From a virus: a stretch of 64,000 nucleotides of DNA. The notes beneath the pieces were generated by a model. The model worked only from the letters and a program-made list of their open reading frames with translations. It ran no database searches and was not told the DNA's origin. Each line of letters opens with the position of its first letter. The first letter of the stretch is position 1. The DNA is taken from IMG/VR virus record IMGVR_UViG_3300008113_000082, positions 5,340 through 69,339 of that record. One strand, given 5' to 3'. Shown in pieces: positions 1 through 64,000 of the stretch. Made by a program: the position numbers and the translations under genes.

Positions 1-567
1 AACGTTGCCACGAGTAGCATATCGTTCACAAAGTTTAATAAACATACGAGCTAAATTGTTAGTCATTTGTCCATGTTCTTTATTAAACGTACCTGTAGTA
101 AAATCGCCTTTCCAATGACTTTTTCCAACTAGAATTAAATTGTTGTTGTCGTCAAACTTCCAATGCTGGAACGGAGGAAAATTAACTTTCTCATGACTGT
201 CAGCAGTATTTTTAAGAGTCTTCTTACGACCAGGAGCAAGAGGAACATGTTCAAACGTCATTACACGAAATACAATATCTGTCTTTTGAATTTTTTTGTA
301 ATCGATTTCAAACTCTTTGGCGCTTTGTTTTTTGCCGGTCGCTAGCACCGCAGCTTCGTGTGCTAGCTTTGCTAGTCTAGATGCTCTATTACGTTTAGCG
401 TCAGCAACGGTTCTAATGTTAACCTTTGATAAATTCGGTATAATCAAGTCGTAGTCTGCAAATGCTTTGTCGGTATAAGAGCAATATGTATTTTTGCTTA
501 GGTGGATCTCTTTTAATAGATCCTTGTTTGTCAAGTACTTTATCTTTGGTACAGTAGTTATAGTCAT
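1..567 (-). CDS. Probable late-transcription sigma factor (gp55-like), 5' part, cut by window edge
   Basis: Reading the minus strand from an ATG at 567-565 gives 189 codons with no stop up to base 1, so the C-terminal part lies outside the window. The protein starts MTITTVPKIKYLTNKDLL; T4 gp55 also has a short N-terminal 'YVNNKELL'-type stretch. Later stretches are 'NFPPFQHWKFDD', 'GKSHWKGDFTTG' and 'LARMFIKLCERYATRGN'. From memory, marine T4-like proteins of this type continue into a sigma region-2-like segment, which is cut off here. A gp55-type factor would direct RNA polymerase to late promoters of the TATAAATA type, and such boxes occur in this window. It is transcribed away from the baseplate block. 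An AGGGGA about 10 nt upstream could be the ribosome site. The assignment is inference from the N-terminal half; it could instead be another conserved T4-like protein. Confidence 0.5.
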   Translation of the reverse strand, partial: MTITTVPKIKYLTNKDLLKEIHLSKNTYCSYTDKAFADYDLIIPNLSKVNIRTVADAKRNRASRLAKLAHEAAVLATGKKQSAKEFEIDYKKIQKTDIVFRVMTFEHVPLAPGRKKTLKNTADSHEKVNFPPFQHWKFDDNNNLILVGKSHWKGDFTTGTFNKEHGQMTNNLARMFIKLCERYATRGNV

Positions 568-643
568 TAGTTTAGATTCCCCTATTACTTATATAATAGC
601 ACATTTTTAAAGAAATAAATAGACTAAAGGAAGAAATATTACA
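568..643. promoter_or_regulatory. Divergent intergenic control region
   Basis: This 76-bp AT-rich gap separates the minus-strand gp55-like gene (start 567) from the plus-strand baseplate block (start 644). It must hold the leaders of both. On the plus side it contains a late-promoter box (614-621) and the ribosome site GGAAG (629-633). No hairpin was seen. Confidence 0.6.
614..621 (+). promoter_or_regulatory. T4-type late promoter box (AATAAATA)
   Basis: AATAAATA differs at one position from the T4 late consensus TATAAATA. It lies 22 bases before the ATG at 644, leaving room for a start site and a short leader with GGAAG. The same box recurs upstream of other virion genes in the window. Confidence 0.6.
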
Positions 644-1780
644 ATGAGTTTGCCCACAAATCCCCAAGCAGCCCTGGTTTCTAGCATATCATCGTCGATA
701 TCAAAGGCAATGTCGCAATCAGGAGCGTCTTTAAGTTCTATGACTAGCAAGATACCCGACGTAAATTTAGGAAATACTATATCTAGATTGTCTGGTGAAA
801 TTGGATCCGGTCTTAACGGAGCAACAGCAAGTATTGGCAATGCAATTGATGCAGGGCAAAAATCCATACAAGGGTTAACATCAACACTTGGTGTAAATGG
901 CTTAACTGGAACACTTGGCGGCATTGCTAATCAAGCAAATAATCTAGTATCAAGCATTGGTGGTACAGCTGGATCAATCAGTAATTTAACTGCGGATATT
1001 GCTGCATCAGTTAACAAGTTAACAGGTGGAAATATTGCAGGAGGACTGTTAAGCGTTGCTGGCAATGTGTCAAAAGCCGCCGGCATGCTTAACAATTTAC
1101 TGAGTGTAAGACGCGGAGCAAATCTACCGGCCAACGGACAATTGTTTCAAGCTAGAGGTGCAATGGTATCAATGTCTCCAGTTCCAGGAAACGACTGGCG
1201 TGTACGATTGAATTGCAACTGGGAATTATTTGAATCTGAACTTTTTAATTCTACATTAAAAGAGACAGGAGGCCTAGTTTGGCCATACCTTCCACAAATT
1301 ACAGTAAGCACAAAAGCAAACTACACGTCAATTGATCCTGTACACAATAATTTTCCATTCCAGGCGTACAAAAATAGTCAAGTTGATGATATTACTATCA
1401 GTGGCGAGTTTAGTTGTGAAAATGAACAAGATGCATATTACTGGATTGCCGCTACAACATTTTTAAGAACAGCAACTAAAATGTTTTACGGTACAGGAAC
1501 CAATGTAGGAAATCCTCCAATTGTATGTAAACTCAACGGTTACGGCAGTAATATTTTTAATTCGGTTCCTGTTGTTGTTAAAGCAGCGTCCTTTGATATG
1601 AAGGACGACGTGCAATATATCAAATGTCAAATGGGAACAATGACACAACCGTCTTGGGTGCCGATAATGAGTACAATATCTATTACAGTAACACCAATAT
1701 ACAATAGATCAAAACTGCGCCAATTCAGCTTAGCTGATTTTGCCAGCGGCAAGACAGCAAGTTCAGTAGGATACCTATAA
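644..1780 (+). CDS. Baseplate/tail-tube junction protein (gp48/gp54-type)
   Basis: 378 aa. The first 150 or so residues are rich in Ser, Ala, Gly and Asn with a repeating small-residue pattern, probably an extended or helical arm. From about residue 170 the protein is compact, with 'YKNSQVDDITISGEF', 'YYWIAATTFLRTATKMF', 'GNPPIVCKLNGYG' and a closing 'ISITVTPIYNR' stretch. This pattern belongs to a structural protein family of marine T4-like phages found beside gp53 and usually placed at the baseplate-tube junction. The exact match to T4 gp48 or gp54 cannot be settled by eye. The start is supported by GGAAG 10 nt upstream and a late box further up. It is the first gene of the baseplate block and ends 1 nt before the next ATG. 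Confidence 0.5.
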   Translation: MSLPTNPQAALVSSISSSISKAMSQSGASLSSMTSKIPDVNLGNTISRLSGEIGSGLNGATASIGNAIDAGQKSIQGLTSTLGVNGLTGTLGGIANQANNLVSSIGGTAGSISNLTADIAASVNKLTGGNIAGGLLSVAGNVSKAAGMLNNLLSVRRGANLPANGQLFQARGAMVSMSPVPGNDWRVRLNCNWELFESELFNSTLKETGGLVWPYLPQITVSTKANYTSIDPVHNNFPFQAYKNSQVDDITISGEFSCENEQDAYYWIAATTFLRTATKMFYGTGTNVGNPPIVCKLNGYGSNIFNSVPVVVKAASFDMKDDVQYIKCQMGTMTQPSWVPIMSTISITVTPIYNRSKLRQFSLADFASGKTASSVGYL

Positions 1781-1781
1781 C

Positions 1782-2081
1782 ATGGCAAACTATCGAAAAA
1801 GTTCTCCTTATTTTTTATCTAAACAAAATAATTTATATTTAGAAACTTTAGTAATACGGCCTGTGCCTGCGGAAGCAGATGATTTTTTATACAAGATAGA
1901 AAATCAATACAATCATCGCCCAGACCTATTATCATTTGATTTGTATGGTACCCCAAAACTTTGGTGGGTCTTTATTCAACGCAACATGGATGTATTAAAA
2001 GATCCAATATTTGACTTTGTGCCAGGCGCACAAATTTACATACCTAAAAAAGCTAATTTAGAAAAGTACCTAGGAGTATAA
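1782..2081 (+). CDS. 53: Baseplate wedge subunit, gp53-like (short)
   Basis: 99 aa, against about 196 in T4 gp53. The central 'FDLYGTPKLWWVFIQRN' matches the T4 gp53 segment 'AIYGNPQLYWVLLMCN', and the tail 'FVPGAQIYIPKKANLEKYL' is LysM-like. gp53 helps join neighbouring wedges into the baseplate ring. Only this core domain is present; the longer C-terminal region of T4 gp53 is missing, which is usual in marine relatives. It sits between the junction protein and the hub gene with 1-nt gaps, so translation is probably coupled. Confidence 0.8.
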   Translation: MANYRKSSPYFLSKQNNLYLETLVIRPVPAEADDFLYKIENQYNHRPDLLSFDLYGTPKLWWVFIQRNMDVLKDPIFDFVPGAQIYIPKKANLEKYLGV

Positions 2082-2082
2082 A

Positions 2083-4449
2083 GTGGCAGTTACATACGAT
2101 CTCACTGGTACTACACAAATATTCGATGACGGCAGTAAGTTAACGACTTATTTGGATGGCACACGGTTATCTAGAGATACAGGTGGCGGCATTGCAGTAA
2201 CCAAACCTGACGGCACACTGGTTGCCAAGGCAGTAACAAATTTTTCGCCAACAAACTTAACACTAGGATCGGTCACTATGGCTGCAACTGCTGCGGCATC
2301 TGGAGTTGTAGATTCTGCCACTGTTAGTGCTGTAGGCGTTGGATCCTCGCCTAACGGGTTACGAGGACTAGGATCAGTTGAATCTAATCCCCTAGAAAAA
2401 TTTGCCACATACAATACACTGTTTACATTGGCGGCTTTATCAGCAGACGAAGTCAACAATCCGTTCCTGTACAGAAATACTGGATTCAGTGAAGGCCAAG
2501 TGGTAATCAGTTCTGCAGGAAGATACGACGAACTACGTGCTAGAACATCATCAGGCACGCCTGAGTATTTTATTAATAATTTTCAAATGACACAGTTGTT
2601 AACAGGCTCCCCAGATACTGGATCATCAACAGGGGTCAACATGACATTTGATGTGTATGAGCCATACAGTATGGGTCTATTTTTACAAAGTCTTCAGTAT
2701 GCTTCAATACAGGCAGGAGTTACTAATTATCTTGATGCGCCTTTTTGTATAAAAATAGAGTTTGTGGGATTTGATGATCAAGGAAATTCTTATATCGATG
2801 TCGCACCTAAATTTTATACAGTGCAATTAAAAAGGTCAAACTTTTCAGTAACTGAAGGCGGCAGCACTTACAAATTTGAAGCAATTCCGATGAACCATGC
2901 AGCATTTAGTGATATTGCAAACAAGGTTTATAGTGATGTTTCGTTAGTAGGAGACACCGTAAAAGAAGCACTAGTAGAAGGCGAACGCAGTCTTATATCT
3001 GTGCTCAACGCTTTTCAAATAAAAACAGCAAGCGAAATTCCAGGGGCACTGCCTGACAAATACGAAATACATTTTCCGAACACGTCGGCAGACCCAATAC
3101 CGGGGGTAGATGACGAAGTAGATGGCGGTGCAGTAGTTAGCATTGGTTCTGCTGGATCAGTTGCTGCCAAGTCAGCAAAAAATATTTTAACTCAAGAATC
3201 ATTTACAGAAAATACAATTGGCAATGCATCGTTTAATTTTCAAATTGATTCTGCCGGTAATTACGTTGCACCAAAAGCCTCACAAGTTTATGACGAAATT
3301 TCAGGAAAAGTTGATCTCAGTAAAATGACAGTTGATGCTAAAAAACGCACATTTCAATATTCTCAAAATACTTCTATAACACAAATTATAACAAATATCA
3401 TTATAGAAAGCGATTACGGAAAGAAAAATTTAAAATCAGAAAACTGGGATAACGGGTTTATTAAATGGTTTAGAATTGACATGCAAGTTCAGTTTTTAGG
3501 AAACGATACTGCAAGAAATAAAAAAGCTAAAAAATTAATTATTCGAATAATGCCATATCGAGTACACAGTTCAGTGTTTGCAAACCCAACATCTGCACCT
3601 GTTGGTTATCCTGAGTTAACTGATAAAATTGTTAAACAGTATGATTATATCTATACTGGACAAAATAACGATTTAATAAAATTTGATATACAAATTAACA
3701 ATGCTTTTTATACTGCTATTGCTCCAACATCAGACGGCACCGGCGGCAGAACCACTAACCGAGATATCAACAGTGCTGGAAATGAGGATATTGAAAAATC
3801 AACAATTGAAACAGGAACTGCCGGTCCAGTAACTCAATTCTCACCAACAGGTACACCTTCAGCTAAACCCGATCCCGCAGCTTCTAAAAAGCTAATGGGA
3901 GGTTCGGGAAATATTACCACTGCCACTGATATTGCAACACAGTTTCATAAGGCGTTTGTAGACAATACTATTGATTTAATTTCTATTAATTTTGATATCC
4001 TAGGAGATTCTTATTGGTTGTCTGATAGTGGAGTTGGTGGGTATATTGCCGACGCAGATCCTGCATCGTTATCAACTGCTGACGGGTCTGTTAATTATGA
4101 AGCAGGCGACTCTTTTGTGTATCTAAGATTTAGAAGTCCAATTGAACCAAAAGAGGACAACGGCGATTATTTGTTTGTTGATCAAGCAGATAGTCCGTTT
4201 AGCGGAATTTATAAAGTGATCAAAGTAGAACATATAGTGAACGATGGCGTATTCAAGCAAAGTCTTAAAGCAATTAGAATGCCGTTGCAAGCTAGCGACT
4301 TCCAAGGCAAAGTACCAACAAGTGCTGCTACTTCGGCATTGAAAGCGATTGACGGTATACAGAAAAGTCCAACATCTCCAATTGATGACACAGTATTGGC
4401 TGATGAAGGATTCACTCCACCAGATGATCTCAACGATTTTTACGGATAA
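2083..4449 (+). CDS. Baseplate hub protein (gp27-like position)
   Basis: 788 aa, starting at GTG with AGGAG 6 nt upstream (2072-2076); no better ATG lies nearby. The first ~100 residues are a variable Gly/Thr/Ala-rich arm. Residues ~190-300 ('FDVYEPYSMGLFLQSLQYAS', 'APFCIKIEFVGFDDQGN', 'FEAIPMNHAAFSD') resemble the beta-rich hub domains of marine T4-like phages. The C-terminal ~120 residues include 'DSPFSGIYKVIKVEHIVND', a pattern typical of hub proteins that seat the spike. It lies directly upstream of the gp5-like spike gene, as expected for a partner of gp5. It is about twice the length of T4 gp27, so extra domains are present. Hub assignment is by position and pattern. Confidence 0.6.
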   Translation: MAVTYDLTGTTQIFDDGSKLTTYLDGTRLSRDTGGGIAVTKPDGTLVAKAVTNFSPTNLTLGSVTMAATAAASGVVDSATVSAVGVGSSPNGLRGLGSVESNPLEKFATYNTLFTLAALSADEVNNPFLYRNTGFSEGQVVISSAGRYDELRARTSSGTPEYFINNFQMTQLLTGSPDTGSSTGVNMTFDVYEPYSMGLFLQSLQYASIQAGVTNYLDAPFCIKIEFVGFDDQGNSYIDVAPKFYTVQLKRSNFSVTEGGSTYKFEAIPMNHAAFSDIANKVYSDVSLVGDTVKEALVEGERSLISVLNAFQIKTASEIPGALPDKYEIHFPNTSADPIPGVDDEVDGGAVVSIGSAGSVAAKSAKNILTQESFTENTIGNASFNFQIDSAGNYVAPKASQVYDEISGKVDLSKMTVDAKKRTFQYSQNTSITQIITNIIIESDYGKKNLKSENWDNGFIKWFRIDMQVQFLGNDTARNKKAKKLIIRIMPYRVHSSVFANPTSAPVGYPELTDKIVKQYDYIYTGQNNDLIKFDIQINNAFYTAIAPTSDGTGGRTTNRDINSAGNEDIEKSTIETGTAGPVTQFSPTGTPSAKPDPAASKKLMGGSGNITTATDIATQFHKAFVDNTIDLISINFDILGDSYWLSDSGVGGYIADADPASLSTADGSVNYEAGDSFVYLRFRSPIEPKEDNGDYLFVDQADSPFSGIYKVIKVEHIVNDGVFKQSLKAIRMPLQASDFQGKVPTSAATSALKAIDGIQKSPTSPIDDTVLADEGFTPPDDLNDFYG

Positions 4450-4452
4450 TAT

Positions 4453-6027
4453 ATGGCAATAGAAGGAAGAAGTTCGGAACAACTGGCCCAGGCTAAATCG
4501 GGCATTGGCACAGGGCCTTATCTAGCAAAGGTAGTGAGTCATCTTGACCCATCATTTATGTCTAGTCTAGAAGTAACATTGCTTCGCGATCAGGGAAACT
4601 CAGTAGGGGCAGACGGCCAAACATATGTAGTCAAATATATGACACCGTTCTTTGGAAGCACGTCGTATGAATTTATGGGCACAAATACAGGAAATGCTGA
4701 TGCGTATAACGATACACAAAAAAGTTATGGCATGTGGTTTGTTCCGCCCGATGTAGGTGTGACAGTCATGGTTATGTTTATTGACGGAAACCCGTCAGAG
4801 GGATACTGGATAGGGTGCATCCCGTCTAAATTTGCAAACAACATGATACCGGCAATTGGCGGAGCAAGTCAAGTTGACATTAGTCCTGCAGATAAAGCCA
4901 AGTATGCAACTACGGCCCAGTTACCAGTTGCTGAAGTTAATAGAAAAGCCAACGACCTTACTAAAGGTGCAAGTGTTGACAAAATTAAGAGACCAGTACA
5001 TCCAATTGCAGATAGATTTTTAGAACAAGGAACACTCGAAGACGATGTTCGAGGCGTGACAAATTCCTCAGTGCGTCGAGATATTCCTAACATGGTATTT
5101 GGTATTAGTACACCCGGACCATTAGATAAGAGAGCCGGAGCCAAACGATCTTACGTGGGTAGACAAGATTCATATAGCCCTACTCCTGTTCCGGTTAGCA
5201 GATTAGGTGGTACACAGTTTGTAATGGACGACGGAGACGATCAGTACCAACGTAAAACTCCAGCAAGCGAAGGCGCTGTTGAATATGCAGATGTTTTAGC
5301 TGGAGAAAAAGGCGATCCTAATATTCCTTATAACGAATATTTTAGAGTTCGTACAAGAACTGGGCATCAAATACTGTTACATAATAGTGAAGATTTAATT
5401 TACATTGGCAACGCTAGAGGAACAACTTGGATTGAAATGACCAGCAATGGCAAGATTGATATCTATGCTCAAGACAGTGTCAGCATCCATACCGGAACTG
5501 ATCTGAACATACGTGCTGATAGAGACATTAATCTAGAAGCAGGCCGTAACATAAACATGAGAACTGAAACAGGAACTCTTCATGCAGACATTAAAAAGAA
5601 TTTAGAATTTGTAGTAGACGGTGATGGATTTCTAACAACTAAAGGAGCAGTACACGTCAATGCCACAACGGCGGTTAATGTCACAGCAACTACCAACATC
5701 GAACTAAATGCCACAGGCAATGCCAACATAACAGCCACTGGTAACACAAATATCAATAGTGCAAATCACACAGAAACAGCAGGAAGGATTAACATGAACG
5801 GCCCTGCCGCTGCAAAAGCAATCAAATCAACAAAAAGCATAGCACTAACATTAAACGATAATATCGTCACAGACGGTTCACTAGATTGGTCTAAAACCAA
5901 ATACTTGAAAGCAGATCCGCTAAAGAGCATTATGAAACGAATACCAATGCACGAACCGTGGCCGCAACATGAAAACTTTTCTCCGACGTTTTATACTCCA
6001 GACAATACAGATAGGGACGTAACATAA
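4453..6027 (+). CDS. 5: Central spike/hub protein gp5-like, without a lysozyme domain
   Basis: 524 aa. Residues ~10-130 form an OB-fold-like region ('MWFVPPDVGVTVMVMFIDGN', 'GYWIGCIPSKFANNM') as in gp5 and VgrG proteins. From ~300 to 470 there are short beta-helix repeats ('RTGHQILLHNSEDLIYIGN', 'DINLEAGRNINMRTETG', and runs of N-x-T and N-I-x-A-T) that would form the trimeric needle. T4 gp5 has a lysozyme domain between these parts; no lysozyme motif is visible here. A Pro/His-rich C-terminal tail ('RIPMHEPWPQHENFSPTFY') follows the needle. It lies between the hub gene and gp25, and its stop overlaps the gp25 start (TAATG). Confidence 0.8.
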   Translation: MAIEGRSSEQLAQAKSGIGTGPYLAKVVSHLDPSFMSSLEVTLLRDQGNSVGADGQTYVVKYMTPFFGSTSYEFMGTNTGNADAYNDTQKSYGMWFVPPDVGVTVMVMFIDGNPSEGYWIGCIPSKFANNMIPAIGGASQVDISPADKAKYATTAQLPVAEVNRKANDLTKGASVDKIKRPVHPIADRFLEQGTLEDDVRGVTNSSVRRDIPNMVFGISTPGPLDKRAGAKRSYVGRQDSYSPTPVPVSRLGGTQFVMDDGDDQYQRKTPASEGAVEYADVLAGEKGDPNIPYNEYFRVRTRTGHQILLHNSEDLIYIGNARGTTWIEMTSNGKIDIYAQDSVSIHTGTDLNIRADRDINLEAGRNINMRTETGTLHADIKKNLEFVVDGDGFLTTKGAVHVNATTAVNVTATTNIELNATGNANITATGNTNINSANHTETAGRINMNGPAAAKAIKSTKSIALTLNDNIVTDGSLDWSKTKYLKADPLKSIMKRIPMHEPWPQHENFSPTFYTPDNTDRDVT

Positions 6028-6464
6028 TGGCAAAATTATATAATCAAAAAACAGTAGCATCTAATACCGCTTCTATTGGAAATCAAAGCATATCAGCTTT
6101 TACCTATAAAGGATTCAGTAGTAGTGAAACAAAAACAGGTTTTAAACTGTTTGATATTGACCTAGTCAAGCAGGATTTACTAAATCATTTTTATATTCGC
6201 AAAGGTGAAAAATTAGAAAATCCTGACTTTGGAACTGTAATCTGGGATCTATTGTTCGAACCATTTACTGAAGAAGTTAAAAAAATGATTTCCGATGATG
6301 TTCAAGCTATAATCAATTATGATCCAAGAATTGCAGTAAATTCTGTAATAGTAGACAGTACAGATCAAGGAATAAGAATAGAAGCTGAGCTGATATATTT
6401 GCCTTTTAATTTAAATGAAAGGCTGAAGTTTGATTTCGACAGAAGCAATCGAACTATTATCTGA
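6027..6464 (+). CDS. 25: Baseplate wedge subunit gp25
   Basis: 145 aa, close to T4 gp25 (132 aa). The central 'FYIRKGEKLENPDFGTVIWD' and 'LLFEPFTEEVKKMISDDV', followed by 'YDPRI', are characteristic of the gp25/GpW family. The family forms part of the inner wedge and contacts gp6 and gp53, and its core starts sheath assembly. The gene starts by TAATG overlap with the spike gene and is followed by a 41-bp gap holding a late promoter box before gp6. Confidence 0.9.
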   Translation: MAKLYNQKTVASNTASIGNQSISAFTYKGFSSSETKTGFKLFDIDLVKQDLLNHFYIRKGEKLENPDFGTVIWDLLFEPFTEEVKKMISDDVQAIINYDPRIAVNSVIVDSTDQGIRIEAELIYLPFNLNERLKFDFDRSNRTII

Positions 6465-6480
6465 GCAGTTTATTTTCCAC

Positions 6481-6488
6481 AATAAATA
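6481..6488 (+). promoter_or_regulatory. T4-type late promoter box (AATAAATA)
   Basis: AATAAATA lies in the 41-bp gap between gp25 and gp6, 17 bases before the gp6 ATG, with AGGAAGG (6495-6501) as ribosome site. It suggests a separate late transcript for gp6 and the giant gene. Confidence 0.55.
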
Positions 6489-6505
6489 CAGCATAGGAAG
6501 GTAAA

Positions 6506-9500
6506 ATGACAGCAACAACAAGACAAAACAATTTAATTCTAAACGAAGACTGGAAACGCATCTACCAGACATTTAAGAACGCTGACTTTAAAAGTTACGA
6601 TTTTGAAAACCTTCGTAGAGTTATTATTGATTATATTAGAGAGAATTACCCAGAAGATTTCAATGACTATATTGAAAGTAGTGAATATCTCGCACTGATT
6701 GATGCTATTGCTTTCCTAGGACAAAGTTTAAGTTTCCGTATCGACTTGGCCAGTCGTGAGAATTTCATTGAGCTTGCAGAGCGTAAAGAAAACATCCTGC
6801 GTCTTGCACGAATGTTAGGCTACAATGCCAAACGCAATATTCCAGCAAAAGGACTTTTAAAATTTGACACAATTAGTACTACCGAAGGTATCCTTGACGG
6901 AAACGGAAAAAATTTATCTCAACAAGTAATTATTTGGAATGATCCAACTAATGCCAGTTGGAACGAACAGTTCCTGCTAATCTTAAACGCTTCAATGGCT
7001 AATAATATAGAATTTGGTCGTAGTCAAGGAACATCGTTTATTCAAGGAATACAGACCGATCAATATAGATTTAGAACTGCATCAACCGACGTACCAATTT
7101 ATTCATTCACTAAAACAGTTGCTAGTCGCAGAATGGCTTTTGAGTTAGTCAGTACATCGTTTGTTGGTGAAGAAGAAATTTACGAAGAAGAACCATTTCC
7201 GGCAAATCAGTTAGGATTCGTATATAAAAATGATAGCAAAGGCCCAGCAAGCGCCAATAATGGATTTTTCTTATTATTCAAGCAGGGTAGTTTAGAAGTT
7301 GCCAACTTCACTATTTCAGTTCCGACCACAAATGAAAAGGTATCAGTTGATGCTCAAGGAATCAACAATGACGATCTATGGTTATATTCGTTATCATCAA
7401 CGGGTGCTCAAACAACAAAGTGGACACAAGTTCCTGCATTGGTGGGCAACAACATTGCTTATAACAGCTTAACCAATCAGATTAAAACCATCTATGCTAT
7501 TAACACTAAAGAAAATGACAAAGTAGATTTATTGTTTTCTGATGGAGTATATGGAAAGTTACCTCAAGGTAATTTTAGAGTATATTATCGTGTAAGTAAC
7601 GGGTTGTCATATTCGATTGCGCCATCGGACATGCGCGGTATCACTATTGCAATTCCGTATATTAATAGTGTAGGAGTTGCTCATACACTAACAATCAGTA
7701 TGAGTTTAAAATATACTGTAACCTCTTCCGCCCCTGCAGAAACAACTGATTCTATTAGAGCAAATGCTCCTGCAACATACTACACACAAAATAGAATGAT
7801 AACTGGAGAAGACTATAATCTTGCGCCGTTATCTAGTAGTCAGGACATTTTAAAAGTTAAAGCCATTAATAGAACCAGTAGTGGAATTTCTAGAAACTTT
7901 GATTTGATTGATGCTAGCGGAAAATATTCTAGTGTTGATGTTTTTGCAGACGACGGATACCTTTACAGAAATACCATTGAAACCGCATTGAGTTTTAAGT
8001 ATGCAAATAAAATCGATATCTATAATTTTATTAGACAGTACTTAGAACCCGAATTAGTTAAAACAGATACCTATAATTTTTATCTTACAAAATTTACAAA
8101 AATTATTTTTGTTGATGATACTTCTTTATGGGTAAGTGTAACGTCGTCAACTGGTAGTAGTACAGGTTATTTTAAAAATTCTGTTGATAACTCAAAATTA
8201 AAAACAGGGCTTTATACCAATAATACTTTAAAATATCTTACTCCGGATGCATTGGTTAAGTTTTTACCAGGTGACGGTAAGGCCTTTAAGAAGGGCAAGA
8301 TTGTTACCGCAGACGCAACTGACTCAACACAAACTCCTTACATATGGACCAAGGTTGTTAATGTTGTAGGTGACGGAACAAACACAGGAAGAGGCGAATT
8401 ACCATCAGGCCTTGGCCCTGTTACATTTAGTAATGTTATTCCTAATAACTCAATAGCTTCTAGAATTATTCCAAAATTTGTATCAAACATTCCATCAGCA
8501 TTAGAAATTGAGATTGTTAACTTAGCGTTTGCAGATATTAATTTTGGATTAAGATACGATGTTTCAACCACTACCTGGAAAATTATCACTCCTGCAAATT
8601 TAAATTTAGTAGACGATTTTACATTAGGTAAAACAGGAGACATTTCTAATTCAAATTTAGATTCCTCTTGGGTTATTGCATTTGTTAAACAACCCGATCG
8701 TTATGTTGTTAAAATTCGAGGAATGGAATATATCTTTGGTAGCTTACAAAAAAACAGATTTTATTTTGATCCTAGTCAAAAAATATACGATAGTCTAAAT
8801 GGCACAGTAATCAAGGACCAAGTTAAGGTTCTTGGAATTAACACAAGTAGTAATCTTTTAACTCAACTGGTGCAAGACATGCCGTTTGAGATCAGCGATA
8901 GCATTAGATTTGAAGATGGATATCAAAGCACTAGAGAAATTAAATTAGGATTTTACGACAGCAACAACGACGGTGTTATTGACGATCCTGATGAATTTGA
9001 AAGAATTGTTGGAACAGAAGCTACAATGCCTTCGCCGTTTATATTTTTTCAGCAAGTAATTGATGCAACTGGTGCAAAGATTTTTCAATATCTTGATAAT
9101 TCAAATGATACAATTATTCCTGCGCTACGAGAAAGCACGATCAATGTCACTGATCTATATGCAGACGGGCAATTATTTTATTTTTACGATAGTTCGGAAA
9201 ACGTTATTAAGCGTTTTGATAAAACAACTGGTACATTAATTATTGATAATACCTATCGAGGAAACCTAGGTCGTGCTAGATTGAAATTTCAATACATTCA
9301 TAATGCTAATGTAGATAGAAGAATTAATCCAAGTGTTAGTAACATTATTGATGTCTATCTATTAACTAGATCATATGATACTAGCTATAGAAATTATCTA
9401 ATGGGACTAACAATAGCACCAACTCCGCCCAACTCTGATAATTTGCGAATAAGTTTTGGCGCAAATTTAAATTCAATTAAGTCAATCAGTGATGAAGTAA

Positions 9501-9922
9501 TTTATCATCCAGTGACTTATAAAGTGTTGTTTGGCCCGCAAGCCGATGCAAAACTTCAGGCACAATTTAAAGTTGTAAAAAATCCATCTAGGACAATAAA
9601 TGACAACGACTTAAAAGTTAGAATAATCACAGCAATCAATACATTCTTTGATGTGGCTAATTGGGATTTTGGAGATAAGTTTTATCTTTCTGAATTAATT
9701 ACTTTCATATTAAATTCAACAGCCCCAGATGTTTCTAACATGACTATTGTACCAAAGCAGGCTAATCAGGCGTTTGGAAGTTTGTTTGAAATACAAAGTA
9801 AAGCTGATGAAATTTTTGTTAGTGGTGCAATGGTCGATAACATTGAAATTGTATCAGCAATTAATGCAGCCGAGATTGGCGCAATCTCAAGCACAATAGT
9901 GACTACAACGAGTAACATCTAA
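6506..9922 (+). CDS. 6: Baseplate wedge subunit gp6
   Basis: 1,138 aa, much longer than T4 gp6 (660). The N-terminus ('NLILNEDWKRIYQTF', 'SEYLALIDAIAFLGQSLSFR', 'ENFIELAERKENILRLARM', 'GYNAKRNIPAKG') is the highly conserved start of gp6 in marine T4-like phages. The family also has the 'TTDSIRANAPATYYTQNRM' and 'GEDYNLAPLSSSQDILKVKA' stretch (~410-450), as in J-type baseplate proteins. gp6 forms the dodecameric ring that joins wedges and triggers baseplate opening. The ATG is preceded by AGGAAGG and a late promoter box. It ends 2 nt before the giant gene. Confidence 0.88.
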   Translation: MTATTRQNNLILNEDWKRIYQTFKNADFKSYDFENLRRVIIDYIRENYPEDFNDYIESSEYLALIDAIAFLGQSLSFRIDLASRENFIELAERKENILRLARMLGYNAKRNIPAKGLLKFDTISTTEGILDGNGKNLSQQVIIWNDPTNASWNEQFLLILNASMANNIEFGRSQGTSFIQGIQTDQYRFRTASTDVPIYSFTKTVASRRMAFELVSTSFVGEEEIYEEEPFPANQLGFVYKNDSKGPASANNGFFLLFKQGSLEVANFTISVPTTNEKVSVDAQGINNDDLWLYSLSSTGAQTTKWTQVPALVGNNIAYNSLTNQIKTIYAINTKENDKVDLLFSDGVYGKLPQGNFRVYYRVSNGLSYSIAPSDMRGITIAIPYINSVGVAHTLTISMSLKYTVTSSAPAETTDSIRANAPATYYTQNRMITGEDYNLAPLSSSQDILKVKAINRTSSGISRNFDLIDASGKYSSVDVFADDGYLYRNTIETALSFKYANKIDIYNFIRQYLEPELVKTDTYNFYLTKFTKIIFVDDTSLWVSVTSSTGSSTGYFKNSVDNSKLKTGLYTNNTLKYLTPDALVKFLPGDGKAFKKGKIVTADATDSTQTPYIWTKVVNVVGDGTNTGRGELPSGLGPVTFSNVIPNNSIASRIIPKFVSNIPSALEIEIVNLAFADINFGLRYDVSTTTWKIITPANLNLVDDFTLGKTGDISNSNLDSSWVIAFVKQPDRYVVKIRGMEYIFGSLQKNRFYFDPSQKIYDSLNGTVIKDQVKVLGINTSSNLLTQLVQDMPFEISDSIRFEDGYQSTREIKLGFYDSNNDGVIDDPDEFERIVGTEATMPSPFIFFQQVIDATGAKIFQYLDNSNDTIIPALRESTINVTDLYADGQLFYFYDSSENVIKRFDKTTGTLIIDNTYRGNLGRARLKFQYIHNANVDRRINPSVSNIIDVYLLTRSYDTSYRNYLMGLTIAPTPPNSDNLRISFGANLNSIKSISDEVIYHPVTYKVLFGPQADAKLQAQFKVVKNPSRTINDNDLKVRIITAINTFFDVANWDFGDKFYLSELITFILNSTAPDVSNMTIVPKQANQAFGSLFEIQSKADEIFVSGAMVDNIEIVSAINAAEIGAISSTIVTTTSNI

Positions 9923-9924
9923 TT

Positions 9925-12900
9925 ATGGCAAACAAAGTATTTCCTAAAAGTCAGCTTCCGATAAGAAGAACGGTTGATTTTCTCCCACAAGTTTTTCAAA
10001 CTGACACTAATGATAAATTTTTAAATGGAATTTTTGATCCGTTAATTCAACCTGGCGTCTTAGAAAAGACTGTTGGATACGTTGGTCGTAGATATGGAAA
10101 AACATTTAATGGTACTGATGTTTATTTAGATACTGACAATACATTAAGAAGTCGCTATCAATTAGAACCAGGTGTAATCACAAAGACCAACGGTAAAACT
10201 ACAAACTTTTATGACTATTTAGATTTAAAAAATATTTTAAATTTCTTTGGTAACCTTGAAGAACGTGATGATCTAGTTACGCATCAAAAACACTATTCTT
10301 GGAATCCCCCAATTGACTGGGACAAGTTCATTAACTATCGTGAATATTACTGGGTTCCGAGTGGTCCTCCATCTATTCGAGTATACGGATTAAATTCTAC
10401 AATAACAAGCTCATACAGAGTAAAACTATCTGAGCAGAGCTCGTTTATTTTCTTCCCAGACGGTTATACAAATAACCCAACAATTACTCTTTATAGAGGA
10501 CAAAAATATAAATTTGTTGTTAATGCTCCGGGTAACGGTCTTACAATTAGAACATCATATGATACCGGATCAATGCTATATGATCCTGATTTTGCCTATC
10601 CGGCCGGCTCGGTGGTGGTATTTGATGGTGGTCTATGGCGAGCAAAATCTCCAATTAGTCCCGGCGACGGCAGCACAATTGATCTTAATAATCAAGATTG
10701 GGAATTCCTAGAATCCTCAAACAGTCCAACAGCATTGGATTATAATAATGGTGTTACCAACAACGGCATCGAAGTTGGAACAGTAACTTTTGAAATCCCA
10801 TACGATGCTCCGGATGTTCTTTATTACCAAAGCAGAACAGACCCCAACCGGTTCGGCCGCTTTATAATTGAAGATATTATTTCAAACACTAAACTTGATA
10901 TTGAAAAAGATATCGTAGGTAAAATTGACTACACTAGCGGAAACGGAATAGCATTAACTAACGGTCTTATTGTATCGTTTGGCGGAACAGTATTACCAAC
11001 AAAATATGCTAAGGGCGATTGGTTAGTTGAAGGTGTAGGCACAGGCATTACATTAACTGAATTTGATGCTTTGGTTATTCCTATTTTAAATAAAACTGTT
11101 CCCGATGTTTTATTTGATAACGAAGGATTTGACTCGTTACCGTTTGACGATGCTAGTTCGTATCCTGGAGCTTTGGATTATCTTACTATTGCAAAAAGCA
11201 GTCAAGATGCAAATCCATGGAGTCGCTATAACAGATGGTTCCACAGAAGTGTTTTAGAATATGCTTACTCTATATCCGGCTCAACATTTGAATCAACCGA
11301 AACATCTAGAGCAAAGCGTCCTATTATAGAATTCCTTCCTAATTTAAAATTATATCAACACGGCAGTTATGCCAAAAAAACTGTCGATTATATTGATACG
11401 TTCACCACAGATATATTTTCCAAGATTGAAGGTAGCACCGGATACAACATTGACGGCGAAGATTTATTCGATGGCGCCAGAGTGTTAGTAATTACTGACA
11501 CTGATATATTAGCCAACAATCAAATTTATGAAGTTAAGTTTATTACCTTCCAGGGCCAAAAACAAATAACATTGAAAACAGTCGATGACAGTATTTCTTT
11601 ATCTGGCGAAACTGTACTAATACGAAGGGGCACTGTTAATCGTGGGGCCATGTATTATTTCGATGGCACAGTGTGGAACGAAAGTCAAAAGAAAACACAA
11701 GTTAACCAAGCACCGTTGTTTGATGTATTTGATAAAAATGGAATCAGTTTTTCTGATACCGATACATATCCTGTGACAACATTTGTTGGAACAAAATTAA
11801 TTAGTTATAAAGTTAATCTGTCAGGAGTTGCTGATAAACATTTAGGGTTTGCAATAAGTCACCTAAACATTGACAACGTAGGCGATATAATATTCACAAA
11901 TGATTGGGACATTGATGAATTTTCTTACAAGTCAGATCAAACAAGCCCAACGGTTAAATTAGCAACTGGATTTTACAAATTCAATATAGTAGAAGAATAT
12001 GATAACGGATGGATTGCAACTAGCCCAACTTATTTGCAGCCGATCCTTGACTATCAAAAAATCAATGCAGCAACATCGTCGATTGAACTTACAACGGTAA
12101 ATTGGGATTTATTAACACCAACTGATAAAATCTTTTTTTATCTTAACGGCGAAAAGTTATTATCAACATATACACGGATAGTAAACAAATTTATTTTCAG
12201 TACAACTTTTGCAGTCAATGACGTGCTAGTTGTTAAAGTATTTTGTAACCAAGTACCGGATACTGGTTATTACGAAATACCACTTGGCTTAGAAAAAAAT
12301 CCGTTAAATCAAAAATTAGAATCTTTTACATTTGGGCAAGCAGCAGATCATGTAACCACTGGACTAGAATTTTTTGAAGATTTCTCTGGAAGTGTTCTAG
12401 GAGCATCTAGTAATCTTAGAGACATATCTGGATATCAAGCACATTCTAAACGATTTTTAAAACATGAAAATCTAAGTCCAGTTGCAACAATGCTTTTAGT
12501 TGATAAGAAACTCAACCTTATTAAATCGATTAGATATGCTAAGAAGTCTTATTCAGATTTTAAAAATAAATTTTTAAACACAATTTCAAATTTAAATTAT
12601 ACAAGCAATATTGCAACGTTTGTTGACGAAGCAATTATAGAAATTACCAAAGCTAAAAATAATAATAATCCGTTTGCCGATTCAGATATGATCGGTAGCG
12701 GAGCATTTAATGCCATCTACTATACTGTTGAAGATGTCGGAATAAAAATATTTTCATTATCGAAACAATTTGATCTTAACACTTTAAGTAATAAAGCGGT
12801 CTATGTTTATCTTAATGACAACCAACTGATCAATACTAAAGATTATGAATTCAATTCAACATTTTCTTTTGTTGATGTAAAAGTTAATTTTGTAGAAGGC

Positions 12901-15900
12901 GATCTTTTAGAAATTAGAGAATATACATCCACTGCGTTTAATCATATTCCACAAACTCCAACAAAACTTGGATTATACAAAAAATATTTGCCTAGAAAAT
13001 TTGTTGATGATACTTACGTAGACCCTAAAGAAGTTATTCAAGGCCACGACGGTAGCATAATTTCTGCATTCGGCGACTATAGAGATGATGCTATTTTAGA
13101 ATTAGAAATGCGAATCTATAATAACATCAAAGTTATATACGACGAAGAACTGCACGATAATGATAGAATTCTTGGCGGGTATTATAATACTGGAATATTT
13201 GGAAGAAGAGAACAGCTTACAAATATTATTAATCAAGAATTTTTAAAGTGGATATCGGATACTAATATTGATTATGTTGCTAATGATTATTTTGATCCAG
13301 AAAATTCATTCACATACACCTATTCTAAAATGGCCGACCCAACTGGTTTGCAAAATCTTCCTGGATGGTGGCGCGGAATTTACAAGTGGTTTTACGATAC
13401 CGATCGCCCACACACCTGTCCTTGGGAGATGTTAGGATTTGGCGAAAAACCAACATGGTGGGATGTCGAATACGGATCAGCGCCGTATACTTCTAATAAT
13501 TTAATTTTATGGGAAGATTTATCAAATGGTATTATTAGACAAGGTCCTAGAGCAGGAACCTCTTATAGATATCAACGCCCAAGTTTAATAACGCATATTC
13601 CCGTTGATGCAGACGGCAAGTTGTTAAGCCCGCTCGATTCGAACCTAGCACAAAATTTTTCTTTAATCAATAATCAAGGAGATTTTAAATTAGGAGATCA
13701 AGGACCAGTTGAAAATACATGGTACATCAGCAGTGAGTTTCCTTTTGCACAAGTCATAGCATTATGCTTATTAAGACCTTTAGATTTTATAGGGCAAAGT
13801 TTTGATAGATCAAAAATTAAAACTAACAAATTAGGTCAAACAGTGCATACTGATACTGATTTGTTTATTAAAGTTGAAGATTTGTTAGCATCGTCTGCCG
13901 GTGGATCGTCAACGTCTGGACTAGTATCTTATGTTGTTGACTACATCAAGAGTCAAAATCTATCAACAGACATATTAACTAAACAGTTAGAATCTATTGA
14001 CGTGGCGTTAACATATCGAATGTCTGGATTTGTTGATCAAACACAACAAAAATTTATCCTAGATAGTAAGAATCCTAAATCAACATCAAGCAGTATTTTT
14101 ATTCCTGCAGAAAATCAAGAAATTTTCTTTAATGTTAGTGCGCCGATTGAAACAATTGTGTATAGTGGTGTGATCATTGAAAAGACTGCTAGGGGTTTTA
14201 AAATTCGAGGATATGATAGTCTTGAACCTTTCTTTTATTACTATGACCCAGTAACAAGCCAAACTGACGGACTAATCTCTGTTGGCGGGATTAGCGAAGA
14301 ATTTGTAACATGGTCTGCAAACCAGTTTTACGGAAACGGAATTATTGCTCAATACAAAAACGAGTTTTATAGAAGTCTAAGTAGCCATACATCAACTGAT
14401 GTATTCTCTTTAACATTCTGGAAAAAATTACCATCGCTTCCTAACAAGAATGCAGTAGAAGCACTGAGCCGCAGAACATTTAACACCAACTCGGTATCCA
14501 AATTAAATTACGGAACAATATTACCAACAATTCAATTGGTAGTTGATTTTATATTTGGATACGAAAAATATTTGTTATCCAAAGGATTTACATTTGATAG
14601 ATACGATAGTGACAATAAAGTAACACAAAACTGGACTACTGGTGCAAAAGAATTTATGTACTGGACCAGTCATAACTGGGCACTGGGTTCTTTAATTACA
14701 CTGAGTCCAGCAGGCGAAAAATTAGAAATATCGTTTAATATAGGCGTACCTGACAACATCCTTGATAGTTTTTACGACTACCAGATATATAGAGGAGATG
14801 GTACTCCATTAACTCCAAACTTCCTTAACATCAAGCGAGACTACCAAACAGTTTCGATCGAAACAACTAATACTAACGATGGTATCTATTTCTTTAAAGG
14901 ATTCTTAGTGTTAAAAGAACACGTTGCAATCTTTTCAGATCGAACTGTATTCAATGATGTTGTATATGATAAAACAACAGGTTATCGTCAAGAGCGTATT
15001 AAGTCGCGAGGATTTAGAACTGTTGACTGGGATGGAGATTATACTAGTCCTGGCTTTCTTTATGATAACGTAAACATTCAACCTTGGCAACCATATGTTG
15101 ATTACAAGCTAGGCGATATTGTTGCGTACAAAGCATATAGTTGGGCTAGCCAAACAAATCAACAAGGTGTTGAATATTTTGATAATTCTAAATGGTCAGT
15201 TCTAGATTCTTCGCCGTCGAAGGCGTTGGTACCAAACTTTGATTATAGAATTAATCAATTTTCAGATTATTACGATCTAGATTCCGACGGATTAGAATCA
15301 AGCCAACGAGACTTAGGACGCCATTCGGTAGGTTATCAAACACGTGAATATTTGCAAGGCCTTGCGGAAGACAATGTAACTCAGTTTCAACTTTATCAAG
15401 GTTTTATCAGAGATAAAGGAACAATAAATGCTGCCGTTAAAGTCTTTGACAAATTAAGTAAAACTACAGAAGATAGTATTGTATTAAATGAAGAATGGGC
15501 ATTTAATGTTGGAACATTTGGCGGAGTCGATCAACTTAAAGAAATTGAATTTATGTTGGATAAAAACGATTTAGAAATAAATCCGCAACCAATTTTATTT
15601 GTTAACACTGAACCTAGTACAGATTTGACAGATCAATATCTACGAATTCCTCCTTCGAAGTTTACAAAGTCTGCAATTCCTTTTGATATTAATATGCTCC
15701 CCAAGATAGATTTTGAGGAATTACAAACTGCCGGCTATGTAAAATTAGATCAGGTAGAATATATTTTAAAAGACAGAGATTCAATTTTAAATATCAATAT
15801 TGATGAAATAAAAGAAAACGATCATTTCTGGATTACATTTGACGGATATTTGTGGACTGTATTACGATTGAATAAAAAGCCTCTGCTGGCAATTCTTAAT

Positions 15901-18900
15901 GCAACAAAAACTATCAGCTCTGTTGAAATATTTTTTAACAGGTTACATAATTTATCAGTAGGTGATATCATTGGAATTCAAAATATTCCAAATCTTACTG
16001 GATTTTTTAAAATTACCCAGGTAACTGAAAAAACAATATTTGTAACAGTAAACGCTAGTGCCCCAGACCCAGAAGTAGATCAAAGTACTACAATTGGAAT
16101 TTATGGATTTACCGATGCTCGGATTTCTAATAAAGAAACATTATCTTCATCAGCAGTTGCTTCACTAGCTACGGGTTCTAAATTATGGGTAGATGATGTT
16201 GGTAATACCGGATGGCAGGTGTTAGAAAAAAACAAAATATTTGATTATAATCAAATTGATAATTACGGAACTTCAAATCCACTTGGCGCGGGAACAGCAG
16301 TATTACATGCTGATGTTTTAAAACAAACAATCATGAGCATGCCACAAAGTTCGTTGGTAACAACGTACCTTGAAGGCGAATCTCTACAAATTAAACAAAT
16401 AATAGTGCCTGAAACTGATTTGTTACCTTTAATTGGAGACTCATTTGGCTCGTCTCTATCAACTAGTGCAGACAACACCTGGTTAGTGATCGGTATTCCA
16501 AAGATGTCACAAGCCGTAAGTTATTTTATGGGAGACTTTGATAAAACTGCCTCCTATAATAAAGATGACATTGTTTTACAGCACGGAAAATTATGGAAAG
16601 CATTAGAAAATATTAGACCTGACGGAAGTAGCAATGCTGGAATTGATCTAGGATCTAAAGATTGGGAACCAGCAACATCTCACACATTAGGCGATTCATT
16701 TGCTAGAGGCATCGGCCCAAGTAATCAAGGAATGGTCAGTGTTTACAAGTGGACTAACAACAATTGGCAATTGTTTAAAAATATTTTAAGCCCACGTCCA
16801 GCAGAAGGCGAAAACTTTGGCAGCAAAACAACTGTTGGATTTGATGGCATCGAATATTGGATGGCAGTATCTGCTCCAGGTGCTTTAAACAATAGGGGTC
16901 GAGTATATCTATACAAGTTTAACGGTACAGAATGGGTGCATCATGAAAATTCTAATTATCAAGGAATTTATGAATCCGGTGCAAGATATCATGCAGGATC
17001 AATTGTATGGTGGGATGACAGATTGTGGCAAGCTCAAGTTGATATAAACGAAGACAGCGCCAGCGATAGTACAATTGCAATAGAAAGCACAGACATTGGC
17101 GTTGCCGCTGAATGGAAACAAATCGATTCAGTATCAACACAAAGTTCATTGCCAACAAATATTGCACTTGTTGACGACGGCTCGACATTAGGACTAGGAT
17201 TGTTATCGCCTACACAACAAGCAGAACTAACTAAACAGGGAGATCAGTTTGGTTCTAGTATAGTTATGAGTAAAGACGGATCGATATTAGTTGTAGGCGC
17301 ACCAGATAGTGATGGCGCCTATTATGAAAATTACAAGGGCGAATGGAGCCGATATCAAGAATATAATGTAGGCGACGTTATTAAATTTATTGAAAATGAT
17401 ATTTCCACAGGATACTACAAATTAATTGATCCAAGAAACTGGACAGATAATACCTCGTATGATTCTAGCCTTATTTACAGAAGCGTAAATCAACGTCCAA
17501 CAAACGGCGACCCTTGGGTGTCAGTGGGCGATAGTATTTTTGCATCCACAGGAAAAGTCTATGTCTATCAAAGAGACAGTACACAGGTCTACCAATTAAA
17601 GCAAACATTTACAGCACAGTCATTAGATGCCATTAACGATACTGGATTTATTGAACAGCTATTTGTTGGAGACAAATTTGGATATGCCGTTGACATTGAC
17701 GACTCTGGAAAAAATATTGTAGTAAGCAGCCCAATGGCTGACATTAATTTACAAAATCAAGGTTCTGTTTATTATTTTAATACTGTTAGTTTAACAACTC
17801 CTGATTGGAGATTAAAACAAAAATTAGAAAGCTTTGAAGAATATAACAATATGTTATTTGGGTCAAGTGTAAGTATCAGCGGCGGCGGTGAACGAATCGT
17901 GGTAGGAGCAAAAAATGCACCATATAAACGATATGCAAATTTTGCCGACGGTACAACTTTTGACAGCAGTACCACATCATTTTTAGAGGTATCGGGCTAT
18001 GCCGGACAGGTATATTCTTTTGAACGAGTAGGCTCTCAATATTTGTTATCGGAAAAATTACAGGCCGAGTTACAGGCTCAGGAATCTTTTGGAGCCAGTG
18101 TTGACTCATCATCAAACACAATTGTTGTAGGTTCGCCAACATATCAAACTACAGTTCCAAAAATTGTAAACGAAATAGTTATAGGTAACCGATATAAGAT
18201 TATTAGTACAGGAACTACAAGTAACCCAACTGATTTTACATTATTTGGAGCCGTTAATAACAATGTTGATACTAGTTTTGTGGCAACGGCAAACGGAATA
18301 ACTGCTGCCGGAAACTTTATTCTTGGAAAGACTTACACTATCAATACTACAGGATCTACGTCCTTTGTGTTGGCCGGCGCTCAAGATAACGAACCAGGTA
18401 CTGTATTTGTTGCATCTAGCATAGGCACAGGTACCGGTACTGCTGTTCAAGGAACAGGTACTGCTTCTACCGTTAACTTAATAGGTATAGTAAGAACATT
18501 TTCAAAACTACCTGGAAAAAATTCTTTAACAATTATTGCTCAACAACAGCAATTAATAGATTATTCTAAAATTAAAAATATTTCGTTAATAGACAATATT
18601 AAAAATGTTAAACTGGCTGATGTTGATGTTGTTGATCATGCCAAATTAAAGATATTAGGTATAGCAGAACAAGAGTTAAAATTTAAAACTCCGTACGATC
18701 CGGCAATATATACTACCGGCACTGATTCTCAAATAGTGTCTCCGGACTCGTCCTGGTTTGAAGCCAACGTAGGTAAGTTATGGTGGAATTTATCTACAGC
18801 TAAATGGTTAACTTATGAACAAGGCGAGTTTGCATATCGTGTAGGAAATTGGAATCAACTCGCTCCAGGCGCAAGCATTGATGTCTATGAGTGGGTTGAG

Positions 18901-21900
18901 TCCATACTGTTACCGTCAGAATGGAGTGCGCTAGCTGATACTATTGACGGATTATCAAACGGTATTTCAGGGCAACCACTGTATCCAAACAACGATGTGT
19001 ATTCTGTAAAAGAAATCTATAATCCAATAACACAACAATTAACAGAAACAAAATATTATTATTGGGTTCGGAGCTCGTCAGTTGTCCCTGAAAATATTCC
19101 AGGTAGAAATATTTCTGCTGCCGCAGTTGCGGCATTAATTTCTAACCCAAGCTCAATCGGAGTCCCAGTCATTGCAATAGTTGATAGCGATAAGTTGTTA
19201 GCTTACAATTTTAATGGATATTTGCCTTCGGGATCTGGGCTTTTAAACATCGAACTATTTGTCAACGAAACAACAACTAACCCAATTCATAGAGAATATA
19301 TTTTATTATCTGAGGGAGTAGCAGATAGCTTACCAAATGATGTGTTAGAAACTAAATGGATAGATAGTTTAGTAGGGTTTGATCAAGCAGGCAACCCTGT
19401 ACCAGATTCAAAATTATCAGAACGTGAAAAATATGGTCTAAGTTTTAGACCAAGACAGTCTATGTTTAAAAATAAAACAAAAATTTTAAAAATAGTTGTT
19501 GATAATATTAATACTATATTATTGCAAAGTCCATTTGCTGACACGTTAAGTTTTAGAAATTTAAATCTTACAGATTCTTTACCGAGTGAAAAATTAAATG
19601 AATATGATTATGAGGTTGATAATTTAACAGATTTAGCACAGTATCCTATTACTCGAGTTCGTCAAGCAGTACTAACTGCCAATATTATTAATGGTGAAAT
19701 TGATAGTATTGATATTGAAGACGGTGGATTTGGTTACAAAAATGCTCCGTATATTACAATAGACGGATCAGGAGTTGGTGCGCAAGCATCGGTTACACTT
19801 GACTCTCAGGGTAGAGTTACATCTGTTAATATAATTACTCGTGGCAGACGATATGATAATGCCCTTGTAAAAATAAGAAATTATTCTGTATTAGTAAAAT
19901 CAGATTCAAGTATCAATGGGTTCTGGGCTATATATTCGTGGGATCAACAACGTAAAGTATTTTATCGAAGAAAATCTCAAGGCTACAATACACCTAGCTA
20001 TTGGTATTATGTTGATTGGTGGTCAACCGGATATACTGAAAATTCAAGAATTATTTACGAAATTGCTTCGATATATCTCGAGCCAACGTTAACTACTGCG
20101 ATTGGCGATCTAATCAAAATTAATGAATACGGAAACGGTGGGTGGGCAGTCCTTGAAAAAGTTACAGCAGGCACCGGAACTATTCTTGGAGATTATATTT
20201 TAGTAGGCAGAAACAACGGAACTATTGCGCTTAAAGATAGTCTATATAACACATCTACTGCATCCATTGGATACGATAATGTTGGATTCTACGATATTGA
20301 CTTATATGATCTCTATCCAACAGCTGAACTACGGAATATTCTATCAGCTGTTAAAAATGATTTGTTTATCGATAATCTTCGTGTTGAGTGGAATAAATTA
20401 TTTTTTACTTCGATTCACTACACGTTCTCTGAACAAGAAACAATCAACTGGGCGTTTAAAACAAGTTTTATAAATGCCATGCACAATGTTGGAAGTTTAG
20501 AACAAAAAGTAAACTACAAAAATGATAATCTTCCAGCGTTCCAGTCATACTTAGAAGAAATAAAACCATATAGAACTTCTATTAGAGAATATACGAGTCG
20601 TTATAATTTTATTGAACCGTCTAACACAACTGCAATTGACTTTGATTTACCACCAGCGTATTCTACAAGAGATGGAAAAATTCTTCCGGTTGGTCAAGGA
20701 TACAATTTGTTTGATCAATATCCTTGGAAATTCTGGGCAGACAATCAGGGATTCTCAATTACAAAAATAGAAGTATCGGAATCTGGTGCTAATTATTCAG
20801 CACCGCCAACAGTATTAATTGAAGGCAACGGAATAGGTGCCAAAGCAAAAGCATATATTGCTAGTGGAAAAGTATCTGGAATCGTTGTAACTGAACCAGG
20901 CAGTGGATACACGCTAACACCAAAAGTTACTCTTGTTGGCGGCAACGGATCTTCTTTAGAAATTGCCAAGGCTGTTGCAATTTTAGGAGACAGTAAAGCT
21001 AGAATGTTTAACCTATTGTTAAAGTTTGACAGAATTTCTAAAGATGGAATATTTCAAAATTTTACACACGAACAAACATTCACAGCAACTAGTGCTACTG
21101 CGTCATTTGATCTAGAGTATGCTCCAACTAGAGATAAAAGTAAGATTCAAATATATAAAAATTCTCAATTAGTATTGAACTCTGAGTATTCTTTACATTT
21201 TTATAGATCTACAGTAGATTCTTATAGTTTATTAAAAGGCCGATTAATTCTAACTACACCGTCTGTAGTAGGTGACATTATTAACATTGTCTACGACAAA
21301 AACGAAGAGTTACTTGACGGAGTTAATCGAGTACAAAAATATTATTATCCTACATCCGGAATGATCGGTAATGACTTAGGTCAGTTAATGACCGGCATTG
21401 ATTTTGGCGGAGTGCAAGTACAAGGTACAACGTTTGAAATTACTGGAGGTTGGGATGCGCTTCCGTGGTTTACTGACAGTTGGGACAGTATCGATGCAAC
21501 TTCAGATTATTATGTAGTGATTGATGGGTCTTCGTCGTTATTTGATATTGAATTGCCGTATGTTCCTAGTGTTGGACAACGTATTTCAATATATCTAAAA
21601 CGTGACGGAAAAACAGACAGACTTGATGATCCTTACTATGATTTATATGACGGGTCAACGACTCAAGCCAACGGACTAACAGTTAGACCGACCACTTCAA
21701 TAATGCCTAGCTTTACTGGAGACGGTAGCACTTTTGCAGTTCCGATGCGCCAGTATATTATACTTCAAGGCGGCGACACACTAATTTTTAGACCATTTAC
21801 TAGTGACGGTTCTATTGTTATTAACGATCCTAATCTAGTAGATACAAATCTAATTGGCGGAAATTTTGAAAGTAATACAACTAATGTTAAAACCGCTCCA

Positions 21901-24270
21901 AACACAATTGATGGAATTTATTCTATAGCTAGGGGTAAGACACCAGAAGAAATAGTTATCGACGGCGATACTTTTATAAGTCCAGAACAAACTCCGGCAA
22001 CCGAAGAAAATGTTCCAGGACAGGTTTTAGATAGTCTAAGTATTAAGGTATTCCAGACAACAATATCTGGAGCAGCCCCAATGCAAAATACTGTAATTCC
22101 AGGAGACGGTACCACTCGTCGGTTCCCAATTGGGTTAACTGTGATTGAGGAAACGTCTGTATTAGTCTATGTAGACAAACTAAAATATAGATATTACGGA
22201 GTTAACGATGACAGTACTCTTGACTATTACATTGATTTTGTTAGTAATGAAATTGTGTTTTACTCTGCCCCAACCTTGGGCGCGGTCGTAGAGATTATTG
22301 CTATTGGCCGTGGTGGCGCATCGTTAATTGATTATCAAGAATTTATTGCCGACGGCGATACATCATTGTTTTTAACGCAAGCAGATTACAATTTAACTCA
22401 ATCAGTGTTTGTTACAGTCAATGGTCGACAAGTTGATACTGGGTTTACTAACAGTACTGTAGTTTCAGAAGAAACTGGTGCAGACATTATTCCTGAAAAA
22501 ACAATTATTAAATTTGCAATAAACCCAGAAAAAAATCAAGTAATAAAAATTGTTGCGCTTAATACAGCCCTGAACGCTGATAGTAGCAATCAATCGATTA
22601 TTCAGGTAAACAATCAATCATTTATCTACAATGGATCTGCTACATTTGCACTTGATAGATTTGTAGATTTGTCTAGAAGTTCGGCAGCAACATCGATGAT
22701 TGTTACATTGAACAATAAAAAACTTCAAGGCCCGGACACATACTATGTGATATATGATGGCACTAATAATGCAATACCGATCGGTGTAGATCCTCTTGCT
22801 GTCATTACCGCAGTTGATATCAAAGTTTACATTAATAATATTTTACAACCGTTCGTAACTGCATACATTTACACTGGTACTTCTAAGATTGTAACAGTTA
22901 ACCCGACTTTTTTAACTTTGCAAGATATTATTAAAGTTGAAGTTATTCTTGGTGCGCAGTATAGTATAGAAGCAAACAATAATTTAGTTATTGATTCAAC
23001 AGTAGCACTGACAGTTGGAGATAAACTTGATGTTACTTGGTTCAGTGAATATCCAACATTTAACATTGTTTCTGATTCAGCAACAGGCGGAAAGGTATTA
23101 TATAGATTATCTCGGAAAGTTTTAGATGATAATTATGTATGGGTGTATGTAAACGGTGAAAGACTTATTAGAGGAATCGAGTTCTATGTTAAATCTAATC
23201 AAAATGCTGTCTACCTAACTGTGCCTACAACAACAAACGACATTGTAGAACTATTACAGTTTGGAAATCAAATTTATAAAGATCCACGTGCCTTTGAAAT
23301 TTTTAAAGATATGTTAAATGTAACACATTACAGTAGATACTCTATTGGAGAAGTTACATTAGCTGTTGAGTTAAGATATTATGATACCACAATTACTGTA
23401 AATGATGGATCGTTGGTGGATGCTCCTATACCATTAAGAAATATTTCAGGTACAGTCATTATTAATAATGAAAGAATTGAGTATCTAACAAAAACCGGAA
23501 ATGTTTTAGGACAATTAAGACGAGGAAGTTTAGGAACTGGTATTGGCCAAGTATACCCTGTAGGAACAGCAGTATCTAATGCCGGACCTTCGGATATCAT
23601 TGCTTATTCAGATAATCAAGAAAAAGCTAACTTCTATAGTCCGGGAGCAAAATTATTTGTCCATGACGATAGCACAACTTTTGAATTACCAACTACTGAG
23701 GAATTTGGCAATGGCGACAAATTCAATTTAATTGTGACAGTAAACAACGTAAAAATACCTGAAGCAGATTTTGAGTTAATTCCAGATGTCAATGCATCTC
23801 AAGGCGGATTCATAAAGATAATTGGTAATACAGGAGCTGCGCTTCAAACAAATGATGTTATTGGTGTTACTTCTTTAATAATAGGTCCGTTAGAATATAT
23901 ACCTGTTAAAGCCGATCGAGAATTTACGGTTCGCGGAGATATATCAATTGACTTTGGAATGTCTGATCAACTTGAAATATTTGCTGGCGGCAGACGACTA
24001 CGTAAAGATTCACTCCAGGTTTTTGACGAAACTCAAGGACCATTAGGAACTACAGTATTAGATCCTGAATTTTCAGTTGATGGAATAATGCCTTATATCA
24101 GATTAACTCAACCAGTAGCAGCTGGAACTAGAATATTAATAATTAGAAAAGTTGGCAGAATATGGTATGACCGTGCCGAGACAACAGCTAGTACAGGTAT
24201 TACATTACTTAATAATGATAATCCAATTGCAAAATTCATAGATCAAAAGCCAACTGAATTGCCCGAATAA
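9925..24270 (+). CDS. Giant baseplate/tail-fibre structural protein (gp7 position), 4,781 aa
   Basis: One uninterrupted 14.3-kb frame, the position of gp7 in T4-like order. The N-terminal ~150 residues ('RRTVDFLPQVFQTDTNDKFL', 'IFDPLIQPGVLEKTVGYVG') resemble the giant structural proteins of marine T4-likes. About residues 2170-2740 hold six FG-GAP-like repeats of the form 'FG..V..S.DG..IVVGAP' (e.g. 'GDQFGSSIVMSKDGSILVVG'), which should fold as a beta-propeller. Scattered modules with 'Y..GD.V.Y....W.A' followed by W (about 215-265, 1460-1505, 1720-1765, 2205-2250, 2345-2395) look like small carbohydrate-binding folds. About 3265-3320 and 3620-3690 hold repeats of the form 'G.GY...P.V.I.G.G.GA.A'. 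The C-terminal ~1,100 residues repeat modules of the form 'F.L......S..VYVNG....DY'. The likely role is a wedge arm carrying surface-contact domains; the domain calls are by pattern only. Confidence 0.75.
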   Translation: MANKVFPKSQLPIRRTVDFLPQVFQTDTNDKFLNGIFDPLIQPGVLEKTVGYVGRRYGKTFNGTDVYLDTDNTLRSRYQLEPGVITKTNGKTTNFYDYLDLKNILNFFGNLEERDDLVTHQKHYSWNPPIDWDKFINYREYYWVPSGPPSIRVYGLNSTITSSYRVKLSEQSSFIFFPDGYTNNPTITLYRGQKYKFVVNAPGNGLTIRTSYDTGSMLYDPDFAYPAGSVVVFDGGLWRAKSPISPGDGSTIDLNNQDWEFLESSNSPTALDYNNGVTNNGIEVGTVTFEIPYDAPDVLYYQSRTDPNRFGRFIIEDIISNTKLDIEKDIVGKIDYTSGNGIALTNGLIVSFGGTVLPTKYAKGDWLVEGVGTGITLTEFDALVIPILNKTVPDVLFDNEGFDSLPFDDASSYPGALDYLTIAKSSQDANPWSRYNRWFHRSVLEYAYSISGSTFESTETSRAKRPIIEFLPNLKLYQHGSYAKKTVDYIDTFTTDIFSKIEGSTGYNIDGEDLFDGARVLVITDTDILANNQIYEVKFITFQGQKQITLKTVDDSISLSGETVLIRRGTVNRGAMYYFDGTVWNESQKKTQVNQAPLFDVFDKNGISFSDTDTYPVTTFVGTKLISYKVNLSGVADKHLGFAISHLNIDNVGDIIFTNDWDIDEFSYKSDQTSPTVKLATGFYKFNIVEEYDNGWIATSPTYLQPILDYQKINAATSSIELTTVNWDLLTPTDKIFFYLNGEKLLSTYTRIVNKFIFSTTFAVNDVLVVKVFCNQVPDTGYYEIPLGLEKNPLNQKLESFTFGQAADHVTTGLEFFEDFSGSVLGASSNLRDISGYQAHSKRFLKHENLSPVATMLLVDKKLNLIKSIRYAKKSYSDFKNKFLNTISNLNYTSNIATFVDEAIIEITKAKNNNNPFADSDMIGSGAFNAIYYTVEDVGIKIFSLSKQFDLNTLSNKAVYVYLNDNQLINTKDYEFNSTFSFVDVKVNFVEGDLLEIREYTSTAFNHIPQTPTKLGLYKKYLPRKFVDDTYVDPKEVIQGHDGSIISAFGDYRDDAILELEMRIYNNIKVIYDEELHDNDRILGGYYNTGIFGRREQLTNIINQEFLKWISDTNIDYVANDYFDPENSFTYTYSKMADPTGLQNLPGWWRGIYKWFYDTDRPHTCPWEMLGFGEKPTWWDVEYGSAPYTSNNLILWEDLSNGIIRQGPRAGTSYRYQRPSLITHIPVDADGKLLSPLDSNLAQNFSLINNQGDFKLGDQGPVENTWYISSEFPFAQVIALCLLRPLDFIGQSFDRSKIKTNKLGQTVHTDTDLFIKVEDLLASSAGGSSTSGLVSYVVDYIKSQNLSTDILTKQLESIDVALTYRMSGFVDQTQQKFILDSKNPKSTSSSIFIPAENQEIFFNVSAPIETIVYSGVIIEKTARGFKIRGYDSLEPFFYYYDPVTSQTDGLISVGGISEEFVTWSANQFYGNGIIAQYKNEFYRSLSSHTSTDVFSLTFWKKLPSLPNKNAVEALSRRTFNTNSVSKLNYGTILPTIQLVVDFIFGYEKYLLSKGFTFDRYDSDNKVTQNWTTGAKEFMYWTSHNWALGSLITLSPAGEKLEISFNIGVPDNILDSFYDYQIYRGDGTPLTPNFLNIKRDYQTVSIETTNTNDGIYFFKGFLVLKEHVAIFSDRTVFNDVVYDKTTGYRQERIKSRGFRTVDWDGDYTSPGFLYDNVNIQPWQPYVDYKLGDIVAYKAYSWASQTNQQGVEYFDNSKWSVLDSSPSKALVPNFDYRINQFSDYYDLDSDGLESSQRDLGRHSVGYQTREYLQGLAEDNVTQFQLYQGFIRDKGTINAAVKVFDKLSKTTEDSIVLNEEWAFNVGTFGGVDQLKEIEFMLDKNDLEINPQPILFVNTEPSTDLTDQYLRIPPSKFTKSAIPFDINMLPKIDFEELQTAGYVKLDQVEYILKDRDSILNINIDEIKENDHFWITFDGYLWTVLRLNKKPLLAILNATKTISSVEIFFNRLHNLSVGDIIGIQNIPNLTGFFKITQVTEKTIFVTVNASAPDPEVDQSTTIGIYGFTDARISNKETLSSSAVASLATGSKLWVDDVGNTGWQVLEKNKIFDYNQIDNYGTSNPLGAGTAVLHADVLKQTIMSMPQSSLVTTYLEGESLQIKQIIVPETDLLPLIGDSFGSSLSTSADNTWLVIGIPKMSQAVSYFMGDFDKTASYNKDDIVLQHGKLWKALENIRPDGSSNAGIDLGSKDWEPATSHTLGDSFARGIGPSNQGMVSVYKWTNNNWQLFKNILSPRPAEGENFGSKTTVGFDGIEYWMAVSAPGALNNRGRVYLYKFNGTEWVHHENSNYQGIYESGARYHAGSIVWWDDRLWQAQVDINEDSASDSTIAIESTDIGVAAEWKQIDSVSTQSSLPTNIALVDDGSTLGLGLLSPTQQAELTKQGDQFGSSIVMSKDGSILVVGAPDSDGAYYENYKGEWSRYQEYNVGDVIKFIENDISTGYYKLIDPRNWTDNTSYDSSLIYRSVNQRPTNGDPWVSVGDSIFASTGKVYVYQRDSTQVYQLKQTFTAQSLDAINDTGFIEQLFVGDKFGYAVDIDDSGKNIVVSSPMADINLQNQGSVYYFNTVSLTTPDWRLKQKLESFEEYNNMLFGSSVSISGGGERIVVGAKNAPYKRYANFADGTTFDSSTTSFLEVSGYAGQVYSFERVGSQYLLSEKLQAELQAQESFGASVDSSSNTIVVGSPTYQTTVPKIVNEIVIGNRYKIISTGTTSNPTDFTLFGAVNNNVDTSFVATANGITAAGNFILGKTYTINTTGSTSFVLAGAQDNEPGTVFVASSIGTGTGTAVQGTGTASTVNLIGIVRTFSKLPGKNSLTIIAQQQQLIDYSKIKNISLIDNIKNVKLADVDVVDHAKLKILGIAEQELKFKTPYDPAIYTTGTDSQIVSPDSSWFEANVGKLWWNLSTAKWLTYEQGEFAYRVGNWNQLAPGASIDVYEWVESILLPSEWSALADTIDGLSNGISGQPLYPNNDVYSVKEIYNPITQQLTETKYYYWVRSSSVVPENIPGRNISAAAVAALISNPSSIGVPVIAIVDSDKLLAYNFNGYLPSGSGLLNIELFVNETTTNPIHREYILLSEGVADSLPNDVLETKWIDSLVGFDQAGNPVPDSKLSEREKYGLSFRPRQSMFKNKTKILKIVVDNINTILLQSPFADTLSFRNLNLTDSLPSEKLNEYDYEVDNLTDLAQYPITRVRQAVLTANIINGEIDSIDIEDGGFGYKNAPYITIDGSGVGAQASVTLDSQGRVTSVNIITRGRRYDNALVKIRNYSVLVKSDSSINGFWAIYSWDQQRKVFYRRKSQGYNTPSYWYYVDWWSTGYTENSRIIYEIASIYLEPTLTTAIGDLIKINEYGNGGWAVLEKVTAGTGTILGDYILVGRNNGTIALKDSLYNTSTASIGYDNVGFYDIDLYDLYPTAELRNILSAVKNDLFIDNLRVEWNKLFFTSIHYTFSEQETINWAFKTSFINAMHNVGSLEQKVNYKNDNLPAFQSYLEEIKPYRTSIREYTSRYNFIEPSNTTAIDFDLPPAYSTRDGKILPVGQGYNLFDQYPWKFWADNQGFSITKIEVSESGANYSAPPTVLIEGNGIGAKAKAYIASGKVSGIVVTEPGSGYTLTPKVTLVGGNGSSLEIAKAVAILGDSKARMFNLLLKFDRISKDGIFQNFTHEQTFTATSATASFDLEYAPTRDKSKIQIYKNSQLVLNSEYSLHFYRSTVDSYSLLKGRLILTTPSVVGDIINIVYDKNEELLDGVNRVQKYYYPTSGMIGNDLGQLMTGIDFGGVQVQGTTFEITGGWDALPWFTDSWDSIDATSDYYVVIDGSSSLFDIELPYVPSVGQRISIYLKRDGKTDRLDDPYYDLYDGSTTQANGLTVRPTTSIMPSFTGDGSTFAVPMRQYIILQGGDTLIFRPFTSDGSIVINDPNLVDTNLIGGNFESNTTNVKTAPNTIDGIYSIARGKTPEEIVIDGDTFISPEQTPATEENVPGQVLDSLSIKVFQTTISGAAPMQNTVIPGDGTTRRFPIGLTVIEETSVLVYVDKLKYRYYGVNDDSTLDYYIDFVSNEIVFYSAPTLGAVVEIIAIGRGGASLIDYQEFIADGDTSLFLTQADYNLTQSVFVTVNGRQVDTGFTNSTVVSEETGADIIPEKTIIKFAINPEKNQVIKIVALNTALNADSSNQSIIQVNNQSFIYNGSATFALDRFVDLSRSSAATSMIVTLNNKKLQGPDTYYVIYDGTNNAIPIGVDPLAVITAVDIKVYINNILQPFVTAYIYTGTSKIVTVNPTFLTLQDIIKVEVILGAQYSIEANNNLVIDSTVALTVGDKLDVTWFSEYPTFNIVSDSATGGKVLYRLSRKVLDDNYVWVYVNGERLIRGIEFYVKSNQNAVYLTVPTTTNDIVELLQFGNQIYKDPRAFEIFKDMLNVTHYSRYSIGEVTLAVELRYYDTTITVNDGSLVDAPIPLRNISGTVIINNERIEYLTKTGNVLGQLRRGSLGTGIGQVYPVGTAVSNAGPSDIIAYSDNQEKANFYSPGAKLFVHDDSTTFELPTTEEFGNGDKFNLIVTVNNVKIPEADFELIPDVNASQGGFIKIIGNTGAALQTNDVIGVTSLIIGPLEYIPVKADREFTVRGDISIDFGMSDQLEIFAGGRRLRKDSLQVFDETQGPLGTTVLDPEFSVDGIMPYIRLTQPVAAGTRILIIRKVGRIWYDRAETTASTGITLLNNDNPIAKFIDQKPTELPE

Positions 24271-24273
24271 ATA
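24266..24273 (+). promoter_or_regulatory. T4-type late promoter box (AATAAATA)
   Basis: AATAAATA overlaps the stop codon of the giant gene (TAA 24268-24270) and precedes the next gene. A transcript from here would start close to the ATG at 24278 and well before the alternative ATG at 24299, which favours the later start. Confidence 0.5.
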
Positions 24274-24277
24274 GTAT

Positions 24278-24946
24278 ATGGAGAAAAAAGAGCTCAAAAT
24301 GGAACAAAAACAGAATCAAACTAACGACAAACCAGAACAAAAACCCCACGAGAACGGTGGATTTCATTTTGAAGGACATATTAAAATATTTGATCCTACA
24401 ACTAAAGAAGTTTTTGTTGATAAACGAAACGCCATTCACTATGAAAACATGAGTGTTGCAATGGTAAACAGCTTGTCCAATCAAGGCCAAGGAACAATTT
24501 ATCAAATGGCTTTTGGTACGGGTGGCACTATAGTTGACCCGACAGGACTTATTTCTTATCTTACTCCTAACACCGTGGGAGTCAATTCTAGTCTTTACAA
24601 TCAAACATATCAAAAAATTGTTGATCAGAATTCTGCACAAAATACTGATCCTGTAAGAAACAAAATGGAAATTAGGCATGTCAGCGGCGCAACCTACAGT
24701 GATATTATTGTTAGTTGTTTATTAGATTACGGTGAGCCAGACGGTCAAGATGCATTTGATAACAGTCAGGACATGAATGGTAGTTTTGTATTTGATGAGC
24801 TTGGGCTTAAAAGTTACAACCCGGACGGTGATGGTAAATTATTGACACACGTTATTTTTCACCCTGTACAGAAATCTTTAAACAGATTACTACAGATTGA
24901 TTATACAATCCGTATCCAGAGCTTAACTGGTTTTAATGAGGTATAA
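24278..24946 (+). CDS. Virion structural protein, function unknown
   Basis: 222 aa from ATG 24278, or 215 aa from ATG 24299, which has a weak AAAGAG 6 nt upstream. The first ~30 residues are Lys/Glu/Gln/Asn-rich and probably disordered. The rest is compact: 'GGFHFEGHIKIFDPTTKEVF', 'HYENMSVAMVNSLSN', 'IYQMAFGTGGT', 'SDIIVSCLLDYGEP', 'FVFDELGLKS' and 'LLQIDYTIRIQSL'. This resembles a conserved structural protein of marine T4-like phages found between the baseplate and fibre genes. The shape (beta-rich, ending in a strand pair) suggests a tail or fibre attachment protein. I do not recognise a defined T4 counterpart. It is followed 2 nt later by the first fibre gene. Confidence 0.6.
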   Translation: MEKKELKMEQKQNQTNDKPEQKPHENGGFHFEGHIKIFDPTTKEVFVDKRNAIHYENMSVAMVNSLSNQGQGTIYQMAFGTGGTIVDPTGLISYLTPNTVGVNSSLYNQTYQKIVDQNSAQNTDPVRNKMEIRHVSGATYSDIIVSCLLDYGEPDGQDAFDNSQDMNGSFVFDELGLKSYNPDGDGKLLTHVIFHPVQKSLNRLLQIDYTIRIQSLTGFNEV

Positions 24947-24948
24947 TC

Positions 24949-27039
24949 ATGCCATATAACGTAAATTTTACAGATAAAACAACAACACCAATTACAGTAT
25001 ATGATAATGTTACTGACGAAAGCACCGACTTAAAATTTCCTGGACGTAACGTTACCGGGTATGGTCAAATTATCGCTGAAAATTTCCTACACCTTTTAGA
25101 AAATTTTGCCGGAGCAAACAAGCCACCAAACTCAGTAGAAGGCCAGTTATGGTATGATACTACCAACGGTACACTAATGATCAATGACGGTACCGGCGAC
25201 AACGGGTGGAAAGCAGCCGGTAATATTCAAAAGTCGCCAACTGCTCCTAATATATCTGAAGATAAAGTTGGTGAAATCTGGGTTGACACAATTAAACAAC
25301 AATTATATGTTTGGTCCGGAAAGACTTGGGTACTAGTAGGTCCGCAATTTAGTACTGAAAATGGTCTAAGGACCGGAACAGTAGTTGAAACAATTAATGA
25401 CACCGACGGTATTCCTCGTAACGTTATTAAATTTTTATCAGACGAGATTCCTGTAGCAATTATTAGTAAAGATACATTCATACCTAAAATTAATATAAAT
25501 GGATTTACTATTATTAAGACTGGTATGAATATCAATTCAACCGGGATTGGAAATTCTTTAGCAATAGCAAAACTATACGGAACGGCTCAAAGTTCCGATG
25601 CATTAACTATTGCTGGAATTGAAATTGCATCGTCTAAGTTTTTAAGATCTGATGTAGTTAATACTACAGAATACGGTTTAAATATTAGAAATAATTCTGG
25701 TATAGCGTTGGGTGTTGATGGCACATTTAGATTAACCACATCCATAACTTCTTCCTCAATATATAATGCAACTCCTGGCAGCAGTATAGATCTACAAGTT
25801 AATGCAGAAGGAAGTGCTAGTACTACTTTAAGAGTTATTGGTAATAAAGTTGGTATTAACGTGTTGTCACCTCAAGTGGCACTAGACATTGATGGTAACA
25901 TTGCTGTAACTGGTAATATCAGAATTTCAGGAACTGATCAAACTACCAGTTTTACCACCGGTAGTTTTGCTACACAAGGTGGCGTAGCAATTGCAAAAAA
26001 TTTATTAGTTGGTACAAATTTAGAAGCTGGCGGAACAACAACTTTACGTTCAGTTGTGCCTAAATCAACAACATTGTATGATTTAGGAGCATCGACTCTT
26101 AAGTGGAATAACATATATGCTGAAACAATTAATGCAGGTTATTTAAAAGGTGTTCTTGACGGAGACGTTGCAGGAAATGCTAGAACTGCTACTAACTTAA
26201 GAGAAAAAACAACTTTTCAGTTGACCGGGCAAGTTGAATCAAACGTTATCCAGTTTGATGGTTCGTTCGAAGGTCGCACAAAAATATTTGATACTAGGTT
26301 AACTGCAAACATTATTGATTCACAAATCGAACCAACACCAAATACTTCAACACCCGACGATCAAGTTTTAGTTTATCGACCAGGCACTGGATTATTAAAA
26401 GAATCTCGTGATGTATTTGTTGCAGACCTAGGCGTTCCTATCGGAGCAATAATGCCTTTTGCTGGATTGAATGTACCGTCTGGATACTTGTTGTGTGACG
26501 GTAGCGAGCAAGAAAAAGTAAAATACCAAGATCTGTTTGACGTAATTGGAAATAGTTACGGAGTTCCGTCTCGGGGTGTTAATACATTTAAAATTCCAGA
26601 CCTACGAGGAAGATTTCCGTTAGGACGCGACAGCATGGATAATGGTACTGAAGTACCAAATGCCGGCGGCGGCGGCGGATTTGTAGATGCTGGAGGCGGA
26701 GGAATTGGTAGAATTCCAGGAACTGATGGAACTACATTAGGCGGTAGTGCTGGTGCTGCAACTAACTCTTTAGAAGTTAGAAACTTGCCGCAACACGAAC
26801 ACAGCCTAACACCGATTGATCAGCCAACCAAACAATACACAGTTGTTAGATTAGATAGCACAACCGTTCCAGGCACTAGCCCCGGAACTGGGCCTGGACC
26901 TACTTCTGTTGGACAAGCTCAATATTTAAACACAACAGGCGGAATTAAAACTACAGCAACGTTGGGTTCGGAATTTAGTATTTTAAATCCATATCTAACA
27001 ATTAATTATATCATTAGATCAGGCCCTCCGGCTTTCTAA
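24949..27039 (+). CDS. Tail fibre protein 1, with collar-like domain
   Basis: 696 aa. The N-terminal ~190 residues are shared with the next three genes: 'FPGRNVTGYGQIIAENFLHL' followed by two 'G(Q/E)(L/I)W(Y/F)D' units (GQLWYD and GEIWVD). This is probably the attachment module. The middle is a beta-rich shaft. Residues ~500-555 carry a phage tail-collar domain: 'PFAGLNVPSGYLLCDGS', 'YQDLFDVIGNSYG' and 'FKIPDLRGRFPLGRD', found in T4 gp12-like fibres and microcystin-type proteins. A Gly-rich stretch and 'LPQHEHSL' precede the C-terminal tip ('NPYLTINYIIRSG'), as in metal-binding receptor tips. This is the only member of the four with the collar domain. The start is next to the previous stop (TAATCATG). 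Confidence 0.85.
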   Translation: MPYNVNFTDKTTTPITVYDNVTDESTDLKFPGRNVTGYGQIIAENFLHLLENFAGANKPPNSVEGQLWYDTTNGTLMINDGTGDNGWKAAGNIQKSPTAPNISEDKVGEIWVDTIKQQLYVWSGKTWVLVGPQFSTENGLRTGTVVETINDTDGIPRNVIKFLSDEIPVAIISKDTFIPKININGFTIIKTGMNINSTGIGNSLAIAKLYGTAQSSDALTIAGIEIASSKFLRSDVVNTTEYGLNIRNNSGIALGVDGTFRLTTSITSSSIYNATPGSSIDLQVNAEGSASTTLRVIGNKVGINVLSPQVALDIDGNIAVTGNIRISGTDQTTSFTTGSFATQGGVAIAKNLLVGTNLEAGGTTTLRSVVPKSTTLYDLGASTLKWNNIYAETINAGYLKGVLDGDVAGNARTATNLREKTTFQLTGQVESNVIQFDGSFEGRTKIFDTRLTANIIDSQIEPTPNTSTPDDQVLVYRPGTGLLKESRDVFVADLGVPIGAIMPFAGLNVPSGYLLCDGSEQEKVKYQDLFDVIGNSYGVPSRGVNTFKIPDLRGRFPLGRDSMDNGTEVPNAGGGGGFVDAGGGGIGRIPGTDGTTLGGSAGAATNSLEVRNLPQHEHSLTPIDQPTKQYTVVRLDSTTVPGTSPGTGPGPTSVGQAQYLNTTGGIKTTATLGSEFSILNPYLTINYIIRSGPPAF

Positions 27040-27053
27040 TAACGGAATAAACT

Positions 27054-28967
27054 ATGTCTTATACTATAAACAAAACAGATGGAAGTATACTAGCAACAGT
27101 GGCAGACGGACAGCTTGACCAGCTTTCGTCCGACCTGACACTTGTTGGTAAAAATTACAGTGGATTTGGTGAATCACTAAACGAAAATTTTGTTAAATTA
27201 TTAGAAAATTTTTCCAGCACCTCTGCTCCAGCTCGTCCAACTAAAGGCCAAATATGGTTTGACTCTTCAGAGTCAAAACTTAAAGTATATAATGGATTGG
27301 GATTTGTTCCAGTTAGTTCAGCAACAATTGCCAATTTACAACCTACAACATTAGGTGTTGGCGACTTATGGTTTGACAATGTTAACAAGCAATTGTTTTT
27401 CTATGATGGCACAAATACAATTTTATTAGGACCGTCATACACTGCTGGCCAAGGGCGCAGTGGATTAGTTGTTTCAAATATTTTAGATTCTTTGAATCAA
27501 AATCGAGTTATTACTTCATTGTATGACAATGGAACATTATTGGGAATTTTTTCAAAAGATGCATTTACTCCAAAGGGAGCAATTGGCGGATTTAGTGGAA
27601 GTATTATACCTGGTTTTAATGCTGGTACAATTAGCGGATTTAAATTTAATGTAACTTCGACAAATGCTGATGCATTAGGTAATCAGCCAGCTGCTTCTTA
27701 TCTAAGACGTGACACTGATAACATCATGAACGGTCAACTAGCAATTACATCAAATAGTGGAATTGCTATTGGAGATGCGCAGCAGGCACAAATTTACGTA
27801 GACAGCGGAGATATTACGTTTTTAAATGATTCAGAAAATAAAAATATCTCCATCAAAGTCAAACGTGGTGCCGCAGTTGATTCGGCGATTGTTATTAATT
27901 CAGTTAGCCAGTCGCTGGGGTTATATCCAACTAATCTTACAAGCGAAATACTTATTGGCGGAAATTTAACGGTAGTAGGAAATATAACAATACAAGGTGA
28001 CACTACCACTGTTAATACATCAAATCTTTCAATTGAAGATAAAAATATAGAGTTAGCATCTGGTGCAACAACAAATGCCGATGCTGACGGCGGTGGTATC
28101 ACATTAAAGGGGTTAACCAACCATACAATTGTTTGGAAAAATAACGGTGTGTCGTTGCCACAATTAGGAACAGCATGGAATGTTAATGACCACATTAACT
28201 TAGTAGGATCTAAATATTTTGCAATCAACGGTGTTGAAGTTATTTCGTCTACAGCACTAGGATCGAATATTACTAGTATTCCAGGTGTAACTTCTTTCGG
28301 TACACAGTCTAAGTTAGTGGTTGGCCCGGTATTACCAGATGACAACAACCTTGGCGGCCCTCCGTTGACACCTTCAGGCAACAGTCCAACCCCGTATATG
28401 CGTCTTGATAGAAATCGTATTTCTACACTTGATTCAAACAGAGACATTGAGATTGCTCCTAACGGTCTTGGAAATATTGCATTAAAACAAGTTACCGGTG
28501 ATCGATATATTGATCAAATTGAAGTGGGTAGACCAAGAATTACTGGCATGGGCGATCCATTAGCACTGCAAGATGCTGCAACAAAGAACTATGTAGACTC
28601 AACAATTGGTCGTAGAAATATTGTATTCAGCATGGACACTTCAGATGCAATTTCGGATTTTGGTATTGCATCATGGTTGACTCAAGTGGCACCTCCTACT
28701 GAATACGAAGAAGGCACAGTTGCACGAATACTATGTACATCATTATCAAATAGTGCATCTACAGTTAATTTGAACACATATCTTGGAACTAGCACAACAG
28801 AATTTATAACCCCACTTACTCCTGGGTCTGCAACTCCTGGCGGCACATCATTTGGAGTTAACAATGTTAGCTTTACTCCGGTAACCGTACCGCCACCAAC
28901 ATTCTCAGTATTTAGAACCGTCAAGGTTTTCCAACTGCAAACCGGAATATGGCGGGTTCCATCATGA
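27054..28967 (+). CDS. Tail fibre protein 2
   Basis: 637 aa with the common N-terminal module ('LVGKNYSGFGESLNENFVKL', 'GQIWFDSSESKLKVYNG', 'GDLWFDNVNKQLFFYDG'). The shaft holds the unit 'TIQGDTTTVNTSNLSIEDKN' followed by 'ELASGATTNADADGGGITLK', a well-known fibre motif of marine T4-likes. Further on, 'ALQDAATKNYVDS' matches the 'AA(T/N)K.YVD' repeat of phage tail fibres. The C-terminus ('VKVFQLQTGIWRVPS') has neither collar nor cleavage domain, so its tip differs from its neighbours. GGAA 7 nt before ATG 27054 supports the start. Confidence 0.82.
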   Translation: MSYTINKTDGSILATVADGQLDQLSSDLTLVGKNYSGFGESLNENFVKLLENFSSTSAPARPTKGQIWFDSSESKLKVYNGLGFVPVSSATIANLQPTTLGVGDLWFDNVNKQLFFYDGTNTILLGPSYTAGQGRSGLVVSNILDSLNQNRVITSLYDNGTLLGIFSKDAFTPKGAIGGFSGSIIPGFNAGTISGFKFNVTSTNADALGNQPAASYLRRDTDNIMNGQLAITSNSGIAIGDAQQAQIYVDSGDITFLNDSENKNISIKVKRGAAVDSAIVINSVSQSLGLYPTNLTSEILIGGNLTVVGNITIQGDTTTVNTSNLSIEDKNIELASGATTNADADGGGITLKGLTNHTIVWKNNGVSLPQLGTAWNVNDHINLVGSKYFAINGVEVISSTALGSNITSIPGVTSFGTQSKLVVGPVLPDDNNLGGPPLTPSGNSPTPYMRLDRNRISTLDSNRDIEIAPNGLGNIALKQVTGDRYIDQIEVGRPRITGMGDPLALQDAATKNYVDSTIGRRNIVFSMDTSDAISDFGIASWLTQVAPPTEYEEGTVARILCTSLSNSASTVNLNTYLGTSTTEFITPLTPGSATPGGTSFGVNNVSFTPVTVPPPTFSVFRTVKVFQLQTGIWRVPS

Positions 28968-28993
28968 TGCACAATATTTTAGGGGCGATTTAA

Positions 28994-31114
28994 ATGTCAT
29001 ATGTACTTAATAGATACAATGGAAGTCAGATAGTAGTCTTAGAAGACGGCGTCTTAGACAACTCAACCAGCGTTAATCTCATTGGTCGAAATTATACCGG
29101 ATACGGTAGTGTGCAAAATGAAAATTTTGTTTACTTATTAGAAAACTTTTCTAATTCGGCTCCTCCTATCCGTCCGTTGTCGGGCCAGCTTTGGTATAAT
29201 AATGCAACAAATTCTTTAAAACTATATGACGGTGCTAATTGGAAATCGGCAGCTTCGGCAAACGTATCAACAACTACACCGGTGGCAGCTACTGATGGAG
29301 ATTTTTGGTTTAATTCTGCCATTAAACAATTGAGTGTATTCAATGATGGCGGGTGGAAAGTAATAGGCCCCGAAGGTGTTGCAGGATATGATTCAACTCA
29401 AACAGAAGCACTAGAGCTCACTGACAACAATACATTAAAACATCCAGTACTAGCTATCAATATTGATGGTGTAGTAGAAGCAATCTTTTCAAACGAACGA
29501 TATACAATAGATGCAACGTCGGAAATTCCTGGATTTAGTTTGCTTGAGTCCGGCCTCAATATTAAAGACGGATCGTTTGTTCATGGAAATTTAAAAGGAA
29601 ATGCTGACACAGCAACTTCACTTAAAAACACTCCTACTATTAACGGATTCTTATTCACAGGCGAAAACAATATAACTATTAAATCGTCAACAGTTGGTAC
29701 TCTAACACGAGGCGAGTATCTTGTAGGCGGCAATTTTGATGGTGCAGTTTCAAGAACATGGTCAGTTGATGCTGGTCCAGATTCACGTGCTGGCAAAATT
29801 GTTGCAAGAGATGCAGCCGGCGGATTTTCAGCAGTTACCGTTGCAGCAACAACAGTAGAAGCGACAACATTAAAAGGCAAAGTAGTTGCTCCTGCCGGAT
29901 CTACCAGTACATTTGACATCATTCAAGCAAATACAGTTATTGGATCATCATTGGCAGGAAATGCATTTTCAGCAGATAGACTATCTTCGGTTCGTACTAT
30001 TAATGATGTTGGATTTGATGGCACCGCAAATATTACAATTCCAGCAGATGCAAATACATTAACGGGCACTCGACTAAATTTATCAGTGATCGAATCGTCG
30101 TTGACCACAGTAGGAACATTAAATTCTTTAAGAGTTGCTTCGTCGGGAATAACACTTGGATCTTCTAATGATTATCAATTGTTAATCCAAGATTCTATAT
30201 CGAAGATTATTACAACTCAAGATTTTCAAATCAGCGTGGCCGACAACGTATCTATTAGTGGGTATTCGGCAATCAATATTAGACCTGGCGACGATGCTTA
30301 CGGCGGTGACGATACTAATCCAACTGTCTATCCAAACGGACAGTGGAATCTTGCCGCTAAGTCTAATAGATTCAATACAGTATATTCATCCACTTCGGAT
30401 GCAATAACTACAAAAACTGATACGATTTTGCCTAGTACCACTGGAACCAATACTGTAACAGTTTCAAGCAATTTAGTAGTAGCTGGAAATTTTACAGTTC
30501 AGGGTTCTGTAACAACAATTAATTCAACACAAACCGCAATTCAAGACTTGTTAGTAACATTGGCCAAAGGCGCTGCAACACCGGCAGCAGCAAACGGTGC
30601 TGGATTTGAAATTGATGGTGCCGGAGCAACATTTACGTATACAGTATCCGGCAATAAATGGAACATCAACAAAGACTTAGATGCAGGAGCCAACAATTTT
30701 ATCACAACAGGCTCATTTATTGGTACAGCTACATCGGCAAGATATGCTGACTTAGCAGAAAATTATGTTGCTGACCAGCAATATGAGCCAGGAACTGTTT
30801 TAGAATTTGGCGGAGATTTCGAAGTCACTGTTGCTGAAGATGAAACACGTAGAGTAGCTGGAATTGTGTCAACAAATCCAGCATACTTAATGAACAGTGA
30901 ATTAACAGGAAGTAATGTTGTTGCTGTGGCGTTACAGGGTCGTGTGCCTTGCAAAGTCCGTGGAACAATACGCAAAGGTGATATGCTAGTTAGTGGTGGA
31001 AGCGGATATGCTCGCCCTACACTAGACCCTAAGATTGGCACAATTATTGGTAAAGCCCTAGAAAACTTTGATGGAATTGAAGGTTTTATTGAAGTTGTTG
31101 TCGGCAGGGTCTAA
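28994..31114 (+). CDS. Tail fibre protein 3, with self-cleaving-chaperone-like C-terminus
   Basis: 706 aa. The common N-terminal module is present ('LIGRNYTGYGSVQNENFVYL', 'GQLWYNNATNSLKLYDG', 'DGDFWFNSAIKQLSVFNDG'). The shaft contains 'NFTVQGSVTTINSTQTAIQD', matching the unit in fibre 2. The last ~120 residues ('SARYADLAENYVADQQYEPG', 'RRVAGIVSTNPAYLMN', 'VALQGRVPCKVRGTIRKGD') resemble the C-terminal domain of phage fibres called Peptidase_G2/intramolecular chaperone, which folds the trimer and may cut itself off. Cleavage is not visible from sequence. The next gene carries a paralogous domain. GGGGCGA upstream of ATG 28994 is the likely ribosome site. Confidence 0.82.
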   Translation: MSYVLNRYNGSQIVVLEDGVLDNSTSVNLIGRNYTGYGSVQNENFVYLLENFSNSAPPIRPLSGQLWYNNATNSLKLYDGANWKSAASANVSTTTPVAATDGDFWFNSAIKQLSVFNDGGWKVIGPEGVAGYDSTQTEALELTDNNTLKHPVLAINIDGVVEAIFSNERYTIDATSEIPGFSLLESGLNIKDGSFVHGNLKGNADTATSLKNTPTINGFLFTGENNITIKSSTVGTLTRGEYLVGGNFDGAVSRTWSVDAGPDSRAGKIVARDAAGGFSAVTVAATTVEATTLKGKVVAPAGSTSTFDIIQANTVIGSSLAGNAFSADRLSSVRTINDVGFDGTANITIPADANTLTGTRLNLSVIESSLTTVGTLNSLRVASSGITLGSSNDYQLLIQDSISKIITTQDFQISVADNVSISGYSAINIRPGDDAYGGDDTNPTVYPNGQWNLAAKSNRFNTVYSSTSDAITTKTDTILPSTTGTNTVTVSSNLVVAGNFTVQGSVTTINSTQTAIQDLLVTLAKGAATPAAANGAGFEIDGAGATFTYTVSGNKWNINKDLDAGANNFITTGSFIGTATSARYADLAENYVADQQYEPGTVLEFGGDFEVTVAEDETRRVAGIVSTNPAYLMNSELTGSNVVAVALQGRVPCKVRGTIRKGDMLVSGGSGYARPTLDPKIGTIIGKALENFDGIEGFIEVVVGRV

Positions 31115-31125
31115 AAAAAAGTACA

Positions 31126-31133
31126 GATAAATA
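31126..31133 (+). promoter_or_regulatory. T4-type late promoter box (GATAAATA)
   Basis: GATAAATA sits in the 42-bp gap between fibre 3 and fibre 4, 23 bases before the ATG at 31157. GGAG (31146-31149) lies 7 nt before that ATG. Confidence 0.5.
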
Positions 31134-31156
31134 ACAATAGATTATGGAGCAGAGCA

Positions 31157-32971
31157 ATGGCTTATCAGGTAAACAATTATAACGGGTCAATTTTAACCAC
31201 AGTAGAAGATGGTACTATTGACACCGCTACAGATCTAAGATTTGTAGGAAAGAACTATGCTGGATACGGGGAAATTCAAAATGAAAATTTCCTACATCTA
31301 TTGCAAAACTTTTCTGGTACATCTGAGCCACCTAAATCCATAATCGGACAAATTTGGTATGATAGCAGCAGTAAAAAATTAAAATTTTATGATGGTGTAA
31401 AATACAAAGTTGCCAGCGGCGCAGTAGTTAGCATAGATGCTCCTAGTGAATTAGCAGCAGGCGATTTATGGTTTAACGAATCATCTAAACAACTTTACAC
31501 TTGGTCCGGAACAAATTTTGTACTAATTGGACCTGCAGCCACTCCTGACACAGGTGCCAGCGGAGCAGTTGGTAGAACTATTGTTGATACGCTGGGAACA
31601 CCTGTTCCTATCGTAGAATTACAAGCTGGCGGCGTAACTCTTGCAATAGTTAGCAAGGTTGATTTTGTTATTGGTAACATTAATCCTATTACTGGTTTTA
31701 ATCGTGTTAAGAAAGGCATAACTTTAATTAACACAGACGCAACTACTGGAATTACATCAGCAACGTCACAACAATATTTTTGGGGTACTGCATCAAACTC
31801 ACTTCAATTAGGTGGTCTTACCGCATCGTCGTTTTTAACAAAAGGCGATTTAAATTTTGAAGAACAAGTTTGGTTTAAAAATGATAACGGATTTTATCTA
31901 GGTGCTGCAAAAGAGTTATTAGTACATAAAGAAAGTCAAGATCCGTTTTTTGCTTCAATCAATGGAGACCCGTTAAGAGATGAGGATCAAGTAGTAATTG
32001 AACAACGACAAGTAGCTGCACCTGTTGTTTTTAGAGTAAGATTAAATGAAAATGAAAGTGCAAACGTTCTCAAGATTCGATCATCGGGATTGTATCCAGC
32101 ATCTAATGCTACGTTAAAATTAGGCGGAGTTGATGGCGGTAAAACTAGAATTTGGTCTGAAGTAAATGCTTCAAATTTCTACGGGGTATTTAACGGAAAC
32201 TTGATTGGAAATACCACAGGTAGTCATCGCGGCAACATTCAAGATTCAACAGGCTCAGTTGCATACGATTCCGCAAGTAAAATTTATTATGGTCAGCTTG
32301 GCACATTAGCAACTCGCTCGGTAGTATATGGCGACGTTTATGGAGACGTTAGAGGATCTGCACAGACAGCAGATACCATTGCTAGTTATGCACCAAACAT
32401 TAATGCAATTGCATCAACAGTTGCAATTAGAGATACCAGCGGAAATCTTAAAGCCACTAGTTTTATTGGCCCAGCTACGCAGGCTGACTCGTTAAAAGTT
32501 GGTGCATCGTATAGAACTACATCAACTGCTGCTGATGCAAACACCATTGCTGCAAGAGATGTATCTGGTTACTTAACAGCAGAATTATTTGTAGGTACAG
32601 CTACAGCAGCTAGATACGCCGACTTGGCTGAAAAATATCTACCAGATACTGAGTATGCAGATGGAACTGTATTAACTATTGGCGGTGAAAAAGAAGTTAC
32701 TGCCTGCAAGTACGGTGATAGAGCTATCGGAGTAGTTTCGGCCAATCCAGCGTTTATGATGAACAAAGACTTAGAAGGCGGCATATATGTTGCTCTTAAA
32801 GGTCGTGTTCCGGTTAGAGTAGTTGGAGCAGTAGCCAAGGGTCAGCGATTAGTTGCTTCTAACAACGGATGTGCAGTCGGAGCAGTTCCTCACGCTAACG
32901 ATGTATTTGCTATTGCTCTAGAAACAAATAGCGATATATCAGAAAAAATTATTGAAGCAGTTATATTATAA
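31157..32971 (+). CDS. Tail fibre protein 4, with self-cleaving-chaperone-like C-terminus
   Basis: 604 aa. The N-terminal module again matches its paralogues ('FVGKNYAGYGEIQNENFLHL', 'GQIWYDSSSKKLKFYDG', 'AGDLWFNESSKQLYTWSG'). The C-terminal ~120 residues ('AARYADLAEKYLPDTEYADG', 'AIGVVSANPAFMMN', 'VALKGRVPVRVVGAVAKGQ') are clearly related to the end of fibre 3 but well diverged. The middle shaft is unrelated in detail, suggesting exchange of the receptor-facing part between common ends. It has its own late promoter box and GGAG. Confidence 0.82.
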   Translation: MAYQVNNYNGSILTTVEDGTIDTATDLRFVGKNYAGYGEIQNENFLHLLQNFSGTSEPPKSIIGQIWYDSSSKKLKFYDGVKYKVASGAVVSIDAPSELAAGDLWFNESSKQLYTWSGTNFVLIGPAATPDTGASGAVGRTIVDTLGTPVPIVELQAGGVTLAIVSKVDFVIGNINPITGFNRVKKGITLINTDATTGITSATSQQYFWGTASNSLQLGGLTASSFLTKGDLNFEEQVWFKNDNGFYLGAAKELLVHKESQDPFFASINGDPLRDEDQVVIEQRQVAAPVVFRVRLNENESANVLKIRSSGLYPASNATLKLGGVDGGKTRIWSEVNASNFYGVFNGNLIGNTTGSHRGNIQDSTGSVAYDSASKIYYGQLGTLATRSVVYGDVYGDVRGSAQTADTIASYAPNINAIASTVAIRDTSGNLKATSFIGPATQADSLKVGASYRTTSTAADANTIAARDVSGYLTAELFVGTATAARYADLAEKYLPDTEYADGTVLTIGGEKEVTACKYGDRAIGVVSANPAFMMNKDLEGGIYVALKGRVPVRVVGAVAKGQRLVASNNGCAVGAVPHANDVFAIALETNSDISEKIIEAVIL

Positions 32972-32980
32972 GGAAGAATC

Positions 32981-33925
32981 ATGGCAGCAGGCGCAGGACA
33001 ATTTATTGAAGCATCAGATTACAATACCATTAGAGCTAAGATAGCAGAAGTAATGGCAGTTGGATCTGCATCTTACGGATACGGCCAAAATCTTATAAGT
33101 GATACTGTAGAATATGCTCCGCCAATTGGAATACCAACTGAAACACTAGCACAAAAAGCAAAAAGACAAATTACTAAAGCTCAATGGGATGCGTTGAGGT
33201 TTGATCTTATTAATGCTCGTGTGCATCAGTTAGATACTGTTCCTGTATTAACAGAAGTTTCAACGACAGATCCAATTAGATATGGCGCTTCTCATCCAAA
33301 CAGTCAATACAATACAATGTCTGATCAAATTAGAACAGATAGATTTTTATTAGCACCTGGTCAATCTATAGTTACAGCAAGAGCTAACCGATCATTTACA
33401 TCAGCATGGTCAAACACATTATCTTGCACGTTAACAGTAACATTTACCACAGCCGATCAAGCAAGATATTTTTGGAACTCCGGCGGCCGCATTAGATTTT
33501 TATCAGCAAGAACTGGCGGTGCATCAGTTGCACAAAACACATCATGGACTAGTCTTTTAGATTCGGTAGGATCTATTGATTTTAGTGCCACATCAGCTGG
33601 ATTAACAGCGTATAATCTTACAGCAAATTACCAAAATTGGAAAACAAGTGCATCTTCAAACCCATACCAGAGCAACACATATTCTATACAGGTAAAGTCA
33701 GACGTTGCTAATTCTGCAGGAAATGCAAGAATTTTTTATTTTAATATTGTTTGGATGGACGGATATGTTGATCCGGGAACGCCTGCTCCTGGCGATCAAG
33801 TAGACGGCACGTTAACATTAAATGTATCTGAAATCCGTGCATCCGGTGCATTGTATCCAGCATTAATTCCCGGATCGTTTGCCATTACTCCACCGTCATC
33901 ATATTCATTAACCAGCATTTCTTAA
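32981..33925 (+). CDS. Fibre-associated structural protein A (tandem paralogue)
   Basis: 314 aa. Opens with 'FIEASDYNTIRAKIAEVM' and 'SYGYGQNLIS', then 'QWDALRFDLINARVHQLD' (about 70-90). A beta-rich body has 'LTVTFTTADQARYFWNSGG' and 'RIRFLSAR', and it ends with 'WMDGYVDPG' and 'ALYPALIPGSFAI'. The next gene has the same order of motifs, so the pair arose by duplication. Proteins of this type occur near fibre genes in marine T4-like phages as virion proteins; no enzymatic motif is visible. AAGGAAG immediately upstream supports the start. Confidence 0.65.
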   Translation: MAAGAGQFIEASDYNTIRAKIAEVMAVGSASYGYGQNLISDTVEYAPPIGIPTETLAQKAKRQITKAQWDALRFDLINARVHQLDTVPVLTEVSTTDPIRYGASHPNSQYNTMSDQIRTDRFLLAPGQSIVTARANRSFTSAWSNTLSCTLTVTFTTADQARYFWNSGGRIRFLSARTGGASVAQNTSWTSLLDSVGSIDFSATSAGLTAYNLTANYQNWKTSASSNPYQSNTYSIQVKSDVANSAGNARIFYFNIVWMDGYVDPGTPAPGDQVDGTLTLNVSEIRASGALYPALIPGSFAITPPSSYSLTSIS

Positions 33926-33954
33926 TTGCTTAAATACTCAGTTGGAGAATAAGA

Positions 33955-34875
33955 ATGCCAGTTCATGATACAATCAGCGTACCGGATTATAATAATATAC
34001 GAAATATTATAAATCCTGTTCTCGGCAACGGCGCCGGTACAGCTGGGTACGGCCAAACAGCACTGAGCACTACTACAGTCCTTGGAGATTCTGTATCTAA
34101 AAGTCAATGGGACAGACTCCGCTTTGACATAGTTAATGCTATTGTACATCAAAGCGGAGCGGTACCAAGTATTGTTACAATCAATGAAGGCGATGTAATT
34201 TCTTACGGAGCAGCTCAACCTAATTTTCAGTATCTTACCTTGGCAAATCAAGCTAACACAAATAGATTTGATTTGGGAAACGGGCAGTATGCTACAGAAA
34301 CTAAAGGCACAGCATCATATACTCCAACTTGGCAAAACTCAATTTCAACATCGTTTACAGTAACTTTTACAACAGGCGACGCAGCTAGGCATTTCTTTAA
34401 CACAGGCGGCAAGATTAGATTTGCATCCGCATTCACCCCCAGGGTTAGTAATGCCCAAAATAATGCTTGGCAAACATTGGCAAGTAATATGGGAACTGTT
34501 ACTTTTGGTGGCAATTCTCCGTCTACAAATTTTTATTCGTTAACCAACTCACCTCAAACCTTTTATTCGATATCGTCATCTACTTACACAAGTAATAATA
34601 TATCATTAAGAGCTAGTTGTAATATTCCGTCTAATGCATCCGGCGGAGCAACAGTCATTACATTCACAGTAGTTTGGACTGACGGATATGTGGATCCGGA
34701 CATACTTGCTGGATACCCTCCTAACTTTAATCCGCCAGACGGTACTGTTCAGGGAACAATGGCATTAACCATAAGTCAACTTCGAGCAGTTGGTGCATTG
34801 TACCCAGACCTAACTGCTAATTCTTTTTCAATTCCTTCTCCAATTTACGGTACAATTTCAATAACAGGCGTTTAA
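33955..34875 (+). CDS. Fibre-associated structural protein B (tandem paralogue)
   Basis: 306 aa, paralogous to the previous gene along its length: 'ISVPDYNNIRNIINPVL', 'AGYGQTALS', 'QWDRLRFDIVNAIVHQSG', 'FTVTFTTGDAARHFFNTGG', 'KIRFASAF', 'WTDGYVDPD' and 'ALYPDLTANSFSI'. Main differences lie in the loops after 'SGG/TGG', which may be surface-exposed. GGAG 9 nt upstream supports ATG 33955. The gap before it holds a poor CTTAAATA box (33929-33936) that I do not call a promoter. Structural role is inferred from position. Confidence 0.65.
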   Translation: MPVHDTISVPDYNNIRNIINPVLGNGAGTAGYGQTALSTTTVLGDSVSKSQWDRLRFDIVNAIVHQSGAVPSIVTINEGDVISYGAAQPNFQYLTLANQANTNRFDLGNGQYATETKGTASYTPTWQNSISTSFTVTFTTGDAARHFFNTGGKIRFASAFTPRVSNAQNNAWQTLASNMGTVTFGGNSPSTNFYSLTNSPQTFYSISSSTYTSNNISLRASCNIPSNASGGATVITFTVVWTDGYVDPDILAGYPPNFNPPDGTVQGTMALTISQLRAVGALYPDLTANSFSIPSPIYGTISITGV

Positions 34876-34902
34876 AAAAATTTCCGCCCTGTAATATGGT
34901 CA

Positions 34903-34910
34903 CATAAATA
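34903..34910 (+). promoter_or_regulatory. T4-type late promoter box (CATAAATA), head of accessory block
   Basis: CATAAATA sits 26 bases before the ATG at 34937, with TAGGAG as ribosome site. It is the last such box seen on the plus strand. The accessory genes behind it have no clear box of their own, so they probably form one late transcript from here. Confidence 0.5.
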
Positions 34911-34936
34911 AACTGACTATATTATAGGAGTAAACA

Positions 34937-35287
34937 ATGGAAGCTCTGTTAACTAACGCTTTAGATTTTTCCAATTACAAACAAACACTTGCAATACAAC
35001 GCAAGACTTTAAAAGAACGCATTGACGGCAAATTAACATTTGGTCACAACGGCGGCATCTTTAAAATCAATCAAACACTAATAGCATTTGTACAATTTTT
35101 GATTAGTCAAGAAAGAACCGTGCGTGTGCCTATTATTGATGCAAACGAAAATCCTATTTTAATTGAAGATCTTGTTTCTTTTAAAGACGAAATATTAGAT
35201 AGATATTTTACAGCTACTTACGAGTATTATGAAGAATACGAAAAAATTAAAAAAAGTAGATCTGTGGAAGCATTGGTTGATTTATGA
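34937..35287 (+). CDS. Conserved hypothetical protein
   Basis: 116 aa, acidic, mostly helical by composition. Features are 'QRKTLKERIDGKLTFGHNGG' near residues 20-40 and a C-terminal charged helix ('YEYYEEYEKIKKSRS'). No domain is recognised. It is the first gene of the accessory block and shares a 4-base ATGA overlap with the glycosyltransferase that follows, so it may be translationally coupled to it. It could be a small assembly or cofactor protein; this is a guess. Confidence 0.55.
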   Translation: MEALLTNALDFSNYKQTLAIQRKTLKERIDGKLTFGHNGGIFKINQTLIAFVQFLISQERTVRVPIIDANENPILIEDLVSFKDEILDRYFTATYEYYEEYEKIKKSRSVEALVDL

Positions 35288-36144
35288 ATCGCGGCGGCCT
35301 AATATTTGCTCACAATAGTCGAGATGTTGATTACGCATTATTAGCAGTAATTTCGGGCGGTCTTGCAAAAAAACATCTTGAAATCCCGTTAACTCTTGTA
35401 ACAGACATGTCTACGATTGCTTGGATGAAAGAGTCACAAATATGGGATAAAGCCAATTCTGTATTTGAAAAAATTATATCAATTGAACGTCCGCCGACTA
35501 CAAATACTCGCCGGTTAAATGACGGTACAGAATCTAAAACTGTTCCTTTTTTAAATGCCGGTAGGGCATCTGCTTGGGATTTAACCCCATATGATCAAAC
35601 ATTATTATTAGATTGTGACTACTTGATTTTTTCAGATCAACTCAATAACTATTGGGACATGGAAGATAGTTTATTAATTTCTAAATCTATGAATGATATC
35701 CAAGGAGATAGAATTGGATTTTTAGATAAGAATGTTTCCGAAACTGGCGTTCATTTATTTTGGGCAACCAACGTTATGTTTACCAAAAATCAAGAAAGCA
35801 AAACATTTTTTGATTTAGTAAAATATATTAGAGACAACTACAATCAATATAGTGATATCTATAGATTTGATCCTCGCCAATATCGTAATGATATTGCGTT
35901 TAGCGTAGCAAAACATTTTCTTGATGGATTTGAAACAAACTTTTTGAACACGTTACCACCGTTGTTAACAGTAGTAGATACTGATATGTTGTTTGACATT
36001 AAAGATGGTAGATTAGTATTTCTTATTTCTGACAAGTTAAAAGAAGAAAAATTTACAGCATGCTCGATTAAAGATCAAGATGTACACGTGATGAATAAAC
36101 AAAGTATTGTACGAAACAAAGATAAATTATTGGAGTTAATATGA
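35284..36144 (+). CDS. GT8-like glycosyltransferase 1
   Basis: 286 aa. Typical of GT-A fold enzymes with a nucleotide-sugar site: an N-terminal beta-alpha segment ('GLIFAHNSRDVDYALLAVIS'), then 'TLVTDMST', and a DxD-type metal motif in 'LLLDCDYLIF' (Asp110-Cys-Asp112). After it comes 'FWATNVMFTKNQES' and a C-terminal 'QYRNDIAFSVAKHFLDGF' helix. It would transfer a sugar from a nucleotide-sugar donor; donor and acceptor are unknown. It overlaps the next gene by 4 bases and shares its architecture. No signal peptide or membrane segment, so cytoplasmic. Confidence 0.7.
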   Translation: MNRGGLIFAHNSRDVDYALLAVISGGLAKKHLEIPLTLVTDMSTIAWMKESQIWDKANSVFEKIISIERPPTTNTRRLNDGTESKTVPFLNAGRASAWDLTPYDQTLLLDCDYLIFSDQLNNYWDMEDSLLISKSMNDIQGDRIGFLDKNVSETGVHLFWATNVMFTKNQESKTFFDLVKYIRDNYNQYSDIYRFDPRQYRNDIAFSVAKHFLDGFETNFLNTLPPLLTVVDTDMLFDIKDGRLVFLISDKLKEEKFTACSIKDQDVHVMNKQSIVRNKDKLLELI

Positions 36145-36980
36145 GCTTCGGATATTTAATTATTGTTGCAAAAAACGACGATATAAACTACACTAAATTA
36201 GCGTATTCATTAGCACTTAGTATTAAAAATACACAACCAGACGGTTATAACAATGTAGCATTAGTTACTAATGATATTGAAGCAACTGAAGGTTTAAAAT
36301 CAAAATGGGTATTTGATCACGTCATTGAGTGGGACAAAGAAGCAGGATGGGATGGGCGTAGTTGGATGGATCAGTTAACCCCATTTGATAATACTATTTG
36401 TCTTGATGCTGATATGTTGTTTACTCGTGATGTTAGTCATTGGGCAAAATATTTTATTGAAAACAGCGAGTTGTATGTTGCTAACAATGCATTTACATAT
36501 CGTGGAGAAATGGTAACTAACGACTTTTATCGTACAGCATTTACAAAAAACTTGTTACCTAACTTATATTCTTTTTATACATTCTTTAAAAAGGATTCAG
36601 AGTTAGCTAAAGAATTCTTTACTCTAGGTAGACATATTCTTAAAAATCCAACAGAATTTAAAAATATATTTTGTCTACATTTTAAACCCAAGGTCATTGG
36701 TACTGATGAAGCATTTGCTTTATCTGCAAAGATTTTAGATATTGTTGATGTAATTGCATACAAATTAGATTTTCCAAAAGTTGTACATATGAAACCAATG
36801 GTTCAAAATTGGCCATGGCCGTCTAACCAATGGACTGATCATGTGGGATTTTATTTTAACGTTGACAACGAAATTAAAATTGGAAATTTTAAACAAACAG
36901 ACATTGTGCATTATGTAGAAAAACAACTGATTACCGAAGAAATAATCAGCTTACAGGAAGAAAAATTATGGCAGAAATAG
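36141..36980 (+). CDS. GT8-like glycosyltransferase 2
   Basis: 279 aa. N-terminus 'FGYLIIVAKNDDINYTKLAY' and 'NNVALVTND', then the metal motif in 'ICLDADMLFTRDV' (Asp89-Ala-Asp91). It then has 'ELYVANNAFTYRGE' and a distal 'GTDEAFALSAKILD' acidic segment, as in family 8 and related GT-A enzymes. It pairs with the previous gene (4-base overlap), and the two may add successive sugars. The next gene starts 13 bases inside its 3' end. Confidence 0.7.
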   Translation: MSFGYLIIVAKNDDINYTKLAYSLALSIKNTQPDGYNNVALVTNDIEATEGLKSKWVFDHVIEWDKEAGWDGRSWMDQLTPFDNTICLDADMLFTRDVSHWAKYFIENSELYVANNAFTYRGEMVTNDFYRTAFTKNLLPNLYSFYTFFKKDSELAKEFFTLGRHILKNPTEFKNIFCLHFKPKVIGTDEAFALSAKILDIVDVIAYKLDFPKVVHMKPMVQNWPWPSNQWTDHVGFYFNVDNEIKIGNFKQTDIVHYVEKQLITEEIISLQEEKLWQK

Positions 36981-37549
36981 ACTTTGACGAATGGTTGGCA
37001 AATTATAAACCACCTGAAATAAAATATTATGCAATGTTTGATACTACCACTGGTGAAGTAACAGGGCTGTATCCATCAACTGCATTGCCTGATACAGAAA
37101 ATTTTGTTTCGGTAGATGTCGAGACTGCTCATTTGATCAACGAAGGAAAGGTGAGTTTAAATTCTTGTTTTGTTGACATTGCATCGGGCTCGTTTGAAAT
37201 TGCCGAAATAAAACGATTAACAAAAATTGATGATGTGTTACATAGAATCATGGATCGCATGTATGCTGAATTATTAGAGCCGGATGTGTTAGTAACTCAA
37301 AAAGACAATTCGTTGACTTTTATGATATCAAAAAAATATAAAACACGTAAAATACACTGGGCCGAAAATACTGAAATGTCGTTCCTCATCACAGAATATA
37401 ACGACCCTAATATTGTTAAACACACAATTAAGTTTTCTATTAGTGACTTGATTAAAAACAAACAAATTTTTAAAGATTTAAATCTTGATAAAAAATTTAG
37501 TATCTATACAAAAAGATTATTTCCTGTTTACCTATTTGACAAAAAATGA
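36968..37549 (+). CDS. Hypothetical protein in glycosyltransferase cluster
   Basis: 193 aa. Starts 'AEIDFDEWLANYKPPEIKYY' and 'AMFDTTTGEVTGLYPSTALP', a beta-hairpin-rich N-terminal part that could bind a partner protein. The C-terminal half is basic and beta-rich ('NSLTFMISKKYKTRKIHW'). No known catalytic motif. The start lies inside the previous gene (13-base overlap), and the end overlaps the next ATG by 4 bases, so it is an integral member of the operon. Confidence 0.55.
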   Translation: MAEIDFDEWLANYKPPEIKYYAMFDTTTGEVTGLYPSTALPDTENFVSVDVETAHLINEGKVSLNSCFVDIASGSFEIAEIKRLTKIDDVLHRIMDRMYAELLEPDVLVTQKDNSLTFMISKKYKTRKIHWAENTEMSFLITEYNDPNIVKHTIKFSISDLIKNKQIFKDLNLDKKFSIYTKRLFPVYLFDKK

Positions 37550-38454
37550 AAGTAATAGAATTTGACGTAATATTTCTTAGTTACGATGAACCCAATGCAG
37601 ATTTAAACTATGCAGATCTGTGTGCCAAGGTGCCTTGGGCCAAGCGTGTTCATGGAGTTAAAGGTAGTGACCATGCTCACAAGGCTGCTGCTAATTTAAG
37701 TGAAACAGATTGGTTTGTAACTGTTGATGCTGACAACATTGTAGATCCTAAATTTTTTAATTTAGATCTCGAAATGACCGATCCTAAGATACAAGTTTAT
37801 GGATGGTGTGGCCGCAACGTAATTAACGGATTGCGATACGGAAACGGCGGATTAAAAATTTGGAAAAAAGAGTTTGTGTTGAATATGAAAACACATGAAA
37901 ATTCTGATAGCGATAGAGGCCAGGTTGACTTTTGTTGGGAAGATGGGTACAAAAACTTTCCTATGAGCTTTAGTGATAGCCATGTTACATCCAGCCCGTT
38001 CCACGCATGGCGAGCTGGATTCCGTGAAGGCGTCAAAATGACATTACTTGACGGTGTTAAAGTTCTGCCATCTGAGATTCAAGAACGCATATGGTGGCAC
38101 AATATTCATAGACTGCGTATGTGGAGTACGGTCGGCGCACACGAAGAAAACGGAATATACGCTGTACTTGGTGCTAGGCACGGAACATATATGACCAATT
38201 GCACTGATTGGGACTATGTACAAGTTCGAGATTTTGAAGTTCTTCGAAATATCTATAACGAAGAAATTAAATCAATAGAAAACGATCAAGACAAAATTAT
38301 TGAATTAGTTAAACATTATGGCAATGAATTAAAATATAAACTAGGATTACATTGGGTATACATGGATGCTGATCAAAGCAAATACACATACGACTTATAT
38401 AACGAAACGTTAAATTTAAACGCAACCTATTATAGAATGCCAGAAAATGTATGA
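37546..38454 (+). CDS. GT2-like glycosyltransferase
   Basis: 302 aa. 'FDVIFLSYDEPNADLNYADL' opens a GT-A-type fold, 'WAKRVHGVKGSDHAHKAAA' follows, and the DxD-type motif is 'WFVTVDADNIVDP' (Asp61-Ala-Asp63). The C-terminal part has 'HAWRAGFREGVKM', 'RLRMWSTVGAH' and 'VLGARHGTYM', which reappear in the C-terminal domain of the next gene, so the two are paralogues. Acts in the cytoplasm on an unknown acceptor. Overlaps neighbours by 4 and 8 bases. Confidence 0.72.
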   Translation: MKVIEFDVIFLSYDEPNADLNYADLCAKVPWAKRVHGVKGSDHAHKAAANLSETDWFVTVDADNIVDPKFFNLDLEMTDPKIQVYGWCGRNVINGLRYGNGGLKIWKKEFVLNMKTHENSDSDRGQVDFCWEDGYKNFPMSFSDSHVTSSPFHAWRAGFREGVKMTLLDGVKVLPSEIQERIWWHNIHRLRMWSTVGAHEENGIYAVLGARHGTYMTNCTDWDYVQVRDFEVLRNIYNEEIKSIENDQDKIIELVKHYGNELKYKLGLHWVYMDADQSKYTYDLYNETLNLNATYYRMPENV

Positions 38455-41071
38455 TATATTTTACATTTCTACCGTTTCTTTCGATACTGAAAATTGGTTA
38501 AATTTTAAGTCTCGCTATCCTACGGCTCAACAACTTCGAAATACAACATCGTTTGACCAGATAAAGAAAAAAGCATTTACAAAAATGTTTTGGGTTATTT
38601 GGGATAACATGGTGTTATCTAAAGATTTTGACCTGCAATCTTATTCGGCTACAGAATGGGATAACATGTATATCCATACATTTAAAAACGGGGATTTCAA
38701 AGAAGAAGGGCTTTGCTTGTTTCCCAAAGTCTCTGAAATATCAAAGCGAGAGTTTGACAGCAGATATTTTATAAATCGAAAAGAAATCGACATAGTAGCA
38801 ACAACACCTAAGCCGTACGATATATTTTATATAGATACCCATGAAGAATATCTCAATGCATTAGAGACTAGCACCACTGAGCTATTTTGGATGTCTTCGC
38901 ACAATCTTAAACACGTAGACACGTTTAAATTTGATCTATATTTTAAACAATTAAACGCATTTGACCGAACACAAAATCATGCATTTGTGCATCGAGTTAA
39001 TAATAAAAATTTTTATAATGGTGTATTTTTGTGCAGCACACATTTACCGCTATCTAAAAAAGAAATTAATTATCGTTTTCCTATTGCAAGAAAAGAATGG
39101 GATATTGTAGCAAGTGGTCCTTGCAATTATGAAAGATTTATTGTAGATACTTACGAGGATTATCAAACAGCACTTGCAACAGCAAAAACAGAAATGTTTT
39201 GGTGCGTTTGGGCCGGCGTTGATATTATTGACGAAACTGTCTTTGACTTATATTTTGAATATCACGAACAATACGAGCGTGATACAAACCATGTGTTTAA
39301 AAACATGTGTAATGAAACTGCATCGTATCTTAGTGGTATAGTATTATGCTCCAAAAATAAAACATTATCAAACAGAGAAATTTCTCGGAGATATCTAGTT
39401 GATAAAAAAGAACATGATGTTGTGGCCAGTAGGTATCGATATCCAAAATATAATGTTGCATCGTATGAAGAATACGAAGAGATATTGGCTAACGAAAAAC
39501 AAAAAATGTTTTGGATTGTATGGTCGGATATAGAAGTTATTGATAACACAGTATTTGATTTATACTTTGATCCCAATGACGGAAAATATGATTTTGATCG
39601 AGATATGAATCATGTTTTTAAAAACGCCTGCGATAAAGTTGAATCATATCTTTCTGGTGTAGTGTTATGTTCTAAAAATAAAACTTTATCAAAAAAAGAA
39701 TTTTCTAGAAAGTTTTTAATTGATAAAAAAGAGCATGATGTTGTGGCCAGTAGATATCGTTATCCAAGATACACCGTTTCCTCTTTTGAAGAATACGAAG
39801 ATATACTAGCTAACGAAACACAAAAAATGTTCTGGCTATTGTGGCCTGAAACACATGTTATTGACAATAGTGTATTTGATTTGTACTTTGATCCTAACGA
39901 TGGAAAATATGATTTTGATCGTGAAATGAATCACGTTTTCAAAAATCTCTGCAATGAAAAAGAATCATATCTTGGTGGAATTATTTTATGTTCTAAAAAT
40001 AAAACTTTATCAAAAAAAGAATTTTCTAGAAAGTTTTTAATTGATAAAAAAGAACATGATGTTGTAGCCAGTAGATATCGCTACCCGCAATATACAATTT
40101 CTTCATATGAAGAATACAAAGACATTTTATCTACCGAAACACAAAAAATGTTCTGGGTAAATTGGTCTGAAATAGAAATCACAGACACCACAGTGTTTGA
40201 TTTGTACTTTGATCCTAACGATGGAAAATATGAATTTGATAGAAATATAAATCATGTTTTTGAAAACAAGTTCCGTAATGAAACAAATTATAACGGAATT
40301 ATGCTAATGTCGACAGCTCAAGTAGTGACAAAAAAAGAAATTGATTTTAGATTTTTAATTTCTAAAAAAGAACATGCAGGGATAGTATCTCAAAACAGAT
40401 TGTACGATATTGTGTTTATTAGTTATAACGAGCCAACAGCTGACAAGAATTTTCAAGAATTGCAATTAAGGTTTCCTAACGCTAAACGAGTTCACGGAGT
40501 CAAGGGAATACATCAAGCACACATTAAGGCGGCAGAAATTGCAACAACTGAAATGTTTTGGGTAGTTGACGGTGATGCTATTGTAATTCCTACCTTTGAT
40601 TTTACATATGTCATATCAAGATATGAACGAGATATTGTTCACGTTTGGCAGAGTCAGAATCCATTAAATGACTTGACATACGGGTACGGAGGTGTTAAAC
40701 TATTACCAAGGGACCTCACTTTATCTATGGATGTGGGTTCTACAGATATGACAACATCAATTAGTTCTAGGTTTAAATCAATGCCAGAGGTTAGTAATAT
40801 TACGGCATTTAATACTGATTCTTTTGCTACATGGCGTTCAGCATTTAGAGAGTGTGTAAAATTATCTAGTAAAATTATTAATAGACAAGACAGTACAGAA
40901 ACTATAGAACGATTAGATATTTGGTGTACTGTTGCTGAAGGTAAGTATGCGCAAGATGCAATTAGGGGTGCAATTGCTGGTAGAAAATACGGTGAAGAAA
41001 ATAAAGATAGTCCGGAAATGTTATCAAAGATAAATGACTTTGATTGGTTAAAACAACAACATGAAATTTGA
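38447..41071 (+). CDS. Modular protein: six decayed GT-like modules plus one intact GT2-like domain
   Basis: 874 aa. About residues 653-874 form a GT2-like domain paralogous to the previous gene: 'YDIVFISYNEPTADKNF', 'AKRVHGVKG', 'MFWVVDGDAIVIP' with Asp708-Gly-Asp710, 'ATWRSAFRECVKL' and 'RLDIWCTVAEG'. Before it, six modules start near residues 1, 124, 228, 334, 441 and 548. Each repeats 'T(E/K/Q)MFW...' then 'FDLYF' then 'H.FKN' then 'G(I/V).LCSK.K.LSKKE'. In each, the DxD equivalent has become sequences such as WDNMV or WSDIEV. The repeats therefore look like the core of the same domain without its metal site. Modules 4 and 5 share a nearly identical 95-base stretch. The repeats may act as an acceptor-binding or scaffolding array; this is inference. 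Confidence 0.7.
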   Translation: MYDIFYISTVSFDTENWLNFKSRYPTAQQLRNTTSFDQIKKKAFTKMFWVIWDNMVLSKDFDLQSYSATEWDNMYIHTFKNGDFKEEGLCLFPKVSEISKREFDSRYFINRKEIDIVATTPKPYDIFYIDTHEEYLNALETSTTELFWMSSHNLKHVDTFKFDLYFKQLNAFDRTQNHAFVHRVNNKNFYNGVFLCSTHLPLSKKEINYRFPIARKEWDIVASGPCNYERFIVDTYEDYQTALATAKTEMFWCVWAGVDIIDETVFDLYFEYHEQYERDTNHVFKNMCNETASYLSGIVLCSKNKTLSNREISRRYLVDKKEHDVVASRYRYPKYNVASYEEYEEILANEKQKMFWIVWSDIEVIDNTVFDLYFDPNDGKYDFDRDMNHVFKNACDKVESYLSGVVLCSKNKTLSKKEFSRKFLIDKKEHDVVASRYRYPRYTVSSFEEYEDILANETQKMFWLLWPETHVIDNSVFDLYFDPNDGKYDFDREMNHVFKNLCNEKESYLGGIILCSKNKTLSKKEFSRKFLIDKKEHDVVASRYRYPQYTISSYEEYKDILSTETQKMFWVNWSEIEITDTTVFDLYFDPNDGKYEFDRNINHVFENKFRNETNYNGIMLMSTAQVVTKKEIDFRFLISKKEHAGIVSQNRLYDIVFISYNEPTADKNFQELQLRFPNAKRVHGVKGIHQAHIKAAEIATTEMFWVVDGDAIVIPTFDFTYVISRYERDIVHVWQSQNPLNDLTYGYGGVKLLPRDLTLSMDVGSTDMTTSISSRFKSMPEVSNITAFNTDSFATWRSAFRECVKLSSKIINRQDSTETIERLDIWCTVAEGKYAQDAIRGAIAGRKYGEENKDSPEMLSKINDFDWLKQQHEI
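39665..40080 (+). repeat. Two near-identical 95-bp direct repeats inside the modular GT gene
   Basis: 39665-39759 and 39986-40080 differ at only 2 of 95 positions by my count and are 321 bp (107 codons) apart. They encode the 'LCSKNKTLSKKEFSRKFLID' to 'SRYR' part of modules 4 and 5. A third copy near 39335-39430 (module 3) is more diverged. The near identity points to recent duplication or gene conversion within the gene. Confidence 0.8.
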
Positions 41072-42488
41072 TAGAAACATAAAAGGTAATGAAATTAAAA
41101 AAGTAGATGGGAAATATCAAACCCACTACATGATGGATGCTGAATTCGTTTACAAAGAACTTAACGAAGTAAGTCCAAGTTTTTGTCTAGCTAAATGGTT
41201 CAACGTTAGTATACACATTCCCACTGGACGTACACACAGTTGCTACCATCCTAAGAATCATGCAGTTCCATTAGAAGAAATTGCAATTGATGTGAGTGCT
41301 TTACATAATACCAAATACAAAAAATCACAGAGGCTGTTGATGCTAAGTGGAGTTCGGCCACAAGAATGTGAATTTTGCTGGCAAATAGAAGATAGCGGAA
41401 GTCAGCTTAGTGACAGGGCATATAGAAGCAAAGACATTTGGGAAGAGGGAATTGTTGAAGAAGCATTAGCTATAGGACACGAAGGTAATGCGAATCCTCG
41501 ATACGTTGAAGTTAATTTTAATCAAGCCTGCAATTTCAAATGTGCATATTGTAGTCCACATCTAAGTACAGCATGGATGGACGAGATTAAAAAAGAAGGC
41601 TCTTATGTTTTAAGTGATAGACGGCATAACGATATTTCGTGGATTCAAAACGAAATGCAGATTAATAACGGATCTGATAACCCACACTTAAAAGCATTCT
41701 GGGAATGGTTACCTAAAATTTATCCTACATTACAAACGTTCCGGATGACTGGGGGTGAACCGTTGATGGATAAAAACACGTTCCGCATGTTTGACTATGT
41801 CAAAGAACATCCTAAAGCAGATCTGCATTTAAGTATTACCAGCAATTGTTGCCCTCCTGGCAACCAATGGACCAAATTCTTTTGGGGTCTTAAAGAATTA
41901 ACTGATGCAGATGCAATTGATCACTTTATGCTTTTTTGTAGTTTGGATAATATTGGAGCCCAAGGTGAGTATGTTCGTAACGGATTAGATTTTAAGAAAC
42001 TTGATGCCAATGTTAGAGAATATTTAAAATACAGTCATAAGCACAGTTTAACATTTATTATTACATTTAACGCATTGAGCTACACGGGAATTTATTCTTA
42101 CGTAGAATACATTCTTGAGTTAAGAAAAAAATATAATAAAGATAGACAACTAGTTTGGTTTGATATGCCGCAGTTGCAGGACCCTGATTATTTAAATCCT
42201 AAATTACTTCCGGAATTAATTCCAGAACTAGAACGAGCAATGAAATTTATGATTCATCATAAAGAAGGTCGTTGGAATAGACACAAGGGTTTTAAAGATT
42301 TTGAAATTAGTAAAGTCCAACGATTAATCGATTGGATTAACTCAGATACAGGATTTAATAAAGATCGAGGCATGGAGAATTTTTATAAATTTTTCTCAGA
42401 GCACGATCGTAGACGAGGAACAGATTTTTTAAAAACTTTTCCTGAACTAGAAAACTTCTGGAATAAATGTAAGGACATTGATGGCTAA
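41061..42488 (+). CDS. Radical SAM protein 1, with N-terminal twitch-type cysteine set
   Basis: 475 aa. The radical SAM signature CxxxCxxC is Cys157-Cys161-Cys164 in 'ACNFKCAYC', followed by 'MTGGEPLMD' (GGEP at 231-234). Upstream, Cys42, Cys61, Cys103 and Cys106 ('SFCLAKWF', 'HSCYHP', 'ECEFCW') form a four-cysteine set that would hold a second iron-sulphur cluster. This fits the 'twitch domain-containing radical SAM' family. It would cleave S-adenosylmethionine to a radical and modify an unknown substrate. In most SPASM or twitch enzymes the extra cluster is C-terminal; here the cysteines precede the core. It overlaps the previous gene by 11 bases. A paralogue lies two genes further on. Confidence 0.82.
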   Translation: MKFDRNIKGNEIKKVDGKYQTHYMMDAEFVYKELNEVSPSFCLAKWFNVSIHIPTGRTHSCYHPKNHAVPLEEIAIDVSALHNTKYKKSQRLLMLSGVRPQECEFCWQIEDSGSQLSDRAYRSKDIWEEGIVEEALAIGHEGNANPRYVEVNFNQACNFKCAYCSPHLSTAWMDEIKKEGSYVLSDRRHNDISWIQNEMQINNGSDNPHLKAFWEWLPKIYPTLQTFRMTGGEPLMDKNTFRMFDYVKEHPKADLHLSITSNCCPPGNQWTKFFWGLKELTDADAIDHFMLFCSLDNIGAQGEYVRNGLDFKKLDANVREYLKYSHKHSLTFIITFNALSYTGIYSYVEYILELRKKYNKDRQLVWFDMPQLQDPDYLNPKLLPELIPELERAMKFMIHHKEGRWNRHKGFKDFEISKVQRLIDWINSDTGFNKDRGMENFYKFFSEHDRRRGTDFLKTFPELENFWNKCKDIDG

Positions 42489-43188
42489 AATTTATATTTT
42501 TGGCGATAGCTTTTTTAACAGTGAGCCATACTTTGACCAAGCTACACGCCCGTGGACCACGCAATTAGCTAGCAAATTTTCTGTTATAAATGAAGCGGAT
42601 AGAGGACTAAGTAATCACGAAATCTATCTTAAATTTTTAAAATATATTCATTCGTTTACCCCGTCTGATGTAATTATTTTAGGATGGTCTGATCCATCTC
42701 GATTCTATTTAAATCCGGGAATTCAAAGAACTGAAAGCATGTACAAAATGCATTATAAAAATTTTTATAATAATGAGTTGGAAACATTATATCAAAAAAC
42801 ATTTATGAACGAGGTTAAATCTGTTGTAAAAGAAAAAAATCTTAGATTGTTGGTATTGTGGTCGTTTCCATCGGGATACGCAGGAACTACAAGACAAAAT
42901 CCAAATTGGTTAGATACATTTATGTTTAATATTAATCCAGAGCAATATCAATATGCAGATACATTTGACAACGAAGTACGTCCTGCATTAATTTATATTT
43001 CAAGGAAAGAAGCATCACTTTTCGAAACAGCACAAGCTGTCGTTAATTACTTTCTAAAAGACATTCGACCAAACCATATTAAAGATCAAACAGTACACAA
43101 CGAATTGGTAAAAATAGTAACAGAGTTTGTAGAAACTCGTATATCAGGGCAAGTAGATTTAATTAAAAGGTTAGAAAATGGATCATAA
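42481..43188 (+). CDS. SGNH-hydrolase-like protein 1
   Basis: 235 aa from ATG 42481, preceded by AAGGA 5 nt upstream; the frame is open a little further to a TTG at 42478, which I reject. 'KIYIFGDSFFNSEPYF' gives the block I GDS motif with the Ser nucleophile. 'DVIILGWSDPSRF' fits the later central strand. The C-terminal 'VHNELVKIVTEFV' could supply the block V His, but the Asp-x-x-His pattern is not clear. Family members are esterases, acetyl-transferases or lipases acting on glycans or lipids. It overlaps the radical SAM gene upstream by 8 bases and the next one by 11. Confidence 0.65.
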   Translation: MAKIYIFGDSFFNSEPYFDQATRPWTTQLASKFSVINEADRGLSNHEIYLKFLKYIHSFTPSDVIILGWSDPSRFYLNPGIQRTESMYKMHYKNFYNNELETLYQKTFMNEVKSVVKEKNLRLLVLWSFPSGYAGTTRQNPNWLDTFMFNINPEQYQYADTFDNEVRPALIYISRKEASLFETAQAVVNYFLKDIRPNHIKDQTVHNELVKIVTEFVETRISGQVDLIKRLENGS

Positions 43189-44536
43189 ATTACAATATAT
43201 CAAATTAGTTAGAGACAAATTAAATTCAATTAGTCCTAGCTTTTGTACTATGAAATGGCTGCATCAAACACTGTATCTCCACACAGGAGACAACCACAGT
43301 TGTTATCATCCACGCCCACATCATATTGGATTAGATGAAATAGCTATTGATGCAAGTGCATTACATAATACCAAATGGAAAAAAGAACAACGTAAAAAAA
43401 TGCTTGAAGGTGAACGTCCGGAAGAGTGTTACTACTGTTGGAATATTGAAGATTTGGAAGGAGAGCATATTAGCGATCGTATGATTCACAGTTCTAGCGA
43501 TTATTCTGTACCAATCATTGATGAAGTAGCAGCATTGCCGTGGGATGCTCCTATTAATCCACGTTACTTAGAAGTTAGTTTTGGCAACGGATGTAACTAT
43601 CGTTGCGGGTATTGCTGTCCTCAAGCAAGCACCATGTGGACCGAAGAAATTAAAAAGCACGGCAATTACGATCTAACCTATAATCAATACGGTATTGAGT
43701 TCATGTCTAATGGCACTTACTACGGCCCTAAAGATGAGAACCCATATATTGATGCATTTTGGCGCTGGTGGCCAAGCCTGCGTAACGATCTTCACACACT
43801 AAGAATTACTGGCGGAGAGCCGTTGATGAATCCAGGTGCAATGCAGTTTTTTGACTTGTTAGAAAAAGAACCTGCACCTCAGTTAGAAATTAGTCTCAAC
43901 AGTAATCTAGGAGTGAGCTTTGCTAAAGTAGATGCTTTGATAGTACGTGTACAATCATTACTGACACAAAAGAAAATTCGTAGCTTTAGTTTTTACACCA
44001 GCATCGATAGTTGGGGAGAACAAGCAGAATACATGCGTACAGGATTAGATTGTGTTCATTGGGAACGTAATATGCGAGCTGTACTGGCCACAGGCACCAC
44101 AGTAAACTTCATGTGTACATTTAATGTATTATGTGTTACTAACTTTAAGAGTTTGTTAGAGAAAGTAATTGAATGGCGCAAAGAATTTGGAACAGAAGCT
44201 ATCAAGTTTGATACTCCATATTTGAAAGAGCCTCCACATTGGATGATTAATATTCTTACAGATGATTTCATGCCGTATATGGATGACACATTACAGTTTA
44301 TTAAAGACAGTGAATGGTTAAGCGATCTAGAATATGAAAAATTTAAACGTGTAACAGATTTTATGAAAGCCAAGACTATTCCGGAAGAAAAAATTCAAGC
44401 AGGTCGAAGAGACTTCTATAGTTTTTTTACTGAAAATGACAAACGTCTAAGTACAAACTTATTAGAAACATTTCCCGAATATACAGATTTTTACAATTTG
44501 TGTAAGGATATATACAATAACTATGATAAACGATAA
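43178..44536 (+). CDS. Radical SAM protein 2, with N-terminal twitch-type cysteine set
   Basis: 452 aa, a clear paralogue of radical SAM protein 1. N-terminal cysteines 23, 42, 84 and 87 lie in 'SFCTMKWL', 'HSCYHPRPH' and 'ECYYCW'. The radical SAM signature is Cys139-Cys143-Cys146 in 'GCNYRCGYC', with 'TGGEPLMN' (GGEP 212-215). A run 'SIDSWGEQAEYMRTGLD' matches 'SLDNIGAQGEYVRNGLD' of protein 1. AAAGG precedes the ATG at 43178. Substrate unknown. Confidence 0.82.
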   Translation: MDHKLQYIKLVRDKLNSISPSFCTMKWLHQTLYLHTGDNHSCYHPRPHHIGLDEIAIDASALHNTKWKKEQRKKMLEGERPEECYYCWNIEDLEGEHISDRMIHSSSDYSVPIIDEVAALPWDAPINPRYLEVSFGNGCNYRCGYCCPQASTMWTEEIKKHGNYDLTYNQYGIEFMSNGTYYGPKDENPYIDAFWRWWPSLRNDLHTLRITGGEPLMNPGAMQFFDLLEKEPAPQLEISLNSNLGVSFAKVDALIVRVQSLLTQKKIRSFSFYTSIDSWGEQAEYMRTGLDCVHWERNMRAVLATGTTVNFMCTFNVLCVTNFKSLLEKVIEWRKEFGTEAIKFDTPYLKEPPHWMINILTDDFMPYMDDTLQFIKDSEWLSDLEYEKFKRVTDFMKAKTIPEEKIQAGRRDFYSFFTENDKRLSTNLLETFPEYTDFYNLCKDIYNNYDKR

Positions 44537-45737
44537 TAACAAACATTCTTGGTGCGTTAATGCTGATCATGCAATGAGCGCAAATAATGACGGAACAACA
44601 AAAATTTGTTGCATGATTGAAAATGATGAAGATATGGGTCTTAGCAATAATACCATACAGGAAAATTTTCAAAAAATTGAATTTGTAAAAATTCGAGAAG
44701 AATTACAACAAGGAATTAGAAATAGTAAATGTCGGCTGTGCTGGGAAGAAGAAGACGCCGGCCGCAAGAGTAAACGTCTACGTGACAATGAAAAATATAT
44801 AGGTCATGTAAACAAAGGCGGAGAACCGTTTATTGGTCTTGCTAAGTTTGAATTGAATCTTGGAAATACCTGCAATTTAAAATGTCGTACATGTGCTCCT
44901 CATAGTAGCAGTACATGGATGCAGGAAGATTTTGATGTATATCGATCTAAAGAACTCAATTTTACCTATAAAATCTATGCTCAAGAAATGAAAAAATATC
45001 ATCAAACATTCGATGATGAAAGCCCGTTTTGGGACGACCTAGAAAACAACTTGTCTACTATCAAACAATTTGATTTTTATGGTGGAGAGCCATTTATGAG
45101 CAAGAAGATGTGGAAAACACTTCAGCTTGCGGTAGACAAAGGTTATTCTAAAGACATTGAAGTTCATTATGCAACTAATGCTACTCAATGGCCTACTGAA
45201 AATATTAAAATTTTAAAACATTTTAGACATTTAAATTTAAATTTTAGTATTGACGGTATTGGAGATAAGTTTGAATATGTTCGATATCCTGCTGTATGGG
45301 AAGAAGCAAAAGGCAATATGTTAACAGCATATGAGTTTTCTAAAACTCATCACGATATACATATAAGCTGGTGTGTGACACTAAGCAACATGAACATTTT
45401 TTATCTTCCAGAACAATTGGATGTATTTTATAAAGATTTTAGTCATTTTGGGTTGTATCTAAATTTAGTTCACGGACCCAAATATTTTAATATTTCTTAC
45501 ATGCCAAACGATGTAAAAGAAAAATTAGTTGCTAAATTAGAATCTATTAATCCAGATTATTTGGTTTGGCAGAATTTTTTACCGGGTGTAATTAGTTTTA
45601 TTAAAGCAGGAAAGTATGACGAATATCGATGGAAGCAATTTAAAGAAAAAATTAAACTGCATGACGCTTATCGAAAACAAGATTTTGCAACAACATTCCC
45701 CGAGTGGGCAGAGATTATAGGATTCAATAATGAATAA
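44523..45737 (+). CDS. Radical SAM protein 3, with N-terminal twitch-type cysteine set
   Basis: 404 aa. N-terminal cysteines at 11, 29/30, 70 and 73 ('SWCVNADHAMS', 'KICCMI', 'SKCRLCWEEE') match the 'C...C...CxxCW' order of proteins 1 and 2. The radical SAM signature is Cys117-Cys121-Cys124 ('TCNLKCRTC'), with 'YGGEPFM' (187-190). It has 'SIDGIGDKFEYVRYPAVWEE' where the paralogues have their 'SxDxxGxxxEYxR' segment. It overlaps the previous gene by 14 bases and the next by 8. Function unknown. Confidence 0.8.
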   Translation: MINDNNKHSWCVNADHAMSANNDGTTKICCMIENDEDMGLSNNTIQENFQKIEFVKIREELQQGIRNSKCRLCWEEEDAGRKSKRLRDNEKYIGHVNKGGEPFIGLAKFELNLGNTCNLKCRTCAPHSSSTWMQEDFDVYRSKELNFTYKIYAQEMKKYHQTFDDESPFWDDLENNLSTIKQFDFYGGEPFMSKKMWKTLQLAVDKGYSKDIEVHYATNATQWPTENIKILKHFRHLNLNFSIDGIGDKFEYVRYPAVWEEAKGNMLTAYEFSKTHHDIHISWCVTLSNMNIFYLPEQLDVFYKDFSHFGLYLNLVHGPKYFNISYMPNDVKEKLVAKLESINPDYLVWQNFLPGVISFIKAGKYDEYRWKQFKEKIKLHDAYRKQDFATTFPEWAEIIGFNNE

Positions 45738-46992
45738 CTTTTTTAATTGGGAAGAACTAACTCAAATACACGTTGAGCTAACTAATGCTTGTAATGCAGC
45801 ATGTCCTATGTGTGCTCGGTTTCATTGTAATAGTCCGTTAGTGCGCCCTGACTTAATTATAGAACAAATTACAATTGAAAAATTTAAAAAATATTTTCCA
45901 CCTGAAGTTATTGCTAAATTAGAAATTGTATTATTTTGCGGAGTACATGGTGATCCGGGAATGGCAAAAGATTTGTATGAAATTTGTGAATATATTGCCG
46001 AAACTAATCCCAAGACTGCTGTTCGTATGAATACCAATGGCGGAATGCGTAAGCCTGAGTTTTGGTCAAAGATGGGAAAGTTATTTTCAGAACATAATAA
46101 AGATCACTTTCGTTGGGAGCTCACGTGGAGTATTGACGGCCTTGAAGATACAAATCATATCTATCGAAGAAACGTCGAATGGAAAAATTTAATAGCTAAT
46201 GCACAAGCATTTATTGATGCTGGCGGATTTGCCAATTGGGATTATTTAATTTTTAGACACAACGAACATCAAATAGACGAAGCAATTGAATTATCAAAGA
46301 AAATGGGATTTTCTCGATTCTATCCTAAAAAAGCGTTGGGTGTAGATGATGGTTCTAAATTAGTTAAAATGGCTGCAATGGATCGCGAAGGACAATTAGA
46401 TTATTACATTTATCCTCCAGAAAATCCAAAAAATCGAAATTTAGAAAATGCACTACCAGATGTTAGTAATGTAGACATTTACCCGTTTAGGTTTGAAGAA
46501 TATAAACGTTTAAAAGATGCCGGTGAGTTACATGATACCGGATACTGGAATCGAGTTGATCGTGTTTATGATATATTAGCATCGGAAGATAACAGTTTGT
46601 TAGATTCTGCTGAAATTAAATGTAAAGCAAAAACTATGAATGGCGGCAAAGAAATTTTTATTGACAATCATGGTAGAGTTATACCTTGTTGTTATATGGG
46701 AACACATTTGAACGGAGTACACGGCGATAGTCAAAGTTTACAATTACATCATGAAGTTCGTAAATACGGATGGGAACACTTTGATTTAAATTTACACTCG
46801 TTAAACGAAATTATGGAAGCGCATCACTTAGACAGAGCGTTTACTGATACATGGACCAAGCCTAGCTGCAAAGACGGTAAATTGGCCTATTGTGCTAATA
46901 TCTGCGGAACTTACAGTCGAGTCGATAGAATCTATACACACGAAAAGATGGAAGACAAAGATCGTAATTGGCGTGTAAAAGATGTAAAATGA
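45730..46992 (+). CDS. Radical SAM protein 4, SPASM-type
   Basis: 420 aa. The signature is near the N-terminus: Cys21-Cys25-Cys28 in 'NACNAACPMC'. The glycine-rich SAM site is 'FCGVHGDPGMAKD' instead of GGEP. The extra cysteines are C-terminal: 'EIKCKAK' (~297), 'IPCCYMG' (~319), 'PSCKDGKLAYCANIC' (~379-391). This is the usual SPASM layout, unlike the three preceding proteins. SPASM enzymes modify peptides, proteins or sugars. It ends in a 4-base ATGA overlap with the GT9-like gene. Confidence 0.8.
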   Translation: MNNFFNWEELTQIHVELTNACNAACPMCARFHCNSPLVRPDLIIEQITIEKFKKYFPPEVIAKLEIVLFCGVHGDPGMAKDLYEICEYIAETNPKTAVRMNTNGGMRKPEFWSKMGKLFSEHNKDHFRWELTWSIDGLEDTNHIYRRNVEWKNLIANAQAFIDAGGFANWDYLIFRHNEHQIDEAIELSKKMGFSRFYPKKALGVDDGSKLVKMAAMDREGQLDYYIYPPENPKNRNLENALPDVSNVDIYPFRFEEYKRLKDAGELHDTGYWNRVDRVYDILASEDNSLLDSAEIKCKAKTMNGGKEIFIDNHGRVIPCCYMGTHLNGVHGDSQSLQLHHEVRKYGWEHFDLNLHSLNEIMEAHHLDRAFTDTWTKPSCKDGKLAYCANICGTYSRVDRIYTHEKMEDKDRNWRVKDVK

Positions 46993-47789
46993 GCCCAGTA
47001 AAAACAATAACGTTAGACCATACATGGGAAAGAGGTATGGGAACCGAGTTAATTTTATTGTCAGTTTTATTAGATACCGGTGTGACTGAATTATATGTTT
47101 CACATAAAAGTGTATATCATAGTTTTGTGATATACAAACAAATTTTTAATATCGATGATGATAAATTAACAGTCTTTTTAACAGAAAACAGCACCGGACT
47201 TTTACCAAATGATTTTTTTAAAATGTATAGTCCGTACTATACAGTTCAACGGCCGACCAAGGCTAGACCGTTTATTGGTGTTGCATGTTACACTGACGCA
47301 TCTCAAATTTTTTTAAAGATTATTGAATTTATAAAAATGGCCGGATACGATGTAATAACTATTGATTCAAGAAATACTGATAAAATAACAAAAGCTCACT
47401 TAATAAAAGATTTGTGTGAGTGTGTGATTGGGTATGATGGCGGCATAGCCCATCTATGTCATATGCTTGAAGTTCCATATTTTATGTTACCTTGGCGTAG
47501 TAGACAAAATAATATACCTTCAGAACAATTATTGCATTTAGATAAAAAGACTTATTTTCTTAACAATATAAATGAATTATTATCTTGGAGTAAAAAATAT
47601 TTTAATCAACAGATAACAAAATTAAATGATAATCAAGGTAATAATAAATTTTTATTAGGTAATGATAATGAGACTCCAATGTTTCATGTTAGATTAAATA
47701 ACGAACTATGTCAATTACAGTTTACAGAATCAGAAATGCAGTTTTTATCAACCCTATACCTCAGTCCTGCAATTGGTGGATTTAAATGA
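46989..47789 (+). CDS. GT9-like glycosyltransferase (heptosyltransferase-type)
   Basis: 266 aa from ATG 46989, in 4-base overlap with the previous stop; a start 21 bases earlier is possible but would overlap more. 'TWERGMGTELILLSVLLDTG' near the N-terminus and 'CVIGYDGGIAHLCHMLEVPY' with 'FMLPWRSRQ' near residues 150-185 match the GT9/GT-B donor region 'GxDGGxxHLAxxLxxP' of LPS heptosyltransferases. It is shorter than full-length enzymes of this family (~320-350). Donor and acceptor unknown. Confidence 0.6.
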   Translation: MSPVKTITLDHTWERGMGTELILLSVLLDTGVTELYVSHKSVYHSFVIYKQIFNIDDDKLTVFLTENSTGLLPNDFFKMYSPYYTVQRPTKARPFIGVACYTDASQIFLKIIEFIKMAGYDVITIDSRNTDKITKAHLIKDLCECVIGYDGGIAHLCHMLEVPYFMLPWRSRQNNIPSEQLLHLDKKTYFLNNINELLSWSKKYFNQQITKLNDNQGNNKFLLGNDNETPMFHVRLNNELCQLQFTESEMQFLSTLYLSPAIGGFK

Positions 47790-48535
47790 AAATTCATGCG
47801 TTTGGAGATAGTTTTGTAGTTGGCGATCAGGATGATTTTTTAGATGATAAAAATACTATGCTCGACCCAACGCATGGTATGAACTTTGGTGAAAGAATAA
47901 AATTTTTAAAATACAATGTTAGTTTTGTCGCTCTTATTGCAAAAGAATTAAATGTTGAACTAATAAATCATGCTGAACGAGGATCTGGAAATTTTCCTCA
48001 GCTTGATAAGTTATGGTTAGCATGCAATAATAATCAAATAAATACAAGCGACATGGTGTTGTTTGGTATGACCACAACTACTAGAGATCGAATTGGATGT
48101 AGCAGCATTGAAAAAACAACCAGCAAAAACTATGGAGAGTTTTTAGTTGATCGACAACTGATAAATTCTCACGATCACGGAACTATTGGAATTATTGATC
48201 AGTTTTATATTTTAAGTGTATTGGAAAAAATAAGTAAACTATTTAAAGTACGCATTATTAAATTTAATTTATTTGACAATCCTTCGGATTACACGGATAT
48301 GAATAATATTAATTTTGCAGATTTTATAGGGGCTGACGTAAAAGGCAATACATTAATTGACATTATTAATGATACATGGGGAGACGGAATTAAAAATCCC
48401 TATCATGATCAATTAATAATAAAACAAGGATATGAACAATATTATACATCTAAAAAGCATCCAAGTGTTTTAGGACATCAAAAGATAGCTAATTGGTTTA
48501 TAAAGAATGTAAATTTTAAAAATGAAAATGTTTAA
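47786..48535 (+). CDS. SGNH-hydrolase-like protein 2
   Basis: 249 aa. 'KIHAFGDSFVVGDQDDF' carries the GDS nucleophile. 'NHAERGSGNFPQLDKLW' supplies the Gly/Asn oxyanion blocks, and 'KKHPSVLGHQKIANWF' near the C-terminus is the block V pattern 'HPSxxGHxxxA', here without an obvious Asp two residues before the His. GGTGG precedes the ATG, which overlaps the previous stop (ATGA). Probably an esterase or deacylase acting on a glycan or lipid. Confidence 0.72.
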   Translation: MKIHAFGDSFVVGDQDDFLDDKNTMLDPTHGMNFGERIKFLKYNVSFVALIAKELNVELINHAERGSGNFPQLDKLWLACNNNQINTSDMVLFGMTTTTRDRIGCSSIEKTTSKNYGEFLVDRQLINSHDHGTIGIIDQFYILSVLEKISKLFKVRIIKFNLFDNPSDYTDMNNINFADFIGADVKGNTLIDIINDTWGDGIKNPYHDQLIIKQGYEQYYTSKKHPSVLGHQKIANWFIKNVNFKNENV

Positions 48536-49328
48536 TAGATTAGTTGCTTACGGATGCAGTCACACTGCTGGATCAGAAACTCAAGATGAGGACTATGTAC
48601 CAAACGCCGACTTATTAAAAAAACAGATCGGATGGAGAGAATTTATAAAAAGATACGATCCGGTGTTTTCTAACAACTGGGCAGCGTATGTTAATGCAGG
48701 TAAAGAAAAATCATTTATAAAGCACTTAGCTAATAAATTAAATGTGCCGTACGAAAATCGAGCTATAGTGGGGTCGGGATCGGCGGAACAAATTTATCTA
48801 ATCGAAAAAGATTTAGCAGAAAATCAGATTAAGGATACTGATTTAGTCATTGTTGGAATAACAGGGAAAGAACGATTGTTAAAATTTAATAACGAAAATA
48901 ATCCCGAAACAATTTTATTAGCTCATTCATTTACCTACCCGGACAATCTTAAGGTTTATCAAAATGTATTTTTATCTTATTTTGATGATAAAATAGTTAC
49001 ATTTCAAATGTTAATGCATTATCAATATTTTTTAAATCTAGCAAATACTAAATTAAAAAATCGATTGTATTTTGCTTTTTGCGATAGCTGGGCAATGCGG
49101 TTAGATTACAATCATCCAGAGTTAACTGAACTTCCGGAATCTTTTAAACATTCAATGAAAAGATTGCATACTGAATTTTGTACATCGGAATTTAATTTAT
49201 CAAAATTTGATTTGTATACTTATGCTACTGATGATCGATTACATGGCGGAAATCATGTAAAAGAAATAGCTCATATTGAATTTGCAGATGAACTGTATAA
49301 GAATCTAATTAACAAACTCAATCCTTAA
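48522..49328 (+). CDS. SGNH-hydrolase-like protein 3
   Basis: 268 aa. 'RLVAYGCSHTAGSETQDED' has 'GCSHT' in the place of GDSH, keeping the Ser. 'RAIVGSGSAEQIYL' and 'DLVIVGITGKERLL' follow the order of SGNH blocks II and III. 'DDRLHGGNHVKEIAHIEFAD' near the C-terminus carries Asp-Asp-x-x-His, a credible catalytic pair. It is the last gene of the accessory block and stops 2 bp before the convergent gene at 49331. Substrate unknown. Confidence 0.68.
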   Translation: MKMFNRLVAYGCSHTAGSETQDEDYVPNADLLKKQIGWREFIKRYDPVFSNNWAAYVNAGKEKSFIKHLANKLNVPYENRAIVGSGSAEQIYLIEKDLAENQIKDTDLVIVGITGKERLLKFNNENNPETILLAHSFTYPDNLKVYQNVFLSYFDDKIVTFQMLMHYQYFLNLANTKLKNRLYFAFCDSWAMRLDYNHPELTELPESFKHSMKRLHTEFCTSEFNLSKFDLYTYATDDRLHGGNHVKEIAHIEFADELYKNLINKLNP

Positions 49329-49330
49329 TT

Positions 49331-49636
49331 TTAAAGAATTCGCTTAGTGCCAGAGGCAACATCTTTTTTTAATTTTTCAATATCGATTTCGAAATCGATC
49401 TTTTTAATTTCTTCGTGATATTCTTGAAATAACTCTACTAACTTATCAGCAACCTCATCTGGATCTGATTTTGCCAGCATGTCTGGGACACGAAGCTCCC
49501 ATATTCTACCGTTGTTAAATTCCAATTTAATATTATTGAGATAAGCGACCGGCATAGTATTCATGTACATATCTTCGAATACTTCCGGCCACTCCTTAAT
49601 GATATTTTTTGGCGGCTTAAACAGTTTTTTAGGCAC
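49331..49636 (-). CDS. Conserved T4-like hypothetical protein
   Basis: 101 aa, acidic and lysine-rich. 'NGRIWELRVPDMLAKSDPD' in the middle and a helical C-terminal part ('ELFQEYHEEIKKIDFEIDIE') are the visible features. It is the last gene of a minus-strand set of small conserved genes and overlaps the next gene upstream by 8 bases. No motif gives a function. Confidence 0.6.
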   Translation of the reverse strand: MPKKLFKPPKNIIKEWPEVFEDMYMNTMPVAYLNNIKLEFNNGRIWELRVPDMLAKSDPDEVADKLVELFQEYHEEIKKIDFEIDIEKLKKDVASGTKRIL

Positions 49637-50264
49637 CGGCTTCTTCTGATACCTTTGTCGCTTTCTTTTTAGGTGGATCTAACTCGTCTGCTTGTTTACG
49701 CAAACGTGCAGCTTCTTTGTACATTGCATCGGCTTGACTACGATACGATTTAGCAATATCTAAATCAGTTAATGCTGTATTCTCTGTAGCTTGAGCACGA
49801 ACTGGAGTTTCTGTCTTTGGAACTTCTTTGACTTCTGCTACAGTTTCAATTTTGGTGTTAGTCTCTTTTCCGCCGTTTACCAAGCTAGCAAGATCATCTA
49901 TAGCCATATTCTGTTGTTCAGCAATTAAAACATTTAATTGATCTAATTGAATATCAGATGTCGGTGTAGGCATCATCATAACTTCGTCAGTGGCAACTTT
50001 TTGTAATCGATTATCTGCTTGTAATGCAGATAACATCGGACGACCGTCTGGAAAGTGCCGAATAAACATAATTTCGCCAAATTCGTTAGCTTCTTGACCT
50101 TGACCGCTTTCTAGAAGTGTCATCAGCGCATCGTGATATGAATCAGTCAGCGTTGAAGTTCCCAGTACTAGAGCAGATCCTGAGTCTCCAGGAAGAGTCC
50201 TAAACACTACAATTACCTTCGCCCCTGTATTTTTCATCCTACCGATGTGCTTTAAGTTCTTCAT
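49629..50264 (-). CDS. Conserved marine T4-like core protein, function unknown
   Basis: 211 aa. The N-terminal ~130 residues ('RMKNTGAKVIVVFRTLPGD', 'FIRHFPDGRPMLSALQAD', 'LDQLNVLIAEQQNM') are compact and, from memory, shared by many cyanophages. The C-terminal ~70 residues are Thr/Val/Glu/Lys-rich with a coiled-coil-like 'SYRSQADAMYKEAARLRKQA' and a Lys/Pro tail. It sits between two small conserved genes in a tight operon. Confidence 0.6.
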   Translation of the reverse strand: MKNLKHIGRMKNTGAKVIVVFRTLPGDSGSALVLGTSTLTDSYHDALMTLLESGQGQEANEFGEIMFIRHFPDGRPMLSALQADNRLQKVATDEVMMMPTPTSDIQLDQLNVLIAEQQNMAIDDLASLVNGGKETNTKIETVAEVKEVPKTETPVRAQATENTALTDLDIAKSYRSQADAMYKEAARLRKQADELDPPKKKATKVSEEAGA

Positions 50265-50266
50265 TT

Positions 50267-50494
50267 TTATTCCTTTTTAGTAACTGATTCTAAAAATAGA
50301 TTCAATCGATTGTATACTTTACCTACAGCTTCCATTTCGGCAGCTTTAAATGCACCACGTTGTGTAGCAACGTCAATGATATTTTTAAGTGCGGTAAGAT
50401 CATTTACGTTTAGGTCTGGTGCTGCCTGTGCTTCTGGTGCTTGTGATTGCGCTTCTGATGCCTGCGCTTCTGGTGCTTTAACTTCTTCTGTCAT
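50267..50494 (-). CDS. Small conserved protein with low-complexity N-terminus
   Basis: 75 aa. Residues ~6-27 are an Ala/Glu/Gln/Pro low-complexity run (repeats of APEAQ and ASEAQ), likely a flexible tail. The remainder ('LKNIIDVATQRGAFKAAEM', 'VGKVYNRLNLFLESV') is helical and resembles a small core protein of marine T4-like phages. GGAG precedes the ATG. Function unknown. Confidence 0.6.
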   Translation of the reverse strand: MTEEVKAPEAQASEAQSQAPEAQAAPDLNVNDLTALKNIIDVATQRGAFKAAEMEAVGKVYNRLNLFLESVTKKE

Positions 50495-50496
50495 AA

Positions 50497-50766
50497 TTAT
50501 CTCCTTAAATTTGGACAGGCTAACATAAAATATGTCAGTTCTTTTTCTTCTTCAAACGCAACGTGTGTAGCATTTTTAAGTTTACCATCTTTATCGACAG
50601 ATGGAATTTGTCTTAAACTATATCTACCACGTAATCGTAATTTAATCCAATCTTCTAACTCGTGATTAAAAATTTCACCCTCTTGCAATTCTGTTTTAAA
50701 GAAATGAGGAGGAATTCTATTCATTTTCCGCGAGTCTAAAATATCGAGTGGATTGAGTTCAATCAT
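50497..50766 (-). CDS. Small conserved T4-like hypothetical protein, possibly leaderless
   Basis: 89 aa: 'IELNPLDILDSRKMNRIPPH', 'FNHELEDWIKLRLRGRYSL' and a C-terminal 'EEEKELTYFMLACPNL'. No Shine-Dalgarno is seen before ATG 50766; instead a late box lies only 7 nt upstream. A transcript from that box would start at or very near the ATG. The gene stops 2 bases before the next ATG. No domain recognised. Confidence 0.6.
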   Translation of the reverse strand: MIELNPLDILDSRKMNRIPPHFFKTELQEGEIFNHELEDWIKLRLRGRYSLRQIPSVDKDGKLKNATHVAFEEEKELTYFMLACPNLRR

Positions 50767-50773
50767 CGTGAAA

Positions 50774-50781
50774 TATTTATA
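50774..50781 (-). promoter_or_regulatory. T4-type late promoter box (TATAAATA), minus strand
   Basis: A perfect TATAAATA on the minus strand lies 7 nt before the ATG at 50766. If used, the transcript would be leaderless or nearly so and would continue into the small genes down to 49331. Confidence 0.5.
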
Positions 50782-50799
50782 ATAGTGTTTAATTTAGGG

Positions 50800-51192
50800 T
50801 TAAGAAATTGATTCTTGAGAAAGGCGTTTATTCATGGCTTTGGCATGCCCCATTTTTTTGATATCGCCGGAGAACAGATAGAGTTCGAATGCTGATTTTT
50901 CGGATAATACACTAATTGTATTTTTTGATAGATGCCACGGAGATGTAATAAATTGATCTAGCCAAATTAATATTTGAGCTGTAATTTTTATTTCTTTGGG
51001 GAGTTTGATTTCGTATACTTTTATATCAGCTTGCGTTTTTATAAATTCAATACCTTGATCAGTTAGGCGTAGCCCACCTTCGTCTTTAGTTCTTAGGTTT
51101 TGCCACCATTGAATTTTAAGTTGATCTATGTTACCTTGTTGTCCGGCTGCATTTAAGAACACCCTAGTAAAGGTATCCTTAGTGTTGTTCAT
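50800..51192 (-). CDS. Conserved T4-like hypothetical protein
   Basis: 130 aa. 'DTFTRVFLNAAGQQGNIDQL', 'RLTDQGIEFIKTQADIKVY' and 'SAFELYLFSGDIKKMGHAKA' are blocks I recall from core proteins of marine T4-like phages, which sit in the same neighbourhood as RNase H. No catalytic motif. Its ATG overlaps the stop of the next gene upstream by 1 base. Confidence 0.6.
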   Translation of the reverse strand: MNNTKDTFTRVFLNAAGQQGNIDQLKIQWWQNLRTKDEGGLRLTDQGIEFIKTQADIKVYEIKLPKEIKITAQILIWLDQFITSPWHLSKNTISVLSEKSAFELYLFSGDIKKMGHAKAMNKRLSQESIS

Positions 51193-51473
51193 TATAGCTT
51201 CTCGCCTTGAGACAATTTATAAACTGCAAAATCGGTCGTTTTAAATATTTTATTTAATTTTTTAGCTAAGTTATGAGCATGTCCCGGATTTGAAAAACTT
51301 ACTTTTTTATACTTAGGTCCGGGATAGCTTGCAACCAAACTACCACTTTTTAAATTAAACGGCTGATCTTTATAAAACACCGCCCATATGGCATCACTTT
51401 CTAGTATTTGTTCTACTTTGAAAGTGTCCTTATTTGCATGTTCTAGCATTACTTTAGGTTTTGGTCTACTCAT
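51192..51473 (-). CDS. Small basic conserved hypothetical protein
   Basis: 93 aa, basic. 'DAIWAVFYKDQPFNLKSGS', 'PKYKKVSFSNPGHAHNLAKK' and 'LNKIFKTTDFAVYKLSQG' suggest a small alpha/beta nucleic-acid-binding fold, but this is a guess from charge. A TATAAATA box lies about 33 bases upstream; no clear Shine-Dalgarno before ATG 51473. Confidence 0.55.
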   Translation of the reverse strand: MSRPKPKVMLEHANKDTFKVEQILESDAIWAVFYKDQPFNLKSGSLVASYPGPKYKKVSFSNPGHAHNLAKKLNKIFKTTDFAVYKLSQGEKL

Positions 51474-51506
51474 AATATATACGTTGGGTTTTAATAACCA
51501 CGTATA

Positions 51507-51514
51507 TATTTATA
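51507..51514 (-). promoter_or_regulatory. T4-type late promoter box (TATAAATA), minus strand
   Basis: A perfect TATAAATA on the minus strand, just after the stop of the gene at 51516 and 33 bases before ATG 51473. It would drive the two small genes 51473 to 50800 and those beyond. Confidence 0.55.
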
Positions 51515-51515
51515 T

Positions 51516-51767
51516 CTAATTGAACCCGCCACCGTCAAATTTAACATCGATTTGAGTAGTTGATGCTTTAATTTCTAACAACATTTGATGTACTTCGTTT
51601 ACTGTATTAGACATTTTAACCGTTAACAACGCTAGTTCTTGAACAAGTTCACGGCCTTCTTGGATTGAAATCCGTATGTCTTTTTGTTGGCTTTTTTCAG
51701 CAACATTAAGACGTTGAAGTAATCGGTCAACCGATGGCAGAGATTGAGGTATTTTATTTGCTGACAT
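51516..51767 (-). CDS. Small coiled-coil hypothetical protein
   Basis: 83 aa. Residues ~10-70 are a long amphipathic helix ('VDRLLQRLNVAEKSQQKDIR', 'QELALLTVKMSNTVNEVHQM'), and the C-terminus ends 'DVKFDGGGFN'. Overlaps the next upstream gene by 14 bases. Possibly a structural or scaffold component; no T4 name can be given. Confidence 0.55.
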   Translation of the reverse strand: MSANKIPQSLPSVDRLLQRLNVAEKSQQKDIRISIQEGRELVQELALLTVKMSNTVNEVHQMLLEIKASTTQIDVKFDGGGFN

Positions 51768-52233
51768 TAGCTAATACCTGTTTCATTTCTAAGTCTGTTT
51801 TAAACGGACCCTGATATTCGTATCTTTGTAATGTTATTAACTTTGGACAAAAACTTTTAACCCAGCCTTTTTCGAAATGAATAACATAATACCCTGCACA
51901 GTATAAACTTTTGCTGTCGCTACTTTTAGTAAACAATGGCAATTTGCGTTGAATGTCAAACATTGCATTATGAGGTTCTACACTAGTAGCATATCCGTGA
52001 ACTTCGTTCGGCAATGCATTATTACTTTCTTTAATAATTCGAGCAACAAAGAAATCACGACCAAATTCTTTAGTAAGTTTTTCTTTTGTGTCGTAGATCT
52101 TGACACCAAGTTCATTGCTTAGTACAAATCGATTGTCTTCGTTCTTTCTTAAAGTAGCAAACTTTGTTCCGTCTTTTTCTACAATCCAGAACTTATCATT
52201 GATAATAGGTTTAGCATGTAATTCATGTGTCAT
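51754..52233 (-). CDS. Conserved T4-like hypothetical protein next to RNase H
   Basis: 159 aa. 'KFWIVEKDGTKFATLRKNED' near the N-terminus and 'SKSLYCAGYYVIHFEKGWVK' with 'FCPKLITLQRYEYQGPFKT' near the C-terminus are blocks I recall from proteins next to rnh in marine T4-like phages. Two Cys in the C-terminal part could bind metal but lack a full set. Its ATG overlaps the stop of rnh by 4 bases. Confidence 0.6.
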   Translation of the reverse strand: MTHELHAKPIINDKFWIVEKDGTKFATLRKNEDNRFVLSNELGVKIYDTKEKLTKEFGRDFFVARIIKESNNALPNEVHGYATSVEPHNAMFDIQRKLPLFTKSSDSKSLYCAGYYVIHFEKGWVKSFCPKLITLQRYEYQGPFKTDLEMKQVLANVSK

Positions 52234-53216
52234 AGTGTATACCTCGCATTTAATGGTTCAGCATATGCCTGCGCCTGATCGGAAATCTTTTTAAGATCAT
52301 ACAGGCCGCAAAATTTCATAAGTCGTAGTCCTACCTGACTAATATTTTTATTAGCACTTGTTGCTTCTGCAATTGTTTCAGATATAATAACTTTTATATC
52401 TTCTGGCTGATGTGTCAAGTCAATAAGTCGACGATTGCGTTCATAATCTTCTAGCACACGATGTTCGACTCCGTTGTGGTCAGACCATTTCTGTAACATG
52501 AGATTGTTCCACGAATATCCTTTGCTTTTACGATCTTCGAACGCTTCAGTAAGACCCACTTTTTTGCTTGTGCCTTTAGTACGTACACCCGGATACGCTG
52601 AGAAGACATTATCACTGGTATCACCACGCATGCATTTTTCAAACAAGAGCCATTCTGGATCTGGGACAGCTTTGGGTTGTTGTGTTTTTTTGTCGATGAC
52701 TCGTTTGCCTTTTGCATCAAAGATACCTTCGTGTGTAATTGTAGTTTCCATAACACCGTTATACTGTTTCACATTGGGTGCAATCAATTGCACAAAATCT
52801 GTATCTGTTGAAATAATAATATGGTTATCGTTTGGATGACTCTGTATCCAACCAGCAATTAGATCATCAGCTTCTAACCGTGGATTTTGCATTACTGTAC
52901 AGTTAGTCTTATCTTTAATAAAATCTTTAAATGTATCAAACGCTTCCCAAAAGACTTTCTCTTCGTCTGCTTCACGTTCTGTATGTGCGGCACGTTGAGC
53001 AGCACGTTGAGCTTTGTACGGGGCATAATAATCTTTGCGCCAGCTACGCCCCTCTAAACAGAAGATAACGTGACTGCCGTCAAAGTCTTGCCAAGCCTTC
53101 TTAACACTATTAAGTGTAATATGAAAAGCCATGCCTAGTTTGATATCAGCGTCGCCGTTAATAACATGTCTAGCACGGAAAAATGTATTTGCTGTATCAA
53201 CTATAATATAGTTCAT
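52230..53216 (-). CDS. rnh: RNase H / 5'-3' exonuclease (T4 Rnh-like, FEN family)
   Basis: 328 aa, close to T4 RNase H (305). Acidic metal sites are in place: Asp7 in 'IIVDTANTFFRAR', Glu115/Asp117/Asp118 in 'RLEADDLIAGW', Asp138/Asp140 in 'IISTDTDFVQL', Asp199/Asp202 in 'RGDTSDNV'. The basic helical-arch region 'YYAPYKAQRAAQRAAH' follows the first strand. The enzyme removes RNA primers and short DNA behind them during lagging-strand synthesis. The start overlaps the next upstream gene by 4 bases. Confidence 0.9.
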   Translation of the reverse strand: MNYIIVDTANTFFRARHVINGDADIKLGMAFHITLNSVKKAWQDFDGSHVIFCLEGRSWRKDYYAPYKAQRAAQRAAHTEREADEEKVFWEAFDTFKDFIKDKTNCTVMQNPRLEADDLIAGWIQSHPNDNHIIISTDTDFVQLIAPNVKQYNGVMETTITHEGIFDAKGKRVIDKKTQQPKAVPDPEWLLFEKCMRGDTSDNVFSAYPGVRTKGTSKKVGLTEAFEDRKSKGYSWNNLMLQKWSDHNGVEHRVLEDYERNRRLIDLTHQPEDIKVIISETIAEATSANKNISQVGLRLMKFCGLYDLKKISDQAQAYAEPLNARYTL

Positions 53217-53653
53217 TTAATATTCTTTTTAACTGTGTTAATATCAATTACGCCAGTGTTTACTGCACCACCGTAGTCGCCGTCGGTTACTACATTTGCA
53301 CATAATTCACGGAACCAACGATCCACAATTTGTTCTTCTGGGTCGCCGTCAAATCCGTATCCTTCTTGCTTTAATTTTAACACAAACTGTTCGTTCCAGT
53401 CAAGCTCAAAAAATCCATTGCGGATGTTATCTTTGTTTACATGTGTTTCTAACACTCCGACCCAGGGTTCTTTTTTACGTGTAGCACGAGTCTTTGGATC
53501 TAACTTAGCCAGCTCTTCTGCTTCTTTAGCACGTTCGGCAGCCGCAGTAGCAACTTCTGCTAATTTTTTAGATTCTTCAGCAGCCTGCATAGCAGCTTCT
53601 GTAGCTTCTTTAAGTTTGGTAATACCAAATAATTTTTCTACGAATTTACGCAT
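53213..53653 (-). CDS. Conserved marine T4-like hypothetical protein
   Basis: 146 aa from ATG 53653, which overlaps the queE stop (TAATG) and has GGGGA 5 nt upstream; a start 12 bases earlier has no ribosome site. The first ~60 residues are a charged Ala/Glu/Lys coiled coil. The rest ('EPWVGVLETHVNKDNIRNGF', 'VDRWFRELCANVVTDGDYGG') is a conserved block of unknown function often next to rnh. Confidence 0.6.
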   Translation of the reverse strand: MRKFVEKLFGITKLKEATEAAMQAAEESKKLAEVATAAAERAKEAEELAKLDPKTRATRKKEPWVGVLETHVNKDNIRNGFFELDWNEQFVLKLKQEGYGFDGDPEEQIVDRWFRELCANVVTDGDYGGAVNTGVIDINTVKKNIK

Positions 53654-54519
53654 TAGGTTCCCCATTCATTTTTAAACAACGGCACTTGAAGTCTATCACT
53701 GTACCTCAACCCGTTCTTCATGGCCAAATCGGCTACTTTACGATTGTTTAATGCATAAACACTTTCAACACCACCAACTGGCATTAGATAAATGTGACCT
53801 GTAAAACCTGCCTTACGATATTCTTCAGATGCACGTTGAGCATCAGCAAAGTCTTGTTCGGTAGCAATAACAAATTTTAAATATGCAGTACCGTATTCTT
53901 CGTATTCACAAACTACTTCTGGAATAATTGCTTCTTCCCAACTCTCGCCTGAACAAGGAAGTTTAGCACTAACACTAAATGTAATCTCACGCCAAAAGTC
54001 TTGATCATGATGACTTTTCCAAGTGTGCAAATAAGCAGCAAATTCTGTAGTTAGCTTTTGAGTACCGTTAGTTTCAAAAGTAATCTCTCTAAGTCTATTC
54101 ATGCTAGCATGCGATAGCAAGTCAGGATAAGCACGTTGCCACCCTAACAAAGGTTCTCCACCTGTAATAACAAGGTGCTCATCTTCCCAACGCTTGTGTG
54201 GAAGTATCTCCATAATGCGATTTACAATAGCATTACTTTCAAGCATGGGTGATAAGTCTTTAAAGTCTGGATGCCACGACGCATAGCTGTCACATCCTGT
54301 GCTGACTAGTGGCAAGTCTTCATACTTTTGAAAAGACTCAATCATTTTGTGTGTTGCCGCAATGTCAGTGGCTTCGTGACTGACTTCACCACGAGGCATT
54401 CCAAAGCCAGCACATTTAAAGTTACAACCAAATGTGCGTAGAAACACAGACGGGACACCCATATAGCGTCCTTCACCCTGAATGCTGTAGAACAGCTCTG
54501 CGATTTTAATTTTGCTCAT
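53653..54519 (-). CDS. queE: 7-carboxy-7-deazaguanine synthase QueE (variant cluster ligands)
   Basis: 288 aa from ATG 54519; the frame extends 72 bases upstream but 'KIKIAELFYSIQGEGRYMG' is the usual QueE start. The SAM cluster signature is Cys32-x3-Cys36 in 'FGCNFKCAGFG', but the third position is Phe39, not Cys. A later Cys76 in 'STGCDSYASWHP' is the likely third ligand, a spacing I recall from other phage and some bacterial QueE. GGEP at 120-123 and 'EITFETNGTQKL' complete the fold. It makes CDG, a precursor of deazaguanine bases, from the FolE and QueD products. Downstream of an AbrB-like gene. Confidence 0.85.
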   Translation of the reverse strand: MSKIKIAELFYSIQGEGRYMGVPSVFLRTFGCNFKCAGFGMPRGEVSHEATDIAATHKMIESFQKYEDLPLVSTGCDSYASWHPDFKDLSPMLESNAIVNRIMEILPHKRWEDEHLVITGGEPLLGWQRAYPDLLSHASMNRLREITFETNGTQKLTTEFAAYLHTWKSHHDQDFWREITFSVSAKLPCSGESWEEAIIPEVVCEYEEYGTAYLKFVIATEQDFADAQRASEEYRKAGFTGHIYLMPVGGVESVYALNNRKVADLAMKNGLRYSDRLQVPLFKNEWGT

Positions 54520-54526
54520 ATTACTA

Positions 54527-54724
54527 TTATACACTCTTTTCACTAGTTGTGTCAACCTTTTTGAGTTGCCAGCTACCATCTTTTTGATCAATCCAATTTA
54601 GCGTGTCGCCTTCTTTCCAACCTGCCTTTTCTAACAAGTCGGGCGGGAATGCTATCATGGCATCGCCAGTTTCTGGATCCTCTTCTACCTTAAGAGTCCA
54701 TGAGTTACGTTGTATATTTTCCAT
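54527..54724 (-). CDS. Small AbrB/MazE-like protein
   Basis: 65 aa. 'WTLKVEEDPETGDAMIAFPP' followed by 'DLLEKAGWKEGDTLNWIDQ' is the swapped-hairpin pattern of AbrB/SpoVT/MazE DNA-binding domains. Members act as repressors or antitoxins; no toxin partner is seen beside it. AGAAAGGA upstream of ATG 54724 supports the start. It overlaps the membrane-protein gene upstream by 20 bases and ends 8 bases before queE. Confidence 0.6.
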   Translation of the reverse strand: MENIQRNSWTLKVEEDPETGDAMIAFPPDLLEKAGWKEGDTLNWIDQKDGSWQLKKVDTTSEKSV

Positions 54725-54929
54725 TATTAGTCCTTTCTAAATTTTGTTCTTGCGGTTGTTCCATCCGCAGTCTACGACATTGATTTTTGATGTCAATTGG
54801 TATATCCGGAGATATTTCAGCTAGCCTGCAATCATATACAACTACTCCGTGACTTTCTGTTTCTGTAAGTAAATATATTGCAAACACAGTTAAACTTACT
54901 GCAAGAATTATCTGCCCAGTACATTTCAT
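54705..54929 (-). CDS. Small membrane or secreted protein
   Basis: 74 aa. One hydrophobic segment (residues ~6-22, 'QIILAVSLTVFAIYLL') near the N-terminus could be a membrane anchor or signal peptide; no lipobox. The rest ('VVVYDCRLAEISPDIPIDIK', 'NQCRRLRM') resembles a recurring small protein of marine phages. Two cysteines follow the hydrophobic segment. Its ATG overlaps the next stop by 4 bases. Confidence 0.55.
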   Translation of the reverse strand: MKCTGQIILAVSLTVFAIYLLTETESHGVVVYDCRLAEISPDIPIDIKNQCRRLRMEQPQEQNLERTNNGKYTT

Positions 54930-55123
54930 AATCTATCACTCAATAATAATTTACACATTAATGCATCATATTCATTAATAAATTTAAAGGTCATATAATC
55001 TGTTTCAGGATGACTAGTGTAACGCTCTCCCGGCAATCCAAATTGTTCCAATACCTTAGCGCAGGTTTCGTTCCACCAAAATCCATTTTGGTTATCCCAG
55101 GTCACTGTTATGTCGTGCGTCAT
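54926..55123 (-). CDS. Small hypothetical protein
   Basis: 65 aa, acidic: 'ITVTWDNQNGFWWNETCAKV', 'FGLPGERYTSHPETDYMTF'. No domain recognised. It overlaps neighbours by 4 bases at both ends, which supports it being a real gene of the operon. Confidence 0.5.
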   Translation of the reverse strand: MTHDITVTWDNQNGFWWNETCAKVLEQFGLPGERYTSHPETDYMTFKFINEYDALMCKLLLSDRL

Positions 55124-55305
55124 TCTACGATTGGACTAAATCTTGCTAAAAAACTTTCTACATAACAACTATATTCTCGAGTCTCATCTTTGTGGGCATT
55201 ATCTTTAATATAATGTATCCACGTATGTTCTTCGAGTTCTATTACATGTATAACACGAAATTTTTGACTATTGCTATCAGACCACCTTGATCCCTCTTTA
55301 ACCAT
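55120..55305 (-). CDS. Small hypothetical protein
   Basis: 61 aa: 'GSRWSDSNSQKFRVIHVIEL' and 'WIHYIKDNAHKDETREYSCY'. It looks like a small beta-barrel (SH3-like) protein, with no catalytic motif. It begins inside the end of the SGNH gene (8-base overlap) with the usual operon spacing. Confidence 0.5.
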   Translation of the reverse strand: MVKEGSRWSDSNSQKFRVIHVIELEEHTWIHYIKDNAHKDETREYSCYVESFLARFSPIVE

Positions 55306-55891
55306 TTTTAGCTCCTTCTAAGATTTGTAAAATAGTTTCAACTATCGTATCATTACCTTTTTTGTTGTAATGATTTACATCCCCTCTTTCTGCTGCCCAC
55401 AACTTACTAAAATCAATATTATTAAATTCAGTAGATAATACCGCACTAATGCTAACATGCGTCATACTAATATACGGTATATTAATTATGCTTTTTATTT
55501 TCTCTCTTAACAACTCATATATGTCAATTTGGTATTCTTCGTCGTAGTGATATTTGAACCAAGACTTTGATATTTGTAGATTGTTATTGAATGGTTGAAA
55601 ATGCCCAATGAGATCAGTAACAATTAAATCGCAATCTTTATGTAACCCTTCTTTGTGTAACGGATGATTACGAGTGTGAACTCTGCTTGGACTAGTGTGA
55701 CTTACAATTACTAGATCAAATTTTTCTAATTCAATATTGGTCAATTGTTTGTATATTTTATATTCGCCTACCCCTGCCTGCGCAACATTGACAACATCAA
55801 ATTGTTCTGCCAATTTCTCTACCCAGCCGATGTTAGTATCTTTTCTAGGCCATTTGGCTGCAAAGCTATCACCGGCAATTAAAATTTTCAT
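55298..55891 (-). CDS. SGNH-hydrolase-like protein 4
   Basis: 197 aa from ATG 55891, which has a 4-base ATGA overlap with the previous gene's stop; a start 15 bases earlier is less likely. 'KILIAGDSFAAKWPRKDTN' has the GDS Ser, 'NVAQAGVGEYKIYKQL' is block II, 'DLVIVSHTSPSR' lies at the third block. 'GDVNHYNKKGNDTIVETIL' carries a plausible block V Asp-x-x-His. Belongs to the same broad family as the three in the plus-strand block. Confidence 0.72.
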   Translation of the reverse strand: MKILIAGDSFAAKWPRKDTNIGWVEKLAEQFDVVNVAQAGVGEYKIYKQLTNIELEKFDLVIVSHTSPSRVHTRNHPLHKEGLHKDCDLIVTDLIGHFQPFNNNLQISKSWFKYHYDEEYQIDIYELLREKIKSIINIPYISMTHVSISAVLSTEFNNIDFSKLWAAERGDVNHYNKKGNDTIVETILQILEGAKNG

Positions 55892-56706
55892 AGAGTCTTT
55901 AACCAAGGCAAATACTCGTTAGCAATCATTTCGTGATATTCTTTGTTATAGTGTTCTTTATCTTCAAGATAGAATTGTGTATGATCGATACCTTTTTCTG
56001 TAAAAAATACTTCAACATTTTTAGTAGCAATTTTAGTACATTTTAATTTGCCATAATATTCAAATGTCTGCGGATACTTTAGTCTATCTGTAATATTGAA
56101 TAGATACAATTTAGCACCGTTATCTGCACAAATATTATCCCATGCATACACACTTTGTAAGAACTCTCGTTTTTCTGTAAACGAATTTAAATCAAAAAAT
56201 GTTTTAACCTGCATAAATGTATGCTTGCGCAAGTTGGGATTTTTAAGCCCATGCTCTGCCGACAACTCCATGCCTGGAAATTTACTATAGTCGTCTCGAA
56301 TAGGCTTATTAAAGAGTTGTATTTTGTTGTCTACAATTGTTGGATCTGAATAGCGATCGATATTTTCATACGGTGAATCTAGCTTTAGTGTAAAATGATC
56401 AACATCAATAACGGTGTCAGATAATACATCGTCAAATGCAATTACAAATCTATTGAGAGGAGCCATACACAAAAACACTTCATCGATATCACTGTAGTAT
56501 TCGAACATTGTTTTTAACCAATCAGTATAGACTCGATTATTTACACCGGCCATAGCGTACATAGCTACAGGTTTATTTACAGTGGTACTGTATACTTCTC
56601 CGTAGTTGTTATCATTCCAATAGGAAAACGATCCCAGCCCTACTTTTCCAGGGATACTATCGTACCCACATGTGTGACTATCACCGATGAACACTGCTCT
56701 ACTCAT
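55888..56706 (-). CDS. SGNH-hydrolase-like protein 5
   Basis: 272 aa. 'RAVFIGDSHTCGYDSIPGK' carries GDSH. 'AMYAMAGVNNRVYTDWLKTM' gives the Gly/Asn block, and 'LEDKEHYNKEYHEMIANEYL' gives an Asp-x-x-His near the C-terminus, so the catalytic set looks complete. It forms a tandem pair with protein 4. Possibly a glycan esterase; where it acts is unknown. No signal peptide. Confidence 0.7.
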   Translation of the reverse strand: MSRAVFIGDSHTCGYDSIPGKVGLGSFSYWNDNNYGEVYSTTVNKPVAMYAMAGVNNRVYTDWLKTMFEYYSDIDEVFLCMAPLNRFVIAFDDVLSDTVIDVDHFTLKLDSPYENIDRYSDPTIVDNKIQLFNKPIRDDYSKFPGMELSAEHGLKNPNLRKHTFMQVKTFFDLNSFTEKREFLQSVYAWDNICADNGAKLYLFNITDRLKYPQTFEYYGKLKCTKIATKNVEVFFTEKGIDHTQFYLEDKEHYNKEYHEMIANEYLPWLKTL

Positions 56707-57080
56707 TTTTTATAATTTCCTTTTTCTGGTATAACGTGTCTAACGCCACCACGGGGATCTTCCATATCGCCTTTGCGTCTTGGAATTAAATGAACATGTG
56801 GATAGGGAACAGTTTGACCTGCTGCTTCTCCCCAATTGAGTCCAATGTTAAATCCATCCCACTCGCCGGCCTTGACTTTTTCTTGACCTAAGCTAAGTGC
56901 ATCTGCAAAACAATCTTCAATAACTCCGTTGGCTGAGTATTTAGGCACAAATAATAAATGCCCGTCAGTTACTGGATACTTATCTTTAAAAATAACAACA
57001 TGAAAATCATCTTGTACAATATTATCCCACGGTGCATCACCTACTTCTTTTGCATCATCTAATGAATAATGTAGATTCAT
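56703..57080 (-). CDS. HIT-family nucleotide hydrolase-like protein
   Basis: 125 aa from ATG 57080, with AGAGGA 4 nt upstream; a GTG 15 bases earlier lacks a site. 'FHVVIFKDKYPVTDGHLLFV' is the HIT strand-helix start. The His motif reads 'PYPHVHLIPRRKGD' (His95, His97), so the first His of the usual HxHxH is Tyr93, while the middle, covalent His and the last remain. HIT proteins hydrolyse nucleoside phosphoramidates or dinucleotides. It may be active with altered specificity. Neighbours are an unknown gene and an SGNH pair. Confidence 0.75.
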   Translation of the reverse strand: MNLHYSLDDAKEVGDAPWDNIVQDDFHVVIFKDKYPVTDGHLLFVPKYSANGVIEDCFADALSLGQEKVKAGEWDGFNIGLNWGEAAGQTVPYPHVHLIPRRKGDMEDPRGGVRHVIPEKGNYKK

Positions 57081-57081
57081 T

Positions 57082-57321
57082 TTATCCTCTGGCACTTGTC
57101 TGCGTTCTTGATATAGTAGGTCCTGAACTAGTAAAGTCCATTCCTGCTCCTCTTCCTTCGTACAATGACCCGTTCCATTTCATGTTAATTTTTACAGATT
57201 TATTTAAAATTACATTAAGTTTACCATGCTCTTCAAAATCTTGTACAACTGCTTCTATTGTTCGTTTACTAGATACCTGCATAATTTGACAAGTATCGCT
57301 GTGCCTTATCATTGTACTCAT
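57082..57321 (-). CDS. Small hypothetical protein
   Basis: 79 aa. 'CQIMQVSSKRTIEAVVQDFE', 'LNVILNKSVKINMKWNGSLY', then a Ser/Thr/Gly-rich end. Small alpha/beta fold, no known motif. Its ATG overlaps the stop of the phosphoribosyltransferase gene by 4 bases. Confidence 0.5.
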   Translation of the reverse strand: MSTMIRHSDTCQIMQVSSKRTIEAVVQDFEEHGKLNVILNKSVKINMKWNGSLYEGRGAGMDFTSSGPTISRTQTSARG

Positions 57322-57851
57322 TTAGTCCACCAGTCTTCGTACGGAAAATCAATCCAGGCCGGATCTTCTTCCTTGTTAATTTCTACTCCAGAGTAGTTCA
57401 TAGATGTAACACACTTGGATGCTAGATTATCAAAAATAACAGCGAATCGAACATTGTCCCCCCAAACTTCACTCCATCGTTCATCGTCCGGCAAACACCC
57501 GGCAGTCCAATCATTTATGATCCAATTCAATGTAGCGCCGGTGTCGTTAATGTCGTCAACAATAAGAATCTTTTTTTGACCACTGCCTGATACCATTGGA
57601 TCGTATATTTCGTATCCAAATGCATCTTCTGCCATCCATAGGTTACTTTCGCATGAATCGCCGTCACGCAATTGTACTTTTAATGTTTCGCAAGGCACTT
57701 CGAAATAATAGCTGATCATCTTAGCAGGTAACAACCCGCCTCGAGTAATCCCTACAACATAGTCAGGACGCCAATTACTATTGGAAATGTCTCTGCAAAT
57801 CTTTGCTATTAACCCTTGATACTCTTCCCAACTAACCTGCCGCTTTTTCAT
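57318..57851 (-). CDS. Phosphoribosyltransferase
   Basis: 177 aa. The PRPP-binding signature is 'ILIVDDINDTGAT' (residues 95-107), and 'VVGITRGGLLPAKM' (32-45) supplies the pyrophosphate loop. These define the type I purine or hypoxanthine-guanine/xanthine-type PRTase fold. It would join a base to PRPP. The base cannot be told from motifs; given the neighbouring folE/queE pathway a link to deazaguanine salvage is possible but unproven. The 3' end is in overlap with the next small gene, and its 5' end with the cupin gene. Confidence 0.8.
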   Translation of the reverse strand: MKKRQVSWEEYQGLIAKICRDISNSNWRPDYVVGITRGGLLPAKMISYYFEVPCETLKVQLRDGDSCESNLWMAEDAFGYEIYDPMVSGSGQKKILIVDDINDTGATLNWIINDWTAGCLPDDERWSEVWGDNVRFAVIFDNLASKCVTSMNYSGVEINKEEDPAWIDFPYEDWWTK

Positions 57852-58308
57852 ATACTTCCTTACGAGTTTTTAAATAATGTTCGTGTTGAATCCATACATC
57901 GTTTACAAGAAATCCCCAGTCACGCACTTTCTTTAACGGCATAAACAGAGTCCATGCAGTTACACCTGGCTGTAATTCGATACGATGATAGCTGTTAGGT
58001 TTACATACACGAAAATGTCCAGGGTTACGCCACTTACGAACTTCACATGACTTGGTACCGTCTGCGTTAAATTGCGGAATCCATTCATAGTATCCTCCAC
58101 GCAGAATTAAAGTACAATAACCCCATGGGTGATCATGAACATCGTCCGGATCACCTTTTAAAAATTTATGTAAAAATATATTAAATGGAAAATTATCACG
58201 CTCTTTTAAGAAAAGATAATATCGTTCTAAATAAGGCTCGTCGTGTACACGGTCCATAATAACACGTTTACGACCTAGCTTATCAAGTAATTTTAACAAC
58301 AAGGTCAT
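57832..58308 (-). CDS. Cupin-fold protein
   Basis: 158 aa. 'DVHDHPWGYCTLILRGGYYE' (His58, His60, Glu75) is the first cupin metal motif, and His108 in 'CKPNSYHRIEL' completes the metal set of a single-domain cupin. It may be an iron dioxygenase, isomerase or binding protein. It occurs in many marine T4-like phages without a known role. Overlaps both neighbours by 4-20 bases. Confidence 0.7.
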   Translation of the reverse strand: MTLLLKLLDKLGRKRVIMDRVHDEPYLERYYLFLKERDNFPFNIFLHKFLKGDPDDVHDHPWGYCTLILRGGYYEWIPQFNADGTKSCEVRKWRNPGHFRVCKPNSYHRIELQPGVTAWTLFMPLKKVRDWGFLVNDVWIQHEHYLKTRKEVYEKAAG

Positions 58309-58520
58309 ACTTCTTCCTTAAACCATTCATCTACCATATCTTCAGCTTCGTCTTGTGTGAGTGCTGGTACAAAAATTCTAGCTGGTTCACCTACAGTATG
58401 TTGAATGTTAAATCGAATAACCCCTGCAGGAATAAGATTCCAATCTCGTTCTACTACAAATTCTTGCAAGTTTTTTGCACGGTATATTAATTGATCCGTT
58501 AAATCTTTAGCTGTTGTCAT
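58305..58520 (-). CDS. Small hypothetical protein between cupin and folE
   Basis: 71 aa. 'VERDWNLIPAGVIRFNIQHT' and 'RIFVPALTQDEAEDMVDEWF' suggest a small alpha/beta protein. Four-base ATGA overlap with both neighbours. Confidence 0.5.
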   Translation of the reverse strand: MTTAKDLTDQLIYRAKNLQEFVVERDWNLIPAGVIRFNIQHTVGEPARIFVPALTQDEAEDMVDEWFKEEV

Positions 58521-59269
58521 CTTGGGGCAAACTCCTGTTGTAGTTTAATGTTGTCAAAGAATTCCTTCTTTGTATGAGGATCATCTTTGAATGACCCTTT
58601 AAGTACTGTAGTCTGCGTTAGTGAACTATGTGCCATGATGCCGCGGTTTTCACAACACCCGTGAGTGGCCTGTATATAGACTGCTACATTTTCACTTTCA
58701 GTTGCTTGCATTATTTCTCTTGCAATGTCGTTGCAGAGTTCTTCCTGTAGTGTTCCTCGTCGGGCACACCATTGTGCGATACGAGTATATTTAGAAAGAC
58801 CAATGAGTTTATTAGCGGCGATGATACCGATGTAGGCAACCCCAGCCACAGGCTGGTGATGATGAGAGCACATGGACCGTAGCTCACTGCGAACCACGAG
58901 CATGCCTTCGTAGCGATCTTCTGAGTCATTGGGGAAAGCGGTTGCGTCTGGTTCGGGTTCGTATCTTCCTGCCATTACTTCATTAAAATACATTTTGGCA
59001 AGACGTCTTGCTGTGCCTTTTGAGTTTGGATCGTTTTCACGATCGATAAGCAAACGATCCAACACAGTTTCAAATGCTTCTGCGGCTTCGTCGATTAAAA
59101 CTTCCTTATCACCTTCATGTAGGTAGTCACTAATATTATCACCGGCCCAGAAACGTTTGTTATCGCGCTTCATTGCAAAACGAATTGCATCCCCAAGGTA
59201 ACCTTCTTCGTATTCCTTGGTATTCATTACATCTAGTGCTGTTTCATTATATGTTCTTGATTCTGTCAA
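58517..59269 (-). CDS. folE: GTP cyclohydrolase I (FolE)
   Basis: 250 aa from TTG 59269, which has GGAG 8 nt upstream; the first ATG would cut the N-terminus. Zn and substrate residues are in 'RSMCSHHHQPVAG' (Cys134, His136-138), 'GLSKYTRIAQWCARR' and 'ATHGCCENRGI' (Cys205/206). The enzyme turns GTP into dihydroneopterin triphosphate, first step to queuosine and 7-deazaguanine bases and also to folate. It sits in the same block as queD-like and queE genes, which points to the deazaguanine route. Confidence 0.9.
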   Translation of the reverse strand: MTESRTYNETALDVMNTKEYEEGYLGDAIRFAMKRDNKRFWAGDNISDYLHEGDKEVLIDEAAEAFETVLDRLLIDRENDPNSKGTARRLAKMYFNEVMAGRYEPEPDATAFPNDSEDRYEGMLVVRSELRSMCSHHHQPVAGVAYIGIIAANKLIGLSKYTRIAQWCARRGTLQEELCNDIAREIMQATESENVAVYIQATHGCCENRGIMAHSSLTQTTVLKGSFKDDPHTKKEFFDNIKLQQEFAPR

Positions 59270-59311
59270 TTAAATTTCTCCGAGTTAGAGCCGAGGATGG
59301 CATTTATTATA
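59270..59311. other. Short intergenic leader of folE
   Basis: 42 bp between the glycosyltransferase (stop at 59312) and folE (TTG 59269) on the minus strand. AT-rich, with GGAG for folE and a weak AATAAATG box. The pentamer CTCGG occurs twice in direct, not inverted, order, so no terminator hairpin. Confidence 0.4.
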
Positions 59312-60388
59312 TTATTTTAACATCTCTAATAGTTTATTGCAACTAAAAAAGTTTTCTTTTAGTATGTCTACTTGTTTATTTAGGCTAGACAGTCTGGTAG
59401 AATAATTATCCATATGCAATATAATTGCACGGCATAAGTCTGGCCGATATACAGTATATGCATCATAGCTCTCAGTCCATTTGCTAGGATACTTAAACAC
59501 ATCTAATGCCATTTCACTGTAGCTCAGTCTATCAGGAACCATTGGAATAGCATCTACAATAGCACCTTCGTACCAACTGATGCCTAGTGTTTCTTGCAAG
59601 TTAGCACTAAACACAAGTTTGGCTTCACCTAACAAGTTATGATACTCGTTCTTAGACAACTGTTGTTCTTGACATATAACAAATTCATATTGCGGTAAAT
59701 GTTCTTTTAAGTCACGGAATATTTCAACCTGTTTCTCTGGGGCAATACGATGCGGAAACAGGATAAGATCACGCTTAGGCATACGCTTGTACATGTCTAA
59801 GGTATCTTTCATATACTCCATGGGCCAGCCTGTACGAATAATCTTGTTTTCTTCCAGCATTGACATCTTCCACTCGTCATCTGCTGTTTCACTAAATGTT
59901 TCAGCAAACAAATCGATATGGAAATCAGTGGCAAAATAATTATGGTCAATAGCATGAAAGAAACTTTCTTCAGCATGCCTTACCCACTTTGCATCACCGA
60001 TTAATCGACCTAAAAAGTCTTGTGGATCATACGACCCCGCATGCCATAGTGCATGAATCTTAATAGGAATATTAAGTAATGCACTCATATACTTTAAGTT
60101 TATGATACCAGGATGCCAAGCATCAGTAAAGATAAAGTGATCGCCGGGATGAACGGCTCCGCTACAAAATAAACGGCCCATCTGCTCAACTTGACTAGCC
60201 TTGTAGATATTAGTGCCACCAAAGTTGAGAAATGCTCCAGGAGTGGTAGCACTAGGAATATCCGTAGAACCTGATATAATGTTGACATGGTGTCCTGCCT
60301 TTCGTAAGAGGTTAGGCACATGAGACTTCCATTGTCCCGTGTACCTTGTTTCGACTGCTTCTAAATCAACGAGAAAAATTCTGCTCAT
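59312..60388 (-). CDS. GT4-like glycosyltransferase
   Basis: 358 aa. GT-B fold: N-terminal Rossmann part with 'FTDAWHPGIINLKYMSALLN' and 'ALWHAGSYDPQDF', then 'LILFPHRIAPEKQVEIF' (~208-224), and the donor site 'ETLGISWYEGAIVDAIPMV' (266-284) with Glu266 and Glu274 in the place of the family EX7E pair. Such enzymes can add sugars to DNA bases (as in T4), to proteins or to lipids. Minus-strand, in the DNA-metabolism block rather than in the late accessory block. Overlaps the next gene by 23 bases. Confidence 0.75.
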   Translation of the reverse strand: MSRIFLVDLEAVETRYTGQWKSHVPNLLRKAGHHVNIISGSTDIPSATTPGAFLNFGGTNIYKASQVEQMGRLFCSGAVHPGDHFIFTDAWHPGIINLKYMSALLNIPIKIHALWHAGSYDPQDFLGRLIGDAKWVRHAEESFFHAIDHNYFATDFHIDLFAETFSETADDEWKMSMLEENKIIRTGWPMEYMKDTLDMYKRMPKRDLILFPHRIAPEKQVEIFRDLKEHLPQYEFVICQEQQLSKNEYHNLLGEAKLVFSANLQETLGISWYEGAIVDAIPMVPDRLSYSEMALDVFKYPSKWTESYDAYTVYRPDLCRAIILHMDNYSTRLSSLNKQVDILKENFFSCNKLLEMLK

Positions 60389-60620
60389 TGCGACGACCGT
60401 TGTTTTCCCACCGAGGCTTGCTTCCTTGATAAGGACGGCGTGGACGCTTACTGGCTAGGTAAGCAGAGTAGTTGACTGATTCTCTACGATATAAATCAGC
60501 CGGGTTGAAGTCACGCAATTCAATTCGACAGAAGTGAAGATACGCATCCAAGTCATCAAAGATCCGAACAACGTCGGGGCGATTTTCAAAGTAGGAATAA
60601 TCCTTGTAATTACGAGCCAT
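60366..60620 (-). CDS. Small basic hypothetical protein
   Basis: 84 aa. N-terminal half acidic ('YSYFENRPDVVRIFDDLDAY'), C-terminal half basic and Arg/Asn-rich ('ASKRPRRPYQGSKPRW'), possibly a disordered nucleic-acid-binding tail. It occurs in marine T4-like phages, from memory. No function known. AGGAAG precedes the ATG. Confidence 0.55.
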   Translation of the reverse strand: MARNYKDYSYFENRPDVVRIFDDLDAYLHFCRIELRDFNPADLYRRESVNYSAYLASKRPRRPYQGSKPRWENNGRRNEQNFSR

Positions 60621-60635
60621 TATAGCTTCCTTATT

Positions 60636-61025
60636 TTAGTACTTAATAAATGAACCATTTTCTCCGTCTTCGGAGACCTCAATCCAAATCTCACGACCTG
60701 GATACTTTGCTGAAATAGTGTCAAACAAATCGCCTGACATCATCTCGCAACTCTTGTAGTCTAGTTGGAGTGTACCTTCTGCGTACAGTTTCTCCAACCA
60801 GCGTTTAAACTGAATGAACTCAATATCGCGATCATCGTGGGTAACACTGATCCACACTTTGAAGTGGAATGTGTGACGATGCGGATAGCCTAGAAAACTC
60901 ACATCATACTCATCACCTGTAGCAAGTGCTGGATCTGTAAGTGCGGCTGGATATTTGTGTATACCTTCTTTGTTAAAGGTAACCCAAATCATCTTGTTTG
61001 GACGAGTGTCTTGTCTAATAATCAT
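60636..61025 (-). CDS. QueD/6-pyruvoyltetrahydropterin-synthase-like protein
   Basis: 129 aa. 'YPHRHTFHFKVWISVTHDD' (His49, His51, His54) resembles the HxHxY/F-type Zn set of the T-fold enzymes QueD and PTPS, with 'IEFIQFKRWLEKLY' in the usual helix position and a C-terminal 'GREIWIEVSEDGENG' strand carrying Glu. The typical 'C..LHGH' and catalytic Cys are not clearly conserved. The context of folE and queE supports a QueD role (dihydroneopterin triphosphate to carboxytetrahydropterin). Start in ATGA overlap with the next gene. Confidence 0.55.
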   Translation of the reverse strand: MIIRQDTRPNKMIWVTFNKEGIHKYPAALTDPALATGDEYDVSFLGYPHRHTFHFKVWISVTHDDRDIEFIQFKRWLEKLYAEGTLQLDYKSCEMMSGDLFDTISAKYPGREIWIEVSEDGENGSFIKY

Positions 61026-61405
61026 CGTAAGCTCTCTATTGTAATAATTTTTGCTAGCTCTTGGCCTAAGTCTTTGTCTTCGGTAATCACATGCAAACTG
61101 TTTCTATCTTCATCGTTTTTACGATCATACTTAGTTGTCTCTACAATAGTTCCGCCGCTGGCACTATAGATATTTAGACGGAAGCCGTTTGATTGAATAT
61201 TTGGACCTTCTCTATTGATAGAAATTGAATCTCCATACTCGTCTGGATCTAGCCCTAGCCAGTTTCGAATTCTTTCTTTTAATGTTAATTTCATATGTCT
61301 TTCTTTTAGATATAGGCTTGTACGGGTTACTTGTTTACTACTAGTAATTCTTGGCAGTCTTTTAGGACGAACTGTATTCAATGATGTTGAATATCCACCA
61401 CTCAT
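61022..61405 (-). CDS. Conserved hypothetical protein
   Basis: 127 aa from ATG 61405 (4-base overlap with the previous stop); an alternative ATG at 61294 gives a 90-aa core starting 'KLTLKERIRNWLGLD'. The core has 'YGDSISINREGPNIQSNGFR' and 'HVITEDKDLGQELAKIITIE'. The N-terminal 37 residues are basic and Ser/Thr/Arg-rich. No domain recognised. Between the queD-like gene and an unknown gene. Confidence 0.5.
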   Translation of the reverse strand: MSGGYSTSLNTVRPKRLPRITSSKQVTRTSLYLKERHMKLTLKERIRNWLGLDPDEYGDSISINREGPNIQSNGFRLNIYSASGGTIVETTKYDRKNDEDRNSLHVITEDKDLGQELAKIITIESLR

Positions 61406-61935
61406 CTTATAATCTCGTCTTTGCCATATTGATCCCAACTGGTAAACTTATCTCTACCAAGAAGGTCGTGGAGATTATGACACCATACTCCTGGATTTGT
61501 TGCTTTAAAATCTTTGTCGTCGATCTTTATTGTAGCATTATACCCCAGCTGTTGTAAATAGGGCAGTTTAACCGAAATCTGTGGAATGAACTGACGCTTC
61601 TCAACGAGACCACTTTCTAATAGTCCTTCTACTTGTGCTACATCGAGATCTAATGTACACCAAAAATCATCACCACTATCTAGACAGACATAGATCATAT
61701 CTTCCCACAGGCGCCATTGTGCCGCATCGTTGACTTCTAGTTTAGGAAAACTTTGATTAGCACCAAAGTAAATGTGTTGACATTTATGTTCTCGAGCAAG
61801 TTCCATAATAATGTAGGAATCTTGAACATCTGTTACAAACAGAGTTTTCATTCCGTATGCAGGAGTCTTTTCAATTTCTACACCTGTGAAGAATGTAATG
61901 CTGTCTGCAACACCGTCAGTATAATTGCGTTTCAT
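61402..61935 (-). CDS. Conserved hypothetical protein
   Basis: 177 aa. 'DSITFFTGVEIEKTPAYGMK' and 'TLFVTDVQDSYIIMELAREH' then 'HIYFGANQSFPKLE', which I recall from marine T4-like phages near the queuosine genes. No catalytic motif can be named. ATG overlaps the stop of the Cys-rich gene by 4 bases. Confidence 0.6.
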   Translation of the reverse strand: MKRNYTDGVADSITFFTGVEIEKTPAYGMKTLFVTDVQDSYIIMELAREHKCQHIYFGANQSFPKLEVNDAAQWRLWEDMIYVCLDSGDDFWCTLDLDVAQVEGLLESGLVEKRQFIPQISVKLPYLQQLGYNATIKIDDKDFKATNPGVWCHNLHDLLGRDKFTSWDQYGKDEIIR

Positions 61936-62093
61936 TGTTTTACTTTAAAGAATTTAAGGAGGTTGTAAAATCTACTTTTGTACGGATTATTGATAATTTG
62001 ATCTGCCATTGACGGAAGATGGGGACATCTTCCTTGGCGCCAGTCACAATTACTAGCAACCGGTTTGTAACAGATGGCACATTTTTGTTTCAC
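61932..62093 (-). CDS. Short Cys-rich protein, GTG start
   Basis: 53 aa, GTG start, overlapping the stop of the next upstream gene by GTGA and the following ATG by ATGA. Cysteines at 5, 8, 16 and 23 with His25 ('KCAICYKPVASNCDWRQGRC', then 'PH') form a likely zinc-knuckle-type site. The C-terminus 'NPYKSRFYNLLKFFKVK' is basic and aromatic. From memory, similar 'CDWRQGRCPH' proteins occur in marine T4-like phages. Being short and GTG-started it is easily missed; its reading frame is fully open and tightly coupled to neighbours. Confidence 0.7.
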   Translation of the reverse strand: MKQKCAICYKPVASNCDWRQGRCPHLPSMADQIINNPYKSRFYNLLKFFKVKQ

Positions 62094-62302
62094 TCTTCGA
62101 AGCCTTGTTTAAGGAGTTGGTTAGTTTCAAAATTATCTTGCTTATGCTTTAGTATAGCAAGTTTATCTCTTAAGAGCAACCTTTCTTTTTTCAATTGCTC
62201 CAATTTTAAGTCTTCAAACAATCCTGTTTTTTCCAAAGTATCAACTTGTTTATCTAGAGCACGGTGTGCTTCCTCTAAGTGTTTAATTCTTTGTTCGTAC
62301 AT
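62090..62302 (-). CDS. Small coiled-coil protein (YdcH/DUF465-like)
   Basis: 70 aa. 'RIKHLEEAHRALDKQVDTLE' followed by 'LEQLKKERLLLRDKLAILKH' is the helical hairpin of the YdcH/SlyX-like family. Function in phages unknown. GGAG precedes ATG 62302. Confidence 0.65.
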   Translation of the reverse strand: MYEQRIKHLEEAHRALDKQVDTLEKTGLFEDLKLEQLKKERLLLRDKLAILKHKQDNFETNQLLKQGFEE

Positions 62303-62312
62303 ATTATTCTCC

Positions 62313-62960
62313 TTATTCGGCTACAAGACTATTTAGGTCATCATCGTCGGGATTGGCAAAATCAATTTCTCCTGACTTTTTACCATCTTCAAAATCAAAC
62401 AAACTACCAAAAGTATTTGCAGCAGGGCCACCTTGTAGTCGAGCACCTTCTAATGATTTCAAAAACGGTCCAGCAGTTTCGATCATGTCGAATGCCTCTG
62501 CTTTAGTTTTGGTATTGAATAGTTCTTCAACAAATGTAGAAAAATATAGAATTTTGTTTGGCACCCAATCACTAAATTCAATTTCTTTCTTACCTTCAAC
62601 ACTTTTTGTTCGCCATTCTGGCTTAAATCTAGCACATTCGATGTCCATCAACTGTTGAGCACGTTGTACTGCTTTGATGTGACATTCTACATTATGTCCC
62701 ATCATTAGAGCATAACTGAAACTATCCCAACTAGTCTTGTTTGGAATCTTGCCTAGTTTATTAAGTTTTGGAACTTGATGATAATGTTCTGGATTTAAAT
62801 GATTAAACTTGACATCACCAAGTTCGGCATCGGTCTTGCGAACACCGTAATCGTAATATGCAATATCGCCTATTGTTAAACGACTTGCAAACTCACTTTC
62901 AAAAGGAAACGGAATGTCTTGACGTCCTGAAAGTGCCTTGTTATCCGGAGCCTTGTCCAT
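62313..62960 (-). CDS. Probable C-terminal part of a dpdA/tgt-like gene
   Basis: 215 aa from ATG 62960, whose frame lies inside the end of the preceding dpdA-like frame and is offset by one base. Features: 'DKAPDNKALSGRQDIPFPFE', 'IPNKTSWDSFSYALMMGHNV', 'HIKAVQRAQQLMD', then an acidic tail. I believe related phage proteins carry this block downstream of a TGT-like domain in one chain, so this may be the detached C-terminus. It could equally be a separate gene with its own ATG and weak ribosome site. The frame is open only ~30 bases above the ATG. Confidence 0.6.
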   Translation of the reverse strand: MDKAPDNKALSGRQDIPFPFESEFASRLTIGDIAYYDYGVRKTDAELGDVKFNHLNPEHYHQVPKLNKLGKIPNKTSWDSFSYALMMGHNVECHIKAVQRAQQLMDIECARFKPEWRTKSVEGKKEIEFSDWVPNKILYFSTFVEELFNTKTKAEAFDMIETAGPFLKSLEGARLQGGPAANTFGSLFDFEDGKKSGEIDFANPDDDDLNSLVAE

Positions 62961-63754
62961 AATAACACTCCATGAATCCAGTTCTTGCCTGTGAGCATGC
63001 CTTCATCACGCATGGTCATTAGACGCTTGAGTGTGATATCCATTTTACACATATTAGCGCCACCAAATGCCCAACCTTCTGCCTCCATGCCGGCATACTT
63101 ACCTTTGGGATCGCTAAACTCTACTACACCTCGATACCATTTTTCAGCAGTATCCCAGTCACCACCTTGTAATACATTAAGCCATTTAGTTTGACCTAGT
63201 CTATTTTTTAAGAAGTAATCATTATTAAACTGTGTCTTTTCTAAACAGTCTTCAAATGTCTTTAGTCCAGTCTTGGGACTGTGAATATGATCGCAAGCCC
63301 ATGTTGGAACATCTAGCATCATACTCCAGTCAGCAGTAAGTTCAAGCCACTCAAGAATCTTTTTACGAGTCTTGTTAGCTTCTGGACCTTCAAAGTTTAA
63401 CCAATCAAACTTAAGAACACCTTTACCAATCTGATATCCACCAGAGTCACCTAAGATCATTGTGTTAGGACGATCGCGATCCTGTATCATTGATTCTTGA
63501 GTCATTGACTTTTCAAGATCTAGTTGGGCGTGACCCGCAGAATACAAAGCATACTTGTAGGTAAAGTATCCTTGATCTGCATTTAAGAAGTTCATGCCTT
63601 CAATGCCTCGATCAAATCCTGTAGGAATACGATCGTTAGATACAAACTCTTCTAGTCGTTGTTTTGCAACATAGGTACTATAAAAACTACTAATAGCAGG
63701 TAAGTATACCGCATAGTCTTTTTGTAGTGGAGTTAAATTGACTGGTGCTTTCAT
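62876..63754 (-). CDS. dpdA: DpdA/tRNA-guanine-transglycosylase-like protein, 3' end disrupted
   Basis: 292 aa as read. TGT-fold motifs: 'MILGDSGGYQIGKG' (Asp103, base-recognition Asp), 'MMLDVPTWACDHI' (147-157), 'WLNVLQGGDWDTAEKWYRG' (191-209), 'WAFGGANM' (228-235). After 'TGKNWIHG' (255-262) the chain loses family character and stops 30 residues later. The family normally continues with an 'LG' loop and a second catalytic Asp in a 'FD.ASPF'-type strand; none is present. Full proteins swap guanine for a deazaguanine base in DNA (DpdA) or tRNA. It is followed in another frame by a related C-terminal block. Deletion, pseudogene or assembly error are all possible. Confidence 0.7.
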   Translation of the reverse strand: MKAPVNLTPLQKDYAVYLPAISSFYSTYVAKQRLEEFVSNDRIPTGFDRGIEGMNFLNADQGYFTYKYALYSAGHAQLDLEKSMTQESMIQDRDRPNTMILGDSGGYQIGKGVLKFDWLNFEGPEANKTRKKILEWLELTADWSMMLDVPTWACDHIHSPKTGLKTFEDCLEKTQFNNDYFLKNRLGQTKWLNVLQGGDWDTAEKWYRGVVEFSDPKGKYAGMEAEGWAFGGANMCKMDITLKRLMTMRDEGMLTGKNWIHGVLLWTRLRITRHFQDVKTFRFLLKVSLQVV

Positions 63755-63755
63755 A

Positions 63756-64000
63756 TTAGGCTGCTTGTGCTGGAATAATATATTTGTAAGTTGCCAACCC
63801 GCTGTCTAGAGTGATCTGAATAGCACCTTCATTTGACAAAGACATCTTGGTGTTGTTGACATCTGCAATCTTAAGGATACTTAAGATTTGTGCAACAGGC
63901 CAAGTCCAACCACGATCTAGTTTACCTGCAACGTTCTGTGCAAAAATAAACTCACCACCGTGTGTACTGGCATCACCAAAGATAAACTTCAAGTTGCCGC
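63756..64000 (-). CDS. Hypothetical protein, 3' end only, cut by window edge
   Basis: About 80 residues visible, open to base 64000 without a start that I trust. 'GGEFIFAQNVAGKLDRGWTW', 'PVAQILSILKIADVNNTKMS' and 'GAIQITLDSGLATYKYIIPA' make a beta-rich C-terminal domain. It stops 1 base before the dpdA ATG. I considered a sliding clamp but the end does not resemble T4 gp45. Function not assigned. Confidence 0.5.
   Translation of the reverse strand, partial: GNLKFIFGDASTHGGEFIFAQNVAGKLDRGWTWPVAQILSILKIADVNNTKMSLSNEGAIQITLDSGLATYKYIIPAQAA

Follow-up and report, generated by a model that had tools for sequence, protein, structure and literature searches.

O-antigen seroconversion (Gtr) cassettes of phages combine a membrane flippase with a bactoprenol glycosyltransferase (GT). 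In mycobacteriophages, phage-encoded GTs have been linked to glycans on virion proteins (Freeman et al. 2023, via PMC12619734 and PMC11256854); in the excerpts of these accounts, the modified proteins are those of the capsid and tail tube, and radical-SAM or SGNH partners are not mentioned. The host recognition clusters (HRCs) of pelagimyophages, which are defined as lying between VrlC and gp14 in SAR11 myophage, hold fibres and several GTs, GT8 above all, together with radical-SAM cassettes that come and go (mSystems 2020, PMC7029224), and a T4-like marine genome carrying 12 radical-SAM genes was described in 2017 (PMC5332604). The first-pass annotation of the locus considered here knew of no described system of its composition in T4-like phages. 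This has to be corrected, as the placement of GTs and radical-SAM cassettes beside fibres is already known from the HRCs.

Like the HRCs, our locus is a T4-superfamily island of fibres, GTs and radical-SAM cassettes, but HRCs are non-syntenic by description, whereas here the gene order is fixed from the fibre through genes A–F to a radical SAM gene, and the nearest cultured gp6 relatives of the record are jumbo phages on the Atu_ph07/SCTP-2/RaK2 side. The possession of phage GTs is shared with the mycobacteriophage system and with Gtr cassettes, although the membrane proteins GtrA and GtrB are lacking (no transmembrane segment by hydropathy). A tblastn search of INPHARED with A, C, E and F returned no phage matches. 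Judged by the literature searched, the novelty lies in the fixed synteny of the core, the modular build of the pseudo-GT protein F, the exchangeability of the cassette and a link to culturable phages, whose radical-SAM locus encodes a plausible substrate.

The window, by which we mean the whole stretch of 64,000 nucleotides that was analysed, comprises bases 5340–69339 of an IMG/VR virus entry of 113,906 bases. It encodes T4-superfamily proteins, namely baseplate wedge gp6, gp25, a DNA polymerase and a clamp loader (the last two named by eye), and the phage also carries genes for QueE and GTP cyclohydrolase. The cultured phages that come closest in the gp6-like protein are the jumbo phages Phosso, Atu_ph07, SCTP-2, XaC1, 121Q and RaK2 (31–35 per cent identity), and relatives of the block are found on contigs of up to ~281 kb; the window therefore most likely derives from a jumbo phage genome.

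Fourteen open reading frames (ORFs; genes A–N) occupy positions 34937–49328 of the plus strand directly behind the fibre genes, their ends overlapping or almost touching, and all were found where the first-pass annotation had placed them. They comprise two GT8-like genes, one GT2-like gene (E), one modular GT gene (F), one GT9-like gene, three twitch and one SPASM-like radical SAM genes, three genes for proteins with a GDS or GCS motif, and two without family (A and D). Upstream on the same strand (24278–34875) lie f222, which encodes a small conserved protein, and the genes of six fibre or virion proteins, fib1–fib6. PHROGs tail or virion families match fib1–fib4, of which fib3 and fib4 have Peptidase_G2 (IMC)-like C-termini as well; fib5 and fib6 have no family match and are named fibres from their position and mutual similarity. 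The other border is formed by m211, a convergent gene (49629–50264, minus strand) that is kept in relatives. The block is found unchanged in several further IMG/VR contigs (L004–L006 and L084–L088 among them) and is therefore no assembly artefact.

Gene A (34937–35287; 116 aa, 22-sequence alignment), which also opens the operon in relatives, and gene D (36968–37549; 193 aa, beta-rich) have no significant PHROGs family. The model of D (pLDDT 79) gave no significant match in a fold search, and D has diverged as much as the fibres. Genes B (35284–36144) and C (36141–36980) are named GT8-like only, since B matches PF01501 with an E-value of 0.003 and 17.6 bits, under the gathering score of 24.3, and C does not match it; a comparison of their profiles shows the two to be homologous (hhalign 98.6 per cent), and the DxD motifs of both (DCD, D110 and D112, in B; DAD, D89 and D91, in C) are at least 95 per cent conserved, that of B being invariant in 17 sequences. 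Neither E (37546–38454; D61 and D63 invariant) nor F (38447–41071) has a convincing match in Pfam or NCBIfam. An AlphaFold model of F (pLDDT 83) matches GT-A enzymes in the PDB with E-values down to 6e-5, the matches being protein- and polymer-glycosylating enzymes that include a capsid GT of PBCV-1, and E is profile-homologous to the C-terminal domain of F (E-value 5e-40). By GT-A fold and DxD motif both are predicted GTs, F through its model and E through its homology to F; a sequence-profile search of the PDB with E, B and C gave no meaningful match.

In front of its C-terminal GT-A domain, F carries six modules of ~105 aa each, which are degenerate, lack the DxD and are profile-homologous to that domain (hhalign 96.6 per cent, E-value 7e-10). 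Across 24 relatives, one to eight such modules stand in tandem, with D708 and D710 of the GT-A domain invariant. We infer that the modules may serve as an acceptor-binding arm of variable, extendable length.

The radical SAM assignments are firmest for G (41061–42488), I (43178–44536) and J (44523–45737), which reach 324.6, 292.6 and 301.7 bits against the twitch radical SAM family NF033640, more than 120 bits above the NCBI cut-off of 170; their CxxxCxxC cysteines are conserved, and invariant in I. K (45730–46992), which does not reach the NF033640 cut-off, is less firmly a SPASM-like radical SAM protein: it scores 26.6 bits against PF04055 (cut-off 29.5), has a weak SPASM match besides, and retains the CxxxCxxC and SPASM cysteines in 13 sequences. 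The least firm assignments of the block are SGNH and GT9. The putative SGNH proteins H (42478–43188; GDS), M (47786–48535; GDS) and N (48522–49328; a GCS variant) conserve this motif and a C-terminal His, with Pfam matches below cut-off (E-values of 0.0017–0.02 in relatives), and the GT9-like L (46968–47789; TTG start, the first in-frame ATG being codon 8) is named after a PF01075 match in a relative (E-value 0.0026; 17.5 bits, under the gathering score of 22). For the GTs, family scores are weak, and the assignment is carried by conserved motifs and mutual profile homology, joined in the case of F by the model. No membrane segment was found in any block protein, H included, by simple hydropathy, which suggests that the enzymes probably act in the cytosol, on new proteins, nucleotide sugars or inner-leaflet LPS.

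A late-promoter box, CATAAATA, is located 34 nt ahead of gene A (34903–34910, plus strand). The motif NATAAATA has six plus-strand copies in the window, five of which, including this one, lie just 5' of ORFs. The box at 34903, earlier described as the last on its strand, is the last outside coding sequence, but a further NATAAATA occurs at 48037 within gene M. Upstream of gene A in 83 distinct relatives, NATAAATA is present in 57 and TAAATA in 20 more, nearly all 29–41 nt before the gene, against a background of NATAAATA at 0.14 per cent of random positions; the sequences are related, and the resulting 77/83 is a measure of conservation and not of 83 independent events. Some remote marine relatives (L077, L079 and L164) have a sigma-70-like promoter, read by eye, in place of the late box. 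Conservation of the box supports the proposal that the operon is likely transcribed late.

Thirty distinct IMG/VR loci with enough flank, retrieved with E alone and among the closest of at least 598 relatives, all contain the fibre, A, B, C, D, F and a radical SAM gene (tblastn of window genes), and in all 30 the order fibre-A-GT8a-GT8b-D-E-F-radical SAM is fixed. A radical SAM gene and both GT8 genes are present in all 65 distinct E loci. In the remote marine loci L163–L169, D or F is often missing, but A, B, C and E are mostly retained, together with a radical SAM gene. The coupling to virion genes, which had been drawn from gene neighbourhood in a single genome, therefore holds across independent loci, the survey of relatives finding the same gene order and not an absent or scattered block, and the persistence of the GT8–GT8–GT2–radical SAM set even in remote marine relatives supports a joint role in one pathway.

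The block as a single unit stands in part only. In 26 distinct full blocks, the region after F is variable; relatives carry there extra radical SAMs, SGNH and GT9 proteins, an AMP-ligase, a B12 radical SAM, methyltransferases, a C-methyltransferase, a 2OG oxygenase, epimerases or a DegT aminotransferase, and in three of them (L254, L255 and L257) the radical-SAM cassette is on the opposite strand. In partial Mantel tests, distances of A–D track those of the neighbouring genes m211 and m75 (r = 0.82–0.92), E and F track flanking genes less closely (r = 0.61–0.68), and the first radical SAM gene does not track them (r = 0.11–0.13). The cassette does not co-vary with its nearest fibre, and its partial correlation with the IMC-type fibre (r = 0.54, n = 11) is one of 14 tests and exploratory. 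By these patterns A–F form a stable core, behind which the radical-SAM, SGNH and GT9 genes are exchanged as a cassette. Phages with the block are uncultured, large and aquatic, and they make up a widespread and very common group. Homologs of E were found in two of 385 alphaproteobacterial genomes and are therefore rare in those chromosomes; one bacterial homolog, a single case, lies close to VgrG within a type VI secretion locus.

A positional counterpart exists in the cultured jumbo phages Phosso and Atu_ph07, where a giant gene, an f222 homolog (54–56 per cent identical) and a fibre with a similar N-terminal domain are followed by several radical-SAM genes; Phosso also shares the far border, a convergent m211 homolog (E-value 1e-20). 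Unlike the block, the counterpart is a radical-SAM-only version: GT8, E and F were looked for at the locus in both phages and not found, the radical SAM enzymes belong to another subgroup, and it has a candidate substrate of its own. This is a protein of 296–306 aa encoded between the radical-SAM genes (Phosso 289/gp170), which ends in CHSSCHASCHNSRSRR or CHTSCHASCHSSRSRR (consensus CHxSCHASCHxSRSRR) and is a plausible radical-SAM substrate. Its radical-SAM neighbour resembles the peptide maturases DynA, PapB and DarE with an E-value of about 1e-11, far below cut-offs. In the published description of Atu_ph07, virion proteins are clustered at CDS 170–215 (Attai 2018), a range of which gp170 is, by position, the first CDS. 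A CHxS-repeat or Cys-rich precursor was sought in the window and in the aquatic relatives, and none was found. Two further correspondences with Atu_ph07 and Phosso were dropped: gene A as the cupin-like protein after their fibre, which rested on a weak profile match (hhalign 6 per cent), and a helical partner protein common to them and the aquatic cassettes, for which the comparison gave no support. In Vibrio phage 2.275.O, the proteins beyond f222 have a pectin-lyase fold and are candidate spike-like depolymerases.

We favour, at about even odds (roughly 50 per cent), the explanation that the block is a late, cytosolic module that modifies proteins of the phage's own distal tail (the fibres), virion proteins being preferred as substrate because of the late timing and the strict coupling to fibres. 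The two GT8-like enzymes and E, with F where present, would assemble a short glycan on the new fibre, or on co-expressed A or D, or transfer it there; the radical-SAM, SGNH and GT9 enzymes of the exchangeable cassette would next tailor the sugar or nearby peptide, and cassette exchange would alter the chemical surface of the fibre while leaving its fold unchanged. The sugar and tailoring enzymes of other cassettes (epimerases, DegT, C-methyltransferase, 2OG oxygenase and B12 radical SAM) fit this explanation, the likeness of the F model to protein- and polymer-glycosylating GT-A enzymes is consistent with it, and the locus shared with Phosso and Atu_ph07, with its CHxS-tail protein, also counts in its favour, as does, as a single case, the E homolog near VgrG, which is a contractile-tail relative. 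Against it, the cassette does not follow the nearest fibre, the search of Atu_ph07 and Phosso turned up no GT part, some remote relatives have the sigma-70-like promoter, and LPS synthesis is the role for which GT8 and GT9 enzymes are best known. More tentatively, GTs and radical SAMs might jointly install and then tailor a tail-fibre modification, F contributing its arm of one to eight modules, with a RiPP-like change of a virion protein tail as the Atu_ph07/Phosso version.

The same enzymes could instead act on the host surface, with GT8, GT9 and GT2 altering the LPS (core or O-chain) at a late stage of infection and thereby sparing progeny from loss on debris or excluding rival phages. This idea has been put forward for pelagimyophage HRCs, in which GT8 is the commonest GT (PMC7029224), and relatives of the block do encode NDP-sugar enzymes. 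Nevertheless, the late box and the lock-step with fibre genes speak against it, as does the lack of a flippase, a bactoprenol GT and any membrane protein, an objection that cytosolic LPS-core GTs would evade; we regard the host surface as an unlikely target, and less likely than the phage's own fibres. We give still less weight to a peptide natural product, in which the radical SAMs would mature a RiPP-like peptide or protein tail and the GTs would be accessory: twitch and SPASM enzymes are mostly peptide maturases, and the gp170/Phosso 289 tail in cultured relatives would suit this role, but the precursor search in the window and aquatic relatives was negative, and the GTs are the constant part of the aquatic block. 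Somewhat less probable again is that the hypervariable slot holds assorted cargo, such as auxiliary metabolic or Fe-S genes with no common pathway. The cassette part is indeed mosaic, and radical-SAM-rich T4-like genomes were taken as a sign of Fe-S metabolism by Nishimura 2017 (PMC5332604), but such cargo would not be expected to keep the A–F order constant and a radical SAM gene always present. The operon is late and beside fibres, which also makes DNA hypermodification by the GTs very improbable, despite the known role of T4 glycosyltransferases in DNA modification; DNA glucosylation was dropped as the leading idea, since the QueE and GTP cyclohydrolase genes point to 7-deazaguanine modification instead.

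Because Phosso and Atu_ph07 are culturable and carry the positional counterpart, part of the question is testable now. If the fibres are modified as we propose, host recognition in these very common uncultured aquatic jumbo phages would be a matter of chemistry as well as of protein sequence. Such a modification would also provide the first virion substrate for radical SAM enzymes, and it would give a concrete role to radical-SAM genes that have until now been counted among the Fe-S or the auxiliary metabolic genes.

In the cultured jumbo phages Atu_ph07 and Phosso, which carry a radical-SAM-only version of the locus, peptide-maturase-like radical SAM genes adjoin Atu_ph07 gp170 (L262:29119-30009) and Phosso 289 (L261:30415-31335). 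The C-terminus of these proteins reads CHxSCHASCHxSRSRR, and we regard them as candidate substrates of the radical-SAM enzymes. Both phages also encode a giant 'virion structural protein', the positional counterpart of the 4781-aa virion-region protein of the window (9925-24270).

Read by eye, bases 222000-261999 of the 281-kb relative G001 (loci L259/L260) hold a second island of approximately 11 radical-SAM genes, together with oxygenase-, epimerase-, amidinotransferase- and GCS-motif-like genes; this single phage record has 18 matches to NF033640, the twitch radical SAM profile. The cultured jumbo phage Vibrio phage K566 (L258) has several radical-SAM genes in two groups, close to a PagP-like lipid A acylation gene. 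On the minus strand of the window, QueE-like radical SAM and GTP cyclohydrolase genes (53653-54591 and 58517-59269) point to probable 7-deazaguanine DNA modification.

A bacterial homologue of glycosyltransferase E (39%; L263, Rhodobacter sp. CZR27 plasmid, 711846-712772) lies within a type VI secretion locus that also encodes VgrG and ImcF.

Upstream of gene A, a sigma-70-like promoter replaces the late box in three relatives (L077, L079 and L164), and block timing may therefore differ in some remote relatives.
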